A DNA stretch of 64,000 bases from Cytophagales bacterium. Lineage in GTDB: Bacteria > Bacteroidota > Bacteroidia > Cytophagales > 172606-1. The notes under the pieces were generated by a model, which had not been told where the DNA came from, did no database searches, and worked only from the letters and a program-made list of their open reading frames with translations. The stretch lies in assembly GCA_030446715.1 (NCBI GenBank), contig JAUJMU010000002.1, forward strand, positions 310,369-374,368. Direction: 5' to 3'. Below, in pieces: positions 1 to 64,000 of this stretch. The number at the start of each line of letters is the position of its first letter. The stretch's first letter is position 1. The position numbers were made by a program, and so were the translations under genes.

Positions 1-157
1 TTTCCGGCATTTGTACAGGTACGAGGCTGCCTGATCAGCCGCCGCAGAACGGCGTGAGCCAGCGGAAACGCAGCACCGGCATATTGGATTGGTCTTTTCT
101 CATCAGCACCCTTGCCGGATTTTTCCCAAATTAGCAGGCCTGATCCAAACCCAACCC

Positions 158-1144
158 ATGCCCCGGCGACTTCTTCCCCAGCAATACATTGACGGCATCC
201 TGTCGGGTGACCGCCTGATCCTGAGCCGGGCCATCACGCTTACTGAAAGCCGCCTGCCTTCCGATCAGGAAATTGCCGCGGAAATATTGCAGGCAGTATT
301 GCCTCATACAGGTTTTTCCCTGCGGGTGGGCATTACCGGGGTGCCCGGGGTGGGCAAAAGCACTTTTATTGAAGCTTTTGGTTCGCAGATCACTGCGCAA
401 GGTAAAAAACTGGCCGTGCTCGCCATTGACCCTACCAGCCAGCGGTCCGGAGGCAGTATTCTGGGCGACAAAACCCGTATGGACAACCTTTCCCGTGATC
501 CCCTGGCCTATGTTCGCCCCTCCCCTACGGGCAACTCGCTGGGCGGCGTAACAGCCAGCACCCGGCAGGCCATATTGCTTTGCGAGGCGGCTGGCCACGA
601 ACTGGTGCTGGTAGAAACGGTGGGCGTAGGACAGTCTGAAACCGCCGTCCGGAACATGACCGACTTTTTTTTACTGCTGATGCTGGCCGGCGCCGGTGAC
701 GAACTGCAGGGCATCAAACGTGGCATTATGGAAATGGCCGATGCCATCCTGATCAACAAGGCCGATGGAGAAAATACCGCCGCCGCCAAACGGGCCCAGG
801 CTGATTACCGCAATGCGCTGCATCTTTTCCCGCCGGCTGCTTCCGGCTGGACGCCGGAGGTAATGCCCTGCTCAGCACTCACCGGAACAGGCTTGCCGGA
901 AGCCTGGCAGATGCTGGAACGGTACCGGCAACTGACGCAGCAAAATGGTTTTTTTACCCGGAACCGGCAGGATCAGAATCTGAGCTGGATGCATGAAACC
1001 ATCCGCCGTGAACTGGAGGATTCTTTCTACGGCAATCCCCGCATCCGGCAGCTGTTGCCCGATCTCCAGCGGGCAGTCCGGTCCGGCGGGCTTTCTTCCC
1101 TACAGGCAGCGCGGCAGTTGCTGGACAGGTGGCGGAAGGAATAG
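158..1144 (+). CDS. meaB: MeaB/ArgK-type G3E GTPase, methylmalonyl-CoA mutase chaperone
   Basis: Cytoplasmic P-loop GTPase of the family that loads and protects adenosylcobalamin-dependent methylmalonyl-CoA mutase. The 328-residue reading has a Walker A motif GVPGVGKST near residue 60, the family segment AIDPTSQRSGGSILGDKTRM after it, a switch-like ETVGVGQSE and the guanine-specificity motif NKAD. The length fits the family (about 320-340). An upstream in-frame start at 89 would add 23 residues unlike family N-termini, so the ATG at 158 is preferred. No mutase gene is nearby, so the partner must be encoded elsewhere. The family identification is firm; the exact partner is inferred. Confidence 0.93.
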   Translation: MPRRLLPQQYIDGILSGDRLILSRAITLTESRLPSDQEIAAEILQAVLPHTGFSLRVGITGVPGVGKSTFIEAFGSQITAQGKKLAVLAIDPTSQRSGGSILGDKTRMDNLSRDPLAYVRPSPTGNSLGGVTASTRQAILLCEAAGHELVLVETVGVGQSETAVRNMTDFFLLLMLAGAGDELQGIKRGIMEMADAILINKADGENTAAAKRAQADYRNALHLFPPAASGWTPEVMPCSALTGTGLPEAWQMLERYRQLTQQNGFFTRNRQDQNLSWMHETIRRELEDSFYGNPRIRQLLPDLQRAVRSGGLSSLQAARQLLDRWRKE

Positions 1145-1236
1145 CTATCTATTAAACGCCTGAATACTAGCTAGTTAAACTTTGGATGGAATTGTTTATA
1201 CGACTGGCACGTTATAGGGGCTGAAACTTTTAAATT

Positions 1237-1971
1237 ATGCAGCAGATACAAAATCAAATCAAAATTGCTCTGCTTGCAATTGTCAGACTGTTGTGGATGC
1301 TGGTGAAGGGAATCGGGCAGTTGCTTATAAAAGGAGTCACTTACGTGTATGATCACCGCGTACAGATCATACAGTACCGGTACACGCTTACCATTGTAAT
1401 GGCCCTGTCGGTAGCGTGGGCAAGCTACCGGACGTACAACTATTTTACGGAGCCTGCTTTAGTGGACGCCGCAGATTTCGCTGCCGAATCAGCTTCCGGT
1501 AATTCAACCGGATTGGTGGATGAATCCTACGCAATACTGGCCAGCGATAAGCCGGCTCCTGCGGAGCCGGCCGATATTCAATTGGTTTCCAGCATTTATG
1601 AATGGCTGGGTACGCCCCACCGCGATGGCGGCACCTCAAAGCAGGGCACTGATTGTTCCTATTTTGTGCAGAGTGTGTACGAAAAAGCTTACGGCATCGA
1701 ACTGAACCGCAATTCGCAGCGGATGTATGAGGAAGATGTGGAAACCATTCCCAAAGAAAATTTACGGGAAGGGGATCTGGTTTTCTTCAATATTGGTGGT
1801 GGCGGGGTTTCTCATGTTGGTATTTACCTCAAAAACGGCATGTTTGCCCACGCTTCTACTTCACGTGGGGTGATTGTAGAGTCGCTGTCCAGCCCTTACT
1901 TTCAGAAAAGTTTCGCCGGTGCTGGTCGGGTCACAGCGAAACCCGGACCGGATCAGGAGGGGTTGAATTGA
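1237..1971 (+). CDS. Membrane-anchored NlpC/P60 family cysteine hydrolase
   Basis: 244 residues. The C-terminal half is an NlpC/P60 (C40) domain with the catalytic Cys in GTDCSYF (about C140) and the His in VSHVGIYL (about H193), followed by the typical FAHAS segment. One hydrophobic stretch around residues 49-63 should anchor the protein, with the catalytic domain in the periplasm after a low-complexity Ala/Ser linker. The family cleaves peptide bonds in cell-wall stem peptides; cell-wall remodelling is the likely role. It starts 92 bp after the meaB stop with its own AT-rich leader, so it may be transcribed separately. Confidence 0.88.
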   Translation: MQQIQNQIKIALLAIVRLLWMLVKGIGQLLIKGVTYVYDHRVQIIQYRYTLTIVMALSVAWASYRTYNYFTEPALVDAADFAAESASGNSTGLVDESYAILASDKPAPAEPADIQLVSSIYEWLGTPHRDGGTSKQGTDCSYFVQSVYEKAYGIELNRNSQRMYEEDVETIPKENLREGDLVFFNIGGGGVSHVGIYLKNGMFAHASTSRGVIVESLSSPYFQKSFAGAGRVTAKPGPDQEGLN

Positions 1972-2080
1972 CTAAATGGAGACAGACCGCAGGAGCCGGC
2001 GGCTTTAATGCGGCACTTCAAAACAATTCCCCCGCCAGGGGAGTATAAAAGGAATATTTCCCGGCCTTTCCCCAACCAAC

Positions 2081-3373
2081 ATGATGCACAGCAACGCGGT
2101 CCAGACCGATCAATCAGTTTTACAATCCGCCCTGCAAAAGTTCAGCCGGGTCCGCCGCACCACGGAAAGGATCTGCGAACCACTGGAAACGGAGGATTAC
2201 GTTCCCCAACCCATCATTGATGTAAGTCCGCCCAAGTGGCACCTTGCCCATACCACCTGGTTTTTTGAAACCTTTATACTGAGCAAATTCCTGGCCGGCT
2301 ACCGTCCGTTTCATTCCCGGTTCGGCCATTTGTTCAACTCCTATTACAACGCCGCCGGTGACCGGGTCAGCCGCGATCAGCGGGGCTTTATGACCCGGCC
2401 TACCGTGCGGGAAATCATGGACTACCGCCGCTACATAAACGAACAGATGACGCGGCTGGAAAACGGGTTATCCGGGGAAAATCCTGAAGAACTCCTGCCT
2501 CTGCTCGAAATCGGCTGCCAGCACGAGCAGCAGCACCAGGAACTGCTGGTAACGGATCTGAAATACATCCTCTCCTGCAACGTCATCCGGCCTGTGTATC
2601 ACCAGACCCAGCTACCGGCTGGCCGGGAGAAAAAGCCGCACTACCTCGTCGTCGAAGAAGGCATTTATCCCATTGGCTACAGCGGTACAGATTTTTGTTT
2701 TGACAACGAACAGGCCCCGCACCGGGTATTTCTGCAACCTTTCTCGGTCCGGAACACCCTCGTGACCAACGGAGAATATCTGCAGTTTATGCAGGACGGC
2801 GGGTACCGGGATTTCCGGCACTGGCTTTCGGAAGGCTGGGCCACCGTAAACGCGGAAGGCTGGCAGTCACCGCTGTACTGGGAGCAGGAAGACGGGCAGT
2901 GGTTTGAATGGACGCTATCCGGCCGCCGCGAGGTGGACCTGCACGCCCCCGTAACCCACATCAGCTTCTTTGAAGCTGCCGCCTTTGCTTTCTGGTCCGG
3001 AAAGCGCCTGCTGACCGAGTCTGAGTGGGAAGCGGCAGCAAGGCAACTGAATCCCGCAATGACTTCCTTCAACTCCCTTGATGAATGGTTTCTGCATCCT
3101 CTGCCGGCGGCCGGCGGGCAGGAGAATGAGGTTTTACAACTCTTCGGCGAAACGTGGCAGTGGACCAACAGTGCGTATCTGCCTTACCCCGGCTTTAAAA
3201 TTGCCGACGGCGCCCTGGGAGAATACAACGGAAAGTTTATGATGAACCAGATGGTGCTCCGCGGCAGTTCGTGCGCCACACCCGCAGACCACAGCCGACC
3301 GACCTACCGCAACTTCTTCCCGGCCAGCTCGAGGTGGCAGTTTACCGGCATAAGACTGGGACTGTTTAATTGA
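2081..3373 (+). CDS. egtB: Ergothioneine biosynthesis protein EgtB (sulfoxide synthase)
   Basis: 430 residues with an N-terminal DinB-like helical domain and a C-terminal formylglycine-generating-enzyme (FGE-sulfatase) domain, the EgtB/OvoA architecture. The iron-binding histidines are visible: H57 in LAHTTWFFE, and H148 and H152 in the HEQQH motif. The C-terminal hallmark region includes GETWQWTNS, VLRGSSCATP and RPTYRNFFP. EgtB uses O2 and non-heme iron to join a thiol donor to hercynine. The next gene is EgtD, which makes hercynine, and the two nearly abut, so they form a two-gene operon. The start could be either of two adjacent ATGs. No EgtA, EgtC or EgtE gene is seen nearby, so thiol donor and C-S lyase are unknown. 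Confidence 0.93.
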   Translation: MMHSNAVQTDQSVLQSALQKFSRVRRTTERICEPLETEDYVPQPIIDVSPPKWHLAHTTWFFETFILSKFLAGYRPFHSRFGHLFNSYYNAAGDRVSRDQRGFMTRPTVREIMDYRRYINEQMTRLENGLSGENPEELLPLLEIGCQHEQQHQELLVTDLKYILSCNVIRPVYHQTQLPAGREKKPHYLVVEEGIYPIGYSGTDFCFDNEQAPHRVFLQPFSVRNTLVTNGEYLQFMQDGGYRDFRHWLSEGWATVNAEGWQSPLYWEQEDGQWFEWTLSGRREVDLHAPVTHISFFEAAAFAFWSGKRLLTESEWEAAARQLNPAMTSFNSLDEWFLHPLPAAGGQENEVLQLFGETWQWTNSAYLPYPGFKIADGALGEYNGKFMMNQMVLRGSSCATPADHSRPTYRNFFPASSRWQFTGIRLGLFN

Positions 3374-3459
3374 AAATCAATGTCCGTTACTTACCTTCTC
3401 CGGTGCTCCTTACCACTTACGTACAGATGCAATGCATTGCGTCTCTACCCGATTCTCCT

Positions 3460-4434
3460 ATGATTCAAGCCACTACCAATACCCGGAAACAGACCGGTTC
3501 ATTCGCGGCTGATGTGCTGACCGGCCTTTCGCGAACCCCCAAAACGCTGCACTCCAAATACTTCTACGACGACCGGGGAAGCCAGCTATTCGAACAGATC
3601 ATGGAGTTGCCCGAATATTATCCTACCCGGAGCGAAGCCTGGATTCTGGAAAATCACAAAGAAAAGCTGCTGGACATCATGCAGCCCCACCACTGGAACC
3701 TGGTTGACCTCGGTGCCGGTGATGCCGCCAAAACAAGGATTCTGATTGATGCTTTTTACCGGGGCGGTCTGGATTTCCAGTACGTACCGGCTGATATTTC
3801 CTCCTACGCCCTCGATGATCTGGCGGGTCGCCTGCAGAAAGAATTTCTTGACCTACCCGTCAGGCCGGTTCCCGGCGACTATTACCATGCCCTCTCCTGG
3901 ATTGGTCAGCACGTAAAGGGCCGGAAATTTGTGCTTTTTCTCGGCTCCAACATCGGCAACTTTTCGGAAGCAGAAACCATTCAGTTCCTGAATAAAATTC
4001 ACCAGACCCTGCAGTCCGGCGACCGGTTGCTGATCGGCTTTGACCTGAAAAAAGAAGGCAGCATCATCCACGCGGCCTACAACGACTCTGCCGGAGTGAC
4101 GGAAGCTTTCAACAAAAATCTGCTGCTGCGCATCAACCGGGACCTTGGAGGCAATTTTGATCCGGATACGTTTGATTTCCACGCCCATTATGACCCTATC
4201 TCCGGCTTTGTACGCAGTTATCTGACCAGCAAAGTCGGGCAGGAAATCCGGATTGAGTCATTGGACCAGACCTTCCGGTTTGAGGAGTGGGAGGCCATTC
4301 ACACGGAAAACTCGCGGAAGTTCAGCCTCAGTGACATTGAAAGGTTGGCGGCCCAAAGCGGTTTTCGGGTAGAAAAAAACCTGTTTGACTCCAAAAAATG
4401 GTTCGTTGACTCTATCTGGCGGGTGCAGGACTGA
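3460..4434 (+). CDS. egtD: EgtD, L-histidine N-alpha-methyltransferase
   Basis: SAM-dependent trimethylation of histidine to hercynine, the first step of ergothioneine synthesis. The 324-residue reading shows the family start region TLHSKYFYDDRGSQLFEQI, the SAM motif DLGAGDAAKTRIL, LFLGSNIGNF and the C-terminal KKWFVDSIW. The frame is open from a TTG overlapping the egtB stop at 3370, but family proteins begin close to the ATG at 3460, so that start is chosen. The gene belongs to one operon with egtB upstream and converges with the CDF transporter gene downstream. Confidence 0.93.
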   Translation: MIQATTNTRKQTGSFAADVLTGLSRTPKTLHSKYFYDDRGSQLFEQIMELPEYYPTRSEAWILENHKEKLLDIMQPHHWNLVDLGAGDAAKTRILIDAFYRGGLDFQYVPADISSYALDDLAGRLQKEFLDLPVRPVPGDYYHALSWIGQHVKGRKFVLFLGSNIGNFSEAETIQFLNKIHQTLQSGDRLLIGFDLKKEGSIIHAAYNDSAGVTEAFNKNLLLRINRDLGGNFDPDTFDFHAHYDPISGFVRSYLTSKVGQEIRIESLDQTFRFEEWEAIHTENSRKFSLSDIERLAAQSGFRVEKNLFDSKKWFVDSIWRVQD

Positions 4435-4555
4435 GTCTGATCCACCCTTTATGTTCTTTTCATTCTTTGCGTAAAGCTTTGCGCCTTTGCGTGAGCCGGT
4501 TGCTTTTGACGGCAAGGAGCAAAGCTGTAGGCAAAGTACCATTTTCGTGAATGCC

Positions 4556-5467
4556 TCAACCATTATGATTCCGGGGGTCAGAAGGCTCTATTTTTAGAAG
4601 CACGTCGTAAATAACAGGCATGTTTTCCAGAATGGCGCTTTTTACACTGTGGGCGATGTCATGTCCCTCCCGCACGGACAATGCCCCGTCTACGATCACG
4701 TGCAGGTCCACAAAATATTCAAAGCCCATTTTGCGGACAAAACATTTTTCGATGGCTTCTACGCCGTGCACCGTCCGGGAAACAGACTCAATTTCCTCCA
4801 CCCAGTTGCCGGCCGGGGCCTGGTCCATGATTTCGGCAAATGAAGGCCGGAAGATCCGGTAAGCATTGAACACAATGACTGCGGCCGCAATCAGAGCCGC
4901 CCAGTCGTCGGCGCTTTCGTACCCTTTCCCGCCGATCAGGGCAATGGAAATACCAATAAACGCAGTAAGCGAAGTAATGGCGTCGCTCCGGTGGTGCCAG
5001 GCGTCGGCCTTGACCGCATTGCTTTGCACTTCATCGCCTACTTTTTCCACAAACCGGAACATTAATTCCTTGATAATCACAATAATTACCAGCACCCACA
5101 GGGTAAAGGACGCGGGAGCCCTGTGGGGCGTCATAATATTTTCGGTGCTCTGTACGGCGATCAGAATGGCCGCCCCGATCAGGGATACCGACACCACGAT
5201 GGCCGCCAGCGGCTCAGCCTTGCCGTGCCCGTAGGGGTGGTCATTGTCGGGGGCTTTGGCCGCAGTCCGCAGTCCCAGCCACACAATGATGGAGGTAAAT
5301 ACATCCGTAGCCGACTCAATGGCATCCGCAATGAGTGCGTAGGAGTTTCCCAGCCATCCCGCCGTTCCTTTCCCGGCAACCAGCAACACGTTTACCAGTA
5401 TACCGATCAGCGTACTGCGTTGCCCTTTGGCGGCCCGCGCCGGATTCAATAATTCTTTCTCAACCAA
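4556..5467 (-). CDS. Cation diffusion facilitator family metal exporter
   Basis: 303 residues with the CDF plan: several membrane helices in the first ~205 residues and a cytoplasmic C-terminal domain. Metal-site and signature segments are visible: HPYGHGKAEPLAA before helix III, and DAWHHRSDAITS for the second intramembrane site (H-x-x-x-D type). The N-terminal AKGQRSTLIGILVN start region is typical. It probably exports Zn2+, Fe2+ or Mn2+ by proton antiport; the HxxxD site does not settle the metal. It is convergent with egtD and divergent from the aminotransferase gene at 5605. Confidence 0.92.
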   Translation of the reverse strand: MVEKELLNPARAAKGQRSTLIGILVNVLLVAGKGTAGWLGNSYALIADAIESATDVFTSIIVWLGLRTAAKAPDNDHPYGHGKAEPLAAIVVSVSLIGAAILIAVQSTENIMTPHRAPASFTLWVLVIIVIIKELMFRFVEKVGDEVQSNAVKADAWHHRSDAITSLTAFIGISIALIGGKGYESADDWAALIAAAVIVFNAYRIFRPSFAEIMDQAPAGNWVEEIESVSRTVHGVEAIEKCFVRKMGFEYFVDLHVIVDGALSVREGHDIAHSVKSAILENMPVIYDVLLKIEPSDPRNHNG

Positions 5468-5604
5468 ACCCGAAAAGTTAAAAATGGGCTATTCTTTTTA
5501 TTCAACGGAACCGGTACCAAAAGTTATATCGGCAATACCTTTTGAAACCTTGGGTACTTTTCCTATTTTCCGGCTTTTACGCTGCCTTCCCCATTTAATT
5601 TCCT

Positions 5605-6882
5605 ATGATCAGGCGAAGTTCCCGGCTCGACGGGGTTAATTACGAAATCAAAGGCCCGGTATACGAAAGAGCCCTTGCTCTGGAGAAGGAAGGCCATTCC
5701 ATCATCCGGCTGCACATCGGCAACCCGGCTCCTTTCGGGTTTGACACGCCTGAACCCATCCGCAAAGCAATAATAGAAAATTTATCCTCGGCGCAGGGAT
5801 ACTCTGAGTCAAAAGGAATCATTGAGGCCCGCGAAGCAATCCGGGAGTATTACCTGGAGAAAGGCATTCCATCCGTTCACTTCGAAAACATATTCGTGGG
5901 CAACGGCGTCAGCGATCTGATTCTGATGAGCCTGCAGGCGCTGCTCGAACCCGGTGATGAGGTCCTGATCCCAACACCTGACTATCCCCTGTGGACTTCG
6001 GCCGTACGGCTCTACGGGGGCCAGCCCGTGCATTACCGCTGCGACGAGGAAGCCGGCTGGTTCCCCGACCCGGCCGACATCCGGCGGCAGATCACTGCCC
6101 GCACCAAAGCCATCGTGGTCATTAATCCAAATAACCCGACTGGTGCGGTGTACGGCAGGGAGTTGCTTGAAGAAATTGTGCAGATAGCCCGTGAACACCG
6201 CCTGGTGATTTTCTCGGACGAGATTTATGACAAAATTCTTTATGACGGCGTTACCCATATACCTGCGGCTGCACTGGCGCCCGATGTAGTGTGCGTGACC
6301 ATGAGCGGCCTCACCAAAAATTACCGGGCTGCCGGTTTCCGTGCTGGCTGGCTGGTGGTAAGCGGCGCAGTAAAGGAGGCCGCATCCTACCTGGAAGGCC
6401 TGTCGCTGCTCTCCAATATGCGGGTGTGCAGCAACGTAATCGCCCAGCAGGCCATCAAAACTGCCCTTGAAGGGTACCAGTGCATTGATGACCTTGTGCT
6501 CCCTGCGGGCCGGCTCCGCAGGCAGCGTGAACTGGCCGTGTCCATGATCCGCGAAACGCCGGGGCTGAGCTGCGTTACGCCCAAGGGTGCCTTTTACCTG
6601 TTTGCCCGCATGGACGCAGAACGGTTTGATTTCCGCAACGATACCGAGTTTGTGATCAGCCTGCTGACGGAGGAAAAAGTACTGGTCGTGCAGGGAACGG
6701 GCTTTAATTATCCCACACCTGACCACTTCCGGGTCGTGTTCCTGCCGGCCGAGGACGAGCTGACCGAAGGGCTGAACCGCATCCGCAGCTTCCTGCGCCG
6801 GCATACCCGGGCACACGCCCCGGTACTGACCAGCCAGAAAGGCAGACTGTTTACAGGGAAGCAACGAACCCGGCTTTTCTGA
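5605..6882 (+). CDS. Class I/II PLP-dependent aminotransferase, AlaA-like
   Basis: 425 residues, fold-type I aminotransferase. NPNNPTGAVYG, FSDEIYDKILYDG and the PLP-lysine region MSGLTKNYRAAGFRAGW (Lys in LTKNY) are clear and closest in character to the glutamate-pyruvate aminotransferase AlaA. The last ~20 residues (after RSFLRRHTR) are an extra basic tail. It acts in the cytoplasm, probably interconverting alanine and pyruvate. EgtE is also a PLP enzyme, but these motifs argue for AlaA rather than a C-S lyase despite the ergothioneine genes 1 kb away. Confidence 0.88.
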   Translation: MIRRSSRLDGVNYEIKGPVYERALALEKEGHSIIRLHIGNPAPFGFDTPEPIRKAIIENLSSAQGYSESKGIIEAREAIREYYLEKGIPSVHFENIFVGNGVSDLILMSLQALLEPGDEVLIPTPDYPLWTSAVRLYGGQPVHYRCDEEAGWFPDPADIRRQITARTKAIVVINPNNPTGAVYGRELLEEIVQIAREHRLVIFSDEIYDKILYDGVTHIPAAALAPDVVCVTMSGLTKNYRAAGFRAGWLVVSGAVKEAASYLEGLSLLSNMRVCSNVIAQQAIKTALEGYQCIDDLVLPAGRLRRQRELAVSMIRETPGLSCVTPKGAFYLFARMDAERFDFRNDTEFVISLLTEEKVLVVQGTGFNYPTPDHFRVVFLPAEDELTEGLNRIRSFLRRHTRAHAPVLTSQKGRLFTGKQRTRLF

Positions 6883-6883
6883 A

Positions 6884-6991
6884 ATGGAAAAACAGCCCAA
6901 ATTTTGGCTCACCAGATTGTTTACGCTGCCAGAAATGGACAGCAAATGGGATCACAAAATCACCGGGTTTCTTTACGGGAAGCCCCGATGA
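6884..6991 (+). CDS. Possible 35-residue protein coupled to the aminotransferase gene
   Basis: An ATG lies one base after the aminotransferase stop and opens 35 codons ending at a TGA. The product is rich in aromatic and basic residues (starts MEKQPKFWLTRLF, ends GFLYGKPR). No family is recognised. The tight spacing is what would be expected for translational coupling, but so short a frame can arise by chance. It could also be the tail of an ancient gene remnant, because degraded genes begin just downstream. Confidence 0.3.
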   Translation: MEKQPKFWLTRLFTLPEMDSKWDHKITGFLYGKPR

Positions 6992-7042
6992 TTTATAAAC
7001 AACTTCCTTCTTTCTCATTACCAAATTCCAAAATCCGCCTGC

Positions 7043-8036
7043 TTAATCTGCCTGCGATCCCCGGGCAACCGGGGTGGCGGCAGCTGTCTGCATCTGGTAG
7101 GGAAGCTCCCAATACCGGCCGTTGGAGTCGCCGAAGTAGAGATGAGATTCACTGAATTCCTTCGGATTGCCGTCTGCCCATAAAGCGTAAAACGGGTCTT
7201 TGGCGTACAGGGGGCGTCGGGCGTAAGTGTGGTTCCGGGGGCTGCCTGCAGTAATCTGCTTTTCCTGCTGCCAGGTGCGTCCCTGGTCGCGGCTGATGTA
7301 CGACACCATTTCGCCGCCGGTCTGCTGGGTCTGCGGACCGGTTGCCGTAGGGCCGATTACCCGCCAAAGGTCTGTATCAATATACAGGCTACCCATGTCG
7401 TAGTTGTGATCGGACTGGGCCACCGGGTAGGTTTCCCAACTTTTTCCGTTCCATTTAGTGATCTTCCACTCACGTACTCCTCCGTTCGGACCGGGCTGGT
7501 GGTGGCGGCTGTTGAGGTAGAGCATCACGGGGTTACTATTTTTGTCCCAGTTCAGGTCCATGTGGTACTGTAGTTTGCCCTCTGCCTCATAATTAATTAC
7601 CAAAGCGGGGTTTTGCACATCAGCAAGGGGAATCGAAAGCGGCTTTCCGTCAGCTGTCGTCCACGTCTTGCCCATATCTGTAGTCTGCATGTAATACAGA
7701 TTGGTACGCCGGTCCATGTTTCCATTGGGATGGTAGTTGAAGAAGGTGTCGATTTTGTTGTCTTTCAGGGAAGTTACCTGGTAGTGCCCGCCCAGCCCCG
7801 CGAGTTTCTGGTCTCCGCTCCAGGTAACCCCGTCGGGACTGGTTTCGAAGTACAGTTCGCGGCCTTTGGTGTATTTGGTGAAAAAATTGATAAAGCCTTT
7901 GCCCGGCAGAAACCACGGTTGGGCGTAGGTCATTTCCTCTTCCGAAATCCGGTCAAACGCACTGATGTCGTAAGGCTTACGGCTGCGGTACTTGAAGCCG
8001 GGCCGCTCCCTTGCCCGTCCGAAGTATAGCTGGCCG
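7043..8036 (-). pseudogene. C-terminal remnant of a BNR-repeat (BNR_4-type) protein
   Basis: About 330 codons without a proper beginning. The homologous reading can be followed upstream of the first ATG (7933) through QLYFGRARERPGFKYRSRK, where it meets a different gene in another frame. The remaining part is a BNR-4 type beta-propeller: SPDGVTW, DMGKTW and RDQGRTW are Asp-box-like repeats, with HYQVTSLK and NYDMGSLYID between them. Related proteins are secreted and linked to sugar degradation. The N-terminal half and signal peptide are missing, so it is very unlikely to work. It forms the 3' end of a mosaic of gene fragments that continues to 11155. Confidence 0.75.
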
Positions 8037-9076
8037 GTGGCAGAGTTGTTACCGGCAAGGCACTCTCAGCCCTGTTACCGGCCGCATCGTAGGCGACTAC
8101 CCTGAAGGCGTAGGCGGTCCGGGCCGTCAGTCCCGTTACCGCCAGCTGCGTGCCGGTAACAAGCACTTCGTTGAGTTTCACATCGTCCTGAAATACATCG
8201 TAACGTTACCTGACCCGCCGACGAGGTAGTCTGGAAGTCATCGTTTACCACATTTCCTGTAAAGCTGTTGAACAGATGGGTGGCTGAAAGTACTGCCGAT
8301 CCCGGTCTGGGCGTAAAAGGCGCAGTAAAGACACTCAATGGCGCACTTGCCGGAGAAGTCAACCCGGAATTATCAAATGCTTTCAGGGTAAAGTTGTAAG
8401 CAGTACCGGCATTCAGCCATTCGGCCGTGTAAGCAGTGCCGGTAATCAGGCTGGCGTTGATTTTGGTACTTCCATCGTACAGATCATACCCGGCAATGCC
8501 TGCATTATCGGTGGCGGCGGTCCATGCGAGGGTAACTTTGTTATCGGTAATGTTGCTGGCCTGCAGGTTAGCGGGTGCCGCCGGCGGTTGGTTATCTTCC
8601 CCGGCGGTGGTCAGCAGCGTTACTGAATACGGTGCCAAAGCCAGGTCGCCGGGGGTAACGCTGATGGTCTGGGGCAGAAAACCACTTGCATTGATCTGAA
8701 AACTCCTGAGAAGTTCGCCACCTGCGGGAACCAGTAAGTTACCGCCGCCGGGAATGGTGACAGTGTTGCCCGTTTTGTTCATCAGCAGCAGTGAGCGTTT
8801 GCCATCGGGCATCACAACCGGCAGTACTTCCAGCGTGGTCCCGGATACGGTGCCCGCCGCAATAGTGCCGTGCAGGTACTGGGTACCCCACAGGTAAAGC
8901 GAACCCGTTGCCCGCTGGGCATTATTTCCGTCAATCAGGCCGCAGGCGTTGCCCTTCAGGTGCCATACAGTAACGCCGGTTACATTCTTGAGAGCAGCCC
9001 TGCGTACAAAGCAAGCCTGAAATACCGCACCTGCGTTGTTGGTGTGCCGGATTTCGAAGGGTGTCCATACCCACTG
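8037..9076 (-). pseudogene. Fragment of a secreted sugar-active protein with fibronectin type III domains
   Basis: Reading from the IS junction leftward, the frame gives a region typical of a glycoside hydrolase C-terminus (ALKNVTGVTVWHLKG, GSLYLWGTQYLHG, VLPVVMPDGKRSLLLMNKTG) followed by Fn3 modules (PPAAPANLQASNITDNKVTL, then a second module). The frame is lost near 8180 and regained in another frame (VKLNEVLVTGTQLAVTGLTA, AYAFRVVAYDAAGN) that stops after TTLPPASY, where BNR homology begins out of frame. The N-terminus is absent. So this is a middle piece of a secreted protein, frameshifted and joined at both ends to unrelated genes. Confidence 0.75.
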
Positions 9077-10243
9077 TAGGGTTATCGCACCAAAATAGGT
9101 AAAAAGGGAAAGCGGGGTTAGCTTAGGGAATGGAAGTACCAAAGTATTTTGAAGCCTTACCCGACTTTCGAGTACAGGGTCGGTGTTTACACAAACTCAG
9201 TGACATTGTGATGCTGGTGTTGGTTGGCTTTATTGCTGACTGCGAAGACTTTGAAGAGGTAGAGGATTTTGGTAACGATAAGAAGGCATACTTGCAGACG
9301 TTTTTGGAGTTATCCAACGGCATTCCTTCTCATGATACGATGAGCCGGGTGTTCCGCTACCTGGATGCCGGGGCGTTGGAAGCTTGTCTGAGAGAGTGGG
9401 GAAAACAAATATTAGCCGGCCTGGAGTACGGGCACTTGATGATTGACGGCAAAGAATTAAGAGGCACTTGCCCCAAAGGGGCAAAGCACGCTTTAAACCA
9501 ACTGGTTAGCGTATGGGTGAGTGAAGCCCAGTTAACACTGGCCCAGAAACAGATTGAAAGCAAGCAAAACGAGATCGTGGCCATTCCCCAGGTGCTGGAG
9601 TTAATTGATGTGCAAGACAAAGTGGTTACCATTGATGCCATTGCTTGTCAACACACCATTGTTGAACACATCGTTGATAAGCAAGCAGATTACGTGATTG
9701 CTCTGAAAGCCAACCAGAAAGAGGTCTTCACTCAGGTCAAAGACCATTTTGACAAGTACCATGAGCAGTTTCTGCTGGTTACTCAACTCGACAAGGATCA
9801 TCACCGGGCCGGGGAAAGACGCTACTACTACTCTGAGAAAGTCAACGCAATGGCTTGTCTTGGGGAGTGGAAGGGGTGTAAAAGTGTGTGGATGGTCGAG
9901 TCCAAAAGAATATATCTGGACAAAACCACCACCCAACAACGCTACTACATCAGTTCCCTCTCCGAAGTGTCGCCCCAGCAGATGATTGGCTTCACCAGAG
10001 GACACTGGTCGATTGAGAACCAGCTTCACTGGCAACTCGACGTCTCCTTCAAGGAGGATGAGTCCAGAGTCAGACGCGACAATGCCCCGCAGAACCTCTC
10101 CGTGATTCGAAAACTGGCCCTCCAACTCCTCAAGCAAGTGCCCCAAAAGGCCTCCATCAAACGAAAACGAAAAAAAGCCGCCCGTGACGATGCCTATCTT
10201 ACTACTGTTCTCCAATGCCTCTGAATTTGGTGCGATGACCCTA
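9077..10243 (+). mobile_element. ISAs1-family insertion sequence, 1167 bp, complete
   Basis: Terminal inverted repeats TAGGGTTATCGCACCAAAA (left) and TAGGGTCATCGCACCAAAT (right, read inward) bound a single transposase gene. The 9-bp direct repeat TACCCACTG lies immediately outside both ends (9068-9076 and 10244-10252), which shows a simple transposition into this site. The size, end sequence and 8-10 bp duplication fit the ISAs1 family. The element looks intact and recent. Confidence 0.93.
9130..10224 (+). CDS. ISAs1-family transposase
   Basis: 364 residues, full length for the family. N-terminal DDE_Tnp_1-associated domain (SDIVMLVLVGFIADCEDFEEV, HDTMSRVFRYLD) then the DDE catalytic domain: Asp in MIDGKELRGTC, Asp in VVTIDAIACQHTIVE with DYVIALKANQKEVF, and Glu in the C-terminal HWSIENQLHWQLDVSFKED. 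No frameshift or stop is present, so the enzyme should be active. It catalyses cut-and-paste movement of the surrounding element. Confidence 0.95.
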   Translation: MEVPKYFEALPDFRVQGRCLHKLSDIVMLVLVGFIADCEDFEEVEDFGNDKKAYLQTFLELSNGIPSHDTMSRVFRYLDAGALEACLREWGKQILAGLEYGHLMIDGKELRGTCPKGAKHALNQLVSVWVSEAQLTLAQKQIESKQNEIVAIPQVLELIDVQDKVVTIDAIACQHTIVEHIVDKQADYVIALKANQKEVFTQVKDHFDKYHEQFLLVTQLDKDHHRAGERRYYYSEKVNAMACLGEWKGCKSVWMVESKRIYLDKTTTQQRYYISSLSEVSPQQMIGFTRGHWSIENQLHWQLDVSFKEDESRVRRDNAPQNLSVIRKLALQLLKQVPQKASIKRKRKKAARDDAYLTTVLQCL

Positions 10244-11155
10244 TACCCACTGCACCGTATTTTTAAAATCAAAATCTGTTTCCGGCACCTCCAGCTTCTT
10301 CAACTCCTCAGGCTTTAGTTGCTGCAGCACGGGCGGCTGGTTTTCCGGTCCGTACACAGCCTGCTGATTGGCCGATAACACCAGGTCAGGCACCTGGTAA
10401 TTGTTTTTCTGCCGGTCGGTTTTTCCGGAGAAAAGAGAAACCATTCCTGTTTTTACCACTACCGTCAACCGGTCTTCCCCGTCAGTGCTGATCCGGAAAC
10501 TGGTGCCGAGTACTTTGGTGACAACTTTATCGGTAAACACCAGAAAAGGCTGCAGCGGCTTTTTGGTAACTTCAAAGAAAGCATCTCCCTCAAGGTAGAT
10601 TTCCCGGTTGTGGCCGCTCAGCAGGTTTGCGCTGAACTTTATCCGTGCGCCGGGAGCCAGCAGCACTGTGCTTTTATCCGGCAGGTTCACCAGCAAAGGT
10701 CTCGTTGACGGGTTCACCCGCTCCTCCAGTTCAACTGAGGCGGCAATTTGAGTCTGTGCGGTGCGCCCCCCGGGTGGCCAAGAGTGATCTGCCTGCCAGT
10801 AAATGCCAATTGCAGCCAGCAGCAGCACCACACTGGCGGCAAGGCCCATTCCCCAGGCAGTAAGCGACCTTGTGCGGGTGGCGGGTAGCTGATACGCTCC
10901 CTCTCCCGCTTTGGTCAGAATGGAACCGATCTCCGAATCCACTTCGGCATTGCTGATCCGGTCCGGCTCTACGGACCTGAGCGACAACAGAATGGTTCGG
11001 GCCTGCTCCAGCTTTTCGCGGCGGTCAGAGTGGCGGAGCAGCCATTCTTCCCATCAGGCGTCTTCCTGCGGAGTAGGATTTTTCACCCACCGCTGAAACC
11101 GGGGGTCAAGAATGAAATCTTCTGGTTGATGGAGATCGTCGGGCAGCATGAGCAT
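10241..11155 (-). pseudogene. FecR-type anti-sigma regulator, broken by a stop codon and an IS
   Basis: The reading from ATG 11155 (or 11149) starts MLPDDLHQPEDFILD, typical of Bacteroidota FecR proteins. A TGA at 11056-11054 replaces what should be a Trp codon within a WEEWLL-type motif. Reading resumes to a membrane helix (MGLAASVVLLLAAIGIYW) and the periplasmic FecR domain (RPLLVNLPDKSTVLLAPGA, IYLEGDAFFEVTK, VLGTSFRIST). It then ends at FDFKNTVQWV, where the IS end supplies a stop. The C-terminal DUF4974 part is missing. FecR proteins relay receptor signals to ECF sigma factors; neither sigma factor nor SusC partner remains here. Confidence 0.9.
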
Positions 11156-11209
11156 TTAAGGAAAGTCTTCTGAATGGAAATAGTCAAGGCCTTCCGTTTT
11201 CTACGCTAA

Positions 11210-12485
11210 CTGACTGATTCAGACAGTATTTATACTTTCCAGCGGTACTCGGCCAACCTGGTTTCCATCCGGAAGATACGGGAGGCAGGCCAGACCGAAG
11301 ACCGGTTTTCCGATACCATCATTTACGATCCCTTTCAGGACCGGAGATCATTTTTCAGCCAGGTCACCTTCACGGAAACCGTCCGGGGCGAGACTTACCA
11401 GACCACGGTGCGCCGCTCACTGATTGACGAGATCGAAATACTGAGCGGGCTGCTGATGCTGCTCCCGGTCCTGACCGGCCTGCTGATGATTGCAATGTAC
11501 TTTGCCAACCGGATGGTTTCCCGGAAACTCTGGCAGCCTTTTTACATTACCCTGCAACGGCTGCGGGAGTACGGAATGGAGGAAAAGACCGGCCTCGGAC
11601 TGCCGGACTCCGGTGTTCGGGAGTTCAGGGAGCTGAATCAGGAACTGGGGAGGCTCGTGGAGCGGATTCAGGATGATTATTATGCCCTGAAAGAATATTC
11701 CGAAAACACGACCCACGAAATCCAGACGCCGCCGGCCATCATTCAAAGCAAGCCGGAACTGTTGCAGGATGCCAATCTCACCATTGCAGTTGTACTGGTA
11801 AATGCCGCCAACCAGGCGGTAAGTCCGGCTGGCGCGGTTAAAGGAAACGCGTTGCTGCTGCTGGTCCGGATCAAAAATTACCAGTATGAAAGCAACGGTT
11901 CAGTGCAGCTGACCGGACTGCTCCGCAACCGGCTGGCCCATTTTGAAGAACTATATACACTCAGGAACCTGAAGGTTGAGCCGGAGGCCGAGGAAGAGGT
12001 GACCATTCAGCTCAATCCCCTGCTGGCGGAAATGCTGACCGACAACCTGATCAGCAACGCCATCAGGCACAACCTGCCCGGCGGCACGATTCACCTCAGC
12101 CTGACTGCCCCGGAGCTGGCCATCCGCAACCCGGCGACTTTCCCCGTGTGCATCCCAAAGCGGTTTTCAACCGTTTTATTAAGTACCCGAGCAGAAGTAA
12201 TCAGGTATTTTAAAATTTAAAACCATGACGTCAACTTATTCAAAGTCAGAAGATTACCCGATAATTCAAAATTTAGAATTCACAATTTAAAATTGCGCAG
12301 CTACTTAATTCCAATCCGCAGTCCGGTCGCCTGGCCCTGGCTTGTCCATCGTAAAGGCCATCTGCGATACGAGCCGCATGAGGGCCATCTACGGGTTCGA
12401 AGAAAACTTCCATACCATCAGAATTGAATTCAACTTCAGAATTTCTTCAGAATCAGCACGTATCAATCTTAAAAATTCTGAATAG
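11210..12485 (+). pseudogene. Sensor histidine kinase remnant interrupted by a miniature element
   Basis: The frame is open from 11210 (in-frame TAA just before, no start), so the N-terminus with the first membrane helix is lost. What follows is a two-component kinase: sensor region (TFTETVRGETYQTTV), membrane helix (LSGLLMLLPVLTGLLMIAMY), H-box ENTTHEIQTPPAI with the phospho-His, N-box DNLISNAIRHN. Near 12150 the frame shifts; the F-box reads KAVFNRFIK in another frame and is then cut by a 130-bp element (12179-12308). The G2 and tail region (LSIVKAICDTSRMRAIYGF) continues after it, up to a TAG at 12485. No response regulator is next to it. Confidence 0.85.
12179..12308 (+). mobile_element. 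Miniature inverted-repeat element A1, TTAA-flanked, 130 bp
   Basis: Starts TTAAGTACCCGAGCAG and ends CGCAGCTACTTAA, giving a TTAAGTA/TACTTAA terminal repeat and a probable TTAA target duplication. It splits a histidine kinase reading frame between the F-box and G2 box, which directly shows insertion. A closely similar copy lies at 57100-57222 and a diverged relative at 17634-17757. It has no coding capacity. Its AT-rich centre holds self-complementary words such as CAATTTAAAATTG. Confidence 0.75.
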
Positions 12486-12615
12486 ATGGGGTAAAGGTGC
12501 CTCAGGCCTCACATGGCCGGGCAAAACAGGAGATGGGAACGGCAGGCTGGTAATCGCTGTGGCGTGAATTGAAAATTTATCTTTTGGGGGACTACATCAC
12601 TTAAAGTCGTCAGTC

Positions 12616-12933
12616 ATGTTCAATCATTTTATTCTGCTCCGGCTGCTTGCCTTTCAGGAAGACCTGAAGCGCAAATCCAGCGACAACGGCTTCACTGTCA
12701 ATGAAACAAGGTTTATCTGCGAAAGGGCAAGTCTGCTGATCAAAAATTACAGCAGCAAGGGAAGTACGCCGTTAAAAGAAAAGGCTTTGTCAGGGTTGCA
12801 GAGCGCCATCGAAAATGCGGATCTGTACTACTCAGGTTTCAACAGCACTACCCGCACCGGAAAAATTCCGCATACGCAGGTGGTGGAGCCCGCAATTGAT
12901 GCCCTTGGCGCATTTCTGGCGCTAGCCCACTGA
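12616..12933 (+). CDS. Hypothetical protein, 105 residues
   Basis: No family recognised. The product is mostly alpha-helical in character, without signal peptide, membrane segment or cysteines apart from one (FICERASLL). It starts MFNHFILLRLLAFQEDL and ends GAFLALAH. The ATG is preceded by an AT-rich spacer with a GGGGGACTACATCACTTAAAG stretch. It stands alone between the kinase remnant and the convergent hybrid kinase gene. Codon use looks like its neighbours, so it is probably a real gene, possibly restricted to this genus. Confidence 0.6.
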   Translation: MFNHFILLRLLAFQEDLKRKSSDNGFTVNETRFICERASLLIKNYSSKGSTPLKEKALSGLQSAIENADLYYSGFNSTTRTGKIPHTQVVEPAIDALGAFLALAH

Positions 12934-13030
12934 TTCTCCGGTGCAGGTCCCGCTGACCAGGTGCAGGTCCACTGACTAATTGATACGTATAAGACTGAGC
13001 TCCCTTCAGGGCGTTTCCCGGAGGATGTTT

Positions 13031-15655
13031 TTATTCTTCAGTCAGCATTTCTGAAAGTTCGTAGGCTGCCTGCCGGCAACACTCCTGTACCTGGGTCAGG
13101 TTCTCCTCCAGCGCCTGCTCAGCCTGCGGGTCAGCCAGCATGGCACTGGTTTGCCGGAGGAGCTGGAGCAGATCAGTCAGATCAAGCAGGGAAATCATAG
13201 GTTTGGCCTTATGGATGATGGAATTCAGGAGTAGGCCATCTTTTTGCCGGACTGCCTGTTCTACGTGAAAGTGCAGATCAGACAGGCCGTCCTTGCAGGA
13301 CCGGATCATTTTTCCCGCGAAAATTTCATCTCCGTCTGCCAACTCCTGAATTTTCTGCAACCGGACCGGCGGTTTGTGATTACCGGCTGCCAGTACACCC
13401 ACCTGAACACCTGCTGGCTGGAGAACAGGACGGCTTTCCACGCGGCTGTACCGTTCGAGTATTTTATACAGTTCGGCGGGGTTATAGGGCTTCGTGAGAA
13501 AGTCGGTCATGCCGGCGGCAGTGGCTTTTTCCCGCACATCGGCTACTGTATCGGCGGTGAGCGCCACCACCGGCAGGTACCGGTACGCTTCCCCCAGCCC
13601 CCGGATCTGGCGGGTCGCTTCAAAGCCGTCCATCACGGGCATCTGCAGATCCATCAGCACCAGGTCGTATTGATTCTGCTGCACCATATACACCGCCACC
13701 TGTCCGTCTGAGGCGTGGTCGGGGGTGAGGTTCCATTTTTCGAGAAATTTACGGGCCAGCAATACGTTTATCGGGTTGTCTTCTACCAGCAAAAGCCGCA
13801 GGTGGCCCAGATCACCCGGGCTCAGCGCCGCGTCACTACCGGTGTGGCTTCCGGTCCGCAGGTGGCCTTTTTTCAGGCGGATGCTGAAGAAAAATCTTGA
13901 CCCTGCACCCGGTTTGCTCTCAAGCATAATCTGACTGCCCTGCAACTCCAGAAGCCTTTTGGTGATGGTAAGTCCCAGACCCGTACCTCCGTAGCGGCGC
14001 GTGGTATCCTGGGAGGCCTGTTCGAAAGCATCAAATATCGCAGACTGCTTGTCTTCCGGAATACCGATACCCGTATCCGTTACCGAAATCCGGAGCAGCG
14101 CCGAGGCGGCATTTTCATCGGCGACGGAAATTTCTACCACTACCTCTCCTTCACTGGTAAACTTCACCGCGTTGCTCACCAGGTTGGTGAGCACCTGCGT
14201 GAGCCGTACGGGGTCACCTTTCAGTACGGCAGGCAGCCGGCGGTCTATTTCGGACCTCAATCCGATCCGCTTCTCGCCGGCTTTCAGCTTCATGGATTGC
14301 ACAATGTTCCGGAACAGATCGGCCGGCTGAAAATCCACTTCTTCCAGTTCCACCTTGCCGGCCTCTATTTTGTGCAGGTCCAGTATGTCATTGATCAGCG
14401 AAAGCAGGTTTTCCGAAGAGAAATGAAGCATCTCCAGCAGTTCCATCTGATCGGGACGGGGTTGCTGCTGAAGCAGCAGGTGCGAAGCTCCGATCACGGC
14501 GTTCATCGGCGTGCGGATTTCGTGGCTCATTGTGGAGAGAAACTGCGCCTTGGCAAGTGAGGCTTTTTCGGCCGCCTCCCTTGCGGCCAGCATCTCCCTT
14601 TCGGCTTCCTTCCGCGCCGAAATGTCCTGCATGAATACCGTAACGCCGGTTACCTGACCCGTCTCCTCAATAACCGGGTTGAAGAAAATTTCCCAGCAGG
14701 CAGTTTCTCTCTGCTTCTCCACGGAAAACTTTTTCCCGGACAAAGCCTTATCGTACCATCCCTGCCAGAGGGTAGCCGTTTCTTCCGGCATAGGATCCAG
14801 AAAGTGGTCACCGGGTTGCAGCCGGCAGCCAAAACGGGTAAAGTAAGCGCTGCTCTGGCGGCTGTTGCAATGGATCAGGTGGTAAGTGCGGTCCACCAGC
14901 CAGATCAGGTGGTTGGAGCTTTCCACAATGGCCGAAAGCCTTGCCTGTCTGCTTTGCAGTTCACTGGTCAGCACGGAGAGGTGGTTGAGATTTTCCGTCA
15001 GTTCTTCTTCCCGGATGGCCAGTTCCAGGTTGAGTCCCTTGTGGTTGTCCAATGCTTCCTCCAGTTCCATCTCCACCCTGAAGTTTGCCCGGATCACATG
15101 GAACATACACACCAGGGTAAGGCAGATTGCGCAGGCAAGGGAACTGATGAAAAGGTACCCTTTGAGCTGCTTACTGACGGATATGACTTCAAACTGTTCG
15201 TTCCAGTCGCCCGGCATGTGCAGCAGGATCACAAACACCACTGAGGCGGCAATGACCGGGAATGCCTTGCTCAGTTCTTTGTAATCGTAGAGAATGCAGG
15301 CGGCGCAAAGCAGGGGAAAGTAGTAAAAGAAGATACCCGTCTGAGTCCCCATCAGCAGGGAAACGATGAAGATTTCCAGACCAGCCGTGATCAGAAAAAC
15401 ATTTTTCCCCGACTGAAACTTCTTTGCCTTGTTGAGCGCCGGCACCGATACGTATCCGCAGATGCAGCCGGTGTGGATGACAATGAGGGTATGAATATTG
15501 ATGCTGATCAGGAATAGTTCGTAAAGCAATGCAACAAAGACTGTGATGGAGCAAAGCTGGTTACAGAGGATAACCCGCCGGCTGGTCATAAAGTGATCAG
15601 ATGCATCTACCCCTGTTTCCGAAATTCTATCCCAGAAACTTGCCAGATATTTCAT
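13031..15655 (-). CDS. Hybrid sensor histidine kinase with receiver and HPt domains
   Basis: 874 residues. Six or so membrane helices in residues 28-190 form the sensor, followed by a coiled coil (about 195-240), a PAS-like domain (about 240-350), HisKA with phospho-His H378 in STMSHEIRTPMN, HATPase (NLVSNAVKF, DTGIGIPEDK, GGTGLGLTI), a receiver domain (LRLLLVEDNPINV, LVLMDLQMPVMDGF, LTKPYNP) and a C-terminal HPt-like helix bundle whose candidate His is in SIIHKAKP. A complete internal phosphorelay is therefore encoded in one chain. No adjacent output regulator is present; the partner is unknown. Confidence 0.93.
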   Translation of the reverse strand: MKYLASFWDRISETGVDASDHFMTSRRVILCNQLCSITVFVALLYELFLISINIHTLIVIHTGCICGYVSVPALNKAKKFQSGKNVFLITAGLEIFIVSLLMGTQTGIFFYYFPLLCAACILYDYKELSKAFPVIAASVVFVILLHMPGDWNEQFEVISVSKQLKGYLFISSLACAICLTLVCMFHVIRANFRVEMELEEALDNHKGLNLELAIREEELTENLNHLSVLTSELQSRQARLSAIVESSNHLIWLVDRTYHLIHCNSRQSSAYFTRFGCRLQPGDHFLDPMPEETATLWQGWYDKALSGKKFSVEKQRETACWEIFFNPVIEETGQVTGVTVFMQDISARKEAEREMLAAREAAEKASLAKAQFLSTMSHEIRTPMNAVIGASHLLLQQQPRPDQMELLEMLHFSSENLLSLINDILDLHKIEAGKVELEEVDFQPADLFRNIVQSMKLKAGEKRIGLRSEIDRRLPAVLKGDPVRLTQVLTNLVSNAVKFTSEGEVVVEISVADENAASALLRISVTDTGIGIPEDKQSAIFDAFEQASQDTTRRYGGTGLGLTITKRLLELQGSQIMLESKPGAGSRFFFSIRLKKGHLRTGSHTGSDAALSPGDLGHLRLLLVEDNPINVLLARKFLEKWNLTPDHASDGQVAVYMVQQNQYDLVLMDLQMPVMDGFEATRQIRGLGEAYRYLPVVALTADTVADVREKATAAGMTDFLTKPYNPAELYKILERYSRVESRPVLQPAGVQVGVLAAGNHKPPVRLQKIQELADGDEIFAGKMIRSCKDGLSDLHFHVEQAVRQKDGLLLNSIIHKAKPMISLLDLTDLLQLLRQTSAMLADPQAEQALEENLTQVQECCRQAAYELSEMLTEE

Positions 15656-15764
15656 TTAGTCGTAAAAATATCCGGCAATGTAAGGCGGGTATGTGGTCCG
15701 GAAAAGCGAAGTTGAGCGGTATTCGGGTTTGCGTAATTTTATGAACCCTTTGGCAGGCGTTCCG

Positions 15765-15772
15765 TACTTTTG
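15765..15772 (+). promoter_or_regulatory. Putative -7 promoter box for the MOSC gene
   Basis: TACTTTTG matches the Bacteroidota TAnnTTTG box and lies 75 bp before the proposed TTG start at 15847, in the divergent spacer with the hybrid kinase. No convincing TTTG -33 element is at the ideal distance. Confidence 0.4.
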
Positions 15773-15846
15773 GCAAACGGGCAGTACCCCTTCCCGATGC
15801 CTGACAACGAGAATCTTTAAACCAAACCATCTAAAAATTAAATTAT

Positions 15847-16368
15847 TTGGAAACCCGTCCCGCTTCAACTTCCCCGATCGGGAAACTGCTCGAAACCCTG
15901 CCCCAGGAAGGCACTGTCACCTGGATCGGCGTCCGGCCGGCCCGCAGAGCCGCTGTACAGCCCTTGACAGAAGCCGAAGCAGTGGACGGCCGGGGTCTGG
16001 CGGGTGACCATTACCGCGGCAATCCGGGCAGTAACCGCCACGTAACCCTTATTCAGGCCGAAGATCTGGCGGCTGTGGCTTCTTTCCTGCACCGCCCGGA
16101 CCTTGACCCGGCCGTGGTCAGGCGCAACATCGTGGTCAGAGGCCTGAACCTGCTGGCCCTGAAAGACAAACAATTTTACATCGGGGAAGCCCTGCTGGAA
16201 ATGACCGGCCAGTGCCATCCCTGTTCGCTGATGGAAGAAGTGCTTGGGCCGGGTGGCTACAATGCCATGCGGGGCCACGGTGGCATTACTGCCCGGATCG
16301 TCAGCGGCGGCAAAATCCGGCTGGGCGACAGGGTCAGCGCTAAATTGAATGGCTGGATGGCTGTCTGA
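15847..16368 (+). CDS. MOSC domain-containing protein
   Basis: 173 residues matching stand-alone MOSC proteins (YiiM-like sulfurtransfer domains): GRGLAGDHYRGNPGSNRHVT, RRNIVVRGLNLLAL, a Cys in MTGQCHPCSLMEE that is the usual persulfide or metal-binding residue, and GGITARIVSGGKIRLGD. The only start upstream of the conserved core is a TTG at 15847, as an in-frame TAA lies at 15832; no ATG is available before residue 118. The family handles molybdenum-cofactor sulfur or detoxifies N-hydroxylated compounds; the substrate here is unknown. Confidence 0.85.
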   Translation: METRPASTSPIGKLLETLPQEGTVTWIGVRPARRAAVQPLTEAEAVDGRGLAGDHYRGNPGSNRHVTLIQAEDLAAVASFLHRPDLDPAVVRRNIVVRGLNLLALKDKQFYIGEALLEMTGQCHPCSLMEEVLGPGGYNAMRGHGGITARIVSGGKIRLGDRVSAKLNGWMAV

Positions 16369-16459
16369 CCGGCATGATGACTTCAGAATAAAACAATTAA
16401 GCCATGCAACAATTTAACAATACAACAATTAAGCAATTCAACCATATAACCATGCACCC

Positions 16460-16687
16460 ATGCAATCACCCAACCCAGCAGAAGACGACGGCCCGGAGAG
16501 AAAGATGGTTTATCAGGCTGCCCTGCAACTGATACAGATCCGGGGACTGGACAATTTTATCGAATACCTGCAGGAGGCTGCCGAATCGGGAGTGGTCCCC
16601 AGATCCTGCGGACTGGACCACGACGCGTACCTTGCCGTACTGCGCCAGGCTGTCAACGACTACCGCAGGCGGGTGCTTGACCAGTGA
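16460..16687 (+). CDS. Hypothetical protein, 75 residues
   Basis: Small soluble, acidic and helical product (KMVYQAALQLIQIRGLDNF, then VLRQAVNDYRRRVLDQ). Not recognised. It follows the MOSC gene by 91 bp; the spacer is an AT-rich run of repeated words (CAATTAAG, CAACAATT) of the sort also seen at 35270-35450. It could be a small regulatory or structural protein; coding character is good but no function can be assigned. Confidence 0.5.
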   Translation: MQSPNPAEDDGPERKMVYQAALQLIQIRGLDNFIEYLQEAAESGVVPRSCGLDHDAYLAVLRQAVNDYRRRVLDQ

Positions 16688-16688
16688 T

Positions 16689-16717
16689 CCCACCCGGATT
16701 CACTGATCCGGGGCGGG
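16689..16717 (+). terminator. GC-rich stem-loop after the 75-residue gene
   Basis: CCCGGAT and ATCCGGG pair around a six-base loop, and flanking CCC/GGG can extend the stem across a bulge. It starts just after the stop at 16687. No T-run follows, so it may be an RNA 3'-end stabiliser rather than a standard intrinsic terminator. Confidence 0.35.
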
Positions 16718-16806
16718 AGCTATTCCCTGAGAGCAGATTTTATAACCAAACGGGCGGTCAAACCGTGAAATAGGGTTGAGTCGAGTAATTAACCCAGCCT
16801 GTTCCT

Positions 16807-17604
16807 ATGCACGCCTCCGGACACCCTGATTTTCTGCGCGTAATGACCTATAACATCCGGTTCGACAACCCGGCAGATGGCGAAAATCAGTGGGTTTTCC
16901 GCAAGGACCGGGTAACGGCGCTGATTGATTACCACGAACCGGATCTGCTAGGCGTGCAGGAAGCACTGCTCAATCAGGTAACCGATCTGCACGTGGCCCT
17001 GCCGGCCTTTACCTGGTACGGAGCCGGCCGCGAAGACGGTCAGGAACTGGGGGAATTTTCGGCTATATTTTACCGGAAAAGCCGCTTCAGTCTGCTCGGC
17101 AAGGGCACGTTCTGGCTGTCGCCTACGCCCGATAAGCCAACCAAAGGCTGGGATGCCGACGTGATCCGGGTGTGCAGCTGGGTAAACCTGGAAGACAGGG
17201 AGACCGGGAAAACATTTTTTCACTTCAATACCCACCTTGACCACATGGGGCGGCAGGCCCGCGAGGAATGTTCCCGGTTGCTGCGGGAGAAAACCACCCG
17301 GATTGCGGCCGGTTCACCGGCCCTGCTTACCGGCGACTTCAATGATCCGCCCAAAACGCCATTTTACGAAACCCTTACCACCGATGGTGGTTTTCTGGAT
17401 GCCAAAAACGTGACGCTGACACCCCATTATGGTCCGCCGGGCACGTGGGCCACGTTTGATGCGCTGCAGGGAACCGGCAATCAGCTGGATTTTATCTTCG
17501 TAACGCCCGGAATTGAGGTACTCCGCCACGCCTTCCTCACCGATTCCTACCACTTCCGGTATCCGTCGGATCACCTGCCGGTACTGGCGAAAATAAGGGT
17601 GTGA
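16807..17604 (+). CDS. Endonuclease/exonuclease/phosphatase family protein
   Basis: 265 residues with the EEP fold markers: RVMTYNIRFDNPADGENQW near the N-terminus, the metal Glu in LLGVQEALLNQV, HFNTHLDHMG, the TGDFNDPP motif and the C-terminal YPSDHLPVLAKI with the catalytic His. The family hydrolyses phosphodiester bonds in nucleic acids, lipids or sugar phosphates; this subtype in Bacteroidota is usually annotated only to family. There is no obvious signal peptide from the ATG at 16807, so it may be cytoplasmic, though family members are often exported. Confidence 0.88.
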   Translation: MHASGHPDFLRVMTYNIRFDNPADGENQWVFRKDRVTALIDYHEPDLLGVQEALLNQVTDLHVALPAFTWYGAGREDGQELGEFSAIFYRKSRFSLLGKGTFWLSPTPDKPTKGWDADVIRVCSWVNLEDRETGKTFFHFNTHLDHMGRQAREECSRLLREKTTRIAAGSPALLTGDFNDPPKTPFYETLTTDGGFLDAKNVTLTPHYGPPGTWATFDALQGTGNQLDFIFVTPGIEVLRHAFLTDSYHFRYPSDHLPVLAKIRV

Positions 17605-17633
17605 TGCCGGGCCGGTCAGGATTTCTAAAATTT

Positions 17634-17757
17634 GAGTAAAGACCCGGTCAGAATTAAATGATAGATTTTAAATTTTGAATTAAAACCTTTCACAGACAGC
17701 ATATGATCCTACCCATTCAAAATTTAGAATTCATAATTTAAAATTGTTTTCTTACTT
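17634..17757 (+). repeat. Diverged relative of miniature element A, next to a start codon
   Basis: Shares the layout of the copies at 12179 and 57100: AAGACCCGGTCAGAATTAAATG at the left, then AT-rich centre, ATTCAAAATTTAGAATTCA, AATTTAAAATTG and TTACTTA at the right. Identity is clear in the right half and weaker on the left. It ends directly at the ATG of the methyltransferase gene (17758), so it would form that gene's 5' leader. Confidence 0.5.
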
Positions 17758-18945
17758 ATGCCAAAAGAAAGAATGCCGGATTTCCGGATGGTCGCCAAAA
17801 CGGTAACCGGGCTGGAAGATGTACTATCCGATGAACTGCTGAAGCTCGGAGCCCGTGATATTGAAAAGCACAACCGTGCCGTGAGCTTCACCGGCGACCA
17901 GGGCTTTATGTACAAGGCAAACATGAACCTGCGGACTGCGCTTCGGATTCTGAAGCCGATCCGGACCTTTACGGTGCGCAACGAGGAGCATCTGTATCAG
18001 GAAATCAGGAAAATAGACTGGGCGGACTACCTTGACGCAGATGGCACCCTTGCCATTGATACGGTACTCAGTTCTGATCTTTTCACCCATTCGCACTTTC
18101 TTTCCCAGAAAGCCAAAGATGCCGTGGTGGACCAGTTCCGCGACGCTTTCGGCCGCCGGCCTTCCGTAGACCTCGACCGGCCTGATCTGCGCATCAACCT
18201 GCACATCCACCACGACACCTGCACCGTGTCACTGGACAGCTCGGGCGAATCGCTGCACAAGCGGGGCTACCGAGATAAAACCAACCTTGCGCCGATCAAC
18301 GAGGTGCTGGCCGCCGGACTGGTGCTGCTCAGCGGCTGGGACAAGCGGTCTGCGTTCATTGACCCCATGTGCGGCTCGGGCACCATTCTCATTGAGGCCG
18401 CCCTGATTGCCTCCGGCGTGCCGCCCGGCTACTACCGCGAAGAATACGCTTTTCAGCGGTGGAAAGACTTTGACCAGGACCTGTGGAACAAGATTTACGA
18501 AGTTGGCATGAAGCGGGTAAACGAAAACCCGGTGAAGCTGACCGGCGTGGAGATTTCCCGGAACGTGGCCCGCAAGGCGAAGGAAAACATCAGACTGGCA
18601 AAGCTGGAAGACATGATCGAAGTGCATAACAGTGCTTTTCAGGATTTTGAGGCACCTCCCGGCCCGGGCGTGCTGATCATGAATCCGCCCTACGGCGAAC
18701 GGATGCACCAGGAAGAAGACATCAATGGCTTCTACCGGAGCATCGGCGATACCTTCAAACAAAAATACAAAGGCTATACGGGCTGGATCATCAGTTCCAA
18801 CATGGAAGCCCTGAAGAATGTAGGGCTGCGGCCTTCCCGGAAAATTCAGGTCTTCAACGGCCCGCTGGAATGCCGATTCATGCGGTTTGACATGTACGAG
18901 GGGTCCAAAAAAGCCTCGAAAATGAAGCCGGAAGGCGGGGAGTGA
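17758..18945 (+). CDS. THUMP-domain class I 23S rRNA methyltransferase (RlmL-type)
   Basis: 395 residues. N-terminal THUMP domain (about 1-160, with SDLFTHSHFLSQKAKDAVVD) binds RNA; the UPF0020/Rossmann methyltransferase domain follows with FIDPMCGSGTILIEAALIA (SAM motif) and the catalytic NPPYGERM. The segment GVPPGYYREEYAFQRW is diagnostic of RlmL-like enzymes that make N2-methylguanosine in 23S rRNA. It lacks the C-terminal RlmK half found in the enterobacterial fusion, as is usual in Bacteroidota. A diverged miniature element fills its upstream region. Confidence 0.92.
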   Translation: MPKERMPDFRMVAKTVTGLEDVLSDELLKLGARDIEKHNRAVSFTGDQGFMYKANMNLRTALRILKPIRTFTVRNEEHLYQEIRKIDWADYLDADGTLAIDTVLSSDLFTHSHFLSQKAKDAVVDQFRDAFGRRPSVDLDRPDLRINLHIHHDTCTVSLDSSGESLHKRGYRDKTNLAPINEVLAAGLVLLSGWDKRSAFIDPMCGSGTILIEAALIASGVPPGYYREEYAFQRWKDFDQDLWNKIYEVGMKRVNENPVKLTGVEISRNVARKAKENIRLAKLEDMIEVHNSAFQDFEAPPGPGVLIMNPPYGERMHQEEDINGFYRSIGDTFKQKYKGYTGWIISSNMEALKNVGLRPSRKIQVFNGPLECRFMRFDMYEGSKKASKMKPEGGE

Positions 18946-19037
18946 CCCTGGTAATCACACTTTGAAAATTTGGGTACTGACTCTCGTGAATGCAACCAAA
19001 AAGCAGCAAGCCGGGTCTTACCGGAAAGTATACCGAT

Positions 19038-19376
19038 ATGAAATGGCTTTTACCGGCAGGTGCCTGTCTGCTTTTTTTACAGTGTCAAAAAGAGGAACAT
19101 ATTAAAATCCAGGAATTTAAAGCGGAAGTGCTCAATGGAGATTGTGGAGTGCCCAGGGTCGAATTCAAGGATAACCCCGACAAGGTAGCTGCGATCTCTC
19201 AGGTCTCCGGATGGTCTACTGATCTTGCTTTTAATTTAGAAGAGAAATACTGGCAGCCGGGACAGAAATTGCTGGTACAGATTCGCAAACCCCGGCATGA
19301 AGAGGCAGTAATTTGTACTCACCTGAATGTAAATTATCCAGCCATTACTATAATTTCTGCCCGGCCTTTAGAGTAA
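19038..19376 (+). CDS. Putative small lipoprotein
   Basis: 112 residues from the ATG at 19038. The N-terminus MKWLLPAGACLLFLQC is a lipoprotein signal with the lipobox Cys at LFLQC, so the mature protein should be attached to a membrane. The remaining ~95 residues are of beta-rich character with two further Cys (NGDCGVP and VICTHLN) that might pair. Not recognised as a known family. An upstream in-frame ATG (18990) would bury the signal peptide and is rejected. The region just downstream is disturbed by recombination remnants. Confidence 0.65.
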   Translation: MKWLLPAGACLLFLQCQKEEHIKIQEFKAEVLNGDCGVPRVEFKDNPDKVAAISQVSGWSTDLAFNLEEKYWQPGQKLLVQIRKPRHEEAVICTHLNVNYPAITIISARPLE

Positions 19377-19543
19377 CAGTGAAGTACCCCACCGCCGGTT
19401 CAGGCGTCCCGTCTGTATACAATACCTGGAATCCAAGGGAGTCAGATACACCCCTGGAAAATGGGTAACTCTTAAGAAATACGCTGAGCTCTTCCATTTG
19501 GAGGGCCCCGATGTTGTAGCCGATTGGATTACCAGATAGCATA

Positions 19544-19705
19544 ATGAGAGCGGCTATTTACGCCTGCGTTTCTACCCGTGACCAGTTGGTGGAGAATCAA
19601 CTGATTGAACTCCGTTCCTTCTGCCAACGCATGGGGTGGCTGGTCCACAAGGAGTATACCGATCAGATCAGTGGCGCTAAATCGGGAATACCACCGGCCC
19701 CCTGA
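19544..19705 (+). pseudogene. N-terminal fragment of a serine recombinase (resolvase)
   Basis: 53 codons starting MRAAIYACVSTRDQLVENQ, which matches the resolvase N-terminus including the nucleophilic Ser in VSTRDQ, then [11 protein letters not shown], where the family reads an EGISGAKS-type motif. The reading then runs into sequence of the broken kduD gene on the opposite strand and stops. The Arg usually before VS is Cys. The rest of the catalytic domain and the DNA-binding domain are absent. It is the scar of a lost mobile element. Confidence 0.8.
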
Positions 19706-20339
19706 AGTCGCCGGGCTCTCCCCACCGCCCCGCCGGGATGCGGGCCAGAATGGACTGACTCCGCCCCGGATCACTGCCCGGGGCCTGGGTATTATCCATG
19801 GAGATATACCCGGGAGCAATGGCGTTTACATTCACCTGCCTGCCCACTCATTGGCAAAGGCTTTTACCAGACTGCCCACGGCCCCTTTGCCGGCGGCGTA
19901 CCCCGGCACGTTGATGCCGCCCTGAAAAGTCAGCAGGGAAGCTGTGAAGATGATTTTACCAGCCCGGCGGGCTACCATTTCCCTGCCGGTTCCGCGGGTG
20001 AGGATAAAGGGGGCGGTCTGGCTGACGGCTACCACTTCATCCCAGTACGCATCCGGGTGTCCGGCGGCCGGCTTGCGCAGAACAGTGCCCGCGTTGTTGA
20101 CCAGGATGTCGATGACCGGATGGTCTTTTTTAACCTGCCCGGTGAAAGCATACAGCGCAGCACGCGCGCTGAAATCAGCGTGGCAGGCGTGGAAATTGCG
20201 TCCCCACCCGCTGACTGCCCGGGCTGCCTTCCGGTTTGAGGCTGGCCGATACGCCGATGCTGTCGGCTCCGGCAAGGGCTTTACCAATGCCGCGCCTGCA
20301 GCCGGTGACCAGGGCTTTTTTACCGTGCAATGAAAACAT
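19677..20339 (-). pseudogene. kduD: 2-deoxy-D-gluconate 3-dehydrogenase (kduD) remnant
   Basis: An SDR dehydrogenase of the KduD type: MFSLHGKKALVTGCRRGIG (NAD-binding), DILVNNAGTVLRKPA, the active-site GYAAGK (YxxxK), then [12 protein letters not shown] and [11 protein letters not shown]. At least two frameshifts are needed to read it (near 20235 and 19840), a few codons after GIGKAL seem missing, and the last ~28 residues are replaced by the recombinase scar. KduD would oxidise the product of KduI, whose gene lies 2.4 kb upstream in the same locus, so this pathway step is lost here or supplied elsewhere. Confidence 0.88.
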
Positions 20340-20396
20340 GGCTGAGGGAAGGGTCATCGGTGAATGAATTCACTAAACCAGAATCAGAAAGATGGG

Positions 20397-21554
20397 CTAC
20401 TTCACTACACCCACCGTGAGCGGATGCTTCAATCCGGCGGCAAACCCTTGCAGATACCCCAGCCAGGCTTGCCCGGTGGTGATGCGCCCCGCTTTGTCCC
20501 AGGCCGCCCCCGTGTAGTACTCGACGCGGTCACCGGACCGGACACCCAGTTTAGCCAGTCCGTGCCCGTACTGGCGGCTCATTGAGACAGGGGCAGACGG
20601 GAATACACAGCCGATCCCCAGGGTACCGTCGTTGCCGTGCCGGGGTTCCCAGTAGCCCAGAATGCCCTTTTGTTCGTCCAGCAGCAGCACACCCGGTTCC
20701 TCCCGCAGGATGATCCCAGCCACCAGCGGCAGCGGCCCGGCGGCGGTATGCACTACCTCCACCTCCATCCGGCTGAGCTGGGCACCGGCGTCAAGGGAGA
20801 TGGTTTTGGTCATCGTTACGGTGATTCCCCGGAAAGTATACGGATCGTATTTCACCCGGAAAGCCGACCGCAGGGGGCCGTTGTCGAGGATCTCCCAGGA
20901 GCGGTAATTGTGGATATACCCGATGGAATCATTCACAAAAACGCCCAGGTCGCCGGCCCCCAGCGTAAGGCCCACTTTGTAGTAGTCCAGGCCCTCCCCA
21001 TTGTCTTTGTGGTAGTCATTCTGCTGGTACCACCTGTTAATGATGAGCTGACCCGTGCGTTTTGACCACACGTCGGTACCATAGGCATTGTCGGGGCGGC
21101 TGCCCAGCGCAGCGCCGTAAATGCGGAAGGCAATCCGGTCATTTTCCCAGGCAAAATCATCAAACCGTTCGGGTACGTACCGGGCATAGGTAAGAGGTGT
21201 TACTTTAGTGGGCTTCCCGCGGCGCAATGCCAGTTGTACGGTTTCTCCGGCCCCCACCGACACCTGAACCAGCAGATGCTGAATGGTTTTTTCCCCTCGT
21301 TTTTCCCACTGGAAAGGTACTTCTTTCCCCGTAGCCAGCTGGATAACCCGTACCTGTGCCGTGTCGATCTGAGGGTAAGCCGCCCTGACTGTAGCCCAGG
21401 GAATCTCCACCACTGCATTGGCAAAAGCCACCGGGCCCGCGTTGGTAATCCGGACAATACTTTCGCTTTTTGACTGGGCCTTACCCGTCCAGCACAAACC
21501 GCACAGACACCAGCAGGCGTATAATCTTATGTGATTCCAGTTCATGAATGCCAT
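20397..21554 (-). CDS. DUF4861 family secreted protein
   Basis: 385 residues with an N-terminal signal-like segment (LYACWCLCGLCWTGKAQ) followed by a protein rich in beta strands: RVIQLATGKEVPFQWEK, RYVPERFDDFAWENDRIAF, RIYGAAL, DVWSKRTGQLIINRWY, GEGLDYYKVGLTLGAGDLG. This pattern is DUF4861, found in polysaccharide loci for pectin and other uronic-acid glycans and often next to GH88/GH105 enzymes. Its catalytic activity is not settled. It lies 13 bp after the GH88 stop in the same operon; ATG 21545 is an alternative start. Confidence 0.85.
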   Translation of the reverse strand: MAFMNWNHIRLYACWCLCGLCWTGKAQSKSESIVRITNAGPVAFANAVVEIPWATVRAAYPQIDTAQVRVIQLATGKEVPFQWEKRGEKTIQHLLVQVSVGAGETVQLALRRGKPTKVTPLTYARYVPERFDDFAWENDRIAFRIYGAALGSRPDNAYGTDVWSKRTGQLIINRWYQQNDYHKDNGEGLDYYKVGLTLGAGDLGVFVNDSIGYIHNYRSWEILDNGPLRSAFRVKYDPYTFRGITVTMTKTISLDAGAQLSRMEVEVVHTAAGPLPLVAGIILREEPGVLLLDEQKGILGYWEPRHGNDGTLGIGCVFPSAPVSMSRQYGHGLAKLGVRSGDRVEYYTGAAWDKAGRITTGQAWLGYLQGFAAGLKHPLTVGVVK

Positions 21555-21567
21555 TTTACCGGTCGGC

Positions 21568-22737
21568 TTAAAACAACTCTTTGCCGTTTTTCAGCTTTTC
21601 GTAACGCATCAGTCCTTCCAGGAAGTAGTAATCGGCGTACACCAGCGGCACGTCAATCTCGGACTTGCCCGGCTTATGACCGGTGCTGTGCATGAGGATA
21701 AACCCATTGTTTTTCCCCACCTCGGCCTGGTAAGCCGGCGAGGCCAGGCTCCCCAGCATTTGCTCGGCCGCACTGGCGTACTTTTTGCCTTTGTCAGCGC
21801 TGTACCCACTCAGTTCCAGCAAACCCGAGGCGGCAACGGCCCCGGCCGACGCGTCCCGTTCCTCGCCGGGCCGGTCAAAATCCCAGTAGGGAATCTTGTC
21901 GGCGGGCAGATTGGGGTGATTCAGGTAAAAATCAGCAATCTTCTGGGCCTGCTCCAGATAACGTTTTTCCTTGGTTTCGCGGTACATCACCGTGAAGCCG
22001 TACAAGCCCCAGGCTTGTCCGCGGGCCCAGGGCGAATTGTCAGCCGCTCCCTGGTGAGTTACTTTCGCAATCGGCCGGCCGGTTGGGTCGTAGCAAACGA
22101 CGTGGTAGGAACTGTTATCCGGCCGGAAATGGTGCTTGATGGTATTATCGGCGTGGGTAACGGCAATGTTCTTGTAGCTCGGGTCGCCGGTCTCTTTAGA
22201 GGCCCAAAACAGAAATTCCAGGTTCATCATGTTGTCAATAATGACCGGGTAATTATGCTCCCTGAACTTGTCCCAGGATTTGATGAGTCCCACCTTCGGG
22301 TCAAAACGGGTAGCCAGCGATTTGGCCCCCTGCACCATAATATCCTTGTACTCCGGATTCCGGGTAAGCCGGTAACCGTTGCCAAATGAACAGTACAGCA
22401 TAAAGCCCAGGTCGTGCGTGCCGGTATTGTACTGCTCGGGCTTTAAGGGCGCGGTCCATTTTTCCGCCAGCGTTTTCCATCTGGGATCTTTGGTGTATTC
22501 GTACATATACCAGAGATTCCCCGCAAAGAAGCCGCTCGTCCACCAGCTCGTTTCCCGGTCGTTGAGGGAGCCGTCCGCTTTTATCGAATGCGGAATGCGC
22601 TCCGTTTCCTTCCGCAATCCGTCGGCGTACTGGAGTTGCCGGCCACTGTGTTCCATTTCTTTTTTGACATCAATCACTGCTTTAGCGGCAAAGGCGGCCA
22701 GCAGGAGTGCCAGGGCAGTAAATACGATGTTTCTCAT
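21568..22737 (-). CDS. Unsaturated glucuronyl hydrolase, glycoside hydrolase family 88
   Basis: 389 residues with a signal peptide (MRNIVFTALALLLAAFAAKA). An alpha/alpha barrel of the GH88 type: WTSGFFAGNLWYMYE, THDLGFMLYCSFGNG (catalytic-region Asp), DNMMNLEFLFWAS (second Asp), HFRPDNSSYHVVCYDP, SPWARGQAWGLYGF and PYWDFDRPGEERDASAGAV. The family hydrates and releases the unsaturated uronic acid left by polysaccharide lyases, in the periplasm. Products feed KduI next door. GH105 is related, but the DNMMNLE and HFRPDNSSYHV segments favour GH88. Confidence 0.92.
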   Translation of the reverse strand: MRNIVFTALALLLAAFAAKAVIDVKKEMEHSGRQLQYADGLRKETERIPHSIKADGSLNDRETSWWTSGFFAGNLWYMYEYTKDPRWKTLAEKWTAPLKPEQYNTGTHDLGFMLYCSFGNGYRLTRNPEYKDIMVQGAKSLATRFDPKVGLIKSWDKFREHNYPVIIDNMMNLEFLFWASKETGDPSYKNIAVTHADNTIKHHFRPDNSSYHVVCYDPTGRPIAKVTHQGAADNSPWARGQAWGLYGFTVMYRETKEKRYLEQAQKIADFYLNHPNLPADKIPYWDFDRPGEERDASAGAVAASGLLELSGYSADKGKKYASAAEQMLGSLASPAYQAEVGKNNGFILMHSTGHKPGKSEIDVPLVYADYYFLEGLMRYEKLKNGKELF

Positions 22738-22782
22738 GGGTCTTTGGAGATGTCTTCTTTGAAATTAACTTTTGGTCAGCTG

Positions 22783-23613
22783 TCAGCGTAAGTCTTTCAT
22801 GGCGACAAAATCCATGTCGGTGAAGGTATAGTTTTCACCGGCCATCCCCCAGATGAAGGAATAACTGGACGTGCCGCACCCCGAGTGAATGGACCACGGC
22901 GGCGAGATCACGGCCTGATGGTTGGCCACAACCAGGTGCCGCGTTTGGGAAGGCTGTCCCATCAAGTGAAAAACGCGCTGGTCTTCCGGCAAATCAAAGT
23001 AAAAATAAGCCTCCATGCGGCGGTCATGCGTGTGCGCCGGCATGGTGTTCCAGACACTGCCGCTTTTGAGCACCGTCAGCCCCATTACCAGCTGACAACT
23101 CCGGATGCCGTCCTGGTGAATGTATTTATAAATGGTCCGCTGGTTTGAGGTGTCCGCCGAACCCATCTCGGCAGGAGAAGCCTCTTCGCGCCCCATCAGG
23201 CGTACCGGATGGCTTTTGTGGGCCGGCGCAGACAGCAGAAAAAAACGGGCCGGGTCTTCGGGAAGAATACTTTTGAACGTAATTTCCTGATGGCCCTTTC
23301 CGATGTACAGGCACCCCAGTTTGTGAACCTCATGGGCAGTGCCGTCCACCTCCACCATTCCGGGGCTCCCTACGTTGATGATGCCCACTTCGCGGCGTTC
23401 CAGAAAATAGTCTGATTTCAGGGCTTCGTAGGCGGGCAGCGTTACTGGTTGGGATACCGGAAAAGCCCCCCCGAGCATCACCCGGTCGTAGTGCGAATAA
23501 ACCCAGCGGATCTGTTCCGGCCGGAGGAGGTCTTCCACCAAAAAATGTTCCCGGAGGGATTCCGTATCAAAGCCACGGGTTTCGTTGGGGCTGTTGCTGT
23601 GTCTTGTTTGCAT
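22783..23613 (-). CDS. kduI: 5-dehydro-4-deoxy-D-glucuronate isomerase
   Basis: 276 residues, family length. Converts 5-keto-4-deoxyuronate to 2,5-diketo-3-deoxygluconate in the cytoplasm. Visible features: LRPEQIRWVYSHYDRVMLGG at the N-terminus, the zinc ligands in MPAHTHDRRMEAYFYFDLPE (HxH and Glu) and the C-terminal HSGCGTSSYSFIWGMAGEN. It sits upstream of the GH88 gene in the same orientation and downstream of SusD, separated from it by a structured spacer. Its usual successor enzyme KduD is a pseudogene in this locus. Confidence 0.95.
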   Translation of the reverse strand: MQTRHSNSPNETRGFDTESLREHFLVEDLLRPEQIRWVYSHYDRVMLGGAFPVSQPVTLPAYEALKSDYFLERREVGIINVGSPGMVEVDGTAHEVHKLGCLYIGKGHQEITFKSILPEDPARFFLLSAPAHKSHPVRLMGREEASPAEMGSADTSNQRTIYKYIHQDGIRSCQLVMGLTVLKSGSVWNTMPAHTHDRRMEAYFYFDLPEDQRVFHLMGQPSQTRHLVVANHQAVISPPWSIHSGCGTSSYSFIWGMAGENYTFTDMDFVAMKDLR

Positions 23614-23708
23614 GTTTGCGGCGGATAATGGTGTGAAAAATACCCCCCCGTAGGCACGGGGTTAGCGCCGTAAAGCGCATACGGGTCAAAAGTGACTTGT
23701 TTAATGTA

Positions 23709-23827
23709 AATCAAGGGTTGGGATACTAAAACTGCGTTTTATCCATCCCAGTGGCTCCACCTCAGCAGGATAAGGTTTCAAACCCTGCCCTGCTGAGGTG
23801 GAGACCAATTCTGTTCAACCCTTGATT
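23709..23827. repeat. Nested inverted repeats between susD and kduI
   Basis: An outer perfect 12-bp pair, AATCAAGGGTTG (23709-23720) and CAACCCTTGATT (23816-23827), encloses an inner perfect 15-bp pair, CTCCACCTCAGCAGG (23755-23769) and CCTGCTGAGGTGGAG (23789-23803). The inner loop itself contains GGTTTcAAACC. In RNA this would fold into a long two-tier hairpin. It lies 12 bp past the susD stop within the otherwise co-oriented operon. It may be an attenuator or mRNA-stability element, or a miniature mobile element. Confidence 0.8.
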
Positions 23828-23838
23828 CACTTTTTTGA

Positions 23839-25287
23839 TTAGTACCCGTCGTTTTGGGTGAGTTGCGGATTTAAGTCAATCTCCCGCTGGGGGATTGGAA
23901 ACACCTTGTGTTTTTCCTGCACGTTGGTTTTGCCCTTGGCACTGAGCACAGGTACCAGGCGGTCGGTGCGCACCAGGTCAAACCACCGATGCCCTTCGGC
24001 GGCAAACTCCCAGCGTCGCTCCTCCCAAATCCCCTGCCGGAATCCATCCTTGCCCAGTGAAGCCGTAAAGTCAACGGCCGAGGGATCGTTCAGCGGCAAG
24101 CCAAAAGCCCGGCGGCGAATCTGGTTGGCGGCCGCCAGCGCCTGGGGGGTAGGGCCGTTTACTTCGTTATCCGCTTCGGCAAACATCAGCAGAATATCCG
24201 CGTACCGCAGGTACGGAAAGTTGTTGTTGCCCTGCGGAAAGATAGCGGCAGCAGGGTCCACGTATTTGTTGAAGTGCGGAAAGGTCTGGATGGTCTGGCC
24301 TTCCTTGTTAACGTACGAATTAATGTAGAGTTCTTTTCGTTTGTCGCCCGGCCGGTAGCTGTCGTACAGGTCAGGCGTGGGGAAGAACGAACCAAAGCCG
24401 CGTCCGGTAACCGGCGAATTTTCGGGCGCCATGTACGTGATCAGGCCGTTGCCCTGGCCTACCCCGCCGCCCACGAACTGAATCTCGAATACCGATTCTC
24501 GGCCGTTCTCGTTGCCCACCTTGAATACGTCGGCGTACGTATCCCACAGGGCATACCCGTAGCCGGCGTTGTCAATGATCTCTTTGGCTTTGTCGCGGGC
24601 CCTGGGGTACTCTTTGCGCGTGAGGTACACTTGCGTGAGCACCCCTTTGGCGGCCCCGGCAGTAGCCCTCCCCAGGCCCAGTTCCGGTTCAGTGCCCGTG
24701 TAGCGGTCGGGCAGGGCGCCTTCGGCGTCTTCCAGGTCTCTAATGATCTGCGCGTATACTTCATCGGCACTCGCCCGGGCGACGCCCCTCCCGTCGTTGA
24801 GGGTTTTGGTTTCCGTTACCACCAGCGGCACGCCTCCGTACCAGCGGACCAGGTAAAAATAATAGAAAGCCCGCAGGAACTTCGCTTCGCCCACCAGGCG
24901 GCTCTTTAAATTTTCGTTCATGTTGATGGCCGGGATGCGCTCAATGGCCGCGTTGGCGCGGTTCACGCCCTGGTAGAGCACCTGCCAGCTTTGGGCCACA
25001 ATTCCATTGGTAGGCACCGTCTGGAAACTCCAGATCTGAATCCGGTCGTTGTTGTTGGCCAGCAGGTTCATGTCGTCGGAGGGAATGTCGCCCATGATGA
25101 TCAGGTTGCGCCCTTCTTGCCCGATTTCGTTGGTAATGTCGTAAATGGCGTTCACGGCGGCCACGGCATCTCCCGCGGTTTTGTAAAAACTTGCCGGGGA
25201 TATCGAAGAAGGCGGTACTTCGTCCAGGGAGCAGGCGCCGCAAAGGAGCAGGAGGAATAAAATAGCAGCGGGATATTTTGGTTTCAT
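23839..25287 (-). CDS. RagB/SusD family nutrient-uptake outer membrane lipoprotein
   Basis: 482 residues. Lipoprotein signal MKPKYPAAILFLLLLCGACS with the lipobox Cys in CGACS. TPR-rich SusD fold: SFYKTAGDAVAAVNAIYDI, EAKFLRAFYYFYLVRWYGGVP, KGVLTQVYLTRKEYPRARDK and the C-terminal ERRWEFAAEGHRWFDLVRTD, all hallmark segments. It forms the sugar-binding lid on the SusC transporter encoded directly upstream (39-bp spacer). In this locus the cargo is expected to be a uronic-acid-containing oligosaccharide. Confidence 0.96.
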   Translation of the reverse strand: MKPKYPAAILFLLLLCGACSLDEVPPSSISPASFYKTAGDAVAAVNAIYDITNEIGQEGRNLIIMGDIPSDDMNLLANNNDRIQIWSFQTVPTNGIVAQSWQVLYQGVNRANAAIERIPAINMNENLKSRLVGEAKFLRAFYYFYLVRWYGGVPLVVTETKTLNDGRGVARASADEVYAQIIRDLEDAEGALPDRYTGTEPELGLGRATAGAAKGVLTQVYLTRKEYPRARDKAKEIIDNAGYGYALWDTYADVFKVGNENGRESVFEIQFVGGGVGQGNGLITYMAPENSPVTGRGFGSFFPTPDLYDSYRPGDKRKELYINSYVNKEGQTIQTFPHFNKYVDPAAAIFPQGNNNFPYLRYADILLMFAEADNEVNGPTPQALAAANQIRRRAFGLPLNDPSAVDFTASLGKDGFRQGIWEERRWEFAAEGHRWFDLVRTDRLVPVLSAKGKTNVQEKHKVFPIPQREIDLNPQLTQNDGY

Positions 25288-25326
25288 GGTATTTTACTTT
25301 TTTCGTTGGGACAATGGAGGTGAGGA

Positions 25327-28300
25327 CTACAGACTGATGTTTAAGCCGGCCAGCACCATTTTATTCGCCGGGTAGCTGCCGTAATCGGTGCCCAGGCTGA
25401 GGGCGTTCTGCCCGAAGCGGCTCACCTCCGGGTCGTAGCCGCTGTAGTTGGTAAAGGTGATCCAGTTCTGGGCGCTCACGTACACTTTTACGCTGTACAG
25501 TTTGATTCTACCCACCAGGGCGGCCGGCAGCGTGTAGGACAGGTTGACGTTTTTCACCCGCAGGTACGAACCGTCCTCTACCTGCCGGCTCGAAATGACG
25601 TAGGCATTGCCGACGGCATTGGCCCGGGGAATGGTCGTACTGGGGTTCTCGGGGGTCCAGCGGTCCAGTACTTCCCGCGACTGGTTGCTGACGCCCGTCA
25701 GGGATTCGAGTTCAAAGCGGTTGACGTTGAAAATGCTGTTGCCGGAGACACCTTGCATAAAGATGCTCAGTTCAACCCCTTTGTAGGAAAACGTATTGGT
25801 GATCCCGCCGAAAAACTTAGGTTGCGCGTACCCCAGAATGACCCGGTCCAGGGCGTTCAGTACCCCGTTGCCGTCCTGGTCCACGTAGCGGCGGTCGCCG
25901 GGCCGGGCCGTTCTTTGCGCCGATGCATCCACCTCCGCCTGGTTCTGGAAAATGCCGTCGGTCCGGTAGCCGTAGAAGATACCGATGGGCTGACCCACCC
26001 GCACCACGCCGGAATTAGGCAGTTGCAGGTGCCCGCTGGATTCCCCGGCGCCAAACTCCGTTCGGTCGCCCAGTTCGAGCACCTTGTTGCGGTTGGCGGC
26101 GATGTTGAAATTGGTGCTCCACTTGAAGGCGCCCGTCAGGTTGTTGGAGTTGATGCCTAGCTCTACGCCGCGGTTGCGCAAACTCCCCAGGTTTTGGATG
26201 GCGTCTGAGTAGCCGATGTAATAGGGCACCGGCACTCTCAGCAACAGGTCAACGGTTTTTTTGTTGTAATAATCCGCCGTCAGGCTGATACGGTTGTTCC
26301 ACAGGCCCACGTCCACGCCCACGTCCGACTGCCAGGTCGTTTCCCACCGCAAAGCGGGATTGGCCACCCGGCTTGGCCCGGTTCCGGGGGCCACTGTGTT
26401 ATTGAAATTGGCGTTTTGCGTCTCCAATATGGCCAGGGACTGGTAAGAAGGAAGTTCTTGGTTACCACTCGAGCCGTAGCTCACCCGCAGTTTCAGATCG
26501 GTAAGCACCGGGCTGTTTTTCAGGAACGGCTCCTGGGAAATCCGCCAGGCGACGGACGCGGAGGGGAAGGCGGCATATTTATTGCCCGCCCCGAAGCGGG
26601 AGGCCCCGTCCGCCCGGACGGTAGCCGTCAGCAGGTATTTGCCCGCATAGTCGTAATTGACCCGGCCAAGGTAGGAGTTAAGCTGTGATTCTCGAGCCTC
26701 CGAAAAAGGCACCAGGGCCGTAGACCCGGATCCCAGGTTTTCGTACGTGAGAATGTCGTTGGTGAATCCCTGGGCAGAAGCCCGGGCCCGCTCAAAGCGG
26801 CCACCTTGCATGGTGTAGCCCGCCAGGAAGGTAAAATTATGCACCCCGCCCAGTGATTTTACGTACGTAAGCGTGTTCTCGTTCAGCCACGTATTGGTCT
26901 GGTCGTTGGTAATAATGGCCCGTCCGCCCAACTGAACGCCTACGGAGGTATTCCTTGAAATATATTCGCTTCTTTTGGTGAAATCGACGTCGGCACCCAG
27001 GCTGGTGCGGAAGGTAAGCCCCTCCAGAATTTTAAAATCGGCAAACACGCTGCCGATCAGCCGGGACCGGGCCGTCAGGTCGGAAGTGCCCAGGGCCTGC
27101 GCCACCGGACTGCCGATCTGGATGCGGCCGGGGGTATTAAACACCACCAGTGAACCATCGGGGTTGTAGACGGGCTGCGTGGGCGAGAAATTCAAGGCAC
27201 CGTACACGACCGTCGCATTCGTTCCCCCGTCCGCATCGGTGGGTACGGCGTTATTCCGGGAGCGGGTCAGGTTTAGGCTGGTGCCAACGCCGATCCGGTC
27301 ATTTAACTTGTGGTCGAAATTGAACCGGAAGGAAGCCCGGTCAAACTTGGAGTTGATGATCACTCCCTGCTGATTCAGGTAGTTGCCCGAAATGGCGTAC
27401 CGGGTTTTGTCGGTTCCGCCCGAAACGGTTAACTGGTAGTTTTGCATCGGCGCTGGCCGGAAGATTTCCTCCTGCCAGTTGGTCCCTTCCCCGAATCCGG
27501 CAATCTGCTCCTCGGTGAACACCGGCGGACGCACTGGGGTAGCATTGGCCTGCGCTTCGTTGACGAGCTGCGCGTATTCGGTGGCATTCAGCAGCGGAAT
27601 GGTCTTCCGTACCTGCTGCACGCCCAGGTACGTGTCAAATTCCACGCGGTTTTGCCCGGCTTTGCCCCGCTTGGTGGTGATGATGACCACGCCGTTGGCC
27701 CCTCTCGATCCGTAAATGGCCGTTGCCGAGGCGTCCTTGAGGATTTCCATGGACTCAATGTCGTTCGGGTTCAGGTTGGCCCCGTTTTCGTTGTACACCG
27801 GGAAGCCGTCAATGACGTAGAGGGGTTCATTGCCGCCGACGATCGAATTACCGCCCCGCACCCGGATGGAAACCCCGCCGCCAGGGGCATTGGACGTCTG
27901 GGTGACCTGTACGCCCGCCGCGCGGCCCTGTAAGGCCTGCCCGATGCCGGTTACGGGTACCGCCCGGATTTCCCTGGCCGATACGGATGCAATGGAGCCC
28001 GTCAGGTCACTGCGCTTCTGGGTACCGTACCCTACCACCACTACCTCTTCCAGCGCCTCCAAGTCGGGCACCAGCGCCACATTGATCTGATTGCGTCCAT
28101 TGACGGGCACCTCCTCGCTGACGTAACCAATAAACGAAAATATCAGGGTACCATTGGCCGGCGCGGTAATTGTAAAGACTCCCCCGGCATTGGTAGCGGT
28201 ACCGGTGGTGGTTCCCTTCACCAGGATGCTTACCCCCGGCAGCACTTCTCCATCCTGGCCGGTAACTTTTCCGGTAACGTTCTGATTCTGCGCGGTCAGG

Positions 28301-28383
28301 GTTAGCGGCAACTGCAGACAGAGGAAACAGAGGACAAAGGAAAACCAGTTTCCCTTTGCGACAGCAGTAATTGTTTTAGTCAT
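25327..28383 (-). CDS. SusC/RagA family TonB-linked outer membrane transporter
   Basis: 1018 residues from the ATG at 28383. Signal peptide (WFSFVLCFLCLQLPLTLTAQ), carboxypeptidase-D-like domain (GKVTGQDGEVLPGVSILVKG, about 40-115), TonB-box region EEVVVVGYGTQKRSDLTGS, plug domain with YGSRGANGVVIITTKRG, then the 22-strand barrel ending VLAGLNISL. It imports glycan fragments with SusD by TonB energy. The start at 28407 eight codons earlier precedes the signal peptide and is less likely. Expression is probably controlled from the 28384-28746 spacer, which holds LacI-type operators. Confidence 0.95.
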   Translation of the reverse strand: MTKTITAVAKGNWFSFVLCFLCLQLPLTLTAQNQNVTGKVTGQDGEVLPGVSILVKGTTTGTATNAGGVFTITAPANGTLIFSFIGYVSEEVPVNGRNQINVALVPDLEALEEVVVVGYGTQKRSDLTGSIASVSAREIRAVPVTGIGQALQGRAAGVQVTQTSNAPGGGVSIRVRGGNSIVGGNEPLYVIDGFPVYNENGANLNPNDIESMEILKDASATAIYGSRGANGVVIITTKRGKAGQNRVEFDTYLGVQQVRKTIPLLNATEYAQLVNEAQANATPVRPPVFTEEQIAGFGEGTNWQEEIFRPAPMQNYQLTVSGGTDKTRYAISGNYLNQQGVIINSKFDRASFRFNFDHKLNDRIGVGTSLNLTRSRNNAVPTDADGGTNATVVYGALNFSPTQPVYNPDGSLVVFNTPGRIQIGSPVAQALGTSDLTARSRLIGSVFADFKILEGLTFRTSLGADVDFTKRSEYISRNTSVGVQLGGRAIITNDQTNTWLNENTLTYVKSLGGVHNFTFLAGYTMQGGRFERARASAQGFTNDILTYENLGSGSTALVPFSEARESQLNSYLGRVNYDYAGKYLLTATVRADGASRFGAGNKYAAFPSASVAWRISQEPFLKNSPVLTDLKLRVSYGSSGNQELPSYQSLAILETQNANFNNTVAPGTGPSRVANPALRWETTWQSDVGVDVGLWNNRISLTADYYNKKTVDLLLRVPVPYYIGYSDAIQNLGSLRNRGVELGINSNNLTGAFKWSTNFNIAANRNKVLELGDRTEFGAGESSGHLQLPNSGVVRVGQPIGIFYGYRTDGIFQNQAEVDASAQRTARPGDRRYVDQDGNGVLNALDRVILGYAQPKFFGGITNTFSYKGVELSIFMQGVSGNSIFNVNRFELESLTGVSNQSREVLDRWTPENPSTTIPRANAVGNAYVISSRQVEDGSYLRVKNVNLSYTLPAALVGRIKLYSVKVYVSAQNWITFTNYSGYDPEVSRFGQNALSLGTDYGSYPANKMVLAGLNISL

Positions 28384-28546
28384 ACGGGTTATATAAATAT
28401 AGTACAAAATGATTGATTATTTTTCTATCTTATCGTAGTTAGTGATGAGCGAGGGAATGAGTGCCTTCCAGCACTTTTTTGATTCAAGCTCCGGGATGTT
28501 TTTAATTTTACCAAGAGATAATTAAAAAATTTGAAGAAAAATTTCC

Positions 28547-28570
28547 GCAAACGTTACCGCAAACGTTTGC
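28547..28570. promoter_or_regulatory. LacI-family operator, one perfect palindrome and one degenerate copy
   Basis: GCAAACGTTTGC at 28559-28570 is a perfect 12-bp palindrome with the central CG typical of LacI-family sites. Immediately before it (28547-28558) stands GCAAACGTTACC, a copy with one degraded half. They lie in the divergent spacer between susC and the lacI-type gene, so one regulator could control both directions. Confidence 0.8.
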
Positions 28571-28746
28571 AGCCCTAAAATGTTGACCTTAAAAAAGTTA
28601 AGTTTCTGCTTTAGAAAGCAGTAATTAGCTTAAAACGGCTCTAGACCGTTCCGGGAAATAATTAGCAGACAGGCGTTTGACGGGCAAAAAAAACTGGGTA
28701 AATTCCTATTTTTAAGGCTTAATCAGCCTCTCTTCCTTCAGCCGTT

Positions 28747-29775
28747 ATGCGGAAAAACCAGGTTACCATCAAGGACATTGCGCAGGAACTGAAGATATCC
28801 ATATCCACTGTATCCCGTGCTTTGCGGGGCATGCCGGAAATTCATCCGGATACCCGTAAAGCGGTAACGGCACTGGCAAAGGACTGGGATTATCAACCCA
28901 ACCAGCTTGCAACCAGTCTGGTCAAAAGCAGCACCCGCACCATCGGGGTAATCGTGCCCAACGCGGGGTACTATTTTTTTTCGTCCGTCATCAGCGGCAT
29001 TGAGGAAGCGGCAGCCCGGGAAGGATACAGCATTCTGCTTTGCCAGTCCAATGAGTCGTACCAGCGGGAACTGGTAAACATTCAGGACTTAACCCAGGGG
29101 CAAGTGGAAGGGTTTATCGTTTCCCTTTCCCGGGAAACTTTTGACTACGCGCATTTTGGACGGCTGTTGCGCAAAAAAATACCCCTCGTCATATTTGACC
29201 GGTACGCCGATGAAATACCCGCTTCTAAAGTCATTGTCGACAACCGGAAAGCGGCCCGGCAGGCCGTGCGGCATTTGATTGAAAACGGCTGCCGGCGGAT
29301 TGCGTACCTGGCCGGGCCTTCCAATCTACAGATCAGCAATGAACGCCTGACGGGCTACAAAGATGCGCTCCGGGAAGCCGGATTGCCATTTGACGACCAC
29401 CTGGTGGTGCATTGCGATTACACCCTGGAAAACGCCATGCGGCATACGAATCTGCTGGTGTCGCTGCGCTACCCCCCGGACGGTATTCTGGCTGTGAGTG
29501 ACCGCGTGGCCATGGCCAGCCTGTACGCCTTGCGTCAGCAACAGGTGCGCGTACCCGATGAGGTAGCCATTATTGGTTTTAACGACGAGCCGGTAAGCGC
29601 TTTAATGACCCCTTCCCTTTCCAGCGTGGCTCAGCCTACTGTTCAAATGGGTAGAATGACGGTTGAGTTGCTTATACAGCAGATCGCAACCTCCAGTCAG
29701 GAATTTACGCCGGTGACAAAAATATTTGAAACGGAGCTGAAAATCCGCGAATCCTCCAATCGCTTAAAGCAATAG
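28747..29775 (+). CDS. LacI family transcriptional regulator of the uronate locus
   Basis: 342 residues. LacI helix-turn-helix at residues 4-25 (VTIKDIAQELKISISTVSRAL) with the hinge helix region following, then a periplasmic-binding-protein-like effector domain (TIGVIVPNAGYYFFSSVISG, IVDNRKAARQAVRHLIENG, PDGILAVSDRVAMASLYAL, EVAIIGFNDEPVSALMTP). It reads divergently from susC across a 363-bp spacer containing a perfect LacI operator at 28559. It most likely represses the locus until a uronate breakdown intermediate binds, as KdgR-type regulators do; the inducer is inferred. Confidence 0.93.
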   Translation: MRKNQVTIKDIAQELKISISTVSRALRGMPEIHPDTRKAVTALAKDWDYQPNQLATSLVKSSTRTIGVIVPNAGYYFFSSVISGIEEAAAREGYSILLCQSNESYQRELVNIQDLTQGQVEGFIVSLSRETFDYAHFGRLLRKKIPLVIFDRYADEIPASKVIVDNRKAARQAVRHLIENGCRRIAYLAGPSNLQISNERLTGYKDALREAGLPFDDHLVVHCDYTLENAMRHTNLLVSLRYPPDGILAVSDRVAMASLYALRQQQVRVPDEVAIIGFNDEPVSALMTPSLSSVAQPTVQMGRMTVELLIQQIATSSQEFTPVTKIFETELKIRESSNRLKQ

Positions 29776-30089
29776 CTTGGGTGTTACCTTGGTATTTCTC
29801 GCAAATAAACCTGTCGGCTTGCCGCCGTTATTTAATGCTTCTTTTTCTTCAATGAAATTGGCTGCCCCAGCTACCAAGAGAGTGTGGAATATACTCCTTT
29901 CCTACCTTCCACTTTTACGGCTCTCCCGCAGGTTGCGTGCTGTCAGGCTGCGTAGAGCACCTCCATGGCTGCCTACTGCGCAGAGCTGGTTTTGAATTGT
30001 TGCGTATTGGGGTGTTGGCGCGGGCCGGGCAGCCTTCACCAAAAGTGACACTCAACCGCTGTCCGGTTAATATATACAGTCGCGGGTAG
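29776..30089. other. 314-bp spacer with no recognised gene
   Basis: Between the convergent lacI-type and GH15 genes. Short frames exist on both strands, but none has a recognisable motif or good start. No terminator hairpin with a T-run was found. Confidence 0.5.
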
Positions 30090-31910
30090 CTACTTCTCCT
30101 TGAGCAGCTTGTTGAGGGCAAAAGCCGCGCTGATGAGCGACAGGTGCGTGAAGGCCTGCGGGTAATTGCCGATCTGCTCGCCTTCCAGGCTGATCTGCTC
30201 GGCAAACAAACCCAGGGGACTCGCGTAGCCGATCATCTTTTCGAAGTACAACTGCGCTTTGTGCAACTCCCCGCCCCGGGCCAGGCACTCCACGTACCAG
30301 AACGAACAGATGGAAAACGTACCCTCCTGGCTGCCCAGGCCGTCAGCGGCATAGCGGGTGTCGTAGCGGTACACCAGCGTATCGGAAACCAGCTCTTTTT
30401 CAACCGCCTTCAGCGTGGCCTGCCACCGGGGATCGTAGGGCGAGATGTAGCGCACCAGGGGCATGATCAGCACCGAGGCGTCAATGATGTCGCTGCCCTT
30501 GTACTGGACAAACGACTGCTTCTGTTCATTCCAGAAGTTGTAGTACACGTCGCGGTAAATCTCATCCCGCACGGCGCGCCACCGCCCGAAAGGGTAGGGC
30601 AGAGACCGTTTTTCGGCCAGACGAATGGCCCGGTCCACGGCTACCCAGCACATGATCCGGGAATAGATGAACTCCTGTTTTTCGGACCGGATTTCCCAGA
30701 TGCCGTGGTCTTTCTCTTGCCAGTGGTCGCACACAAAATCAACCTGAGTGATGAGCTGTTCCCAGAAATCAAAGATCATGGGCGATACGTACTTGTCGTG
30801 CAGGTAGATGCTGTCTAAGAGTTCGCCGAAAATGTCGAGTTGAATCTGCCGGTAGGCGTCATTGCCGATCCGGACCGGTTTTGACTTTTGGTAGCCTTCC
30901 AGGTGCGAAAGTTCTTCTTCGGGCAACTCTTTCCGGCCGTCCAGGGCGTAGAGCAACTGGAGGTTGTTTTGCCCGTCAATGTTGAGCTGGAATTGCTTCC
31001 AGATCCAGTGCATGAATTCCCGGGACTCTTCCTTGAAGCCTAGCCGCAGGAAGGCGTACATTGTAAAGGCCGCGTCACGGATCCAGGTGTAGCGGTAGTC
31101 CCAATTGCGCTCCCCGCCCGGGGCTTCGGGCAAGCCGAAGGTAGGAGCGGCTACGGTAGAGCCCCACTTCTGGGAGGTGAGCAGCTTGAGCGTGAGGGCC
31201 GACCGCCGGACCATCTCCAGCCATTCGCCCTGGTAGGTAGATTGGGCAATCCAGCTTTTCCAGTAGTCAATGGTCTTTCTCAGGTGCCAGTCGGCGTAGG
31301 CCTGCAACGCGTGGGTTTGCCCGTAGTGACTGTTGGGGTAAGAAGTACCCGTTTCCAGCACGAAGCAGGCAGTTTCTTTTTCCCGGAGCAGAAACGTGGC
31401 TTCCAGGTTTTTGCCGGCAATGTCCAGGGGCCGGGTGCTGTAGAAGCTGAGGATCGGGTCCTGGGCGCGTTCACAGTAGAAGGTGTATTGCTCCCCGTCG
31501 CGGTGTTTGATTGTGTGGGCCGACCGGGCGTAGTTGAAGCGCGGCACGCATTCCATCTTCAGGTTGGCCTCGCCCCGGATGCAAGTCACGAGGCGGATCA
31601 GAATGCAGTCCGGGTCGTCTTTATCAAGCACAGGCATAAAATCGGTGATCTCCACCATGCCCTGGCTGGACAAGAAGCGGGTGAGTAGTACGTTGGTATT
31701 GGGCAGGTAGAGCTGCTTGTAACGGGTGTGGTCAAACTGAGGGCATACTGAGAAATGGCCGCCCTTTGACTTATCCAGCAGGGCGGCAAATACCGAGGGG
31801 GAGTCGAACTGGGGCAGGCACAGGAAGTCAATGGCGCCGCCTTTGCCGACCAGCGCCACCGTTTTCAGGTTGCCGATAATGCCGTAATCACTGATAGGAG
31901 GATAGTCCAT
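30090..31910 (-). CDS. Glycoside hydrolase family 15 protein (glucoamylase/trehalase-like)
   Basis: 606 residues, no signal peptide. N-terminal beta-sandwich begins YPPISDYGIIGNLKTVALVG, the usual start of bacterial GH15 proteins. The (alpha/alpha)6 barrel has PEAPGGERNWDYRYTWIRDAAFTMYA (substrate-binding region), the downstream KEKDHGIWEIRSEKQEF region with the Glu of the catalytic pair, and a C-terminal SICSFWYVECLARGGE with the second. The family hydrolyses alpha-glucosidic bonds; this subgroup includes trehalases and glucan hydrolases. It is not obviously tied to the uronate locus. Confidence 0.93.
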   Translation of the reverse strand: MDYPPISDYGIIGNLKTVALVGKGGAIDFLCLPQFDSPSVFAALLDKSKGGHFSVCPQFDHTRYKQLYLPNTNVLLTRFLSSQGMVEITDFMPVLDKDDPDCILIRLVTCIRGEANLKMECVPRFNYARSAHTIKHRDGEQYTFYCERAQDPILSFYSTRPLDIAGKNLEATFLLREKETACFVLETGTSYPNSHYGQTHALQAYADWHLRKTIDYWKSWIAQSTYQGEWLEMVRRSALTLKLLTSQKWGSTVAAPTFGLPEAPGGERNWDYRYTWIRDAAFTMYAFLRLGFKEESREFMHWIWKQFQLNIDGQNNLQLLYALDGRKELPEEELSHLEGYQKSKPVRIGNDAYRQIQLDIFGELLDSIYLHDKYVSPMIFDFWEQLITQVDFVCDHWQEKDHGIWEIRSEKQEFIYSRIMCWVAVDRAIRLAEKRSLPYPFGRWRAVRDEIYRDVYYNFWNEQKQSFVQYKGSDIIDASVLIMPLVRYISPYDPRWQATLKAVEKELVSDTLVYRYDTRYAADGLGSQEGTFSICSFWYVECLARGGELHKAQLYFEKMIGYASPLGLFAEQISLEGEQIGNYPQAFTHLSLISAAFALNKLLKEK

Positions 31911-31923
31911 GCCGGTCTGATTG

Positions 31924-31960
31924 AAATATGACTTTTAAATATGACTTTTAAATATGACTT
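31924..31960. repeat. Tandem repeat, 14-bp unit
   Basis: AAATATGACTTTTA is repeated twice and followed by a partial third unit (AAATATGACTT), starting 14 bp upstream of the GH15 start codon. It may act in spacing or be the product of replication slippage. Confidence 0.8.
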
Positions 31961-31978
31961 GCCCGTTGTTGATGCGGG

Positions 31979-32205
31979 TTAGATGATTCCGCCGTTTACC
32001 CCGATCACCTGCCCGTTGATCCAGTGCGCCTCCTGGGTGAATACTTACTATCCAGGTCCCGCCACTGGGCACCGGTACGGTTAACCGACAAAACCGCATT
32101 GACGATCCCGCGCAAGGGATGCCAGCGTTTGCGGGCATTAAAGCCCCTGCTTTCTCTAAACCAACGTTTTTGTTTACGGTTCATCCAGATGCTATTCGTT
32201 TGCAA
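31979..32205 (-). pseudogene. IS5-type transposase N-terminal fragment joined to an SDR tail
   Basis: From 32205 leftward about 55 codons match the start of IS5-family transposases (RKRWHPLRGIVNAVLSVNRTGAQWRDL). Near 32042 homology switches, in another frame, to the last ~20 residues of a short-chain dehydrogenase, EAHWINGQVIGVNGGII, ending at a TAA (31979). Neither part has the rest of its gene. The join must come from a deletion between an IS and an SDR gene. Identification of each short piece is by motif only. Confidence 0.65.
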
Positions 32206-32244
32206 AGACTTCTTTTACTGGTGGCCACCTTATGATTCCACCGC

Positions 32245-33126
32245 TTACTTATTCTCTAATTGAGACAGGATCTCTTCCCGGATCACCTCGGGCCGCTCCC
32301 AGGGAATGAAGTGGTTCATTCCGGGAATCATCACGACCTTTACCGTGGCATTCACCGCGCTTTTTTTGACGAAGCCGGCATTGGCGGCCGGTACCAGTTG
32401 GTCCTTTTCGCCTTGAATGACGGTGATGGGCAAGGTGAGAGCTTTCCACAGGGGCAGCATCAGGGTGAGTTCCCCTTTCAGGGGCAGGATCTCCTGGTTG
32501 CTCACATCGATCTCGGCGGGCAGCAGCGGCCGGACCAGGAAGAAGCCGCCCACCTTCCGGTACCACTCCTTCGGCTCCAGCGCCGGGTCAACGGAGGGAG
32601 CGACCAGGATCAGACTGCCCACCAGTTGGGGATAATCCATCGCCACCCTCGCAACCAAAGGGCCGCCCAGCGAATGGCCCACCAGGATGGGCAGCGTAGC
32701 GGAACGGTTGGTTTTCAGGATCGGAACCAGCGTTGCGGCCTGGGCCTCCAGGGAGCGTTGGGGCTTTCCCAGGTTCGATTTGCCGAAGCCGGGCCGGTCT
32801 ACGGAAATGAGCCGGGCTTTCTGGTACAAGGTTGAATCTTTGAAGAACCCGATGAAGGCGTCCCACGAACCCGGCGAACCGTGCACAAACACCACCATCG
32901 GCAGCGTGTCGGCCCCGAAGGAAGCATAATGGACGGATTGGGCTCCGGCTTCCGTAAAAGCAAAATCCGGCTGCACGGGGCTGCCGGCAAAGTAGGCCTT
33001 TACCTTTTTGTCCGACATGCGGATCTGGACGCAACGCGAGAGCAGGGCCAGCACTCCCCACAGCAGGACCGGCCCCAGCAGCCAGCGGGTAAAGTTTCGG
33101 GAGATACGCCTGCGCCCGGTGGACAT
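32245..33126 (-). CDS. Alpha/beta hydrolase, membrane-anchored
   Basis: 293 residues. One N-terminal membrane helix (FTRWLLGPVLLWGVLALL), then the hydrolase fold: oxyanion region VVFVHGSPGSWDAF, nucleophile elbow LVGHSLGGPLV (Ser), DRPGFGKS, acid region QGEKDQLVPAANAG (Asp) and the catalytic His in PGMNHFIPWE. All three triad residues are present, so it should be active as an esterase or similar enzyme; the substrate is unknown. It starts 6 bp after the LysE-type gene stop, so they share an operon. Confidence 0.9.
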   Translation of the reverse strand: MSTGRRRISRNFTRWLLGPVLLWGVLALLSRCVQIRMSDKKVKAYFAGSPVQPDFAFTEAGAQSVHYASFGADTLPMVVFVHGSPGSWDAFIGFFKDSTLYQKARLISVDRPGFGKSNLGKPQRSLEAQAATLVPILKTNRSATLPILVGHSLGGPLVARVAMDYPQLVGSLILVAPSVDPALEPKEWYRKVGGFFLVRPLLPAEIDVSNQEILPLKGELTLMLPLWKALTLPITVIQGEKDQLVPAANAGFVKKSAVNATVKVVMIPGMNHFIPWERPEVIREEILSQLENK

Positions 33127-33132
33127 GTTTGC

Positions 33133-33744
33133 TTACAAGAATAGGTGAACGATCTGAAACAGGGCCGTGGCAACCATCATAAGCCCTACTGCCCGGTTGA
33201 CCAGCCCGCCCGGGAGCGAAAACCGCCGCGACAGGTAACGGCCCGAAAAGGCGAACAACTCCAGAGCCAGCAGGGTGCCCAGCGCAATGCCGCTCAGGTA
33301 CAAGGCCAGTCCGGGCCCCTCCATGACCATGATCCAGCCCTGGCCGGTGAGCAAAGCCGTGTACACCACCCAGAAAGGGATGGCTACCACGTTGACCATG
33401 CTCAGCCCGATGCCCAGGTAGAACGGCCGGGACAGCGTCTTATTGGAGAGTCCGGCTTCCTTTTTACGCAGGTAGTACACCCCGGCGGCCAGCAGCAGCC
33501 CCGTCGAGAATACTTCCACGGCAACGTGGTAACGCCCCAGCTTCATCAGCGAAGTAGCCAGCAGGATGGCCAGGTAGCTGTAACCGACCTCCACCACTAC
33601 GCAGGCGGCGGCAAAACCCAGAGCCGCCCCCATGCCCCGCTGCAGCGAAAGCTGTACAATAGTGGCGTTGAGAATACCCGGGGGCAGCGAGCCCAGAAAG
33701 CTCACCAGGGTACCCGCCACAAAACCCGTCAGCATCCATTCCAT
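33133..33744 (-). CDS. LysE/RhtB family exporter
   Basis: 203 residues, about six membrane helices. The N-terminus MLTGFVAGTLVSFLGSLPPGILNATIVQLSLQRG carries the family's PPG-type motif in helix I, and GFAAACVVVEVGYSYLAILLA follows. The family exports amino acids or small metabolites. It is the first gene of a two-gene operon with the hydrolase at 32245. The cargo cannot be read from the sequence. Confidence 0.85.
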   Translation of the reverse strand: MEWMLTGFVAGTLVSFLGSLPPGILNATIVQLSLQRGMGAALGFAAACVVVEVGYSYLAILLATSLMKLGRYHVAVEVFSTGLLLAAGVYYLRKKEAGLSNKTLSRPFYLGIGLSMVNVVAIPFWVVYTALLTGQGWIMVMEGPGLALYLSGIALGTLLALELFAFSGRYLSRRFSLPGGLVNRAVGLMMVATALFQIVHLFL

Positions 33745-33811
33745 CTCGATTGCATTGGTTTAAGTATCCGGGCGAAGTGAAAACGGTATTTTTTAATTGG
33801 CAACCGTATTT

Positions 33812-34174
33812 TTATTTTCCTACCCTATGTCTGACAACTTTTGTGTCAATGCCTGCTGCTTGCATTTTCAGTTCGGCAGCCATTTTAATCTGGTTTTTAA
33901 GTTCGGTTAGTGTTTCATCAAAAACGACGTGTTTGTCCATCATATAACACATATCATATTCAATCTCTTCCCAAGTCGCAATGTCGGCATGGTTGTGTTG
34001 CAATTGGACTTCTAATTTGTCAAGGGCATTGGCCACTTTTGCTTCGCAGGTTTCTTTGCCTTCAAATTCAACACTTTCCTGTCGTCCACTTGAAAGGTAA
34101 CTGTGTCTAAGCTCAAATTTTAGTTTCTCGGCCAAGGCCAGCACTTTTAATACGTTTGAAATTTCGTTTTTCAC
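33812..34174 (-). pseudogene. HD-domain (YfbR-like) protein with the HD core deleted
   Basis: 120 residues. The first 35 match the N-terminus of YfbR-like HD hydrolases (VLALAEKLKFELRHSYLSSG, RQESV, where an AEHTWR segment should follow). Residues 36-120 match their C-terminal end (KVANALDKLEVQLQHN, ADIATWEEIEYDM, MAAELKMQAAGID). The middle, which would carry the metal-binding His, HD and Asp, is absent. The join is in frame near 34069, about 70-80 residues short of family length. The region is more AT-rich than its neighbours. A non-catalytic protein could still be made. Confidence 0.7.
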
Positions 34175-34210
34175 AGGGTAGTTTGTTTTATAATTATCAA
34201 ACCGGGGCTT

Positions 34211-35257
34211 TTACTGCATTTGTTTCCGGTAGGCTCTCAGCTTTAAAAAAGCCCTCATCCCTTCGGCAAAGGAAAGATACACAACCCCGTTCCGGTAATT
34301 GGCCTGACTGATGCGGTACAGTACGGACCAATGGCGGAACAGCACCCGGTAGGCTTCGCGGCGCGAAAAGGACGGGTCGTAAATATGCGCCGGTTCGGCC
34401 CCGGCCCCGTTCAGTTCCAGAATCTTGATGCCTTCGCCCTGATAGAGTTCAGCCAGGCTGCGGCAGCGGATGTCGTAGCGGCCGTAGTAGAACCCGTCAA
34501 TCGACTGGCTGATGCGGTCGAACACGGCCACCAGTTGATCGTTGATCAGGTAGTTGCCGTTCAAGAACTTGGTACCCCGGCTGTGGTTCCCGATGGGCAC
34601 CAGTTGGATCGCTTCCCCGGCGGGCAACACCCGGTCGAACAGGTGGGCGTACCGGTCATGCAACGTCTGGTACTGCAACCGGGCCCGGTCATTGTGCATA
34701 ATCAACTCCCGCACCGTGGAGGCACCGTCGCCGGTGAGGCTGAGGAAGGCTTTGATCACCACCGAAGAGATGTGCCCGGTAGGGCAGCCCGGGAAACGGT
34801 AGTAGAACAGCCCCAGTTCAACCGGATAGTCCACGTATTCCTGGATCAGATAGGGCGCCTTCATGCCGGCGTGGTAGGCAGCCAGTTCGGCCGGGTTGTG
34901 GAGTTTCTCGACCTTCCAGCCCCGTTCGCCTACGTCAGGCTTGGCAATGAGCGGGAAGCCGATCTCGTGCCGGTGCAGGCTTTCCCGCAATGGAATGAGA
35001 CCCGTGGCCGGGCAAATCAGCAGGGTGACGGGTTTGAGGGGGGCGGCGATCCGGTTGAGAATCTTCACCTTGGATTCCCCCAGCATCCCGCCATTCTCGA
35101 TGGATGGATTGACCGCCGAGAAGAAGAAAAAGGACCGGGCCTTCGCCGAAAGCCAGAGCCAGTACACAAATATGGGCAGGTAGATCACCTCAAACGGCCA
35201 GTACTCCCACTGCGTGAGGCGGGTCATGAAGTTGAGGTACCGGATGTAGAGCAGCAT
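34211..35257 (-). CDS. ATP-grasp (D-Ala-D-Ala ligase-like) protein
   Basis: 348 residues. A hydrophobic N-terminal stretch (WPFEVIYLPIFVYWLWLSA) suggests membrane contact. ATP-grasp signs follow: GFPLIAKPDVGERGWKVEKL, YLIQEYVDYPVELGLFYYRFP, IKAFLSLTGDGASTVRELI, and a metal site in GIKILELNGAGAEPAHIYDP (E-x-N). The domain ligates a carboxylate to an amine using ATP. Related Bacteroidota proteins are annotated only to domain level; substrate unknown. Confidence 0.82.
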   Translation of the reverse strand: MLLYIRYLNFMTRLTQWEYWPFEVIYLPIFVYWLWLSAKARSFFFFSAVNPSIENGGMLGESKVKILNRIAAPLKPVTLLICPATGLIPLRESLHRHEIGFPLIAKPDVGERGWKVEKLHNPAELAAYHAGMKAPYLIQEYVDYPVELGLFYYRFPGCPTGHISSVVIKAFLSLTGDGASTVRELIMHNDRARLQYQTLHDRYAHLFDRVLPAGEAIQLVPIGNHSRGTKFLNGNYLINDQLVAVFDRISQSIDGFYYGRYDIRCRSLAELYQGEGIKILELNGAGAEPAHIYDPSFSRREAYRVLFRHWSVLYRISQANYRNGVVYLSFAEGMRAFLKLRAYRKQMQ

Positions 35258-35456
35258 GGGGAAAACGGTGTTGTATTATTGAATTGCCGAATTGTTATAT
35301 GGCTGATTGTTGAGTGGTTAAGTGCCCGATCGGAATCAGGTCTGCAAATTGGAGGTGTAACCAATTATAAATTAACCTGATCGCTGAAAGTTAATTGCTG
35401 ACGGCTGATTATATGGCTGCATGACTACCCTCACCCAAAGCCAGCCATTCAACAAT
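35258..35456. other. AT-rich spacer with dispersed repeat words
   Basis: Contains TTATATGGCTG twice (near 35298 and 35410) and reverse-oriented words resembling those at 16385-16450 (GAATTG, TTATATGGTTG). No gene is seen. Such runs recur between genes in this window. Confidence 0.4.
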
Positions 35457-36176
35457 TTACATGATGCGGTAGGTCTGTTCGCGCCTTTGCACCAGGTCTT
35501 CGTACACCATCAGGTGTTCGCCGGATTGCTGGCGGGCAATGCTGGTGATGCTCACGGTCTGGTGCCCGCTTCCGCGGTGCATCCGGAGGCCGTTACCGGA
35601 ATCGTCCTGCCCGGCGGAATGGTGAAAATGCAGGATATCCTCCACCTGGTAACCCTCCCGGCCGGCCAGCCAACTGGCAAACCAACCTTCCCGCCGGCGG
35701 ATCACTTCGGGCGAATAAAGCGTTGCCGACGACCAGATGTAAGGCTTGCCTGCATCTTTTACGGAGAAATGAACCTCTTTTCCATCCCACCGGATTTCGG
35801 TCAGGGACAAAGCCGGTTCGGTGCGGACCACCAGCAGGGTAAAAGGCTCAATGCCCCGGAAATTGTATTCGGTGGCAAATTCACCCGCGTAATCGTAGCC
35901 AAAGAAATCCAGCAGCACTTTTCCCCGGCTCTGCCGGTAAGGCGGACAGGACCGGTGAGCCCCAAAAGCCCCGTTGAGCAGACACAGGCTTACGCCTTTG
36001 CCGGAAGTGACGATCCAGGTGCCGCCACCCACGGGGTCGCACGGGAAGACCAGCATCTGATCGTGGAGCCGGTAGCGGCCCGGGGCCCGGGCGGGCAGGC
36101 GGTCTGCACTTTCGTCCCGGTTGGAGGTCAGAATAAATCCTTTATTGCCCAGCGGCAGAAACGTCACGGTGCACAT
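35457..36176 (-). CDS. NRDE family protein (TANGO2-like)
   Basis: 239 residues from the ATG at 36176. The N-terminus MCTVTFLPLGNKGFILTSNRDES contains the family-naming NRDE motif preceded by the conserved Cys at position 2. Further signs: FPCDPVGGGTWIVTSGKGV and LLNGAFGAHRSCPPYRQSRG. The family is related to Ntn hydrolases and, in eukaryotes, to heme or lipid handling; the bacterial role is not established. Its start overlaps the end of the DinB-like gene by 35 bp, so the two are co-transcribed. An upstream in-frame start at 36296 would lie inside that gene and is rejected. Confidence 0.88.
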   Translation of the reverse strand: MCTVTFLPLGNKGFILTSNRDESADRLPARAPGRYRLHDQMLVFPCDPVGGGTWIVTSGKGVSLCLLNGAFGAHRSCPPYRQSRGKVLLDFFGYDYAGEFATEYNFRGIEPFTLLVVRTEPALSLTEIRWDGKEVHFSVKDAGKPYIWSSATLYSPEVIRRREGWFASWLAGREGYQVEDILHFHHSAGQDDSGNGLRMHRGSGHQTVSITSIARQQSGEHLMVYEDLVQRREQTYRIM

Positions 36177-36678
36177 GGGCTTGTTGATATTGAAGAGTAG
36201 AAGGGGCCACGCCAAATGAATCGGGAAGCGGTACCGGGTTGGGTATTGCCCCAAGCCCGATGCGGATGGTGGCCTGATGGTGAATACAATGTTCAAGGTT
36301 ATACACCAACTCCCGGTATAGGGTAGTTGGTATGGTTACCTTTTCGCCGGGGGCGTAGCTGGTGCATAACAGGAGGGGCTGGTCGGAGCCAACCTCCCCG
36401 ATACGCTTCATCAGGTATTCCAGTGCGGCTGCCGCAAGCGCCTGTTCTTCCTCCAGCATTTGGTTTCTGGTGCGGGCGTCGTAATCAACGGTGCCGGTCA
36501 CCAGCCCTCCGAACAAACACTGGTAAAACTCCACCAGATGCCTGACGTGCCGGCCAATGGTTCCGCCCGAGAGGACCGGCAGTGGTGTATGGAAGTGTTC
36601 AGCTTCGATTGTGCGCAGTACCGCAACCAGCTGACTCAAAGATTGAAGGGATGCCTTTTGCAGGGATGAACTATTCAT
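36142..36678 (-). CDS. DinB-like four-helix protein
   Basis: 178 residues. Metal-ligand pattern of the DinB/YfiT superfamily: GGTIGRHVRHLVEFYQCLFGG with the first His pair and ELVYNLEHCIHHQATIRIGL with the C-terminal His (HCIHHQA). This fold uses a divalent metal and often acts as a thiol-dependent transferase. The helical core covers the first ~160 residues; the tail is poorly conserved and overlaps the NRDE gene. Function in this organism is unknown. Confidence 0.75.
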   Translation of the reverse strand: MNSSSLQKASLQSLSQLVAVLRTIEAEHFHTPLPVLSGGTIGRHVRHLVEFYQCLFGGLVTGTVDYDARTRNQMLEEEQALAAAALEYLMKRIGEVGSDQPLLLCTSYAPGEKVTIPTTLYRELVYNLEHCIHHQATIRIGLGAIPNPVPLPDSFGVAPSTLQYQQAHVHRDVSAAGQ

Positions 36679-36703
36679 AGTATTGAGAAGGGAGACTTAA
36701 TAC

Positions 36704-37123
36704 TTACGACTTTCTGCTGGCCATAGGCCTCCCCAGCCGGGAGCCCAGAAAAGGAATCTGGGCCCGGCGGATCCATAGAATGCCCCCACAACTGAAAAAC
36801 ACCACCAGTCCCAGAAAGAACAGGTAGCCACCATCGCCCTGCACCTCAATGCCCAGAATGGTCAGGTGCGACACGAGGGCACCGCTGATAATGCCAACGC
36901 CCAGCAGGGCGCCGAGCCAGGCAGTACCCGGGATCAGCAGCAGCACCGAGGCAATCAGTTCGGCCACGCCGGTGCCGATACGGCCGGCGTCACCCAGACC
37001 AACTTTCCCGAAAATATAAACAGATTCCGGGGCAGCTGAAAATTTAAAGAACAGCGATTGTACCATGATCAGGGCACTGAGGCCCTGCAGGGCCCAGGAG
37101 ATGTAAAGGGATGGCTTTTTCAT
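36704..37123 (-). CDS. DoxX-like membrane protein
   Basis: 139 residues with four membrane helices (LYISWALQGLSALIMVQSLF, GVAELIASVLLLIP, LGALLGVGIISGALVSHL, YLFFLGLVVFFSCGGILW) and a short basic tail. The pattern FKFSAAPESVYIF after helix I and the G-x-x-E in helix II resemble DoxX-family proteins. Some are linked to redox or sulfur processes; no role can be derived here. It lies 25 bp upstream of the DinB-like gene, so three genes may form one operon (DoxX, DinB, NRDE). Confidence 0.78.
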   Translation of the reverse strand: MKKPSLYISWALQGLSALIMVQSLFFKFSAAPESVYIFGKVGLGDAGRIGTGVAELIASVLLLIPGTAWLGALLGVGIISGALVSHLTILGIEVQGDGGYLFFLGLVVFFSCGGILWIRRAQIPFLGSRLGRPMASRKS

Positions 37124-37301
37124 GGGGGAAACTGAATGAGGTGAGGTAAGTAGTTGTTAGTTATCAGTTGTTCGTTGTCAGATTCATAATGCACTGATCG
37201 TCAGTTTCGTAATACCACTAAAATACCCTATACTTTTGTACAGGTGCCTAAACAGGGAAAGACGAAAGGGGAAAAGGAAACTTACCGGTCTGAACTGGTG
37301 C

Positions 37302-37760
37302 TTACACTCCGTCCGTTTTGTAGAATTTAGTCCAGCTGGCATCCGCTTTCTGCTTCAGGCTGGCTTCGTCCTTGTTCCATTTAGGTAGTGTATTGTTAAA
37401 AAACTTGTTGTAAAACAGGTACAGCTTTCCGTCAACGACCTTAAATGTTTCCGGATCAATGTCTACCTTTTCACCCGTTGCACCCATTGCGTACGCACAC
37501 CAGCCACCGTACTGGGGCTCATACCCGGCGGGGTTTTGTTTAAATGTCTCCAGATTTTTGGCATTGGCAAACTGGTAGGTAGTGCCCTGATGGGAGAAGG
37601 CATTTGCCGGAGTGCCCTTCACGGCTTTTTTCTGGGTCAGATAGGCCACCGGATCATATCCCTGAAGGGCCAGCCCGGATTCCAGGTTAAACTGCTTTTT
37701 GCGTTTGTCGGCTTCAGTCTGGGCCGAGGCCGGGGTCAGGAAGACCGCGCCAGCCACCAT
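37302..37760 (-). CDS. Secreted YHS-domain protein, first of two paralogues
   Basis: 152 residues from the ATG at 37760. YHS-type core: LQGYDPVAYLTQKKAVKGT, YQFANAKNLETFKQNP and PQYGGWCAYAM, probably a small metal-binding domain. The frame can be followed upstream as KTLFLYLVSMVAGAVFLTP, ASAQ, an ideal signal peptide, but the matching ATG (37791) is out of frame by one base at a run of five A. With four A the protein would start MKTLFLYLVS. So either a one-base frameshift shortened the signal peptide or the run varies in length. A Crp/Fnr-like site lies at 37841. Confidence 0.82.
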   Translation of the reverse strand: MVAGAVFLTPASAQTEADKRKKQFNLESGLALQGYDPVAYLTQKKAVKGTPANAFSHQGTTYQFANAKNLETFKQNPAGYEPQYGGWCAYAMGATGEKVDIDPETFKVVDGKLYLFYNKFFNNTLPKWNKDEASLKQKADASWTKFYKTDGV

Positions 37761-37812
37761 GCTTACGAGATAAAGGAAGAGGGTTTTTCATAGTTGTGTT
37801 ACGTTGTTGAAT

Positions 37813-37820
37813 CAAAAGTA
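37813..37820 (-). promoter_or_regulatory. -7 promoter box for the first YHS gene
   Basis: TACTTTTG on the minus strand, 22 bp before the ATG at 37791. It lies 29.5 bp downstream of the centre of the palindrome at 37841-37858, the same spacing as at the second YHS gene. No -33 TTTG is seen. Confidence 0.65.
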
Positions 37821-37840
37821 ACACATACTCCGGAGGCCGA

Positions 37841-37858
37841 TTGTCCGGCAAGCGACAA
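37841..37858. promoter_or_regulatory. Putative Crp/Fnr-type operator, first copy
   Basis: TTGTCCGGCAAGCGACAA: 5-bp arms TTGTC/GACAA around 8 bp, extended by A/T to six. It differs at only two positions from the copy at 39494. If transcription starts about 12 bp after the first base of the -7 box, its centre is near -41.5, the position used by class II activators. Binding by the neighbouring Crp/Fnr protein is inferred. Confidence 0.7.
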
Positions 37859-37881
37859 TTGACCGGAAATAGCAAAAGTAA

Positions 37882-38039
37882 ATAGTTATTGGTTATTGGT
37901 ATGACAAAAGCTTGGTTCTTATTCGTTGATAGAACCGCTGGTAAAAACCAATGTAAAAAATTAAGGCCTGCGAACTGAACAACCAATAACCACTAACTAA
38001 TAACCAATAACTCCTAACTCCTAACCCCCAACTCCTCAA
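37882..38039. repeat. Inverted and tandem AT-rich repeat words
   Basis: AGTTATTGGTTATT (37885-37898) and AATAACCAATAACT (37999-38012) are a perfect 14-bp inverted pair. Around the second arm there is an imperfect array of TAACYNNYAA words (CTAACTAATAACCAATAAC, then CTCCTAAC repeated) running to the crp stop. Similar words occur at 37148 and 49334. They are non-coding and possibly RNA 3'-end structure. Confidence 0.6.
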
Positions 38040-38720
38040 CTACCGGAATTCAGCCGGGTTGGGGATGGTGATCTGGCTGCGGGAGTAGAGGACTTTGTTT
38101 TCCTTTTCCAGCTGATTGAGGACGGAAGTAACCGTCTGGCGGGTGGCACCGGTGAGGGAGGCAAGGTCCTGGTGGGTAAGATAGTTCTTCACGATCAGCT
38201 GATCGTTTTCCACCTTGCCGTTTACCTGGGCAAAATGCTTCAGAAACTCAATGACCCGGGTACGTACATCCTTGAAAATCAAATCGGCGTACCGGTTTTC
38301 GAGGGCTTTGAGTTTATCGCCGACCCGCCTGGTGTACTTGAGCGATATGGCCGGATTTTTTTCCAGTACCTTTTCAAAATCATCAAGGGTAAAGGAGCAG
38401 ATGATGACTTCGTCACTGATGGCCCTTGCGAATTCCGATTCGGGAGAAACATTCCGGCTGAGGGTAATTTCGCCGAACAGGTCGCCCGGCTGCATCACTT
38501 CCTTGGTCACTTCGTTGCCCGCCTCGTCGGAGGACACAATCTTGATGACGCCTTTCTTGAGTAAATAAATCCGCTTTACCGACTCGTGCGAGAAGTAGAT
38601 GATCTCGTTCTTGTGGGCCCGCTTAAAGCCGGTAATCACGCACAGCGCCTTGATTTCGGTTTCGTTCATCTGCGTAAACAACTCGTGATTGCGCAGGTAC
38701 CAGTACTTGATTGTTTCCAT
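38040..38720 (-). CDS. Crp/Fnr family transcriptional regulator
   Basis: 226 residues. N-terminal cyclic-nucleotide-binding-like domain (about 1-130: FSHESVKRIYLLKKGVIKIV, PGDLFGEITLS) and C-terminal Crp winged helix (LTHQDLASLTGATRQTVTSV, LNQLEKEN). The cysteine content is low with no N-terminal Fe-S cluster motif, so it is not a classical Fnr; the PGDLFGE pocket resembles but does not prove cAMP binding. It lies between two YHS genes on the same strand, each with a near-identical palindrome at an activator position, so these are its likely targets. Confidence 0.93.
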   Translation of the reverse strand: METIKYWYLRNHELFTQMNETEIKALCVITGFKRAHKNEIIYFSHESVKRIYLLKKGVIKIVSSDEAGNEVTKEVMQPGDLFGEITLSRNVSPESEFARAISDEVIICSFTLDDFEKVLEKNPAISLKYTRRVGDKLKALENRYADLIFKDVRTRVIEFLKHFAQVNGKVENDQLIVKNYLTHQDLASLTGATRQTVTSVLNQLEKENKVLYSRSQITIPNPAEFR

Positions 38721-38903
38721 GCAGGGAGAAGTGGATACTTGTGAGGATAAGGTTTTGCGCAGGAAGGGTGCCTGCGCCGGCGAAATACCCGGTCATTTCA
38801 AGTCCTTCCTGACGAGGCAATGTAAAGCGTAACCGCAAGGAAATTCTCTCGAAAGTATAACAATAAGATAAAAAATTTCTGCAAAAGCGAATTTGGGCAA
38901 AAA

Positions 38904-38930
38904 GACCTGCCCATCATTGCTGGGCAGGTC
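38904..38930 (-). terminator. Intrinsic terminator of the second YHS gene
   Basis: Perfect 10-bp stem GACCTGCCCA/TGGGCAGGTC with a 7-base loop. Read on the minus strand it is followed directly by TTTTT (38903 leftward). It lies 69 bp after the stop of the YHS gene at 39000 and before the crp gene, so those two are separate transcripts. Confidence 0.88.
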
Positions 38931-38999
38931 TCCGGTCCAATGAACAGCCGTGGGTTTGACCAGACCCCGAAAGGATAGCCTTCAGGTTATCCGGAAGCC

Positions 39000-39443
39000 C
39001 TACTTCTGATTAACCACCTGAGGCCAGTTGGCATCTGCCTTTTTAATGTAACCGGGTGTGTCCTTGCTCCAGGTTTCCTTCACTTTCCGGTTGTAATTCA
39101 GGTATAGTTTATTGTCCACGATTGTCCAGGCACCGGCTTCGGTGGGTGCTTTGTAGCCGCTGGACGTACCGTACGCGCAGTAGCCGCCGTACTGCGGGGC
39201 ATATTTCTCCGGATCGGCTTTAAACGCATCCAGATTTTCCTTGCTGGCAAAATGCCAGTCGGCCCCTTTCCAGGCGTATTTAAGCTCAGGGGTTCCTTTT
39301 ACGGGCTTACTTTGGGTAAAATAGGCCACGGGATCATAGCCCCGGATGGCACCGGCGTCGGTGACGAACACCGGGGATTTCTGGGCAAAAACGGGAACGG
39401 TGAGCAACAGCAACAGAATGGCAACAGATGCAATAGTTTTCAC
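39000..39443 (-). CDS. Secreted YHS-domain protein, second paralogue
   Basis: 147 residues from a GTG at 39443. Signal peptide VKTIASVAILLLLLTVPVFA then AQKSPVF. Core like the first paralogue: AIRGYDPVAYFTQSKPVKGT, WHFASKENLDAFKADP, PQYGGYCAYGTSSG, then a YLNYNRKVKETWSKD tail. The frame is open much further upstream, but that sequence overlaps the divergent DUF3667 gene and is not protein-like; the GTG is placed ideally for the signal peptide. A TACCTTTG box and a Crp/Fnr-like palindrome precede it at the same spacing as for the first paralogue. Confidence 0.88.
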   Translation of the reverse strand: MKTIASVAILLLLLTVPVFAQKSPVFVTDAGAIRGYDPVAYFTQSKPVKGTPELKYAWKGADWHFASKENLDAFKADPEKYAPQYGGYCAYGTSSGYKAPTEAGAWTIVDNKLYLNYNRKVKETWSKDTPGYIKKADANWPQVVNQK

Positions 39444-39465
39444 GGGGTTTGTCTTTTGATATGGG

Positions 39466-39473
39466 CAAAGGTA
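39466..39473 (-). promoter_or_regulatory. -7 promoter box for the second YHS gene
   Basis: TACCTTTG on the minus strand (TAnnTTTG type), 23 bp before the GTG start at 39443 and 29.5 bp downstream of the centre of the palindrome at 39494-39511. Confidence 0.65.
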
Positions 39474-39493
39474 ACACCGGGTGATCGGGGAAA

Positions 39494-39511
39494 TTGTCGG
39501 GCAGGCGACAA
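39494..39511. promoter_or_regulatory. Putative Crp/Fnr-type operator, second copy
   Basis: TTGTCGGGCAGGCGACAA, matching the copy at 37841 at 16 of 18 positions with both arms identical. It lies 51 bp upstream of the start codon; the first copy lies 50 bp upstream of its ATG. It also sits 32 bp before the divergent DUF3667 start at 39543, so it might affect that gene too. Confidence 0.7.
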
Positions 39512-39542
39512 GCGGAAGCAGAAATGCGGTGTATCCTGGGGT

Positions 39543-40277
39543 ATGGTTTGTAAAAACTGTACCCGCCCCTTCGAGGGGCTGTATTGCTACCACTGCGGCC
39601 AGCCCGCCGCTACGCACCGTATTACGACCAGAGAAATCCTGACGGACGCCATCTTCTCGGTGGTAAAAGTAAACCGGGGCTTTTTGTTTACGGCCAAAGA
39701 ATTGAGCCTGCGACCCGGAAAAGCCATTCAGCTCTACCTCGCCGGACAGCGGGTGACCTATTACGCCCCCCATAAGTACTTGTTTTTCATCGGTGCGGTT
39801 ACTTCCTTCCTCACCAGCCGCTACCACTCCTTTTCCGATGAATACACATCCGTGGGTTCTTTTGACGGGGGCACCCATACTTTCCTGCGTGCATTTTTTC
39901 AGTACGCTGATACCTACGCCACGCTGATCAACATCGTCACGATTCCCGTATTTGCCCTGTTCTCCTTCCTGCTTTTCCGGAGGAGCGGCTATAATTACGC
40001 CGAACACCTGGTGCTCAATACCTACATCACCTCGCAGCAACTGCTACTGTTTATCGGGTGGCTCCCCTTTACCCGGGCCATGCCCCTGCCCGTTGACTGG
40101 CTATTGGGTCTGTACGTTGCCATTACGCTGGGCTACAACCTGTGGGTGTACCTGCAGTTTTGCGGCGCCCGCACTGCGGCCAGCCTGCTGCGGGCCGTGG
40201 CGGCAATGGGCCTGGCTTACCTGGGGCAGTTTCTGCTCAACCTGCTCTTTTTCCATTTCGGAGGCGTGTACTTGTAA
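39543..40277 (+). CDS. DUF3667 domain-containing membrane protein
   Basis: 244 residues. The N-terminus MVCKNCTRPFEGLYCYHCGQ is a CxxC...CxxC zinc ribbon, followed by ITTREILTDAIFSVVKVNRGF and PGKAIQLYLAGQRVTYYAPH, the DUF3667 signature. About four to five membrane helices follow (KYLFFIGAVTSFLTS, LINIVTIPVFALFSFLLF, LVLNTYITSQQLLLFIGWLP, VDWLLGLYVAITLGYNLWVY). Function unknown. The frame is open from 39252 upstream, but the zinc ribbon start at 39543 is clearly the family start. Confidence 0.85.
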   Translation: MVCKNCTRPFEGLYCYHCGQPAATHRITTREILTDAIFSVVKVNRGFLFTAKELSLRPGKAIQLYLAGQRVTYYAPHKYLFFIGAVTSFLTSRYHSFSDEYTSVGSFDGGTHTFLRAFFQYADTYATLINIVTIPVFALFSFLLFRRSGYNYAEHLVLNTYITSQQLLLFIGWLPFTRAMPLPVDWLLGLYVAITLGYNLWVYLQFCGARTAASLLRAVAAMGLAYLGQFLLNLLFFHFGGVYL

Positions 40278-40317
40278 AATCAACCCTTTCCTTCTTTTCA
40301 CTCATTACCCAAACTGC

Positions 40318-41202
40318 ATGAAAGACCCGTTCCCGTTTTATTCCATCGGCCACTTTATCAACCAGCCCACCAATCCTACCCAGTTCGAGATCACCTGCTT
40401 TGAGGAGATGGAAGAACCTGACGTGGAAGACCCCCATAAGCACACCTTTTACGAAATCATCTGGATTGAGGAAGGCGTGAGCAAACAGGTGATCGATTAC
40501 CGGGAATTCGTCATTCAACCCGGCACCCTTTTCTTTATCTCCCCGGGTCAGGTGCATCAGTTCGATGAGTGGCAAGGGGTAAAGGGCGGCAGCGTCTTTT
40601 TCACGGAAAGCTTCTTCCTGCTCAACCAGCAGAACAAAGACAGACTTTTTGAGTTGAGCTTCCTGGACAATTTTTACACCAACCCCTTTCTGAGACCCGA
40701 GGCAACTGAGTACGCGGAGGTAAAACATACCATTGACTGGCTGTTCAAGGAGAAAGGCCGCACCGACCCCTCGCCCTTTATTCTTCAATCCTTGCTGCAC
40801 GTGCTGCTGGCCCGAATTCAGCGGCTTTTTGACCAACAAACTCAGAAAATAGTCACCAGGAAGCAGGTGGTCATTTACAAAAGATTCAAAGAACTGGTGG
40901 ATGTTCATTTTGCGGAGGCACTCTCCGCCGGTGCCTACGCGGAAAAGCTTCACGTAACCCAGCATCACCTCAACCACGTGGTAAAAGGCGTAACGGGAAA
41001 AACCGCCAGCGAGGTGATCCGGGCCCGGACGATGCTGGAAGCCAAACGCCTGCTGACGTTCACCGACCAGGCCGTCTCGGAAGTGGCGGCCGGACTGGGC
41101 CTGTTTGATGCTTCGTATTTTGCCCGGATCTTCAAAGCCGAAACCGGGGTATCGCCCATTGAGCTTAAGAAAGCCATCTCCGAAAAGTACCGGATAAGGT
41201 AA
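40318..41202 (+). CDS. AraC family transcriptional regulator
   Basis: 294 residues from the ATG at 40318. N-terminal cupin sensor (about 20-110: DPHKHTFYEIIWIEEGVSKQ, VIQPGTLFFISPGQVHQFDE) and C-terminal AraC double helix-turn-helix (AYAEKLHVTQHHLNHVVKGV, then VSEVAAGLGLFDASYFARIF, KAETGVSP). It probably senses a small ligand and controls the following genes on the same strand (monooxygenase, SDRs); this is inferred from order only. The reading open from 39952 is inside the DUF3667 gene and not used. Confidence 0.92.
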   Translation: MKDPFPFYSIGHFINQPTNPTQFEITCFEEMEEPDVEDPHKHTFYEIIWIEEGVSKQVIDYREFVIQPGTLFFISPGQVHQFDEWQGVKGGSVFFTESFFLLNQQNKDRLFELSFLDNFYTNPFLRPEATEYAEVKHTIDWLFKEKGRTDPSPFILQSLLHVLLARIQRLFDQQTQKIVTRKQVVIYKRFKELVDVHFAEALSAGAYAEKLHVTQHHLNHVVKGVTGKTASEVIRARTMLEAKRLLTFTDQAVSEVAAGLGLFDASYFARIFKAETGVSPIELKKAISEKYRIR

Positions 41203-41235
41203 TTTTCCTGCTAGCACCGGGGCAGCTTGCCTGCC

Positions 41236-41243
41236 TACTTTTG
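41236..41243 (+). promoter_or_regulatory. Putative -7 promoter box for the monooxygenase-SDR pair
   Basis: TACTTTTG, 39 bp before the ATG at 41283 and in the gap after the araC-type gene, with TTTTC about 30 bp upstream in place of a TTTG. Confidence 0.5.
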
Positions 41244-41282
41244 TGGCGTTGGTTTCAACTAAACACCAACCACGACACAATC

Positions 41283-41672
41283 ATGAAAACCTTTCAGGCA
41301 GGCCAGTATAAGGAGCAAACAAACATGGATAATCCATCTCATGAAGCGGAGCCAGCTTATTTATCAGTGATAGGAACGCCTGGAAAAGAAGAAATGCTCA
41401 AGGAGGCGCTGCTGAAAGTAGTAACGCAAACGCACCGTGAACCGGGCAACATTCAGTTTGATCTGTACCAGTCAAATGATGATCCTGAGCTGTTTATGCT
41501 GTACGAAAATTTCGTTGACCCTGCCGCACTGGCCTTACACTTCGAGCAGGCGTATACCAAAGAGCTGGTCAACCGGTTTGACGAATTACTCGCCGGGCCC
41601 CTGGTTGCCTGGCGGCTCACCAAAATCAGCCAGGACAATAGATTCAAAACCAATAAACGTATCGGACAATGA
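41283..41672 (+). CDS. Antibiotic biosynthesis monooxygenase (ABM) domain protein, YgiN-like
   Basis: 129 residues from the ATG at 41283. The ABM ferredoxin-like dimeric barrel is recognised from VIGTPGKEEMLKEALLKVV, TQTHREPGNIQFDLYQSNDD, FMLYENFVDPAALALHFEQ and YTKELVNRFDELL. Such small proteins act as quinol or similar cofactor-free oxygenases. The stop overlaps the next start (ATGA at 41669), so it is translationally coupled to an SDR. This pairing (ABM plus SDR) is common and points to joint handling of a quinone-like or carbonyl substrate. Confidence 0.85.
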   Translation: MKTFQAGQYKEQTNMDNPSHEAEPAYLSVIGTPGKEEMLKEALLKVVTQTHREPGNIQFDLYQSNDDPELFMLYENFVDPAALALHFEQAYTKELVNRFDELLAGPLVAWRLTKISQDNRFKTNKRIGQ

Positions 41673-42430
41673 AAAAGTTAACCGGAAAAACCGCCGTCAT
41701 TACGGGGGGCAGCAGTGGAATTGGCCTGGCGGCAGCCAAAGAGTTTCTGGCACAAGGGGCAAAAGTAGTCATTACCGGCAGAAGCCAGCCGACCCTTGAC
41801 GAAGCAATCAGGAAACTGGGCAGTGATGTAACCGCCATCGTGTCGGATGCCGCCGACGTAAAGCAGACGGAGGCACTGGTCGAAAAAGTGAAGAACGCCT
41901 ACGGCACGGTGGATGTACTTTTCGTGAATGCCGGCATCTTCGCGGCGGCGCCCGTCGGGCAGATCACGGAAGAAATGTTCGATAATCAGATGGGAATCAA
42001 TTTCAAAGGGGCCGTTTTCACCATTGAAAAATTCATTCCGGTGCTGGCAGACGGCGCTTCAATCATCAACTTGTCCTCCGTAAACGCCTACACGGGCATG
42101 CCTACTACCGCCGTGTACGCGGCCAGCAAGGCCGCCCTGAACTCCTACACCCGAACCGCCGCCACCGAGCGTGCGCCCAGAAAGATACGGGTAAACGCGG
42201 TCAATCCCGGTCCCGTGGCTACTACTTTGTTCGTTAAATCGGGCATGTCCGGGGAAGTGCTCAGTGGGTTTGCCGCCGCGATCCAGAACCGGGTTCCCCT
42301 CAAGCGGTTCGGTCAGCCCGCCGACATTGCAAAGCTGGTGGCGTTTCTCGCCTCCGACGACGCTTCTTACATTACCGGCAGTGAGTATAACATTGATGGC
42401 GGCATCAACATCAACCCATTGCTGAGTTAA
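41669..42430 (+). CDS. SDR family oxidoreductase coupled to the ABM protein
   Basis: 253 residues. Classical SDR: TAVITGGSSGIGLAAAKEFL (cofactor binding), VLFVNAGIFAAAPVG (NAG), active-site Ser in NLSSVNAYTG, and YAASK (YxxxK), ending YITGSEYNIDGGININP. The Arg/Ser-rich turn VVITGRSQPTLDEA suggests NADP(H) preference. Shares four bases with the monooxygenase gene before it. Substrate unknown. Confidence 0.93.
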   Translation: MKKLTGKTAVITGGSSGIGLAAAKEFLAQGAKVVITGRSQPTLDEAIRKLGSDVTAIVSDAADVKQTEALVEKVKNAYGTVDVLFVNAGIFAAAPVGQITEEMFDNQMGINFKGAVFTIEKFIPVLADGASIINLSSVNAYTGMPTTAVYAASKAALNSYTRTAATERAPRKIRVNAVNPGPVATTLFVKSGMSGEVLSGFAAAIQNRVPLKRFGQPADIAKLVAFLASDDASYITGSEYNIDGGININPLLS

Positions 42431-42542
42431 AGGCTGGGGATCACTTTCCGGGTACGGCTACCCCGCGCTTCCCGCTATACGGGTTTCCGGCGGTAGCCTC
42501 CCTCCAACATAACTTTTCTAACCTCTTTTGCATTTACGCATC

Positions 42543-43376
42543 ATGGAAAACAAAATTTGGTTCATCACCGGCATCTCCAGCGGCTTGGGAAAAGCCCTGG
42601 CGGAAGCCGTACTCGAAAAAGGTGATTTCGTTGTCGGCACTTTCCGCCACGGGGCGCAGGTGGAGGCATTCAACGCGCAGTATCCGGGCCGGGCGCTGGG
42701 CCTGCGGCTGGACGTGACCAGCGACGGGGACATTGAACGGGCACTCGAAACCATCCGTTCCCGGTTCGGGCGGCTGGACGTGCTGGTGAACAATGCCGGG
42801 TTCGGCTTTGCCGGGGCGATTGAAGAAGCGGGCACGGAGGAGGTGCGGGAAGTGTTTGAGGCCAACTTTTTCGGAGCCTTACGCATCACCCAGGCCGCTT
42901 TGCCGCTTTTCCGGGGGCAACGGAGCGGCCACATCGTCCAGGTTTCTTCGCACGGCGGGTTTAAGGCGTTCCCCGGCTTTGGCATTTACAATGCCACCAA
43001 GTTTGCCCTCGAAGGCTTCAGCGAGGCGCTGGCCGCCGAAGTAAGCCCGCTGGGGATTCGGGTGACCATCGTAGAGCCGGGTCCGTTCCGGACGGGTTTC
43101 GCCGGCACCTCTTTCCGGCAGGCCCGGAACCGGATTGAAGACTACCAGCCCACGGCGGGGGCGTTCCGGGAACGCATGAAGGCGGTGGACGGCAAGCAGG
43201 AAGGCGACCCCCACAAAGCCGCCCGGGCCATTCTCCAGGTGGTGCAATCGGAGAATCCGCCTTTACGCCTGCCGCTGGGCAAGATTGCCGTGGCCTCGCT
43301 TACGGCCAAACTGGAAAGTGTCCGCCAGGATGTGGAAACGACCCGGGAACTGGCCTTGTCGGCCGTTTATGAATAA
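42543..43376 (+). CDS. SDR family oxidoreductase
   Basis: 277 residues from the ATG at 42543. WFITGISSGLGKALAEAVL, VLVNNAGFGFAGAIEE, VSSHGGFKAFPGFGIYNATK (Ser and YxxxK) and RVTIVEPGPFRTGFAG are the motifs of the classical SDR group that is often annotated as retinol-dehydrogenase-like. The GTFRHG segment after beta 2 suggests NADPH. It follows the previous SDR by 112 bp with an independent leader. Function is uncertain beyond carbonyl or alcohol redox chemistry. Confidence 0.9.
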   Translation: MENKIWFITGISSGLGKALAEAVLEKGDFVVGTFRHGAQVEAFNAQYPGRALGLRLDVTSDGDIERALETIRSRFGRLDVLVNNAGFGFAGAIEEAGTEEVREVFEANFFGALRITQAALPLFRGQRSGHIVQVSSHGGFKAFPGFGIYNATKFALEGFSEALAAEVSPLGIRVTIVEPGPFRTGFAGTSFRQARNRIEDYQPTAGAFRERMKAVDGKQEGDPHKAARAILQVVQSENPPLRLPLGKIAVASLTAKLESVRQDVETTRELALSAVYE

Positions 43377-43416
43377 GAAACCTGACTGAAAGGAAGCTGC
43401 CTTGCTCATTTGGAGC

Positions 43417-43424
43417 TACCTTTG
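43417..43424 (+). promoter_or_regulatory. Putative -7 promoter box before the HTH membrane protein
   Basis: TACCTTTG fits TAnnTTTG and lies 32 bp before the ATG at 43457; the -33 element is unclear. Confidence 0.4.
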
Positions 43425-43456
43425 CCGGCGTTTCGGGTTTGTAGTTCTGTCGCACC

Positions 43457-44548
43457 ATGCTTACCGACCTTGTCAGATTCGTAATTCTCATCGGCGGGAT
43501 TCAAGGCGTAGTGCTGGGGCTGATTCACCTGGTTAAGCGGCCGCGTTTCGTCTGGGATCTGCCAATGGCCCTGTTGCTGCTCACCTTTGCGTCCGGCAAC
43601 CTGTTTCTGTGGTTGTTGGGCTGGCACAGTTCCATTCCCCTGAGCGAATTCCAACTCCTGCCGTTGCGTGTGGTGCTGCCGCTGAACCTGGTGCTGTTGC
43701 CGATTTTCTTTCTGTTGACCTACGTCAAACGGTTTGTCAACGCGGAGCTTGCCTACCCCTGGCTGACCAAAGCCTTGAAGTGGACGGGCCTTGCCGAGTT
43801 GCTGGGGCATCTGCTCCCGTTCGGGGCTGCTATTTACCTGGCTTCCGTGGACAAAGAGTTGGTGCATTACGCCCTATCCATCAAGCAGCTGGCCAACCTG
43901 TTGAGCATTCCCTTCGCCGTCACTACAATGGCCGCCATCCGGCAGCTCAGCCGGCAGTACCGGCAGCAACGGTCCCAACTGTCCGGAAGCCTGCCTGCGT
44001 ACCGGGTAGAATGGGTCCAAACCCTCTACTATGCTTTTATTGGCATCTATACACTGGTCGCCTTCCCGCTTTTTTACCCTCTTTTTTTTGAATCGCCGGG
44101 CAGTTGGCTCTACTTTCCCCAGGGCATTGGGGCAACCCTGGCTCTTTTTTGGATCAGCCTCCAAAGCGTGCTCATCGATGCGCGGGTGGCTTCCGAAGGC
44201 GTGCCCGTCACTGCTTCTCAGGCTGACCTTCCCCAGCCGGCGGCTACCCCGTCTGCGCAGGGCCGCATCTACCAGGAACTGCTGCGGCTGCTCCAGGCGG
44301 AGCAACTTTACAAAAACCCTCATTTAAAATTAAGTCACCTGGCCCAACGGTTAGACCTCAGCCCAAACTACCTTTCGCGCATCATCAACCAGCAGGCCCA
44401 CAAGAATTTCAACGACCTCTTGAACGAACACCGGGTAGAGGAGGTCAAGGAATACTTTTGTCAAACCGGGCCAATCCTGCAACACCCAGGCGCAACCACT
44501 GCCAACAGCCAGTCGGATTGGGGCCGAAGCACAAGCGCAACTCATTAA
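43457..44548 (+). pseudogene. Membrane HTH (AraC-type) regulator, truncated and fused
   Basis: 363 codons. Seven or so membrane helices in residues 1-240 (IGGIQGVVLGLIHLV, LPMALLLLTFASGNLFLWLL, YAFIGIYTLVAFPLFYPLFF), then the start of an AraC HTH (KLSHLAQRLDLSPNYLSRII, NDLLNEHRVEEVKEY). The second half of the HTH, with its CGFNSKATFN-type helix, is missing. After EVKEYF the frame reads out-of-frame sequence of the following serine hydrolase gene and stops. So a deletion removed the HTH end and the beginning of the next gene. DNA binding is probably lost. Confidence 0.75.
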
Positions 44549-45473
44549 AGGGGTGCAAGAGACGTATTTCGACGCTGTTGTGGTAGTAGAGGGCCAAAAT
44601 GCCCTGCTGCAGCACGGCGACACGCGCCTGCCGATGAACTGCGCTTCGGCCCGCAAAAGCATCTTCAGCATGCTCTACGGCATTGCCGACAGCAAAGGGC
44701 TGGTTAACCTGGATGCTACGCTGGACCAATTGGGCATTGATGACGGGAAAAACCCGCTTACCGCTACCGAAAAACAGGCCACCTTGCGCCACCTGCTGCA
44801 AGCCCGTTCTGGAATCTACATTCCGGCCCTGGGCGAATCGGAAGGGATGAAACGCCGCCGGCCCCGGCGCGGCCAGTACAAGCCCGGCGAACATTTTTAC
44901 TACAACAACTGGGACTTCAATACGCTGCCCATCTACCTGGAACGGGTCACGGGCAAGCGCATCGGTGAACTCATATATGAATGGCTGGCCGTGCCCACGG
45001 GAATGCAGGATTTCTGCCCCGACAACGTCAAGTATGAGTACGGTGACTACACCGAGTACCCGCAAACCCGGGTCTATATTTCGGCCGAAGACCTGGCCCG
45101 GCTGGGCTCGGTCATGCTCCAGAACGGAAGCTACAACGGCCGGCAGGTGGTGCCGGCGGCCTGGGTGGAAGAAAGTACCCAGCCCGTATCGGTGCAGGGT
45201 GTTGACAATGACCTGAGCCGCCAGGAGCAAAGCTTTTACGACGGGTATGCGTACCTGTGGTGGACCAACCAAGCCTCCGGCACGTTCTGGGCGGACGGGG
45301 CTTACGGGCACTTCCTGATCGTGGACCGGGCCCGGAACCTGACGGTGGTCCTGCGCAACAACACGGGCACTTCGCCGGTCGGGGTAACTTGGTACACCAG
45401 CACCAACCGCTACGAAGACGAGGACTCGGGCTACGCCCTCTTTGAATTCATCAAAAATGCAATTCGCCCATGA
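44460..45473 (+). pseudogene. Serine hydrolase (beta-lactamase family), N-terminus lost
   Basis: The beta-lactamase-type frame can be read from about 44460 (CNTQAQPLPTASRIGAEAQA, then LIKGVQETYFDAVVVVEG) but has no start except a GTG at 44553. Catalytic motifs are intact: SxxK in CASARKSIFSMLY, a Tyr region in EHFYYNNWDFNTLP and the C-terminal DGAYGHFLIVD. The missing front would hold the signal peptide and lipobox, so export is likely lost although the enzyme core might fold. The join with the preceding truncated HTH gene is out of frame. Its stop overlaps the next start. Confidence 0.7.
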
Positions 45474-46006
45474 ACTACCACTTTTTCCTCGTGTTTGCGC
45501 TGCTCTGTAGTTCCGTACTGGCGCAGACGCTACCTTACCCGCGGCAAAGCGTCTTTGTGGAAGCAGGCGGTAATGGGTTGGGCTACAGCTTGAACTATGA
45601 ACGCAGTCTGAACCGGTCGCTGGCAGTGCGTTTGGGCGGCTCTTGGCTGCGGCTGACTGAGCAGGGGTCCCGCAAAAGGCAGACGTTGATGACCGTGCCG
45701 GTTACGATCAGTTACCTGCTTCAGTTTGGGGCATCTGCTCACCACGCCGAATTTGGGGCCGGCATCAGCCTCTTGTACGCAACCGGCGACCTCACCGAAA
45801 ATGACCGGACCACCGACCTTTTTCCCAACCTGACCGGCACCGTTGGCTACCGCTACCAGCGCCCGGCGGGAGGGCTGTTGCTAAAGGTAGGTTTCACTCC
45901 CTTCCTGGGCATGCGCACCCTGACGGACAATGGCGGGTTTGCTTTTGCCCCCTTGGGTAGCCGGTTGCAACCTTGGGGTGGCATCGGCATTGGTTATGGT
46001 TTTTAA
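45470..46006 (+). CDS. Small outer-membrane beta-barrel-like protein
   Basis: 178 residues with a signal peptide (MNYHFFLVFALLCSSVLAQ) and alternating strands typical of an 8-stranded barrel (GNGLGYSLNYERSLNRSLAV, PVTISYLLQFGASAHHAEFG, GTVGYRYQRPAGGLLLKVGF), ending in the C-terminal aromatic GIGIGYGF. No specific family is recognised. ATGA overlap with the stop of the serine hydrolase gene shows translational coupling, so the two were once, or still are, one operon. Confidence 0.7.
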   Translation: MNYHFFLVFALLCSSVLAQTLPYPRQSVFVEAGGNGLGYSLNYERSLNRSLAVRLGGSWLRLTEQGSRKRQTLMTVPVTISYLLQFGASAHHAEFGAGISLLYATGDLTENDRTTDLFPNLTGTVGYRYQRPAGGLLLKVGFTPFLGMRTLTDNGGFAFAPLGSRLQPWGGIGIGYGF

Positions 46007-46085
46007 GGGATAAGGGGCCCGAGTACAGTTTGAGGTATTCGTAAGGGATGCGACTCATTTGCGCCAATCAATATAGATAAGCCTG

Positions 46086-46186
46086 GTGCATGACCAATTT
46101 AAATTCCAGGGATACACCTAACGTTTCTATTCAAATCTAATAAGTTTTAAGACCGTCTTTCTCTAAAAACTAAGTTGGTCATGCAC
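46086..46186. repeat. Miniature inverted-repeat element C, about 100 bp
   Basis: GTGCATGACCAA (46086-46097) and TTGGTCATGCAC (46175-46186) are a perfect 12-bp inverted pair; similarity continues inward and outward with mismatches. The 77 bp between are AT-rich and non-coding. It is placed between convergent gene ends. It may be the two ends of an IS left after internal deletion, or a folded transcript end. A clear target duplication was not found. Confidence 0.6.
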
Positions 46187-46266
46187 TAGTTTTTCCGCAA
46201 AGCCGGTGTTCTTCTGGGAAACCGCCCTGTTTTGAATCCATCAGTAGCAGAGGTAACAAAGCGTTC

Positions 46267-47775
46267 TCAGCCTCGCCTGACCGGCAGCCGGAACGAGAAG
46301 CGCGAACCCTGATTAAGCGCCGTTTGGACGGATAGTTCAGCGTGGTGCAGTTCCAGTATCTTTTTGACAATCACCAGCCCCAGGCCCATGCCGCCGGGCG
46401 GGGGGTTTGGCTGGTTTTCGGCCCGGCGGTAATAGCGGTCAAAAATGTACGGCAGCACGTCGGGTGCAATGCCCGTGCCGGTATCGGCTACTGAAACCTC
46501 TACCGCTGCGGCCGACTCCGCGATGCGGATGGCGACGCTGCCGCCGGCCGGCGTGTATTTGATGGCGTTGTCGACCAGGTTGTGCAACACCCGCTCCACC
46601 ATGCCGGCGTCAATTTCGACGATGGTCACGCCCGCGCCGTTGGTGCACGAGAGGGAGATGTGTTTCCGGCTCGCCTGGAGCTGAAAGGCCTGGTACACCT
46701 CCTGCACGAGTTCCCTGATGTTGATGGGTTCGCGTTGGGGCGTACTTTCGAGGGCGTCCAGCTTGGAAAGCTCAAAGAGCTCTTCCACCAGATGTTGGAG
46801 TTTGCCGGCGCTTTGCCGGATGATGTGGGTGTAATAATCCCGTTCGGTGTCGGCCAGCTCATTTTTTTTGAGCCACAGCGTCTCGGCGTACCCGTAGATG
46901 GCCGTGACCGGCGTGCGCAGGTCGTGGGAAATATTGGCGATCAGCTCGCGGCGCAGCCGCTCGAGCATCTGCAACTCCTCCAGGTTAGCCGCCATCTTGT
47001 CGGCCATTTGGTTAAAGGTCTGGGCCAGTTCGGCCAGTTCCCCGGTAGCCCGCAACCGGATGCGGGCTGTCAGGTCGCCTTCCCGGAACCGGTGGACGGT
47101 GGAAGTAATTTCCGTCAGGTTGCGGGTAATGAACCAGAAAGCCACCAGTCCGATCACAAACGCCACCAGCAGGGTTACCGCCAGGGTACGGCTCACAAGT
47201 TGGGCAAGGTGGTCGCCCAGCAGCAAGGCCAGCGCCGAATCGTAGCGTTCACCCGTGAGCACCACGTACACGTACCCCGACAAGCGTCCGTTCCGTTCCA
47301 CGCGGGCGGCCGAAAAGATCTTTTCCCGGGTTTCGCTCCTGGGGTCGCCGCCGCGGATAAAAAGCGTTTGCCCCGAAGCGATGTAGCGTTCAAGCGGTTC
47401 GAGGGCGACCTTTTTTCGAAGGAGGGATTGGTTGGGGGGATGGTTGGTAAGAATGCGCCCGGCCGTATCGAGCAGGTACACCTCGATGCTGGGGTTGATG
47501 ACCATGGCATTGAAGAAAATCCGCTGCACGCTCCCCTCGTCCACGCCCTCCTCCACGAAGGGCGACATGTACTGGACGATCCGCCCGGCTACCTGGCTGT
47601 TGAGCCGCTGCTGGGCCGCGTCAAAATACGTGCGGGCCGACGTGACGGTGATGTACACGTAGGTGCCGGCCAGCAGGGTCAACACGGCCAGAAAAGTGAG
47701 CGACAACTGCCAGTATAACCCCGAGAACCAGGTTTTGGAGAAGAAACCGAATCGGCTGGCTTGCTTGGTATCCAT
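46267..47775 (-). CDS. Sensor histidine kinase with HAMP domain
   Basis: 502 residues. Membrane helix about 17-41, periplasmic sensor about 42-190 (YFDAAQQRLNSQVAGRIVQY, ARVERNGRLSGYVYVV), second helix about 191-213, HAMP (EITSTVHRFREGDLTARIRL), HisKA with ANISHDLRTPVTAIYGYAE (phospho-His), and HATPase (VLHNLVDNAIKYTPAGG, DTGTGIAPDVLPYIFDRYYR, GGMGLGLVIVKKIL). Partner of the OmpR-type regulator just upstream (5-bp gap). The four genes from 50290 to 46267 on this strand are closely spaced and probably one operon. Confidence 0.95.
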   Translation of the reverse strand: MDTKQASRFGFFSKTWFSGLYWQLSLTFLAVLTLLAGTYVYITVTSARTYFDAAQQRLNSQVAGRIVQYMSPFVEEGVDEGSVQRIFFNAMVINPSIEVYLLDTAGRILTNHPPNQSLLRKKVALEPLERYIASGQTLFIRGGDPRSETREKIFSAARVERNGRLSGYVYVVLTGERYDSALALLLGDHLAQLVSRTLAVTLLVAFVIGLVAFWFITRNLTEITSTVHRFREGDLTARIRLRATGELAELAQTFNQMADKMAANLEELQMLERLRRELIANISHDLRTPVTAIYGYAETLWLKKNELADTERDYYTHIIRQSAGKLQHLVEELFELSKLDALESTPQREPINIRELVQEVYQAFQLQASRKHISLSCTNGAGVTIVEIDAGMVERVLHNLVDNAIKYTPAGGSVAIRIAESAAAVEVSVADTGTGIAPDVLPYIFDRYYRRAENQPNPPPGGMGLGLVIVKKILELHHAELSVQTALNQGSRFSFRLPVRRG

Positions 47776-47780
47776 CAGTT

Positions 47781-48476
47781 TTATTCGGCGAAGCGATAGC
47801 CGATGCCCCAGGTCGTTAAAATGTAAACCGGGTGGTTGAAATCGGGTTCAATCTTGATGCGCAGGCGGTTGATGTGGGTGGTGATGGTGTGCTCGTAGCC
47901 CTCAAAACCCATGCCCCAGACGCTGTCGAGGAGTTCTTTGCGGGAGTAGCTGTGTCCCGGATTGGCAGCCAGCAGCAAGAGCAGATCAAACTCCTTGGGC
48001 GTGAGTTCCACTCGCTGTTCCCCGAGGGTAACCCTGCGCTTTTCGGGATTAATCCGCAAATTTTTGAAATAGATGGGCAGGAGTGGCTTGGCGACCGGCT
48101 CAGTCCTCAGCAGCTCACTGCGGCGCAGGAGTGCTTTCACGCGGGCCGTCAATTCGCGCACCCCGAAGGGTTTGGTCAGGTAATCATCGGCTCCCAGTTC
48201 GAGCCCGATTACTTTGTCAACCTCCTCCGACTTAGCCGTCAGCATCATGATCGGCGTAGTGAGGCCGGCCATCCGGAGTCGTTTGCACACTTCGAGTCCA
48301 TCCATGTCGGGGAGCATAATGTCCAGAATGACCAGATCAAACGGACTTTGCAAGGCCCTGGAATACCCTTCCGCTCCCCTCCCAACTGCCGTTACGTCGC
48401 CCGGCAGATCGGCCAGGTGAATCCGAACCAGGCCGATCACGTTTTCATCATCTTCCACCAGGAGAATTTTCTTCAT
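47781..48476 (-). CDS. OmpR/PhoB-family response regulator
   Basis: 231 residues. Receiver domain with acidic pocket (LLVEDDENVIG), phospho-Asp in LVILDIMLPDMDGLEV, Thr/Lys switch (MLTAKS, YLTKPFG), then a winged-helix DNA-binding domain (VELTPKEFDLLLLLAANPGH, EHTITTHINRLRIKIE). Forms a two-component system with the kinase encoded next. Lies 3 bp after the barrel-protein gene stop. Confidence 0.96.
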   Translation of the reverse strand: MKKILLVEDDENVIGLVRIHLADLPGDVTAVGRGAEGYSRALQSPFDLVILDIMLPDMDGLEVCKRLRMAGLTTPIMMLTAKSEEVDKVIGLELGADDYLTKPFGVRELTARVKALLRRSELLRTEPVAKPLLPIYFKNLRINPEKRRVTLGEQRVELTPKEFDLLLLLAANPGHSYSRKELLDSVWGMGFEGYEHTITTHINRLRIKIEPDFNHPVYILTTWGIGYRFAE

Positions 48477-48479
48477 GAT

Positions 48480-49316
48480 TTATAATTTCCATAAAACCCC
48501 GGCACTCCAGTTGGGAGCAGCCAGAATATTTCGTCCGGTCAGGGCAAAGCCCCCCGAAGCGCTGATGCCCAGGTGCTCCGTCCACTGGTAGTTTACCTCG
48601 GCGGTGGGTGAAAAATACTCGGTGTTATTGGAGAAAATGCCGTTTTGTACGGCTTCCGCCTTCCCGTTGAAGAAGGATTCCACGCTGTTGATTTTCAGAA
48701 TGGGTGTGAATTTTTTCAGGGTGACGCCGATTTCGGCCCCGTAGCGGAACTCGTCCGAAAAACCCCGGGTACGGTTATTGAACCCGACGTAAGCCGAGGC
48801 AAAGATTTTGGCAGTCAGTGAACCGCTTACGTCGAGCCGCACCAACTGGTTAAACTCCCCGTCGCCGGTTTGCAGGATGCCCGACCGGCCACCTCCGGTA
48901 TCCCCCAGCGGCAACCCGAGCAGCACCGTAAAACTGGCATAAAAGGGCTTACCGGCCAGAAAGGTATACTTGAGCCCCACGTCCGAATCCCCGATTGCAT
49001 TCACGGCATCGCCGGGTTCGGTGTTGCCGCTCTGCTGGTACTGAATTTCGTTCAGCGTCCCCCGCACGAAGAACGGAAAGTAGGCAATGCCCGTCAGGCG
49101 GCCCGTAAGGCCGTACTCCCCGTAGATGCTGGTGGTATAGAGGCTGGTGGTGGTAATGTCAATCACCTCCCCGGCCGGGTTAAAGAAGTAGGAGGAACGG
49201 ATTACATTCTGCCCGAGCTTGAAAAAGCCTTTTCCTTTGGGCTGCGGCCACCCACCACCCGCAAGGACGGCAAACGGCAAAAACGCCAGAACGGCGATGG
49301 TAACGATTTTTTTCAT
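48480..49316 (-). CDS. Putative outer-membrane beta-barrel protein
   Basis: 278 residues from the ATG at 49316. Signal peptide MKKIVTIAVLAFLPFAVLA; thereafter a strand-rich sequence typical of MetA/FadL-type or transporter-like barrels (GKGFFKLGQNVIRSSYFFNP, YTTSIYGEYGLTGRLTGIAY, ASFTVLLGLPLGDTGGGRSG, AEIGVTLKKFTPILKIN) ending in Leu after GVLWK. No precise family is asserted. Sits between an Ig-like secreted protein and the two-component regulator genes, so its level or cargo may be tied to that sensor. Confidence 0.72.
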   Translation of the reverse strand: MKKIVTIAVLAFLPFAVLAGGGWPQPKGKGFFKLGQNVIRSSYFFNPAGEVIDITTTSLYTTSIYGEYGLTGRLTGIAYFPFFVRGTLNEIQYQQSGNTEPGDAVNAIGDSDVGLKYTFLAGKPFYASFTVLLGLPLGDTGGGRSGILQTGDGEFNQLVRLDVSGSLTAKIFASAYVGFNNRTRGFSDEFRYGAEIGVTLKKFTPILKINSVESFFNGKAEAVQNGIFSNNTEYFSPTAEVNYQWTEHLGISASGGFALTGRNILAAPNWSAGVLWKL

Positions 49317-49366
49317 GGTTTTTGGATTCAAACAAACAACTAATAACCAGTAGCTAACTACCACTG

Positions 49367-50290
49367 TCAGTTGAGGTCGGCGTAGCCGAAGGTGACGGTA
49401 GCGGGCCGGCAGAGGATAATTACGTAGCGGTAGTCGAACAGGCCAACATTGGGGTTGACGGCGGAAATATTAAATGTCCTGGCCCCGTTGTCCCGGATCT
49501 GCGCCACTTCCAGCCCCGACGACCGGACATTGCCGGCGTTGGTGGAGTTGGCCAGATAGATGTAGGTGCCCAGGGCAAAGCTGGTCCGGAAATTACTGCC
49601 GAGATCAAGGATCACTTGTCCGTTCCCGGTGCGCAGCATAGCCGTGCCAGAAGCCGCATAGCCCCCGGCGGGAACAAACTGCCCCGACCGGGCCGCACCC
49701 ACGGTAAGGTCCACGGAGTTGCTTTTCACCCCATTTACCTTGGCATGTACGGCAGCTATCCCGTTGGCTACCACCGTTGCCTGTCCCTGCGCATCCACCT
49801 GCACAATGGCGGCATTTTCCGAAAACCACTCCACCGGTTTACCCGTCAGCGCTTCGCCCCGGATGTTGAGCACCTCAGCGGTCAGGAAAATCATTTCGCC
49901 CCGGTTCAGGCTGGTTTTAGCCGCGGCTACCGTGACGGAGGCCACTCCGTTTTCATCGGTGATTACGTTCACGTTTACCAGCGGTCCCATAAATTCGCCG
50001 AGGGAAGCCTTCACCACCGACTGCCCCGCCCCCAATGCCTGTACCAGACCGTTCTGATCCACAGTGGCCACCAGCGGGTTGGACGAAATCCAGCTCAGTG
50101 CCAACTGCCGGGCAATGCCAAACTGGTCGTAGTAACTGGCCGTAAGCTGCTCACGCTGACCGGGCTGCAGCGCCACCTGTTGCCGGGACACTTCAATGCG
50201 CTGGCCGACAGTGGGATCGTCTTCGCGGTCGGTTCCAATGCAGCCCTGCAACAGGACCGCCAGCAGAAGAAAGGAAAGGATTGGTTTCAT
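49367..50290 (-). CDS. Secreted lipoprotein with bacterial Ig-like (Big_2) domains
   Basis: 307 residues. Lipoprotein signal MKPILSFLLLAVLLQGCIG with the Cys in LQGCIG. Two Ig-like repeats: residues ~30-115 (QRIEVSRQQVALQPGQREQL, ISSNPLVATVDQNGLVQALG, QSVVKASLG) and ~118-205 (VTVAAAKTSLNRGEMIFLTA, WFSENAAIVQVDAQGQATVV). The last ~100 residues are a separate strand-rich region. The family works in adhesion or surface structure. It is the first gene of the probable four-gene operon ending with the kinase. Confidence 0.8.
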   Translation of the reverse strand: MKPILSFLLLAVLLQGCIGTDREDDPTVGQRIEVSRQQVALQPGQREQLTASYYDQFGIARQLALSWISSNPLVATVDQNGLVQALGAGQSVVKASLGEFMGPLVNVNVITDENGVASVTVAAAKTSLNRGEMIFLTAEVLNIRGEALTGKPVEWFSENAAIVQVDAQGQATVVANGIAAVHAKVNGVKSNSVDLTVGAARSGQFVPAGGYAASGTAMLRTGNGQVILDLGSNFRTSFALGTYIYLANSTNAGNVRSSGLEVAQIRDNGARTFNISAVNPNVGLFDYRYVIILCRPATVTFGYADLN

Positions 50291-50440
50291 ACTTTTTTCC
50301 GAAAGGTACTTCCGGCCACACGGGGCGTTTGTCGTTCACCTGACATTCGGAAGCAATTCAAAAAAACTCCCCATTTGTCTGGCTCCCGACATTTACAGAC
50401 GGCAGTTGCCGCTATATTGCCGGGCATCAACCCCATTGCC

Positions 50441-51175
50441 ATGTTCCGATCCTTGCTGCTTGCCTCCCTGCTGCTGGTCGTCCTCTTCGGACCGGCAACT
50501 GCCCAATCCCGTTTTTCGCACGCCGCCTGGGACGCCCTGCTCAAAAAGCACGTCAGCGCAAAGGGCGTGGTCAATTACCGGGGATTCATTAAAGACAGCC
50601 TTGCGCTGAACCAGTATCTTCAACAACTGACCGCCAACTATCCGCAGGAAAAGGCCTGGAGCCGCGGGGAGCAAATGGCCTGGTGGCTGAACGCCTATAA
50701 TGCTTACACCGTGCAGCTGATTGCCCGGCACTACCCGCTGAAAAGCATCAACGACATCAAACAGGCGGGAGCCAAGTCGCCCTGGGACATTCCGTTCATT
50801 TCCCTGAACGGAAATAAGATTACCCTCAACCACATCGAACACGAAATCCTGCGCAGGAAATTTGCCGATCCGCGCATCCACTTCGGGATTGTGTGCGCCT
50901 CGCAGTCCTGTCCGAAGCTGGCCAATGAGGCCCTTGAAGCAGGCAAGCTGGACGCCCAGCTGGACCGCCTGACGAAGGAATTTCTGGATGATCCTTCCCG
51001 CAATAAAATCACCACGGAGCAGGCGCAGGTATCGCAGATTTTCAACTGGTTTAAGGAAGACTTTACCCGGAAGGGCACCGTACCTGAGTTTATTAACCAA
51101 TACGCGGCCGTCAAAATCGGGAATAAGTCTAAAATCAGTTACCTTGAATACGACTGGGGCCTGAACGACAAATAA
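50441..51175 (+). CDS. DUF547 domain-containing secreted protein
   Basis: 244 residues from the ATG at 50441. Signal peptide MFRSLLLASLLLVVLFGPATAQ. DUF547 hallmark segments: WWLNAYNAYTVQLIARHYPL, KSPWDIPFISLNGNKITLNH, IEHEILRRKFADPRIHFGIV, CASQSCPKLANEAL. The conserved Cys pair, Asn and His suggest an enzyme, but the activity is unknown. It is followed 99 bp later by the FAD oxidoreductase gene on the same strand. The frame is open from 49616, but that lies over the antisense Ig-like gene. Confidence 0.88.
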   Translation: MFRSLLLASLLLVVLFGPATAQSRFSHAAWDALLKKHVSAKGVVNYRGFIKDSLALNQYLQQLTANYPQEKAWSRGEQMAWWLNAYNAYTVQLIARHYPLKSINDIKQAGAKSPWDIPFISLNGNKITLNHIEHEILRRKFADPRIHFGIVCASQSCPKLANEALEAGKLDAQLDRLTKEFLDDPSRNKITTEQAQVSQIFNWFKEDFTRKGTVPEFINQYAAVKIGNKSKISYLEYDWGLNDK

Positions 51176-51274
51176 GACGGGAGACAAGCTCCTGAAGTCC
51201 CGGTCAGGGTGAAGCCAGTCAGATCCGTATCTCATGTCTCCAGTCTCCAGTCTGAAATCTAACTTCTCAGCCTC

Positions 51275-52579
51275 ATGCACCACCTCGTCATTATCGGCAA
51301 CGGCATATCGGGCGTCACCTGCGCGCGGCACGTCCGCAAACGCAGCAACTGCCGGATCACCATTGTCTCCTCCGAATCTGCGCATTTCTTTTCCCGAACG
51401 GCGCTGATGTACATTTACATGGGGCACCTCCGATACGAACACACCAAGCCGTACGAGGACGGATTCTGGGCCAAAAACAAAATTGAACTTTTGCAGAAGC
51501 ACGTGGTGCAGGTGATGACCGGCCCCAAAGAACTCGTTTTTTCCGACGGCAGCACCCTGGCGTACGACCAACTGGTCATTGCCAGTGGCTCCCGGCCCAA
51601 TACGTTCAGCTGGCCGGGCCACGATTTGCCCGGCGTGCAGGGGCTCTATAGCCTGCAGGACCTGCAAAGGCTGGAAAACCGCACGCCGCACATCCGGCGG
51701 GCCGTAATCGTGGGCGGCGGCCTGATCGGCATTGAACTGGCCGAAATGCTCCATTCGCGCCGCATTCCCGTGACATTTCTGGTGCGGGAACGCCACTTCT
51801 GGGGCAGCGTATTGCCCGCCGAAGAAGCCCGCATGATCAGCCGCCACATCGGGGAGCACCACATTGACCTCAGACCGCAAACTGAACTGGCCCAAATCAA
51901 AGGCGATGCCGCCAGCGGCGTACAGGCGGTGGTAACGAAGGCCGGCGAAGAAATTCCCTGCGAGTTTGTGGGTGTTACCGCGGGTGTAACGCCTAATATC
52001 GGTTTTTTGCAAGACTCTGGTATCCGGACAGACCGGGGGGTGCTGGTGAACGGTTTTTTTGAAACCAGCGTGCCGGACGTGTACGCCATCGGCGACTGCG
52101 CCCAGTACCAGAGTCCGCCGACGGGCCGCAAGCCGGTGGAGCAGGTCTGGTACACCGGCCGGATGCACGGCGAAACGCTGGCCCTGACGCTGACCGGGAA
52201 GCGAACTCCCTACACGCCGGGCCACTGGTTCAACTCGGCAAAGTTTCTCGACATCGAGTACCAGACCTACGGGCAGGTGGGCAACACCCTGGGCGAAAAC
52301 GAAGCGACCTTTTACTGGGAACATCCGGGCGGCCGGAAATCCCTGCGGGTAAATTACCACCCCCAGCGCCGGCAGGTAATCGGCTTCAACGCCTTCGGCA
52401 TCCGGCTCCGCCATGAGGTGTGTGACCGGTGGCTGACCGAAAAGAGGCCGGTAGAGTACGTGATCAGCCACCTGCAGGAGGCAAACTTCGACCCGGAGTT
52501 TTACCGGCGGCACGAAAAAGAAATTGCCAATGCCTTTGCGCGGCACCGGGAACAACCGGCAGGTGCGGTTTTGACGTAG
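51275..52579 (+). CDS. NAD(P)/FAD-dependent oxidoreductase
   Basis: 434 residues. Pyridine-nucleotide disulfide reductase fold without a redox CxxxxC: FAD motif LVIIGNGISGVTCARHVRK, VIASGSRPN, NAD(P) motif AVIVGGGLIGIELAEML, and the second FAD motif VPDVYAIGDCAQY. The C-terminal ~100 residues form an extra domain (ATFYWEHPGGRKSLRVNYHP, GFNAFGIRLRHEVCDRWL). Resembles reductases that pass electrons from NAD(P)H to an iron-sulfur partner. The next gene encodes a membrane 4Fe-4S protein, the likely acceptor; a 191-bp palindromic element separates them. Confidence 0.85.
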   Translation: MHHLVIIGNGISGVTCARHVRKRSNCRITIVSSESAHFFSRTALMYIYMGHLRYEHTKPYEDGFWAKNKIELLQKHVVQVMTGPKELVFSDGSTLAYDQLVIASGSRPNTFSWPGHDLPGVQGLYSLQDLQRLENRTPHIRRAVIVGGGLIGIELAEMLHSRRIPVTFLVRERHFWGSVLPAEEARMISRHIGEHHIDLRPQTELAQIKGDAASGVQAVVTKAGEEIPCEFVGVTAGVTPNIGFLQDSGIRTDRGVLVNGFFETSVPDVYAIGDCAQYQSPPTGRKPVEQVWYTGRMHGETLALTLTGKRTPYTPGHWFNSAKFLDIEYQTYGQVGNTLGENEATFYWEHPGGRKSLRVNYHPQRRQVIGFNAFGIRLRHEVCDRWLTEKRPVEYVISHLQEANFDPEFYRRHEKEIANAFARHREQPAGAVLT

Positions 52580-52599
52580 GCCGCCTAACCGGTACTTAC

Positions 52600-52790
52600 T
52601 ACATTGTAAAGCAAGTTTCTATGGATTTCAGCGACCTCTTTCTGTACTGTCATTCCCGGAGGGAACTTTTTTTGAATATGTCACGCATCGCCTATCCCCA
52701 AAAAGATTAGCTTCGCTGAGAGAGTTCCCTCCGGGAATAACAGCGAGAGGAGGCTAACCCGAAATACCGACTTGCTTAGTTGACAATGTA
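52600..52790. mobile_element. Miniature palindromic element B, 191 bp, 5-bp target duplication
   Basis: The two halves are imperfect inverted copies over about 70 bp: ends TACATTGT (52600) and ACAATGTA (52790), then AGCAAGT/ACTTGCT, and a perfect inner pair ATTCCCGGAGGGAACT and AGTTCCCTCCGGGAAT. The direct repeat CTTAC stands just outside both ends (52595-52599, 52791-52795). No coding capacity. It separates two functionally linked genes and would fold into a strong hairpin in their transcript. Confidence 0.8.
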
Positions 52791-52842
52791 CTTACTCCCT
52801 TTCAATGTACTTACGCCCTTTTCAATTATTAATTTATTCACA

Positions 52843-54390
52843 ATGGCTGCACTGGAAAAAATTGGTTTAAGTTTATTCGTAGTGGCGCTGGCCGGCTTCC
52901 TGTGGGCTTTCGGCACGAGCCACTACCGGCTCACGCCGGAAGTCGTACGCCAAAGCATTTCCGACACGGCGCACTACGCCCGGCTGGAGCCCGCCCTAAG
53001 GCCGCTGCTGGGGGTGGAATACACCTCCAATGTTGCTTTTGTCGGGGATGTGAAGGAAGCCATTAACCGGGTAAATGACGATTTCAAAAACAAAGGGCAG
53101 CGGGACCGGGTCATCTACAACGACTACACGTTCAGGCTGACCAAAAATGCCGGCAGTGGGATTCTCGTTCGCAATCCCTGGCTCTGGTTTTCGCTTATTT
53201 TCGGGCTGGCCGTGGCCGGCGGACTCCTGTACGCCGCGTCGCGCTACACGCGGCAACCCGCGGGCATCCAAAACAACGGCATTTTCTTCCGCTCCCTCAC
53301 CTCGCGGGGCTGGCTGGGCATTCTGCTGGGCGTGTTCCTGATTGCTTTCTACGTGATCCTGTACTGGTTTCCCGAATACATCACCAACTGGCTGGTGCTC
53401 GTGGACCCGCTCAGCCGGGCCATCAGCGGAAAACCCGCCAGCCAGTGGTTCCTCTACGGGGTGCTCTACACGCTGGTCATCCTTGTGCTGGGCGTGCGTA
53501 TGATCCTGAAATACCGCCACAGCCGCTACCAGACCATCCGCACCGGATCAGTGATGTTTTTCCAGACCGCTTTCGCCTTCCTGATCCCGGAAATCCTGGT
53601 GCTGCTCAACCAGCCCTGGTACGACTTCAAGAACATCTGGCCGCTGGACTATGATTTCTTTTACGCCTACAACCTGAATCAGCTGGTGCAATCGGGGTCT
53701 TTCGGGCTGTTTATGCTCATGTGGGGCATTCTGCTGATTATCGTGGCCGTGCCGGTGATCACGTATTTTTACGGCAAGCGGTGGTACTGCTCCTGGGTGT
53801 GCGGCTGCGGCGGACTGGCCGAAACAATGGGCGACCCCTACCGGCAGTTGTCGGATAAGTCGCTGAAGGCGTGGAAGGTGGAACGGTGGACGGTACACGG
53901 GGTGCTGGTATTCGCCGTCGGGATGACGGTAATTACACTCATTAATTATTTTTCCAGTTACCAGCTGCTGGGCGGCCTGACGGGCGAAGTGCAGAAAACC
54001 TACGGCTTCGTGATCGGGGCCGGCTTTGCGGGGGTGGTGGGCACAGGGTTCTATCCGTTCATGGGCAGCCGGGTCTGGTGCCGGTTCGGGTGTCCGCTGG
54101 CGGCGTACCTGGGCCTGGTGCAGCGGTTCAAATCCCGCTTCCGGATCACCACCAACGGCGGGCAGTGTATTTCCTGCGGCAACTGCTCCACCTACTGCGA
54201 AATGGGCATCGATGTGCGGTGGTACGCCCAGCGGGGGCAGAACATCGTGCGGTCTTCGTGCGTGGGCTGCGGCATCTGCGCGGCGGTGTGCCCCCGGGGT
54301 GTACTTAAACTCGAAAATGGCCCCGAAGCAGGCCGCTTCAACGAACAACCCATTCTGATCGGCAACGCCGGCGTGCGGTTACAGGAGTAA
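52843..54390 (+). CDS. Membrane-bound 4Fe-4S protein of the NapH/CcoG type
   Basis: 515 residues from the ATG at 52843. Membrane helix about 7-25, a periplasmic domain (about 26-105, conserved-looking RLTPEVVRQSISDTAHYARL), then about six helices with the NapH/CcoG motifs GKRWYCSWVCGCGGLAETMG and GSRVWCRFGCPLAAYLGLVQ. Two ferredoxin 4Fe-4S motifs close it: CISCGNCSTYCEMGIDV and CVGCGICAAVCPRGVL. It should pass electrons between a cytoplasmic donor and the membrane; the FAD oxidoreductase encoded upstream is the likely donor or acceptor. The final partner is unknown. Confidence 0.85.
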   Translation: MAALEKIGLSLFVVALAGFLWAFGTSHYRLTPEVVRQSISDTAHYARLEPALRPLLGVEYTSNVAFVGDVKEAINRVNDDFKNKGQRDRVIYNDYTFRLTKNAGSGILVRNPWLWFSLIFGLAVAGGLLYAASRYTRQPAGIQNNGIFFRSLTSRGWLGILLGVFLIAFYVILYWFPEYITNWLVLVDPLSRAISGKPASQWFLYGVLYTLVILVLGVRMILKYRHSRYQTIRTGSVMFFQTAFAFLIPEILVLLNQPWYDFKNIWPLDYDFFYAYNLNQLVQSGSFGLFMLMWGILLIIVAVPVITYFYGKRWYCSWVCGCGGLAETMGDPYRQLSDKSLKAWKVERWTVHGVLVFAVGMTVITLINYFSSYQLLGGLTGEVQKTYGFVIGAGFAGVVGTGFYPFMGSRVWCRFGCPLAAYLGLVQRFKSRFRITTNGGQCISCGNCSTYCEMGIDVRWYAQRGQNIVRSSCVGCGICAAVCPRGVLKLENGPEAGRFNEQPILIGNAGVRLQE

Positions 54391-54452
54391 AGAAAGTATA
54401 TTGATTCGTTTTTGGTTACTCGTTTTTATGTGTCAGCTAAGAAAAAAACTAC

Positions 54453-54971
54453 ATGACTGATAACAAAAACTTTTTTGGTACGGTAGATAAAGTTATACTT
54501 AAGGAGTATAACCCAGACTATCCATCCCTCTTTGAAAAGGAAGCTGAACTTTTAAAATCCGTACTTGCAAACCGAATATGCAAATATCATCATATTGGGA
54601 GCACAGCTATTCCGGATATTTTATCAAAACCAATCATTGATATCGCTATCGAGCTTGAAAACTTCCCTTTAAGTAAAAAAGAGATTGAAAAGATTGCCCG
54701 ATTGGGTTACAGCTACTGGCATTCAAACCCGAATCCTAACCATCAATTCTTCTTTAAAAATCTACCCAGAACTCATCATTTGCATTTTTACCCAAGTGGT
54801 TATCAAAAATTGACTGATCAAATTAAATTTAAGGATAAGCTAAACGCAGAAAAGGATTTGAAAGAGAGATATGAGGAACTGAAAATACAACTAGCCAGAG
54901 AGTATAAATTTGATCGTGAAAAGTATACCAGTGAAAAAGCAGAATTTATAAAAAGCGTTCTTGAAAAATGA
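54453..54971 (+). CDS. GrpB-like nucleotidyltransferase-fold protein
   Basis: 172 residues. Family motifs: VILKEYNPDYPSLFEKEAEL, YHHIGSTAIPDILSKPIIDI (GSTA and the D-x-A-type active-site strand), HLHFYPSG and the C-terminal YTSEKAEFIKSVLEK. GrpB belongs to the polymerase-beta-type nucleotidyltransferase fold; function not defined. The gene is clearly more AT-rich than its flanks, with Lys/Ile/Asn-rich codon use, which suggests acquisition from another genome. It stands alone between the Fe-S protein and the glycosyltransferase genes. Confidence 0.85.
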   Translation: MTDNKNFFGTVDKVILKEYNPDYPSLFEKEAELLKSVLANRICKYHHIGSTAIPDILSKPIIDIAIELENFPLSKKEIEKIARLGYSYWHSNPNPNHQFFFKNLPRTHHLHFYPSGYQKLTDQIKFKDKLNAEKDLKERYEELKIQLAREYKFDREKYTSEKAEFIKSVLEK

Positions 54972-55229
54972 TAAAGCCAACTCGTAATACCAGCCACGAC
55001 GGGCAACCAGCCCCTCCCGAACTGCCTCAGCAGGAAGGCATGGCGTCGGGTGGCCTTACTTACGTTAGTTGTCAGCAATGACCTGCTTTGCAAACAGGTA
55101 TAAACAACCAAATGAGCATTCACGGAGTCATTTTGGTATCAAGTGCCGGTACGAAATGAAACCTGAAACAGGTTTACACTAAAAAACCAAATAACAGGAA
55201 GTTGACTCCTGTCTCTTGTCCAACGTCTT

Positions 55230-56744
55230 GTGTCTCCCTACTTACATTCCCTGGCTCAATGGCTTTTTCTGCACCTACCCGGCTGGATACTGGCCGGGTA
55301 TATTGCTTCGCTGGTATTTATCTTCATTTACAGCCTGAGCCAGGCGCACCTGATGCTGCATTATATCCGGAGCCGGCGGAAATCGGTGCGGCTGCCTAAA
55401 GCTTCCATTTCCGGGGAGTTACCCTATGTTACGGTGCAGTTGCCCGTGTACAACGAAAAATACGTAGTGGCCCGGCTGCTGGAGTCGGTGGCCGGGCTGC
55501 GTTACCCTGCCCACCGGCTGGAAATTCAGGTGCTCGACGATTCAACGGACGAAACCACCGAAATCATTGCCCGGAAGGCAGCAGAACTCTCCCACCTCAA
55601 CATCCGGCACATCCGGCGGGAGGACCGGAAGGGCTACAAGGCAGGTGCCTTACAGGAAGGACTGGCACAGGCAACAGGTCAGTTCATTGCCATCTTTGAC
55701 GCTGACTTTATTCCCGAAAAAGACTTTCTGCTGGCAACCATTCCGCAATTCCTGAACGCCCGGGTAGGCATGGTGCAGACGCGCTGGGGGCACGTAAACG
55801 AAAACCAGAACCTGCTCACCCGGCTGCAGGCGTTCGGGCTTGACACGCACTTTACAGTGGAGCAAACGGGCCGTTACGCCGGCGGCTTTTTCCTGAATTT
55901 CAACGGCACAGCGGGTATCTGGCGCAAAAGCTGCATCGAGGAAGCGGGCGGCTGGCAGGCCGATACCCTCACCGAAGACCTCGACCTGAGCTACCGGGCA
56001 CAGCTGAAGGGCTGGCAGTTTGCCTACCTTGAAGGAGTTATTTCGCCGGCCGAACTCCCTCCCTTCCTGAGTGCGTACCGGGCGCAGCAATACCGCTGGA
56101 CCAGGGGAGCCGCCCAGAACACCCGCAAACACCTGCTGAACGTGGTCCGGGCGCGGCTGCCCTGGCGGCAAAAGTGGCACGCTACCGCCCATCTGCTCAA
56201 CAGCGGCCTTTTTGTGTCCGTTTTTATAAGCAGCCTGCTGAGCGTGCCGGCCTTGTGGGTAAAAAATCTGGTGCCGGCCTACGCCCTGTATTTTCAGCTG
56301 GCCTCCCTGTTTATCCTCAGTTTTCTGGTGTTTGCCCTCTTTTACTTTATTCCGCTCTTTTACCGGTCCGGCAACGGGAAGGAGGCCATCTTTTCCTTTA
56401 TCCGGACGTACCCGGTCTTTCTGTCTCTTTCCATGGGCTTGTCGCTGCACAATGCCCTTGCCGTACTGGAAGGTTACACCCGGAAGAAAACACCCTTTGT
56501 CCGGACGCCCAAGTTCAACGCTGCCATTTTCACCGGGTCAGCCCGGAAAGTCAGCCGGGTCCGGCGCCCTTTTTCCGGCCTCCTGCTGCTGGAAGGTTTG
56601 CTGGTGCTGTATTTCTGCGGGGGCGTTTTTTCAGCCTTCCGGCTGGGCGATTTTACCCTGCTGCCCTTTCACGTCCTGCTCGGCGCCGGGTTTGCGCTGG
56701 TGTTTGGCTACGCATGGAAAGAGCCCGCCCGGCTGCCTTACTGA
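55230..56744 (+). CDS. Family 2 glycosyltransferase, cellulose-synthase-like
   Basis: 504 residues from a GTG. One N-terminal helix (PGWILAGYIASLVFIFIYSL), cytoplasmic GT-A domain (about 60-300) with VLDDSTDETTE, the metal-binding DADF in IAIFDADFIPEKDF, TLTEDLDLSYRAQLKGW (TED) and QQYRWTRGAAQ (Q-x-x-RW), then four or so membrane helices. All D,D,D,QxxRW residues are present, so it should be a processive or lipid-linked glycosyltransferase, close to glucosyltransferases of the cellulose-synthase-like group. First gene of a sugar-transfer cluster running to 59443. Confidence 0.92.
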   Translation: MSPYLHSLAQWLFLHLPGWILAGYIASLVFIFIYSLSQAHLMLHYIRSRRKSVRLPKASISGELPYVTVQLPVYNEKYVVARLLESVAGLRYPAHRLEIQVLDDSTDETTEIIARKAAELSHLNIRHIRREDRKGYKAGALQEGLAQATGQFIAIFDADFIPEKDFLLATIPQFLNARVGMVQTRWGHVNENQNLLTRLQAFGLDTHFTVEQTGRYAGGFFLNFNGTAGIWRKSCIEEAGGWQADTLTEDLDLSYRAQLKGWQFAYLEGVISPAELPPFLSAYRAQQYRWTRGAAQNTRKHLLNVVRARLPWRQKWHATAHLLNSGLFVSVFISSLLSVPALWVKNLVPAYALYFQLASLFILSFLVFALFYFIPLFYRSGNGKEAIFSFIRTYPVFLSLSMGLSLHNALAVLEGYTRKKTPFVRTPKFNAAIFTGSARKVSRVRRPFSGLLLLEGLLVLYFCGGVFSAFRLGDFTLLPFHVLLGAGFALVFGYAWKEPARLPY

Positions 56745-57079
56745 TGGCCGCTCCCGGTGGGACAATAGGCGACCAGTTCTTCTTTCACCTGGTGACGGAT
56801 TCTTCCGATCCGGTGGCGGCCACGATTGAGCTGGGCGTGTACGCACCCCGGCTGGGCAACCTGCCGGCGTTTGGGCTGAGTACTGAATTTGATGAGTCGG
56901 CGCTGCTCGCCTTCTCGCCGGTAGCCAACGGAATTACGGGGGTCGGCAATCCGCAGCGCCATGGACTTAATTCCACCATTGCCGACGGAGACCTCGATCC
57001 GGTCAATATCTTCCCGCCCGACCCGGAAAATAACAAGCAGTATGGGAAAACTCAGCAACGGACTACCTGCCGCCGCTAA
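56744..57079 (+). CDS. Possible 111-residue protein coupled to the glycosyltransferase
   Basis: The ATG shares a base with the glycosyltransferase stop (TGATG), the arrangement of coupled genes. The product has a hydrophobic-acidic composition (TIGDQFFFHLVTDSSDPVAA, LLAFSPVANGITGVG, ADGDLDPVNIFPPDPENN) and no recognised family. Of the six frames in this 340-bp stretch this one looks the most protein-like, while the opposite-strand frames are basic and shadow-like. Alternatively it is a degraded gene end. A miniature element begins 20 bp after it. Confidence 0.4.
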   Translation: MAAPGGTIGDQFFFHLVTDSSDPVAATIELGVYAPRLGNLPAFGLSTEFDESALLAFSPVANGITGVGNPQRHGLNSTIADGDLDPVNIFPPDPENNKQYGKTQQRTTCRR

Positions 57080-57099
57080 CCTGCACACTTCTTTTTCTT

Positions 57100-57222
57100 T
57101 TAAGTACCCGAGCAGAAGTAATCAGGTATTTTAAAATTTAAAACCATGACGTCAACTTATTCAAAATCAGAAAATTACCCAATAATTCAGAATTCACAAT
57201 TTAAAATTGCGCAGCTACTTAA
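57100..57222 (+). mobile_element. Miniature inverted-repeat element A2, TTAA-flanked, 123 bp
   Basis: Same as the copy at 12179: TTAAGTACCCGAGCAGAAGT at the left, CATGACGTCAACTTATTCAAA in the middle, TTGCGCAGCTACTTAA at the right. A few substitutions and a short internal deletion (ATTCAAAATTT reduced to ATTCAG) set the two apart. It splits the glycosyltransferase cluster, 74 bp before the TTG start of the next gene. Confidence 0.75.
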
Positions 57223-57295
57223 TTGTCCTCCATCCGACATTCGGTAAGCCCTCCTCCCCTTTCTTTGCGGGCAATCACCTCTACATGGTCTTAAT

Positions 57296-57988
57296 TTGAA
57301 GCAGCCCAAAATCGTCGTCATCATTCCGGCCTTCAATGAGGAAAACGGCATCGGGAACGTCATTGCCGGGATACCGGAAAATCTGGTAGCTGAAGTAGTG
57401 GTGGTAAACAATAATTCCCGTGACCAGACCCCGGTGGTAGCCCGCAAAGCCGGTGCAACGGTGCTCGACGAACCCCGCCAGGGCTACGGATACGCCTGCC
57501 TGAAGGGCATTGCCTACTGCCGCCAGATGATTGTACCGCCGGACATTGTCGTTTTTCTGGATGCCGACTACTCCGACTACCCCGAAGAAATGCCTCTGCT
57601 CGTAAAACCCATTGTTGAGGATTCGGTTGACCTTGTGATTGGCTCCCGGGCACTGGGCCACCGGGAAAAAGGCTCCATGACGGTTCCGCAGGTATTCGGC
57701 AACTGGCTGGCAACGGGGCTGATGCGGCAACTCTACGGCGTCCGGTTCACCGACCTGGGGCCGTTCCGGGCCATCCGGTACCCCAAACTGCTGGCCCTTG
57801 AAATGCGCGATACCACCTACGGCTGGACGGTGGAAATGCAGCTCAAAGCCGCCAAAATGGGCCATGTCACCTGCGAAGTACCGGTCCGTTACCGCCGCCG
57901 GATCGGTTTTTCGAAGATCAGCGGCACGGTGAAAGGGACCGTAATGGCTGGTTATAAGATTTTGTATACTATATTCAAATACCGGTAG
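57296..57988 (+). CDS. Family 2 glycosyltransferase, dolichyl-phosphate sugar synthase type
   Basis: 230 residues from a TTG; no ATG exists before the conserved start KIVVIIPAFNEENGIGNVI. GT-A motifs: EVVVVNNNSRDQTPVVARK, DIVVFLDADYSDYPEEM (D-x-D), LVIGSRALG, YGVRFTDLGPFRAIRYPKL and the C-terminal VRYRRRIGFSKISGTVKGT. No membrane helices. Such enzymes transfer a sugar from a nucleotide to a polyprenyl phosphate. The following gene encodes a membrane mannosyltransferase-like protein that would use this lipid-linked sugar. Confidence 0.92.
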   Translation: MKQPKIVVIIPAFNEENGIGNVIAGIPENLVAEVVVVNNNSRDQTPVVARKAGATVLDEPRQGYGYACLKGIAYCRQMIVPPDIVVFLDADYSDYPEEMPLLVKPIVEDSVDLVIGSRALGHREKGSMTVPQVFGNWLATGLMRQLYGVRFTDLGPFRAIRYPKLLALEMRDTTYGWTVEMQLKAAKMGHVTCEVPVRYRRRIGFSKISGTVKGTVMAGYKILYTIFKYR

Positions 57989-59443
57989 GTGGGTGTCGCA
58001 TTTTCCCTTTCTTCCCCGGTTGCTCCGATGGTCCGTCAACGCGCTGCCCCGGCTTTCCCACGGCCCGGAAAATTAAACTTTCTCCTGCCGGCCATCTGCG
58101 TTGCCGTTTCCGCTGCCGGATACGTAGCCCTGGGCTATTTTATTCCGAGAAACGCTTTCGGGCCGCTGGTGCTGACCTTTGCGGTACTTTTCGCGGCCTA
58201 TTTCTGCCTGACCAGATGGTACAGCAATCAACCCCGGTGGCTGCTCTGCGCCAGTCTGCTGTTCCGGTTGCTGTTTCTCTTTGTCGTGCCCGCCCTGTCC
58301 GATGACTTTTACCGGTTTCTCTGGGATGGCCGGCTTTCCGCCGATGGTCTGAACCCTTTTCTGCACACGCCGGGGCAACTGGTGGAAAACGGCTGGAGTC
58401 AGGACCATGCGGTCACGGAGATTTTATTCCGGCACATGAATTCCCCCCGTTACTATACGGTTTACCCGCCCGTGCTGCAGGGTGTTTTTCTGCTGTCGGC
58501 ACCTTTCTCCTCTTTGTCGCTGACGGGAGGCGTGGTAGTGCTCCGGCTGTGCATCCTGCTGGCCGAGGTATTTTCAGTTTTCCTGTTGATGCGGCTGCTG
58601 GCGGCTTACGGCTTGCCGCCCGGCCGGGTGTGGTTGTACGCCCTCAACCCGCTGGTGATTGTGGAACTGACGGGCAATCTGCACTTTGAAGCGTTGATGA
58701 TCGTATTCCTGCTGGCCTTTCTGCTGGCCCTGACAGGGGATAAACTTCGCCGCGCCGCGCTTTTTCTGGCCCTGTCGGCCGGCGTAAAACTGTTGCCGGT
58801 GATGTTCTTTCCGCTTATCCTGGCGAAAAAAGGCCCGAAAAAGACCCTGCACCTGAGCCTCTGGACGGGCTTTTTTTTCGCTTTGGGCTGGTTGCCCTTC
58901 CTTTCAAAGGATTTGCTGAACATTTTCACCAGCCTCAATCTGTATTTCCAGACCTTCGAATTCAATGCGGGGGTGTACTACCTGCTGCGGGAAATCGGCT
59001 TCCGGATGGAGGGTTACAACGTGATCGGCACCCTCGGGCCGGCCCTGGGCCTGACCGTGCTGGGGAGTGTGTTGCTGCTGGCATGGGCAGGGTATGTACG
59101 GAAAATCCCGCTGCCCACGCTGATGCTGTTGTCCCTGACGGTTTACTTTCTGCTGGCTACCGTGGTCCATCCCTGGTACGTAACGGGTCTGGTGGCTTTG
59201 GGCGTCTTTACGCGGTGGATATACCCATTGGTGTGGTCGGGAATGGTGGTGCTGAGCTACGCCGCCTATGGCCAGGTGCCGTACCGGGAAGACCTGCGCT
59301 GGGTGTTGGTTGAATACGGAGTGGTCTTTATAGCCGTGGCATGGGATCTTTTCAGAACCAGCCGCAGATCGGGTTGTCTCTTGCCGCCGGCGGGCCCTGC
59401 CCTTTTTGGCAGGCCTTCCGGGGACGGGCTAAAAAAACATTGA
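57989..59443 (+). CDS. Polytopic membrane glycosyltransferase (DUF2029/MptB-like)
   Basis: 484 residues, about 11-12 membrane helices. The loop after an early helix reads ALSDDFYRFLWDGRLSADGLNPF, a polyprenol-phosphomannose-dependent transferase signature (acidic pair after a helix, WDG), then MNSPRYYTVYPPVLQGVF and YALNPLVIVELTGNLHFEAL. It is likely to use lipid-phosphate-linked mannose or another hexose outside the cytoplasm. Starts at a GTG directly after the previous stop; an ATG at 58028 is an alternative start. Works with the preceding synthase. Confidence 0.82.
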   Translation: MGVAFSLSSPVAPMVRQRAAPAFPRPGKLNFLLPAICVAVSAAGYVALGYFIPRNAFGPLVLTFAVLFAAYFCLTRWYSNQPRWLLCASLLFRLLFLFVVPALSDDFYRFLWDGRLSADGLNPFLHTPGQLVENGWSQDHAVTEILFRHMNSPRYYTVYPPVLQGVFLLSAPFSSLSLTGGVVVLRLCILLAEVFSVFLLMRLLAAYGLPPGRVWLYALNPLVIVELTGNLHFEALMIVFLLAFLLALTGDKLRRAALFLALSAGVKLLPVMFFPLILAKKGPKKTLHLSLWTGFFFALGWLPFLSKDLLNIFTSLNLYFQTFEFNAGVYYLLREIGFRMEGYNVIGTLGPALGLTVLGSVLLLAWAGYVRKIPLPTLMLLSLTVYFLLATVVHPWYVTGLVALGVFTRWIYPLVWSGMVVLSYAAYGQVPYREDLRWVLVEYGVVFIAVAWDLFRTSRRSGCLLPPAGPALFGRPSGDGLKKH

Positions 59444-59474
59444 GTGCCGTTTGGAAAATTGCCGGAAAGCGTAT

Positions 59475-59482
59475 TACTTTTG
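59475..59482 (+). promoter_or_regulatory. -7 promoter box of the tetR-type gene
   Basis: TACTTTTG, with TTTG at 59450-59453 as a -33 element 21 bp upstream. The operator-like site at 59484-59500 begins one base downstream, so a bound regulator would block initiation. The gene starts at 59516. Confidence 0.7.
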
Positions 59483-59483
59483 T

Positions 59484-59500
59484 AGAGTGATTAGTCAATC
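59484..59500. promoter_or_regulatory. TetR-type operator, copy before tetR
   Basis: AGAGTGATTAGTCAATC. The palindromic core is TGAttAGTCA, with matching sequence AGAGTGACCAGTCAGTT found before the neighbouring SDR gene (60102-60118). The two agree at 13 of 17 positions. The site covers the expected transcription start of the tetR gene, so autorepression is likely. Confidence 0.65.
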
Positions 59501-59515
59501 GAAGCGTGATGAGTC

Positions 59516-60082
59516 ATGGTTGAAAAAGAAAAACAAATTCTGGCCGCTGCCCTTCAGCTTTTTGTTGCCTTTGGCTTTCATGGTACTCCAACCAGTAAGA
59601 TTGCCGCGCAGGCGGGGGTTTCCAACGGAACTCTGTTTCATTACTTCAAAACCAAAGAAGAACTGATCATCGCCCTGTACAATGATACCAAGGCTGACAT
59701 GTCGGCTTATTTGTCTGCTCAGATCAACGGGCAGGATCGTCTGGAGTTGAGGATCAGAAAAAGTTACATTCATTCCCTGTACTGGGCACTGGAAAACCGC
59801 GAAAAGTTCTACTACATTCAGCAGGTGCATTTCTCGCCCCACGTGGCCAGTATCCCGCCCGAAGTCATTGCCGCGCAAACTGAGTTTCATCTTGGGCTCC
59901 TCAGGGAAGGGATTCAGGCGGAGGTGCTCAGGCCCCTGCCGGTTGAGTTGCTGTTTACGCTGGTGAGCAGCCACGTGCACGGACTCTATCAGTACCTGAC
60001 GGCTTCGGCGTTTACGGCTGATCATCGTAAAACGGTGATTGAAGAATCATTTGTACTTCTTTGGGACATGATCAGGAAGTAA
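59516..60082 (+). CDS. TetR/AcrR family transcriptional regulator
   Basis: 188 residues. TetR helix-turn-helix at residues ~8-52 (ILAAALQLFVAFGFHGTPTS, KIAAQAGVSNGTLFHYFKTK, EELIIALYN). The C-terminal helical ligand domain is variable, as usual. An operator-like sequence lies before this gene and another before the SDR gene 103 bp downstream, so it probably represses both. The inducing ligand is unknown; it may be a substrate of the SDR. Confidence 0.93.
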   Translation: MVEKEKQILAAALQLFVAFGFHGTPTSKIAAQAGVSNGTLFHYFKTKEELIIALYNDTKADMSAYLSAQINGQDRLELRIRKSYIHSLYWALENREKFYYIQQVHFSPHVASIPPEVIAAQTEFHLGLLREGIQAEVLRPLPVELLFTLVSSHVHGLYQYLTASAFTADHRKTVIEESFVLLWDMIRK

Positions 60083-60101
60083 AAAGTTTTACCCAATCCA
60101 T

Positions 60102-60118
60102 AGAGTGACCAGTCAGTT
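60102..60118. promoter_or_regulatory. TetR-type operator, copy before the SDR gene
   Basis: AGAGTGACCAGTCAGTT with core TGACcaGTCA. It lies 12 bp upstream of the TACTTTTG box at 60131-60138, over the -33 region, so binding would block polymerase. Confidence 0.65.
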
Positions 60119-60130
60119 CAAAATCTTGTC

Positions 60131-60138
60131 TACTTTTG
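60131..60138 (+). promoter_or_regulatory. -7 promoter box of the SDR gene
   Basis: TACTTTTG, 48 bp before the ATG at 60186. The same box as at tetR, preceded here by the operator copy in place of a recognisable -33 element. Confidence 0.6.
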
Positions 60139-60185
60139 TACCACACGCCAAAACAGTTCTTTCACCCATTAACTTATTCCAAAAG

Positions 60186-61001
60186 ATGAAAAATCAGGTT
60201 GTACTGATCACTGGCGCATCCAGTGGAATCGGCATGGCTACTGCCCGGCTGCTGCAGCAAAAAGGCCATACCGTGTACGCCACCGCCCGTCAGGTGGGAA
60301 AGATGGAAAGTCTCCGGCAAGCCGGTATTCACACGCTGGCAATGGACGTAACCAGTGAAGAATCAATGGCGGCAGCGGTTGAAACCGTCTTCCGGGAAGC
60401 CGGCCGGATCGATGTACTGGTGAATAATGCCGGCTACGGCTCCTACGGCGCACTGGAAGATGTGCCGATGGCGGAAGCCAGGTACCAGTTTGAAGTGAAT
60501 ATTTTCGGGCTTGCCCGGCTGATCCAACTGGTGCTTCCAGCCATGCGCCGGCAGCAATCGGGCAAAATCATCAATGTGTCTTCCATCGGCGGCCGGATCG
60601 GCGAGCCGCACGGGGCCTGGTACCACGCCACCAAGTTTGCCCTGGAAGGGCTGAGCGACAGCCTGCGCATGGAACTCAAACAATTCGGCATCCCGGTAGT
60701 GGTGATTCAGCCGGGTGCCATCAAAACGGAATGGAACGGAATTGCCCGTCAGAACCTGCTGAAGGTGTCGGGGCAGACCGCCTACCGGGATCTGGCCCAA
60801 AAGCACATCCGCATGCTGGAAAACGCCGACAACCGGGGATCGGAGCCAGTTGTGATTGCGCAGGTGATTGAAAAAGCCATTCTTGCCCGGCGGCCCCGGA
60901 CCAGGTACGCGGCCGGTGCCGGGGCAAAGCCAGTTCTGTTCCTGCGGAAAGTCCTCTCCGACCGGGCATTTGACCAACTGGTACTGAGCCAGATCAAATA
61001 A
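60186..61001 (+). CDS. SDR family oxidoreductase, likely TetR-controlled
   Basis: 271 residues from the ATG at 60186. VVLITGASSGIGMATARLLQ, DVLVNNAGYGSYGALEDVP, NVSSIGGRIGEPHGAWYHAT with YHATK as the active site, VVVIQPGAIKTEWNGIARQ. The TARQ turn after beta 2 (VYATARQVGKM) suggests NADPH. It belongs to the same SDR group as the protein at 42543. The in-frame start at 60105 lies in the operator region and is rejected. Confidence 0.93.
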   Translation: MKNQVVLITGASSGIGMATARLLQQKGHTVYATARQVGKMESLRQAGIHTLAMDVTSEESMAAAVETVFREAGRIDVLVNNAGYGSYGALEDVPMAEARYQFEVNIFGLARLIQLVLPAMRRQQSGKIINVSSIGGRIGEPHGAWYHATKFALEGLSDSLRMELKQFGIPVVVIQPGAIKTEWNGIARQNLLKVSGQTAYRDLAQKHIRMLENADNRGSEPVVIAQVIEKAILARRPRTRYAAGAGAKPVLFLRKVLSDRAFDQLVLSQIK

Positions 61002-61048
61002 GCGAAAAGCCAGCGAACTGACCTTCCGGGTAACCAGAATGGCCAGCC

Positions 61049-61555
61049 TCAACGCAGCGGGTCAACCACGATGTTCCGGTTTTCAATCTCCGACAGCTTG
61101 ACCAGTTTACCTTCTTCAAAGCTGCCTTTGCTCTCTACCCTGCCAGGATACTGCCTCATGGCTCCGGCGTCATTGAGGCGAAACGGCAACAGCGACAGGT
61201 AGACCACCGCATTGACGGCTTCGTGGTATTTCCTGTGGCCCGCTTCTGACAATGACTGCGGCTGCCCGTTGATGCGCCGGGTAAAGGAATCATTGGTCAA
61301 TTGTTCGGCAATGTTATGTCCGGGGGAATCCTTGCAGGTGCGCCGGTAGTCAAACCGGCCATCTTTCCGTCCGATGCTCAGGTGGTACTGCCGGAAATCA
61401 AAATCAATGCGTACCTGGTCGGATTGCCGGCCCCCGTGCCGCCGGATGGCTTTGTCGACGATGGCCTGCGCCGGGGCAGCGGCTGTTTTGATCCCGGTGG
61501 CGGTCAGCGAAACGGCTGTCGCCAGGAGCATCATCCAGGCGAGATGTTTATACAT
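61049..61555 (-). pseudogene. DUF6503-like periplasmic protein with an internal deletion
   Basis: 168 residues with a signal peptide (MYKHLAWMMLLATAVSLTAT). Residues ~28-138 match DUF6503-type proteins (AIVDKAIRRHGGRQSDQVRI, NIAEQLTNDSFTRRINGQPQ, AVVYLSLLPFRLNDAGAMRQ). From ~144 the text jumps to what is normally the extreme C-terminus (FEEGKLVKLSEIENRNIVVD, PLR). Roughly 70-90 middle residues of the family are missing, in frame, near 61125. The truncated protein may still be exported. Family naming is from memory of motifs, so moderate certainty. Confidence 0.6.
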
Positions 61556-61832
61556 CGGTAGAAGTTTTAAGGGCAGCGCCTGGAAAAGATTCGTTGCCGT
61601 CCGGCAGCGGTTGAGCCGCGATTGTAGTACTTATTAGTTAAGAAATTGTCTTTTATCTTTTTTTGGTAAATTTACTGGTAGTTATTCAAAAGGTCTGGAT
61701 AGGGTTTGGTGAGCGGACAGACTGCCGTAATACTATTCCCCTGGCCGGTTGCTCCCAATTTTCAGCCGGGCAGTTGCATAGTCATCCACACCTTTCAGGA
61801 ACTACCAGTTTACTTAGTAATCTACATCTGCT
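61556..61832. other. Regulatory spacer upstream of the sigma factor gene
   Basis: No gene is seen. It holds a 10-bp inverted pair ACTGGTAGTT (61674-61683) and AACTACCAGT (61800-61809), 116 bp apart; ACTGGTAG recurs at 62558. AT-rich sequence near 61640-61680 probably contains the sigma gene promoter. Confidence 0.4.
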
Positions 61833-62453
61833 ATGCACTCATTGTCTGTTGAAATGCAGGACGAATCCCTCCTGTGGCAACGTTTGAGCCAGGGCGACCA
61901 GCAGGCGCTTAGTACTATTTTTTCTGCTCACTACAGCGATTTATTTCACTATTTTGTACGGATTTTCAGGGACGAACAACTGGTAGAAAATTGCATCCAG
62001 GAGACTTTTTACGCGCTTTGGAAGTCGCGCCGGAGTTTGGGCGAAATACAATCAGTCAGGGTATACCTGAAAGTCTCTTTGCGCCGCTGTATTCTGCGGA
62101 CCCTGACCAGAGAAAGAAAGCGTAAAAGCTTAACCGGCTTTCTGACTCATAAAGCCTATTCTTTTTCTCTTTCGCCGGAGGATATCCGCATTGAAGCAGA
62201 AATGGATGAAAACCGGCAGCAGGAACTGAAAACCATTCTACACAGTCTCCCTGCCCGCCAGCAGGAGGTGCTCTACCTGTATTACTATGAAGAATTGAGC
62301 CACCGCGAAATCGCCCAAATGCTCTCCCTGAGTTCCCAGACCGTAATGAACCACCTCCACCGGGCTTATCAGTCGTTGCGGCAGAACCCGGCGTTGAAAC
62401 AGCTGGCAGAAACGCTCCTGTTGCTTTTTTCGCCGGCGCTGCTGCTTGCCTAA
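61833..62453 (+). CDS. ECF-type RNA polymerase sigma factor
   Basis: 206 residues. Region 2 (LSTIFSAHYSDLFHYFVRIF, NCIQETFYALWKSRRSL) and region 4 (LHSLPARQQEVLYLYYYEEL, SHREIAQMLSLSSQTVMNHL) are both clear. It is of the Bacteroidota type that is paired with FecR anti-sigma regulators and TonB receptors, and those genes follow at once. Release by FecR signalling would switch on the receptor and any linked degradation genes beyond the window. Confidence 0.95.
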   Translation: MHSLSVEMQDESLLWQRLSQGDQQALSTIFSAHYSDLFHYFVRIFRDEQLVENCIQETFYALWKSRRSLGEIQSVRVYLKVSLRRCILRTLTRERKRKSLTGFLTHKAYSFSLSPEDIRIEAEMDENRQQELKTILHSLPARQQEVLYLYYYEELSHREIAQMLSLSSQTVMNHLHRAYQSLRQNPALKQLAETLLLLFSPALLLA

Positions 62454-62552
62454 CCGCGCATATCTGGAAATACCATTCCCCGCAGTGTGCGGCTCTCCGC
62501 CCGTTTTCTAAAGCAACTGCAAAATTTTCTAGCCATTACTCTATATTTTTTA

Positions 62553-62639
62553 CCAGGACTGGTAGATCCGGTCCTGGCTTGTCTCTAGGTGTATACAAGA
62601 ATTTATCAGAGTTGGTATATACAATTTGACAAGCCAGGA
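62553..62639. repeat. Stem-loop leader between sigma and fecR
   Basis: TCCTGGCTTGTC (62572-62583) and GACAAGCCAGGA (62628-62639) form a perfect 12-bp inverted pair, with a weaker inner pair TGTATAC/GTATATACA. An alternative hairpin CCAGGAC...GTCCTGG (62553-62577) shares the left arm. The fecR start lies 21 bp after the right arm, so the fold could limit fecR translation or transcription. Confidence 0.65.
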
Positions 62640-62659
62640 TATACGTACCAGCAGTTGCC

Positions 62660-63604
62660 ATGAAAAAGAAAAAAAAGCGCCGTCTTTTTGAGGATCTGGA
62701 AAATTCCGGATCGGATGGTGGTCAGGACGCATCTTCACCGGAAGGGGTGTACATCGAAGTTACGCCCGTGCCGGATGAGAAAGTGCGGCAGGAATGGCAG
62801 AAGCTGGAAACCCGGCTCGACCGGGAATCACTTGGCGGCCGCATACGTCCACTTTTCCAGCAGTGGCAACGTCTGGCCGCTACCCTAACGGGTCTGTTGC
62901 TGGTGGCTTTGGCCGGATGGTGGCTGCACGGTGAACTTACCACGGAACGTATTGTCACTGCCTACGGCGAAACCCGTACGGTATCCCTGCCCGATGGTTC
63001 ATTGGTAACGCTTAATGCGCATTCCGAGCTCCGGTACCGGCGGCAGTGGGATGAAGCGCATCCGCGGGAAGTATGGCTAGGAGGGGAAGCTTTTTTTGAA
63101 GTAGCCAGGAAAACAGTTATTCATAAACCGGCTAAGTTCGTGGTACACGCTTCGCAGTTAGACGTGGTGGTAGTGGGCACCAAATTTAACGTCCGGGACC
63201 GGCGGGGGAAAACGCAGGTGGTGCTCAACGAGGGCAAGGTAACGCTGCAAGTGCCCACACGCGACGACCTGCCTGCCCTGGAAATGAAACCCGGGGAACT
63301 GGCAGAATTCCGGCAAAGTGCTTCCCGCATTCAGAAACAGGCGGTAAATCAAGCACACTACGCTTCCTGGAAAGATAAGAAACTGGTGTTTTACAAAACC
63401 AAGTTAAGCACGGTAGCCCAGATCCTGGAAGATACCTATGGACTTGAAGTCATTATTACGGATCCGGAACTGGCCGCGCAAGAGTTAACCGGCGAGATTG
63501 CCACCGACAACCTGGACGTTTTGCTGCAAGCCATGACCAGAACGTTTGACATTCGCCTCAAGAAAGAAGACAATCGCCTGTTGCTGGATAAAATCGATCC
63601 CTGA
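62660..63604 (+). CDS. FecR family anti-sigma regulator
   Basis: 314 residues. Lys/Arg-rich cytoplasmic start (MKKKKKRRLFEDLENSG), one membrane helix about 71-91 (LAATLTGLLLVALAGWWL), the periplasmic FecR domain (RTVSLPDGSLVTLNAHSELR, VWLGGEAFFEVARK, VVVGTKFNVRDRRGKTQVVL) and the C-terminal DUF4974 secretin-like part (FYKTKLSTVAQILEDTYGLE, GEIATDNLDVLLQAMTRTFD). It passes the signal from the outer-membrane receptor to the sigma factor. Complete, unlike the broken fecR at 10241. Confidence 0.95.
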   Translation: MKKKKKRRLFEDLENSGSDGGQDASSPEGVYIEVTPVPDEKVRQEWQKLETRLDRESLGGRIRPLFQQWQRLAATLTGLLLVALAGWWLHGELTTERIVTAYGETRTVSLPDGSLVTLNAHSELRYRRQWDEAHPREVWLGGEAFFEVARKTVIHKPAKFVVHASQLDVVVVGTKFNVRDRRGKTQVVLNEGKVTLQVPTRDDLPALEMKPGELAEFRQSASRIQKQAVNQAHYASWKDKKLVFYKTKLSTVAQILEDTYGLEVIITDPELAAQELTGEIATDNLDVLLQAMTRTFDIRLKKEDNRLLLDKIDP

Positions 63605-63625
63605 GTCCACTTAACTCTCCACCCT

Positions 63626-64000
63626 ATGTCCATACTTCTATTCCTGAAAAAAACAGCCGCCTGCCTCCTGTTACTGGCGGCAACCACCCTGCCAAAACAG
63701 AGCAATGCGCAAACGCTGGTCAGTGGACTAACCAGTCTAACCAGTCTCCCGAAATCAGTCAGCCAGTCGCAGTCCCTGGAAGCCGCGCTGGACCAACTCA
63801 AGAAACGCTTTGGCGTAGTGTTCATCTTTAACAGCCGGCTGGTAGAAGGAAAGACCACCCGTGAACCCGTTACCCAAACGCAAAGACTCGAGGAGAGCCT
63901 TCGGCAGATGCTGACCCCGTGGGAACTCGCCTTCGAACGGCTGGATGCGAAAACGTACGTAATCCGCCCGTTACGCCGGCAGGCAAGAGTAACCGGCACG
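63626..64000 (+). CDS. TonB-dependent receptor (SusC type), N-terminal part only
   Basis: 125 codons to the window edge. ATG at 63626, signal peptide MSILLFLKKTAACLLLLAAT, then a secretin/TonB N-terminal (STN) domain (SLEAALDQLKKRFGVVFIFN, SLRQMLTPWELAFERLDAKT, YVIRP). STN-bearing receptors signal through FecR to their ECF sigma factor, matching the two genes before it. The carboxypeptidase-like, plug and barrel domains should lie beyond 64000. Confidence 0.88.
   Translation, partial: MSILLFLKKTAACLLLLAATTLPKQSNAQTLVSGLTSLTSLPKSVSQSQSLEAALDQLKKRFGVVFIFNSRLVEGKTTREPVTQTQRLEESLRQMLTPWELAFERLDAKTYVIRPLRRQARVTGT

Follow-up and report, generated by a model that had tools for sequence, protein, structure and literature searches.

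A Crp/Fnr-family regulator and a conserved candidate operator at class II distance point to a probable envelope redox regulon in Bacteroidota

The window considered here, a 64,000-nucleotide stretch of the genome of a Cytophagales bacterium (contig JAUJMU010000002.1), encodes a Crp/Fnr-family regulator between two YHS genes (Table 1). The flanking products, YHS1 and YHS2, read as small secreted proteins, are paralogues with 39% identity, and both score above the curated cut-off of 70 for NF041384, the YHS domain-containing (seleno)protein type, in its Cys form. The N-terminus of YHS2 is signal-peptide-like; in the YHS1 frame, the first ATG (Met) is at 37760, and the greater part of the signal peptide lies outside that frame. 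Beyond YHS1 lies an operon whose members recur as BLAST families among 80 fetched loci: DoxX in 37, DinB-like in 43, TANGO2 in 36, ATP-grasp-like in 32, and LysE in 20. One of the ATP-grasp-like relatives shows sub-threshold RimK/TTL similarity. YHS proper is present in 40 of the 80 loci, not 42, once a different protein of ~239 aa with weak "YHS" matches (E 1e-13 to 1e-28) is removed from the group; one scanned member of that protein (L036) has no Pfam match. At one locus (L063), a YHS protein is fused to a part resembling the ~239-aa protein, with both Pfam scores below the cut-off. A comparison with plasmid records gave six partial DNA matches, the majority of them at YHS2 and in rhizobial records, and no record spans most of the stretch.

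Table 1. Genes and predicted regulatory features in the window
Feature	Coordinates	Strand	Basis or remark
LysE-type exporter, conserved operon	33133..33744	-	PF01810 E 5.9e-8
ATP-grasp-like protein, conserved operon	34211..35257	-	no Pfam match itself
TANGO2-type protein	35457..36176	-	PF05742 E 5.4e-7 on longer ORF; start taken from MCTVTF motif of relatives
DinB-superfamily-like protein	36142..36678	-	DinB_2 E 4.1e-4, below cut-off
DoxX-like membrane protein, after YHS1	36704..37123	-	DoxX_2 E 1.3e-5, 25.7 bits (cut-off 26.3)
YHS1	37302..37760	-	NF041384, 132.4 bits
-7 box of YHS1, TACTTTTG	37813..37820	-	20 bp after operator
Predicted operator of YHS1, TTGTCGCTTGCCGGACAA	37841..37858	-	exact match to site-plus-box pattern in own genome
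Crp/Fnr-family regulator	38040..38720	-	226 aa; cNMP-binding fold and Crp-type helix-turn-helix; relatives have conserved neighbours
YHS2	39000..39443	-	NF041384, 168 bits; GTG start
-7 box of YHS2, TACCTTTG	39466..39473	-	20 bp after operator
Predicted operator of YHS2, TTGTCGCCTGCCCGACAA	39494..39511	-	exact match to site-plus-box pattern in own genome
Lipoprotein, Ig-like repeats and DM13-like C-terminus	49367..50290	-	Big_2 E 4.5e-16; DM13 23.3 bits (cut-off 25)
Operator-like site before DM13-like lipoprotein gene	50329..50346	-	20 bp to box TACCTTTC (50308-50301), final G missing
Operator-like site before DUF547 gene, tentative	50375..50392	+	20 bp to weak box TATATTGC, 4/6 letters
DUF547 protein	50441..51175	+	PF04784 E 6.6e-24
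Pyridine-nucleotide disulphide oxidoreductase, after DUF547 gene	51275-52579		PF07992 E 2.4e-50

Both YHS genes are preceded by the palindromic 18-mers that the initial annotation had reported, each centred, as it had measured, exactly 29.5 bp upstream of the first base of a minus-strand TAnnTTTG box, which leaves a 20 bp gap in either case. The distance of 50-51 bp between site and gene start holds from the near edges of the sites to the ATG at 37791 and the GTG at 39443, the former of which is off the YHS1 frame. With up to two mismatches allowed, the bare palindrome is no commoner in the window than expected (23 places versus 25.5), and its exact form occurs at 6 places in the 6.4-Mb genome versus 2 for the reversed pattern. 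The non-random feature is the site, followed after 20 bp by the box, and the conservation of that arrangement. With at most one mismatch, site plus box gave 11 matches in the genome itself (reversed control, 3) and, with one mismatch, 33 in 59 relatives (reversed control, 10). Most one-mismatch places in the genome itself lack a fitting gene, and five of them (C7:476060, C10:339317, C3:82228, C4:439575, and C11:68546), at which no convincing redox gene follows, were not counted. Exact TTGTC-N8-GACAA places elsewhere (L003-L006) were likewise discarded as regulon members, none being among the four mismatch-free site-plus-box matches of this genome, and a further candidate in the window (57223-57240) has no good box and was taken as chance.

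An N8 spacer, and with it a new class of site, had been proposed for the palindrome. The spacer is better described as N6 because the columns adjoining TTGTC and GACAA on the inside are themselves biased among the aligned leaders (R in 33/33, Y in 28/33), extending the palindrome to a core of wTGTCR-N6-YGACAw. One of these 33 training leaders (L078) belongs to the ~239-aa protein. At its fourth position, the left half has C in 26/33 leaders and A in 7/33, and never G; these leaders were picked for at least 8/10 letters of TTGTC..GACAA, a selection that favours C. At class II promoters, Escherichia coli CRP occupies a 16-bp symmetric 5-6-5 site centred at -41.5, with the half-site TGTGA (full operator, TGTGA-N6-TCACA). 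The candidate site has this geometry but not these letters, one being changed per half (TGTCR here), and it differs from the FNR site, TTGAT-N4-ATCAA. When the spacing was left free between 5 and 44 bp, it came to 20 bp in each of the 24 site-box pairs that precede YHS genes and in 39/40 over all motif instances.

A study of Flavobacterium psychrophilum places the sigmaA TAnnTTTG box at -12 to -5 (PMC9723704). Because the box starts at -12 and the site centre lies 29.5 bp before it, the centre is at -41.5 relative to the start expected by analogy with that organism. This is the class II position, as the initial annotation had expected, and it matches E. coli CRP, from which these promoters differ in their Bacteroidota -7 box. 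Repression from the same position may occur instead of activation.

The product of the gene at 38040-38720 has the architecture of the Crp/Fnr superfamily, with a cNMP-binding beta-roll domain (PF00027, E 1.7e-14, 54 bits) followed by a Crp-type winged helix (PF13545, E 1.9e-11, 44.2 bits), both above the cut-off. Its AlphaFold model (pLDDT 79.8, pTM 0.48) superimposes on CRP-family chains with a best Z of 14.3 over 202 residues (rmsd 10.5), consistent with the fold of E. coli CRP. By sequence, the closest solved structure is NtcA of cyanobacteria (E 1.2e-19), a regulator that binds GTA-N8-TAC, has 2-oxoglutarate as its ligand, and uses class II sites; the two proteins are alike in sequence and, as predicted here, in class II sites, whereas their target genes differ. 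The recognition helix reads R-Q-T-V-T, compared with R-E-T-V in Mycobacterium CRP. FNR is defined by an N-terminal cysteine cluster that holds a [4Fe-4S] center. FNR and other redox regulators of this family could share a redox role with the 38040 product, but the cluster is missing from its sequence, which has only Cys 27 and Cys 108. Cys 108 was considered as a redox sensor and set aside as not diagnostic; it is invariant in regulators linked to the operon (48/48) but also present in 32/34 of those without it. The region upstream of the crp gene itself contains no such site.

The cNMP-binding domain would suit an ordinary cyclic-nucleotide-responsive Crp. Such a regulator might receive its nucleotide from the product of a DUF2652 gene (PF10851), a family that presumably resembles class III cyclases; in one genome of the set (G000), this gene is divergent from msrA and uses one common site with it, 20 bp from a box in both directions, and gene order indicates the same in G001. 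Against this reading stands the pocket arginine of Mycobacterium CRP, which we take to hold the cAMP phosphate. At that position (94), whose alignment column belongs to a loop with gaps, arginine is found in 3/48 operon-linked regulators versus 24/34 of those without the operon, and the 38040 product, with Glu94, lacks the phosphate-binding arginine of cAMP-CRP, E. coli CRP included. Position 96 is Glu in 48/48 operon-linked regulators. Cyclic-nucleotide control thus appears decidedly unlikely, and the signal is probably not cAMP but oxidant or thiol stress at the cell envelope.

A metal, copper or other, has also been considered as the signal, with the YHS proteins binding it as proposed for TRASH/YHS domains. 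In an adenylyl cyclase of Mycobacterium phlei, the YHS domain has been put forward as a probable copper sensor (PMC4626032), a proposal that requires one Asp and three Cys. The YHS proteins studied here, by comparison, retain Asp36 and a single conserved cysteine (C88, in 32/32 aligned), so that the TRASH/YHS metal-binding set is not found among the 32 sequences. C88 sits in a GxC motif that matches the GxU of the Sec form reported for the family (PMC13188914). Moreover, none of the eight named conserved neighbour families was recognised as one for resistance to copper or heavy metals, and we regard metal sensing as unlikely. Structure comparison added little: a fold search of YHS against solved structures gave nothing at E<=0.001, a second comparison (best Z 7.4, 65 residues, rmsd 2.8) was uninformative, and phmmer against the PDB returned no significant relative of YHS1 or of the DinB-like protein.

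The initial annotation had made its reading depend on finding the palindrome ahead of YHS orthologs in related genomes, and this test did not refute it. The site was found in 36/50 YHS leaders versus 87/5000 stretches of 330 bp drawn at random from these loci, and site plus box in 44/46 loci that have two or more operon genes versus 5 of the other 34; two operon loci (L073 and L074) have no site. YHS genes scoring at least 18 bits numbered 15/17 where the genome has a close Crp ortholog and 0/12 where it does not (Fisher p 1.8e-6), with a matrix trained on 8 of those 17 genes. Among the untrained YHS genes of ortholog-bearing genomes, 7/9 passed, one with a poor box, and the two genes that lack the site despite an ortholog are G004:6132696 and one in G009. 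Relatives across Bacteroidota keep the signal at the same promoter distance, both for the YHS genes and for further genes with a probable role in redox protection, so that a common regulatory circuit seems more likely than an accidental repetition. The 15 site-bearing YHS genes include five on contigs other than that of crp (G001:C354, G016:C27, G051:C30, G055:C50, and G058:C52), and this separation points to action in trans.

Since two YHS paralogues flank the crp gene, the two palindromes might be mere copies, left when a YHS promoter was duplicated locally and of no regulatory meaning. That explanation is exceedingly improbable given the YHS sites on other contigs and the recurrence of this site, with its 20-bp gap, ahead of unrelated genes (DM13 group, 13; LysE, 3; DoxX, 3). 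Use of the sites by another Crp/Fnr paralogue of equal specificity, in place of the linked protein, is highly improbable. Two genomes (G077 and G187) would suit it, as they have the strict pattern but lack a close ortholog (none at 1e-10, and 23% identity), and a second related Crp exists in some genomes (G051, G158, and G209). The strict pattern nevertheless co-occurs with the ortholog of the linked protein: it is present in 7/295 genomes of the class (reversed control, 0), 5 of which hold the ortholog, itself found in 34/295 (p 2.7e-4). Furthermore, residue 197 of the recognition helix covaries with operator base 5, being V in 29/36 C-type loci and 2/13 A-type loci, with lineage as a confounder.

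The initial annotation had envisaged a small regulon of the two YHS genes. Its site is conserved and accompanies the Crp ortholog, but the proposed scope is too narrow. As judged from the predicted sites, the regulon is larger and comprises the YHS-DoxX-DinB-TANGO2-ATP-grasp-LysE operons, DM13 genes, and, in two genomes of this genus, msrA-msrB; an AhpC-TSA gene is also preceded by the site. BLAST groups the DM13-like lipoprotein gene of the window with 12 further genes linked to the site, and the two of these that were scanned both score as DM13. For the gene at 48480-49316, comparison with the "c9" family of other loci did not show a relation (E 0.066). Redox clues come from the sites before msrA-msrB, the AhpC-TSA gene, and the DM13 genes, and from the Sec form of the YHS family. 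The sites before msrA-msrB are the strongest of them, and this clue is lineage-specific, because only 3/30 of the MsrB loci examined have the site.

Taken together, a non-cAMP class II Crp/Fnr activator, the 38040 product, controlling a conserved envelope redox-protection regulon is the best explanation and, we believe, probably the right one. It draws on features read from sequence: the site with its spacing and conservation, the joint presence of site and ortholog, the make-up of the operon, and loss of the cAMP-phosphate arginine. The protein would bind wTGTCR-N6-YGACAw as a dimer and, centred at -41.5 just upstream of the TAnnTTTG -7 box, would replace the usual upstream promoter element and recruit RNA polymerase in class II fashion, with activation rather than repression as the expected outcome. 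Its targets would be the single-cysteine YHS proteins with the DoxX, DinB-like, TANGO2, ATP-grasp-like, and LysE genes and the DM13 proteins, to which two genomes of this genus would add the lipoprotein-type methionine sulfoxide reductases MsrA-MsrB. The signal would be an envelope stress of the oxidant or thiol kind.

A partial parallel is offered by the SigE/RpoE2 regulons of Neisseria and Haemophilus, where MsrAB and a membrane cluster of the DoxX family are among the targets of the hypochlorite response (PMC7907618); the main text of that paper contains neither the word YHS nor the word YceI. The targets overlap with those predicted here, where one regulator may serve both msrAB (msrA-msrB preceded by the site in 2 genomes of this genus) and doxX (37/80 loci), but control there is exerted by an ECF sigma factor and an anti-sigma factor, not by a Crp-type activator. 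More tentatively, and with somewhat less than even confidence, we suggest a Bacteroidota-wide stress circuit in which a Crp/Fnr subfamily that abandoned cAMP responds to hypochlorite-like or thiol stress, as an oxidant sensor for the envelope, and drives a recurrent group of redox-repair operons from -41.5, including a new single-cysteine YHS reductant system, with one Crp-type activator where Neisseria and Haemophilus use an ECF sigma factor. Among the titles and abstract openings listed by searches of an open-access library, no earlier description of this regulon was found.

These findings would place a functionally dark set of genes (YHS, DoxX, DM13, DinB-like, TANGO2, and LysE), which recurs in several Bacteroidota orders, under one regulator, one operator, and one promoter distance. 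With its almost constant 20-bp spacing, the arrangement would demonstrate, in nature, how class II geometry works on the unusual TAnnTTTG promoters of Bacteroidota. If the signal is an oxidant, the regulator would provide a regulatory handle on the protection of envelope proteins in these bacteria.

Both palindromes that the initial annotation had read as operators, through which the Crp/Fnr-family protein would activate its two flanking YHS genes at class II distance, are present, each separated by exactly 20 bp from a downstream TAnnTTTG box and centered 29.5 bp from its first base. In E. coli, class II activators sit at −41.5. Since the F. psychrophilum box extends from −12 to −5 (PMC9723704), a center 29.5 bp ahead of the box falls at −41.5, and by this calculation the putative site is in the class II position. 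The bare palindrome, with up to two mismatches, was not enriched within the window (G000:C2:310369-374368 of the 6.43 Mb draft genome). Across the whole genome, TGTMR-N7-GACAW-N20-YANNTTTR gave four exact matches, at both YHS promoters and at two positions on contig 13 that use one site in both directions; allowing one mismatch gave 11 matches versus 3 for the reversed control.

Coordinates of the regulator, the YHS genes and the putative operators
Feature	Position	Strand	Description
Regulator	38040-38720	minus	cNMP-binding and Crp helix-turn-helix domains
YHS1	37302-37760	minus	
YHS2	39000-39443	minus	
Palindrome before YHS1	37841-37858		
Palindrome before YHS2	39494-39511		
Two-sided site	L167:4006-4023 (G000:C13:261777-261850); L168:3978-3995		between msrA-msrB and DUF2652-type genes
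Two-sided site	L169:4988-5005		between YHS2 and response regulator-histidine kinase pair

In this genome and in G001, one palindrome between divergent msrA-msrB and DUF2652 genes has a box at 20 bp in each direction, and the same arrangement separates YHS2 from a response regulator-histidine kinase pair in G004. Because of this two-sided spacing, a single dimer could act at two class II promoters. The window also encodes a kinase-regulator pair (46267-48476), downstream of a DM13-like gene.

Both genes flanking the regulator encode Cys-type YHS domain-containing (seleno)proteins, scoring above the NCBIfam cut-off. PMC13188914 lists a Sec form of this family whose motif is GxU, matching the single conserved cysteine here (C88, 32 of 32 aligned). 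An ATG at 37791 fits the leader length of relatives, yet is out of frame with YHS1, and the A-run behind it has one more base than relative L027, reflecting either an assembly error or a genuine loss of the signal peptide. The AT-rich stretch between YHS1 and crp (37880-38040) carries imperfect ccaataacc/taactcc repeats; similar short stretches occur near 37155-37180 and 49335-49365.

Conservation was assessed in 80 loci, the top-ranked among 468 confirmed relatives, by title mostly Bacteroidota, with one Ignavibacteriales and one labeled only "bacterium"; the nearest named among them is AVDCRST_MAG56, an uncultured Cytophagales MAG (89% regulator identity). Thirty-three leaders (32 before YHS genes, one before another gene in L078), selected by at least 8/10 palindrome and 5/6 box letters at 20 bp, gave the consensus wTGT(C/A)R-NN-Y-R-G-C-Y-GACAw, in which the promoter-side half (GC-Y-GACA) is better conserved; the inner columns played no part in selection. 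A matrix scan of these loci and the window found 157 sites of at least 9 bits, 68 with a box of at least 6 bits at 12-28 bp and 58 of these with the best box at 20. As the box matrix was derived from 20-bp examples, spacing was retested with plain expressions left free from 5 to 44 bp: all 24 pairs before YHS genes lay at 20 bp, as did 39 of 40 overall, the remaining one at 19. The site expression occurred in 36 of 50 YHS leaders versus 87 of 5000 random 330-bp stretches from the same loci, and 98 times on both strands versus 9 for the reversed control. Among the 14 site-less leaders, three belong to a YHS gene that follows another one (L037, L040, L050), and two have a site slightly beyond the searched stretch (L042, L049).

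Co-occurrence with the regulator was examined in 59 relatives, 18 of them positive at 1e-30. The strict pattern without mismatches was found in eight genomes, all regulator-positive, a partly circular result in that seven of the eight supplied training leaders; with one mismatch allowed, 33 matches fell in 15 genomes (reversed control, 10). These genomes yielded 33 YHS matches in 24 genomes, of which 29 were scored, omitting G001:7454, G004:8931437 and G012:29715 (no locus) and a sub-threshold G022 match. Scores of at least 18 bits were reached by 15 of 17 YHS genes where an ortholog was present at 1e-50 or better, by 0 of 3 in genomes with a weaker relative (top score 13.9, G025) and by 0 of 9 without any relative (15/17 vs 0/12, Fisher p 1.8e-6), with 8 of the 17 also in the training set. 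The untrained genes in ortholog genomes carried a site in 7 of 9 cases, six with a box (G001:C354, G016:C27, G004:8927511, G051:C30, G055:C50, G058:C52) and G001:C186:5634 with a poor one; G004:6132696 and G009 had neither site nor box. Among 295 genomes drawn from the class, 34 held the ortholog at 1e-40 and seven the strict pattern (reversed control, 0); five of these seven held the ortholog (p 2.7e-4), two of them (G000, G016) having supplied training leaders. G077 and G187 have the strict pattern, with no close ortholog found; in G187 it precedes a gene that reads as MsrB by sequence (L173).

Recurrent neighbors by blast family in the best 80 of 468 loci were DinB-like (43), YHS (40), DoxX (37), TANGO2 (36), ATP-grasp-like (32), LysE, YceI and DM13 (20 each). 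Where two or more of the first five families were present (46 loci), site and box occurred together in 44, versus 5 of 34 others, many loci being cut by contig ends. Genes directly following the 67 such places, of which representatives were scanned, were YHS (38), DM13 group (13, one in the window), LysE and DoxX (3 each), Omp28-like (2; representative under cut-off) and, once each, the L078 beta-barrel-like gene, DinB-like (no Pfam match in L040), YceI, an outer-membrane-like protein, AhpC-TSA, glutaredoxin and DUF547; one place had no gene. Behind DUF547 in the window, the stretch 51275-54390 encodes a pyridine-nucleotide disulphide oxidoreductase and then a membrane protein carrying 4Fe-4S domains, which possibly belong to the same redox theme. 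L063 (7705-8736) joins a YHS domain to a part resembling an outer-membrane beta-barrel, each with a Pfam score under cut-off; the unfused partner, ~239 aa, is a frequent neighbor (no Pfam match in one scanned). In G000 and G001, a site precedes a lipoprotein-like msrA and then msrB (PF01625, PF01641; msrB scanned in G000). Such placement is not general, as only 3 of 30 readable MsrB loci (36 matches, 20 ortholog-bearing genomes) had a site within 1400 bp.

The regulator is not FNR-like, since its only cysteines are Cys27 and Cys108. Aligned with Mycobacterium CRP, the pocket arginine position is Glu94. Among 48 regulators neighbored by DinB, DoxX or TANGO2, 3 have Arg at position 94, versus 24 of 34 others, and all 48 carry Glu at position 96. 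The column sits in a gapped alignment loop; with columns 92-95 taken together, Arg was present in 6 of 49 regulators with a site in the locus versus 23 of 33 without. R194-Q195 of the recognition helix is invariant among the aligned regulators, where Mycobacterium CRP has R-E. CRP half-sites read TGTG, and this replacement would fit TGTC instead. Residue 197 covaries with operator base 5, with lineage as a confounder. Of 49 loci compared at this base, 13, mostly flavobacterial or unplaced Bacteroidetes, have TGTAA rather than TGTCR in the distal half, mostly paired with A, T or I replacing V197.

Together, the finding of the initial annotation is sound, and the regulon is larger than it described. 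Its content points to redox as the putative signal; MsrAB and DoxX stand under one regulator in the Haemophilus hypochlorite response and Neisseria SigE regulon (PMC7907618). The protein is predicted from sequence to be a class II Crp/Fnr activator, a known type, with its own operator and regulon.
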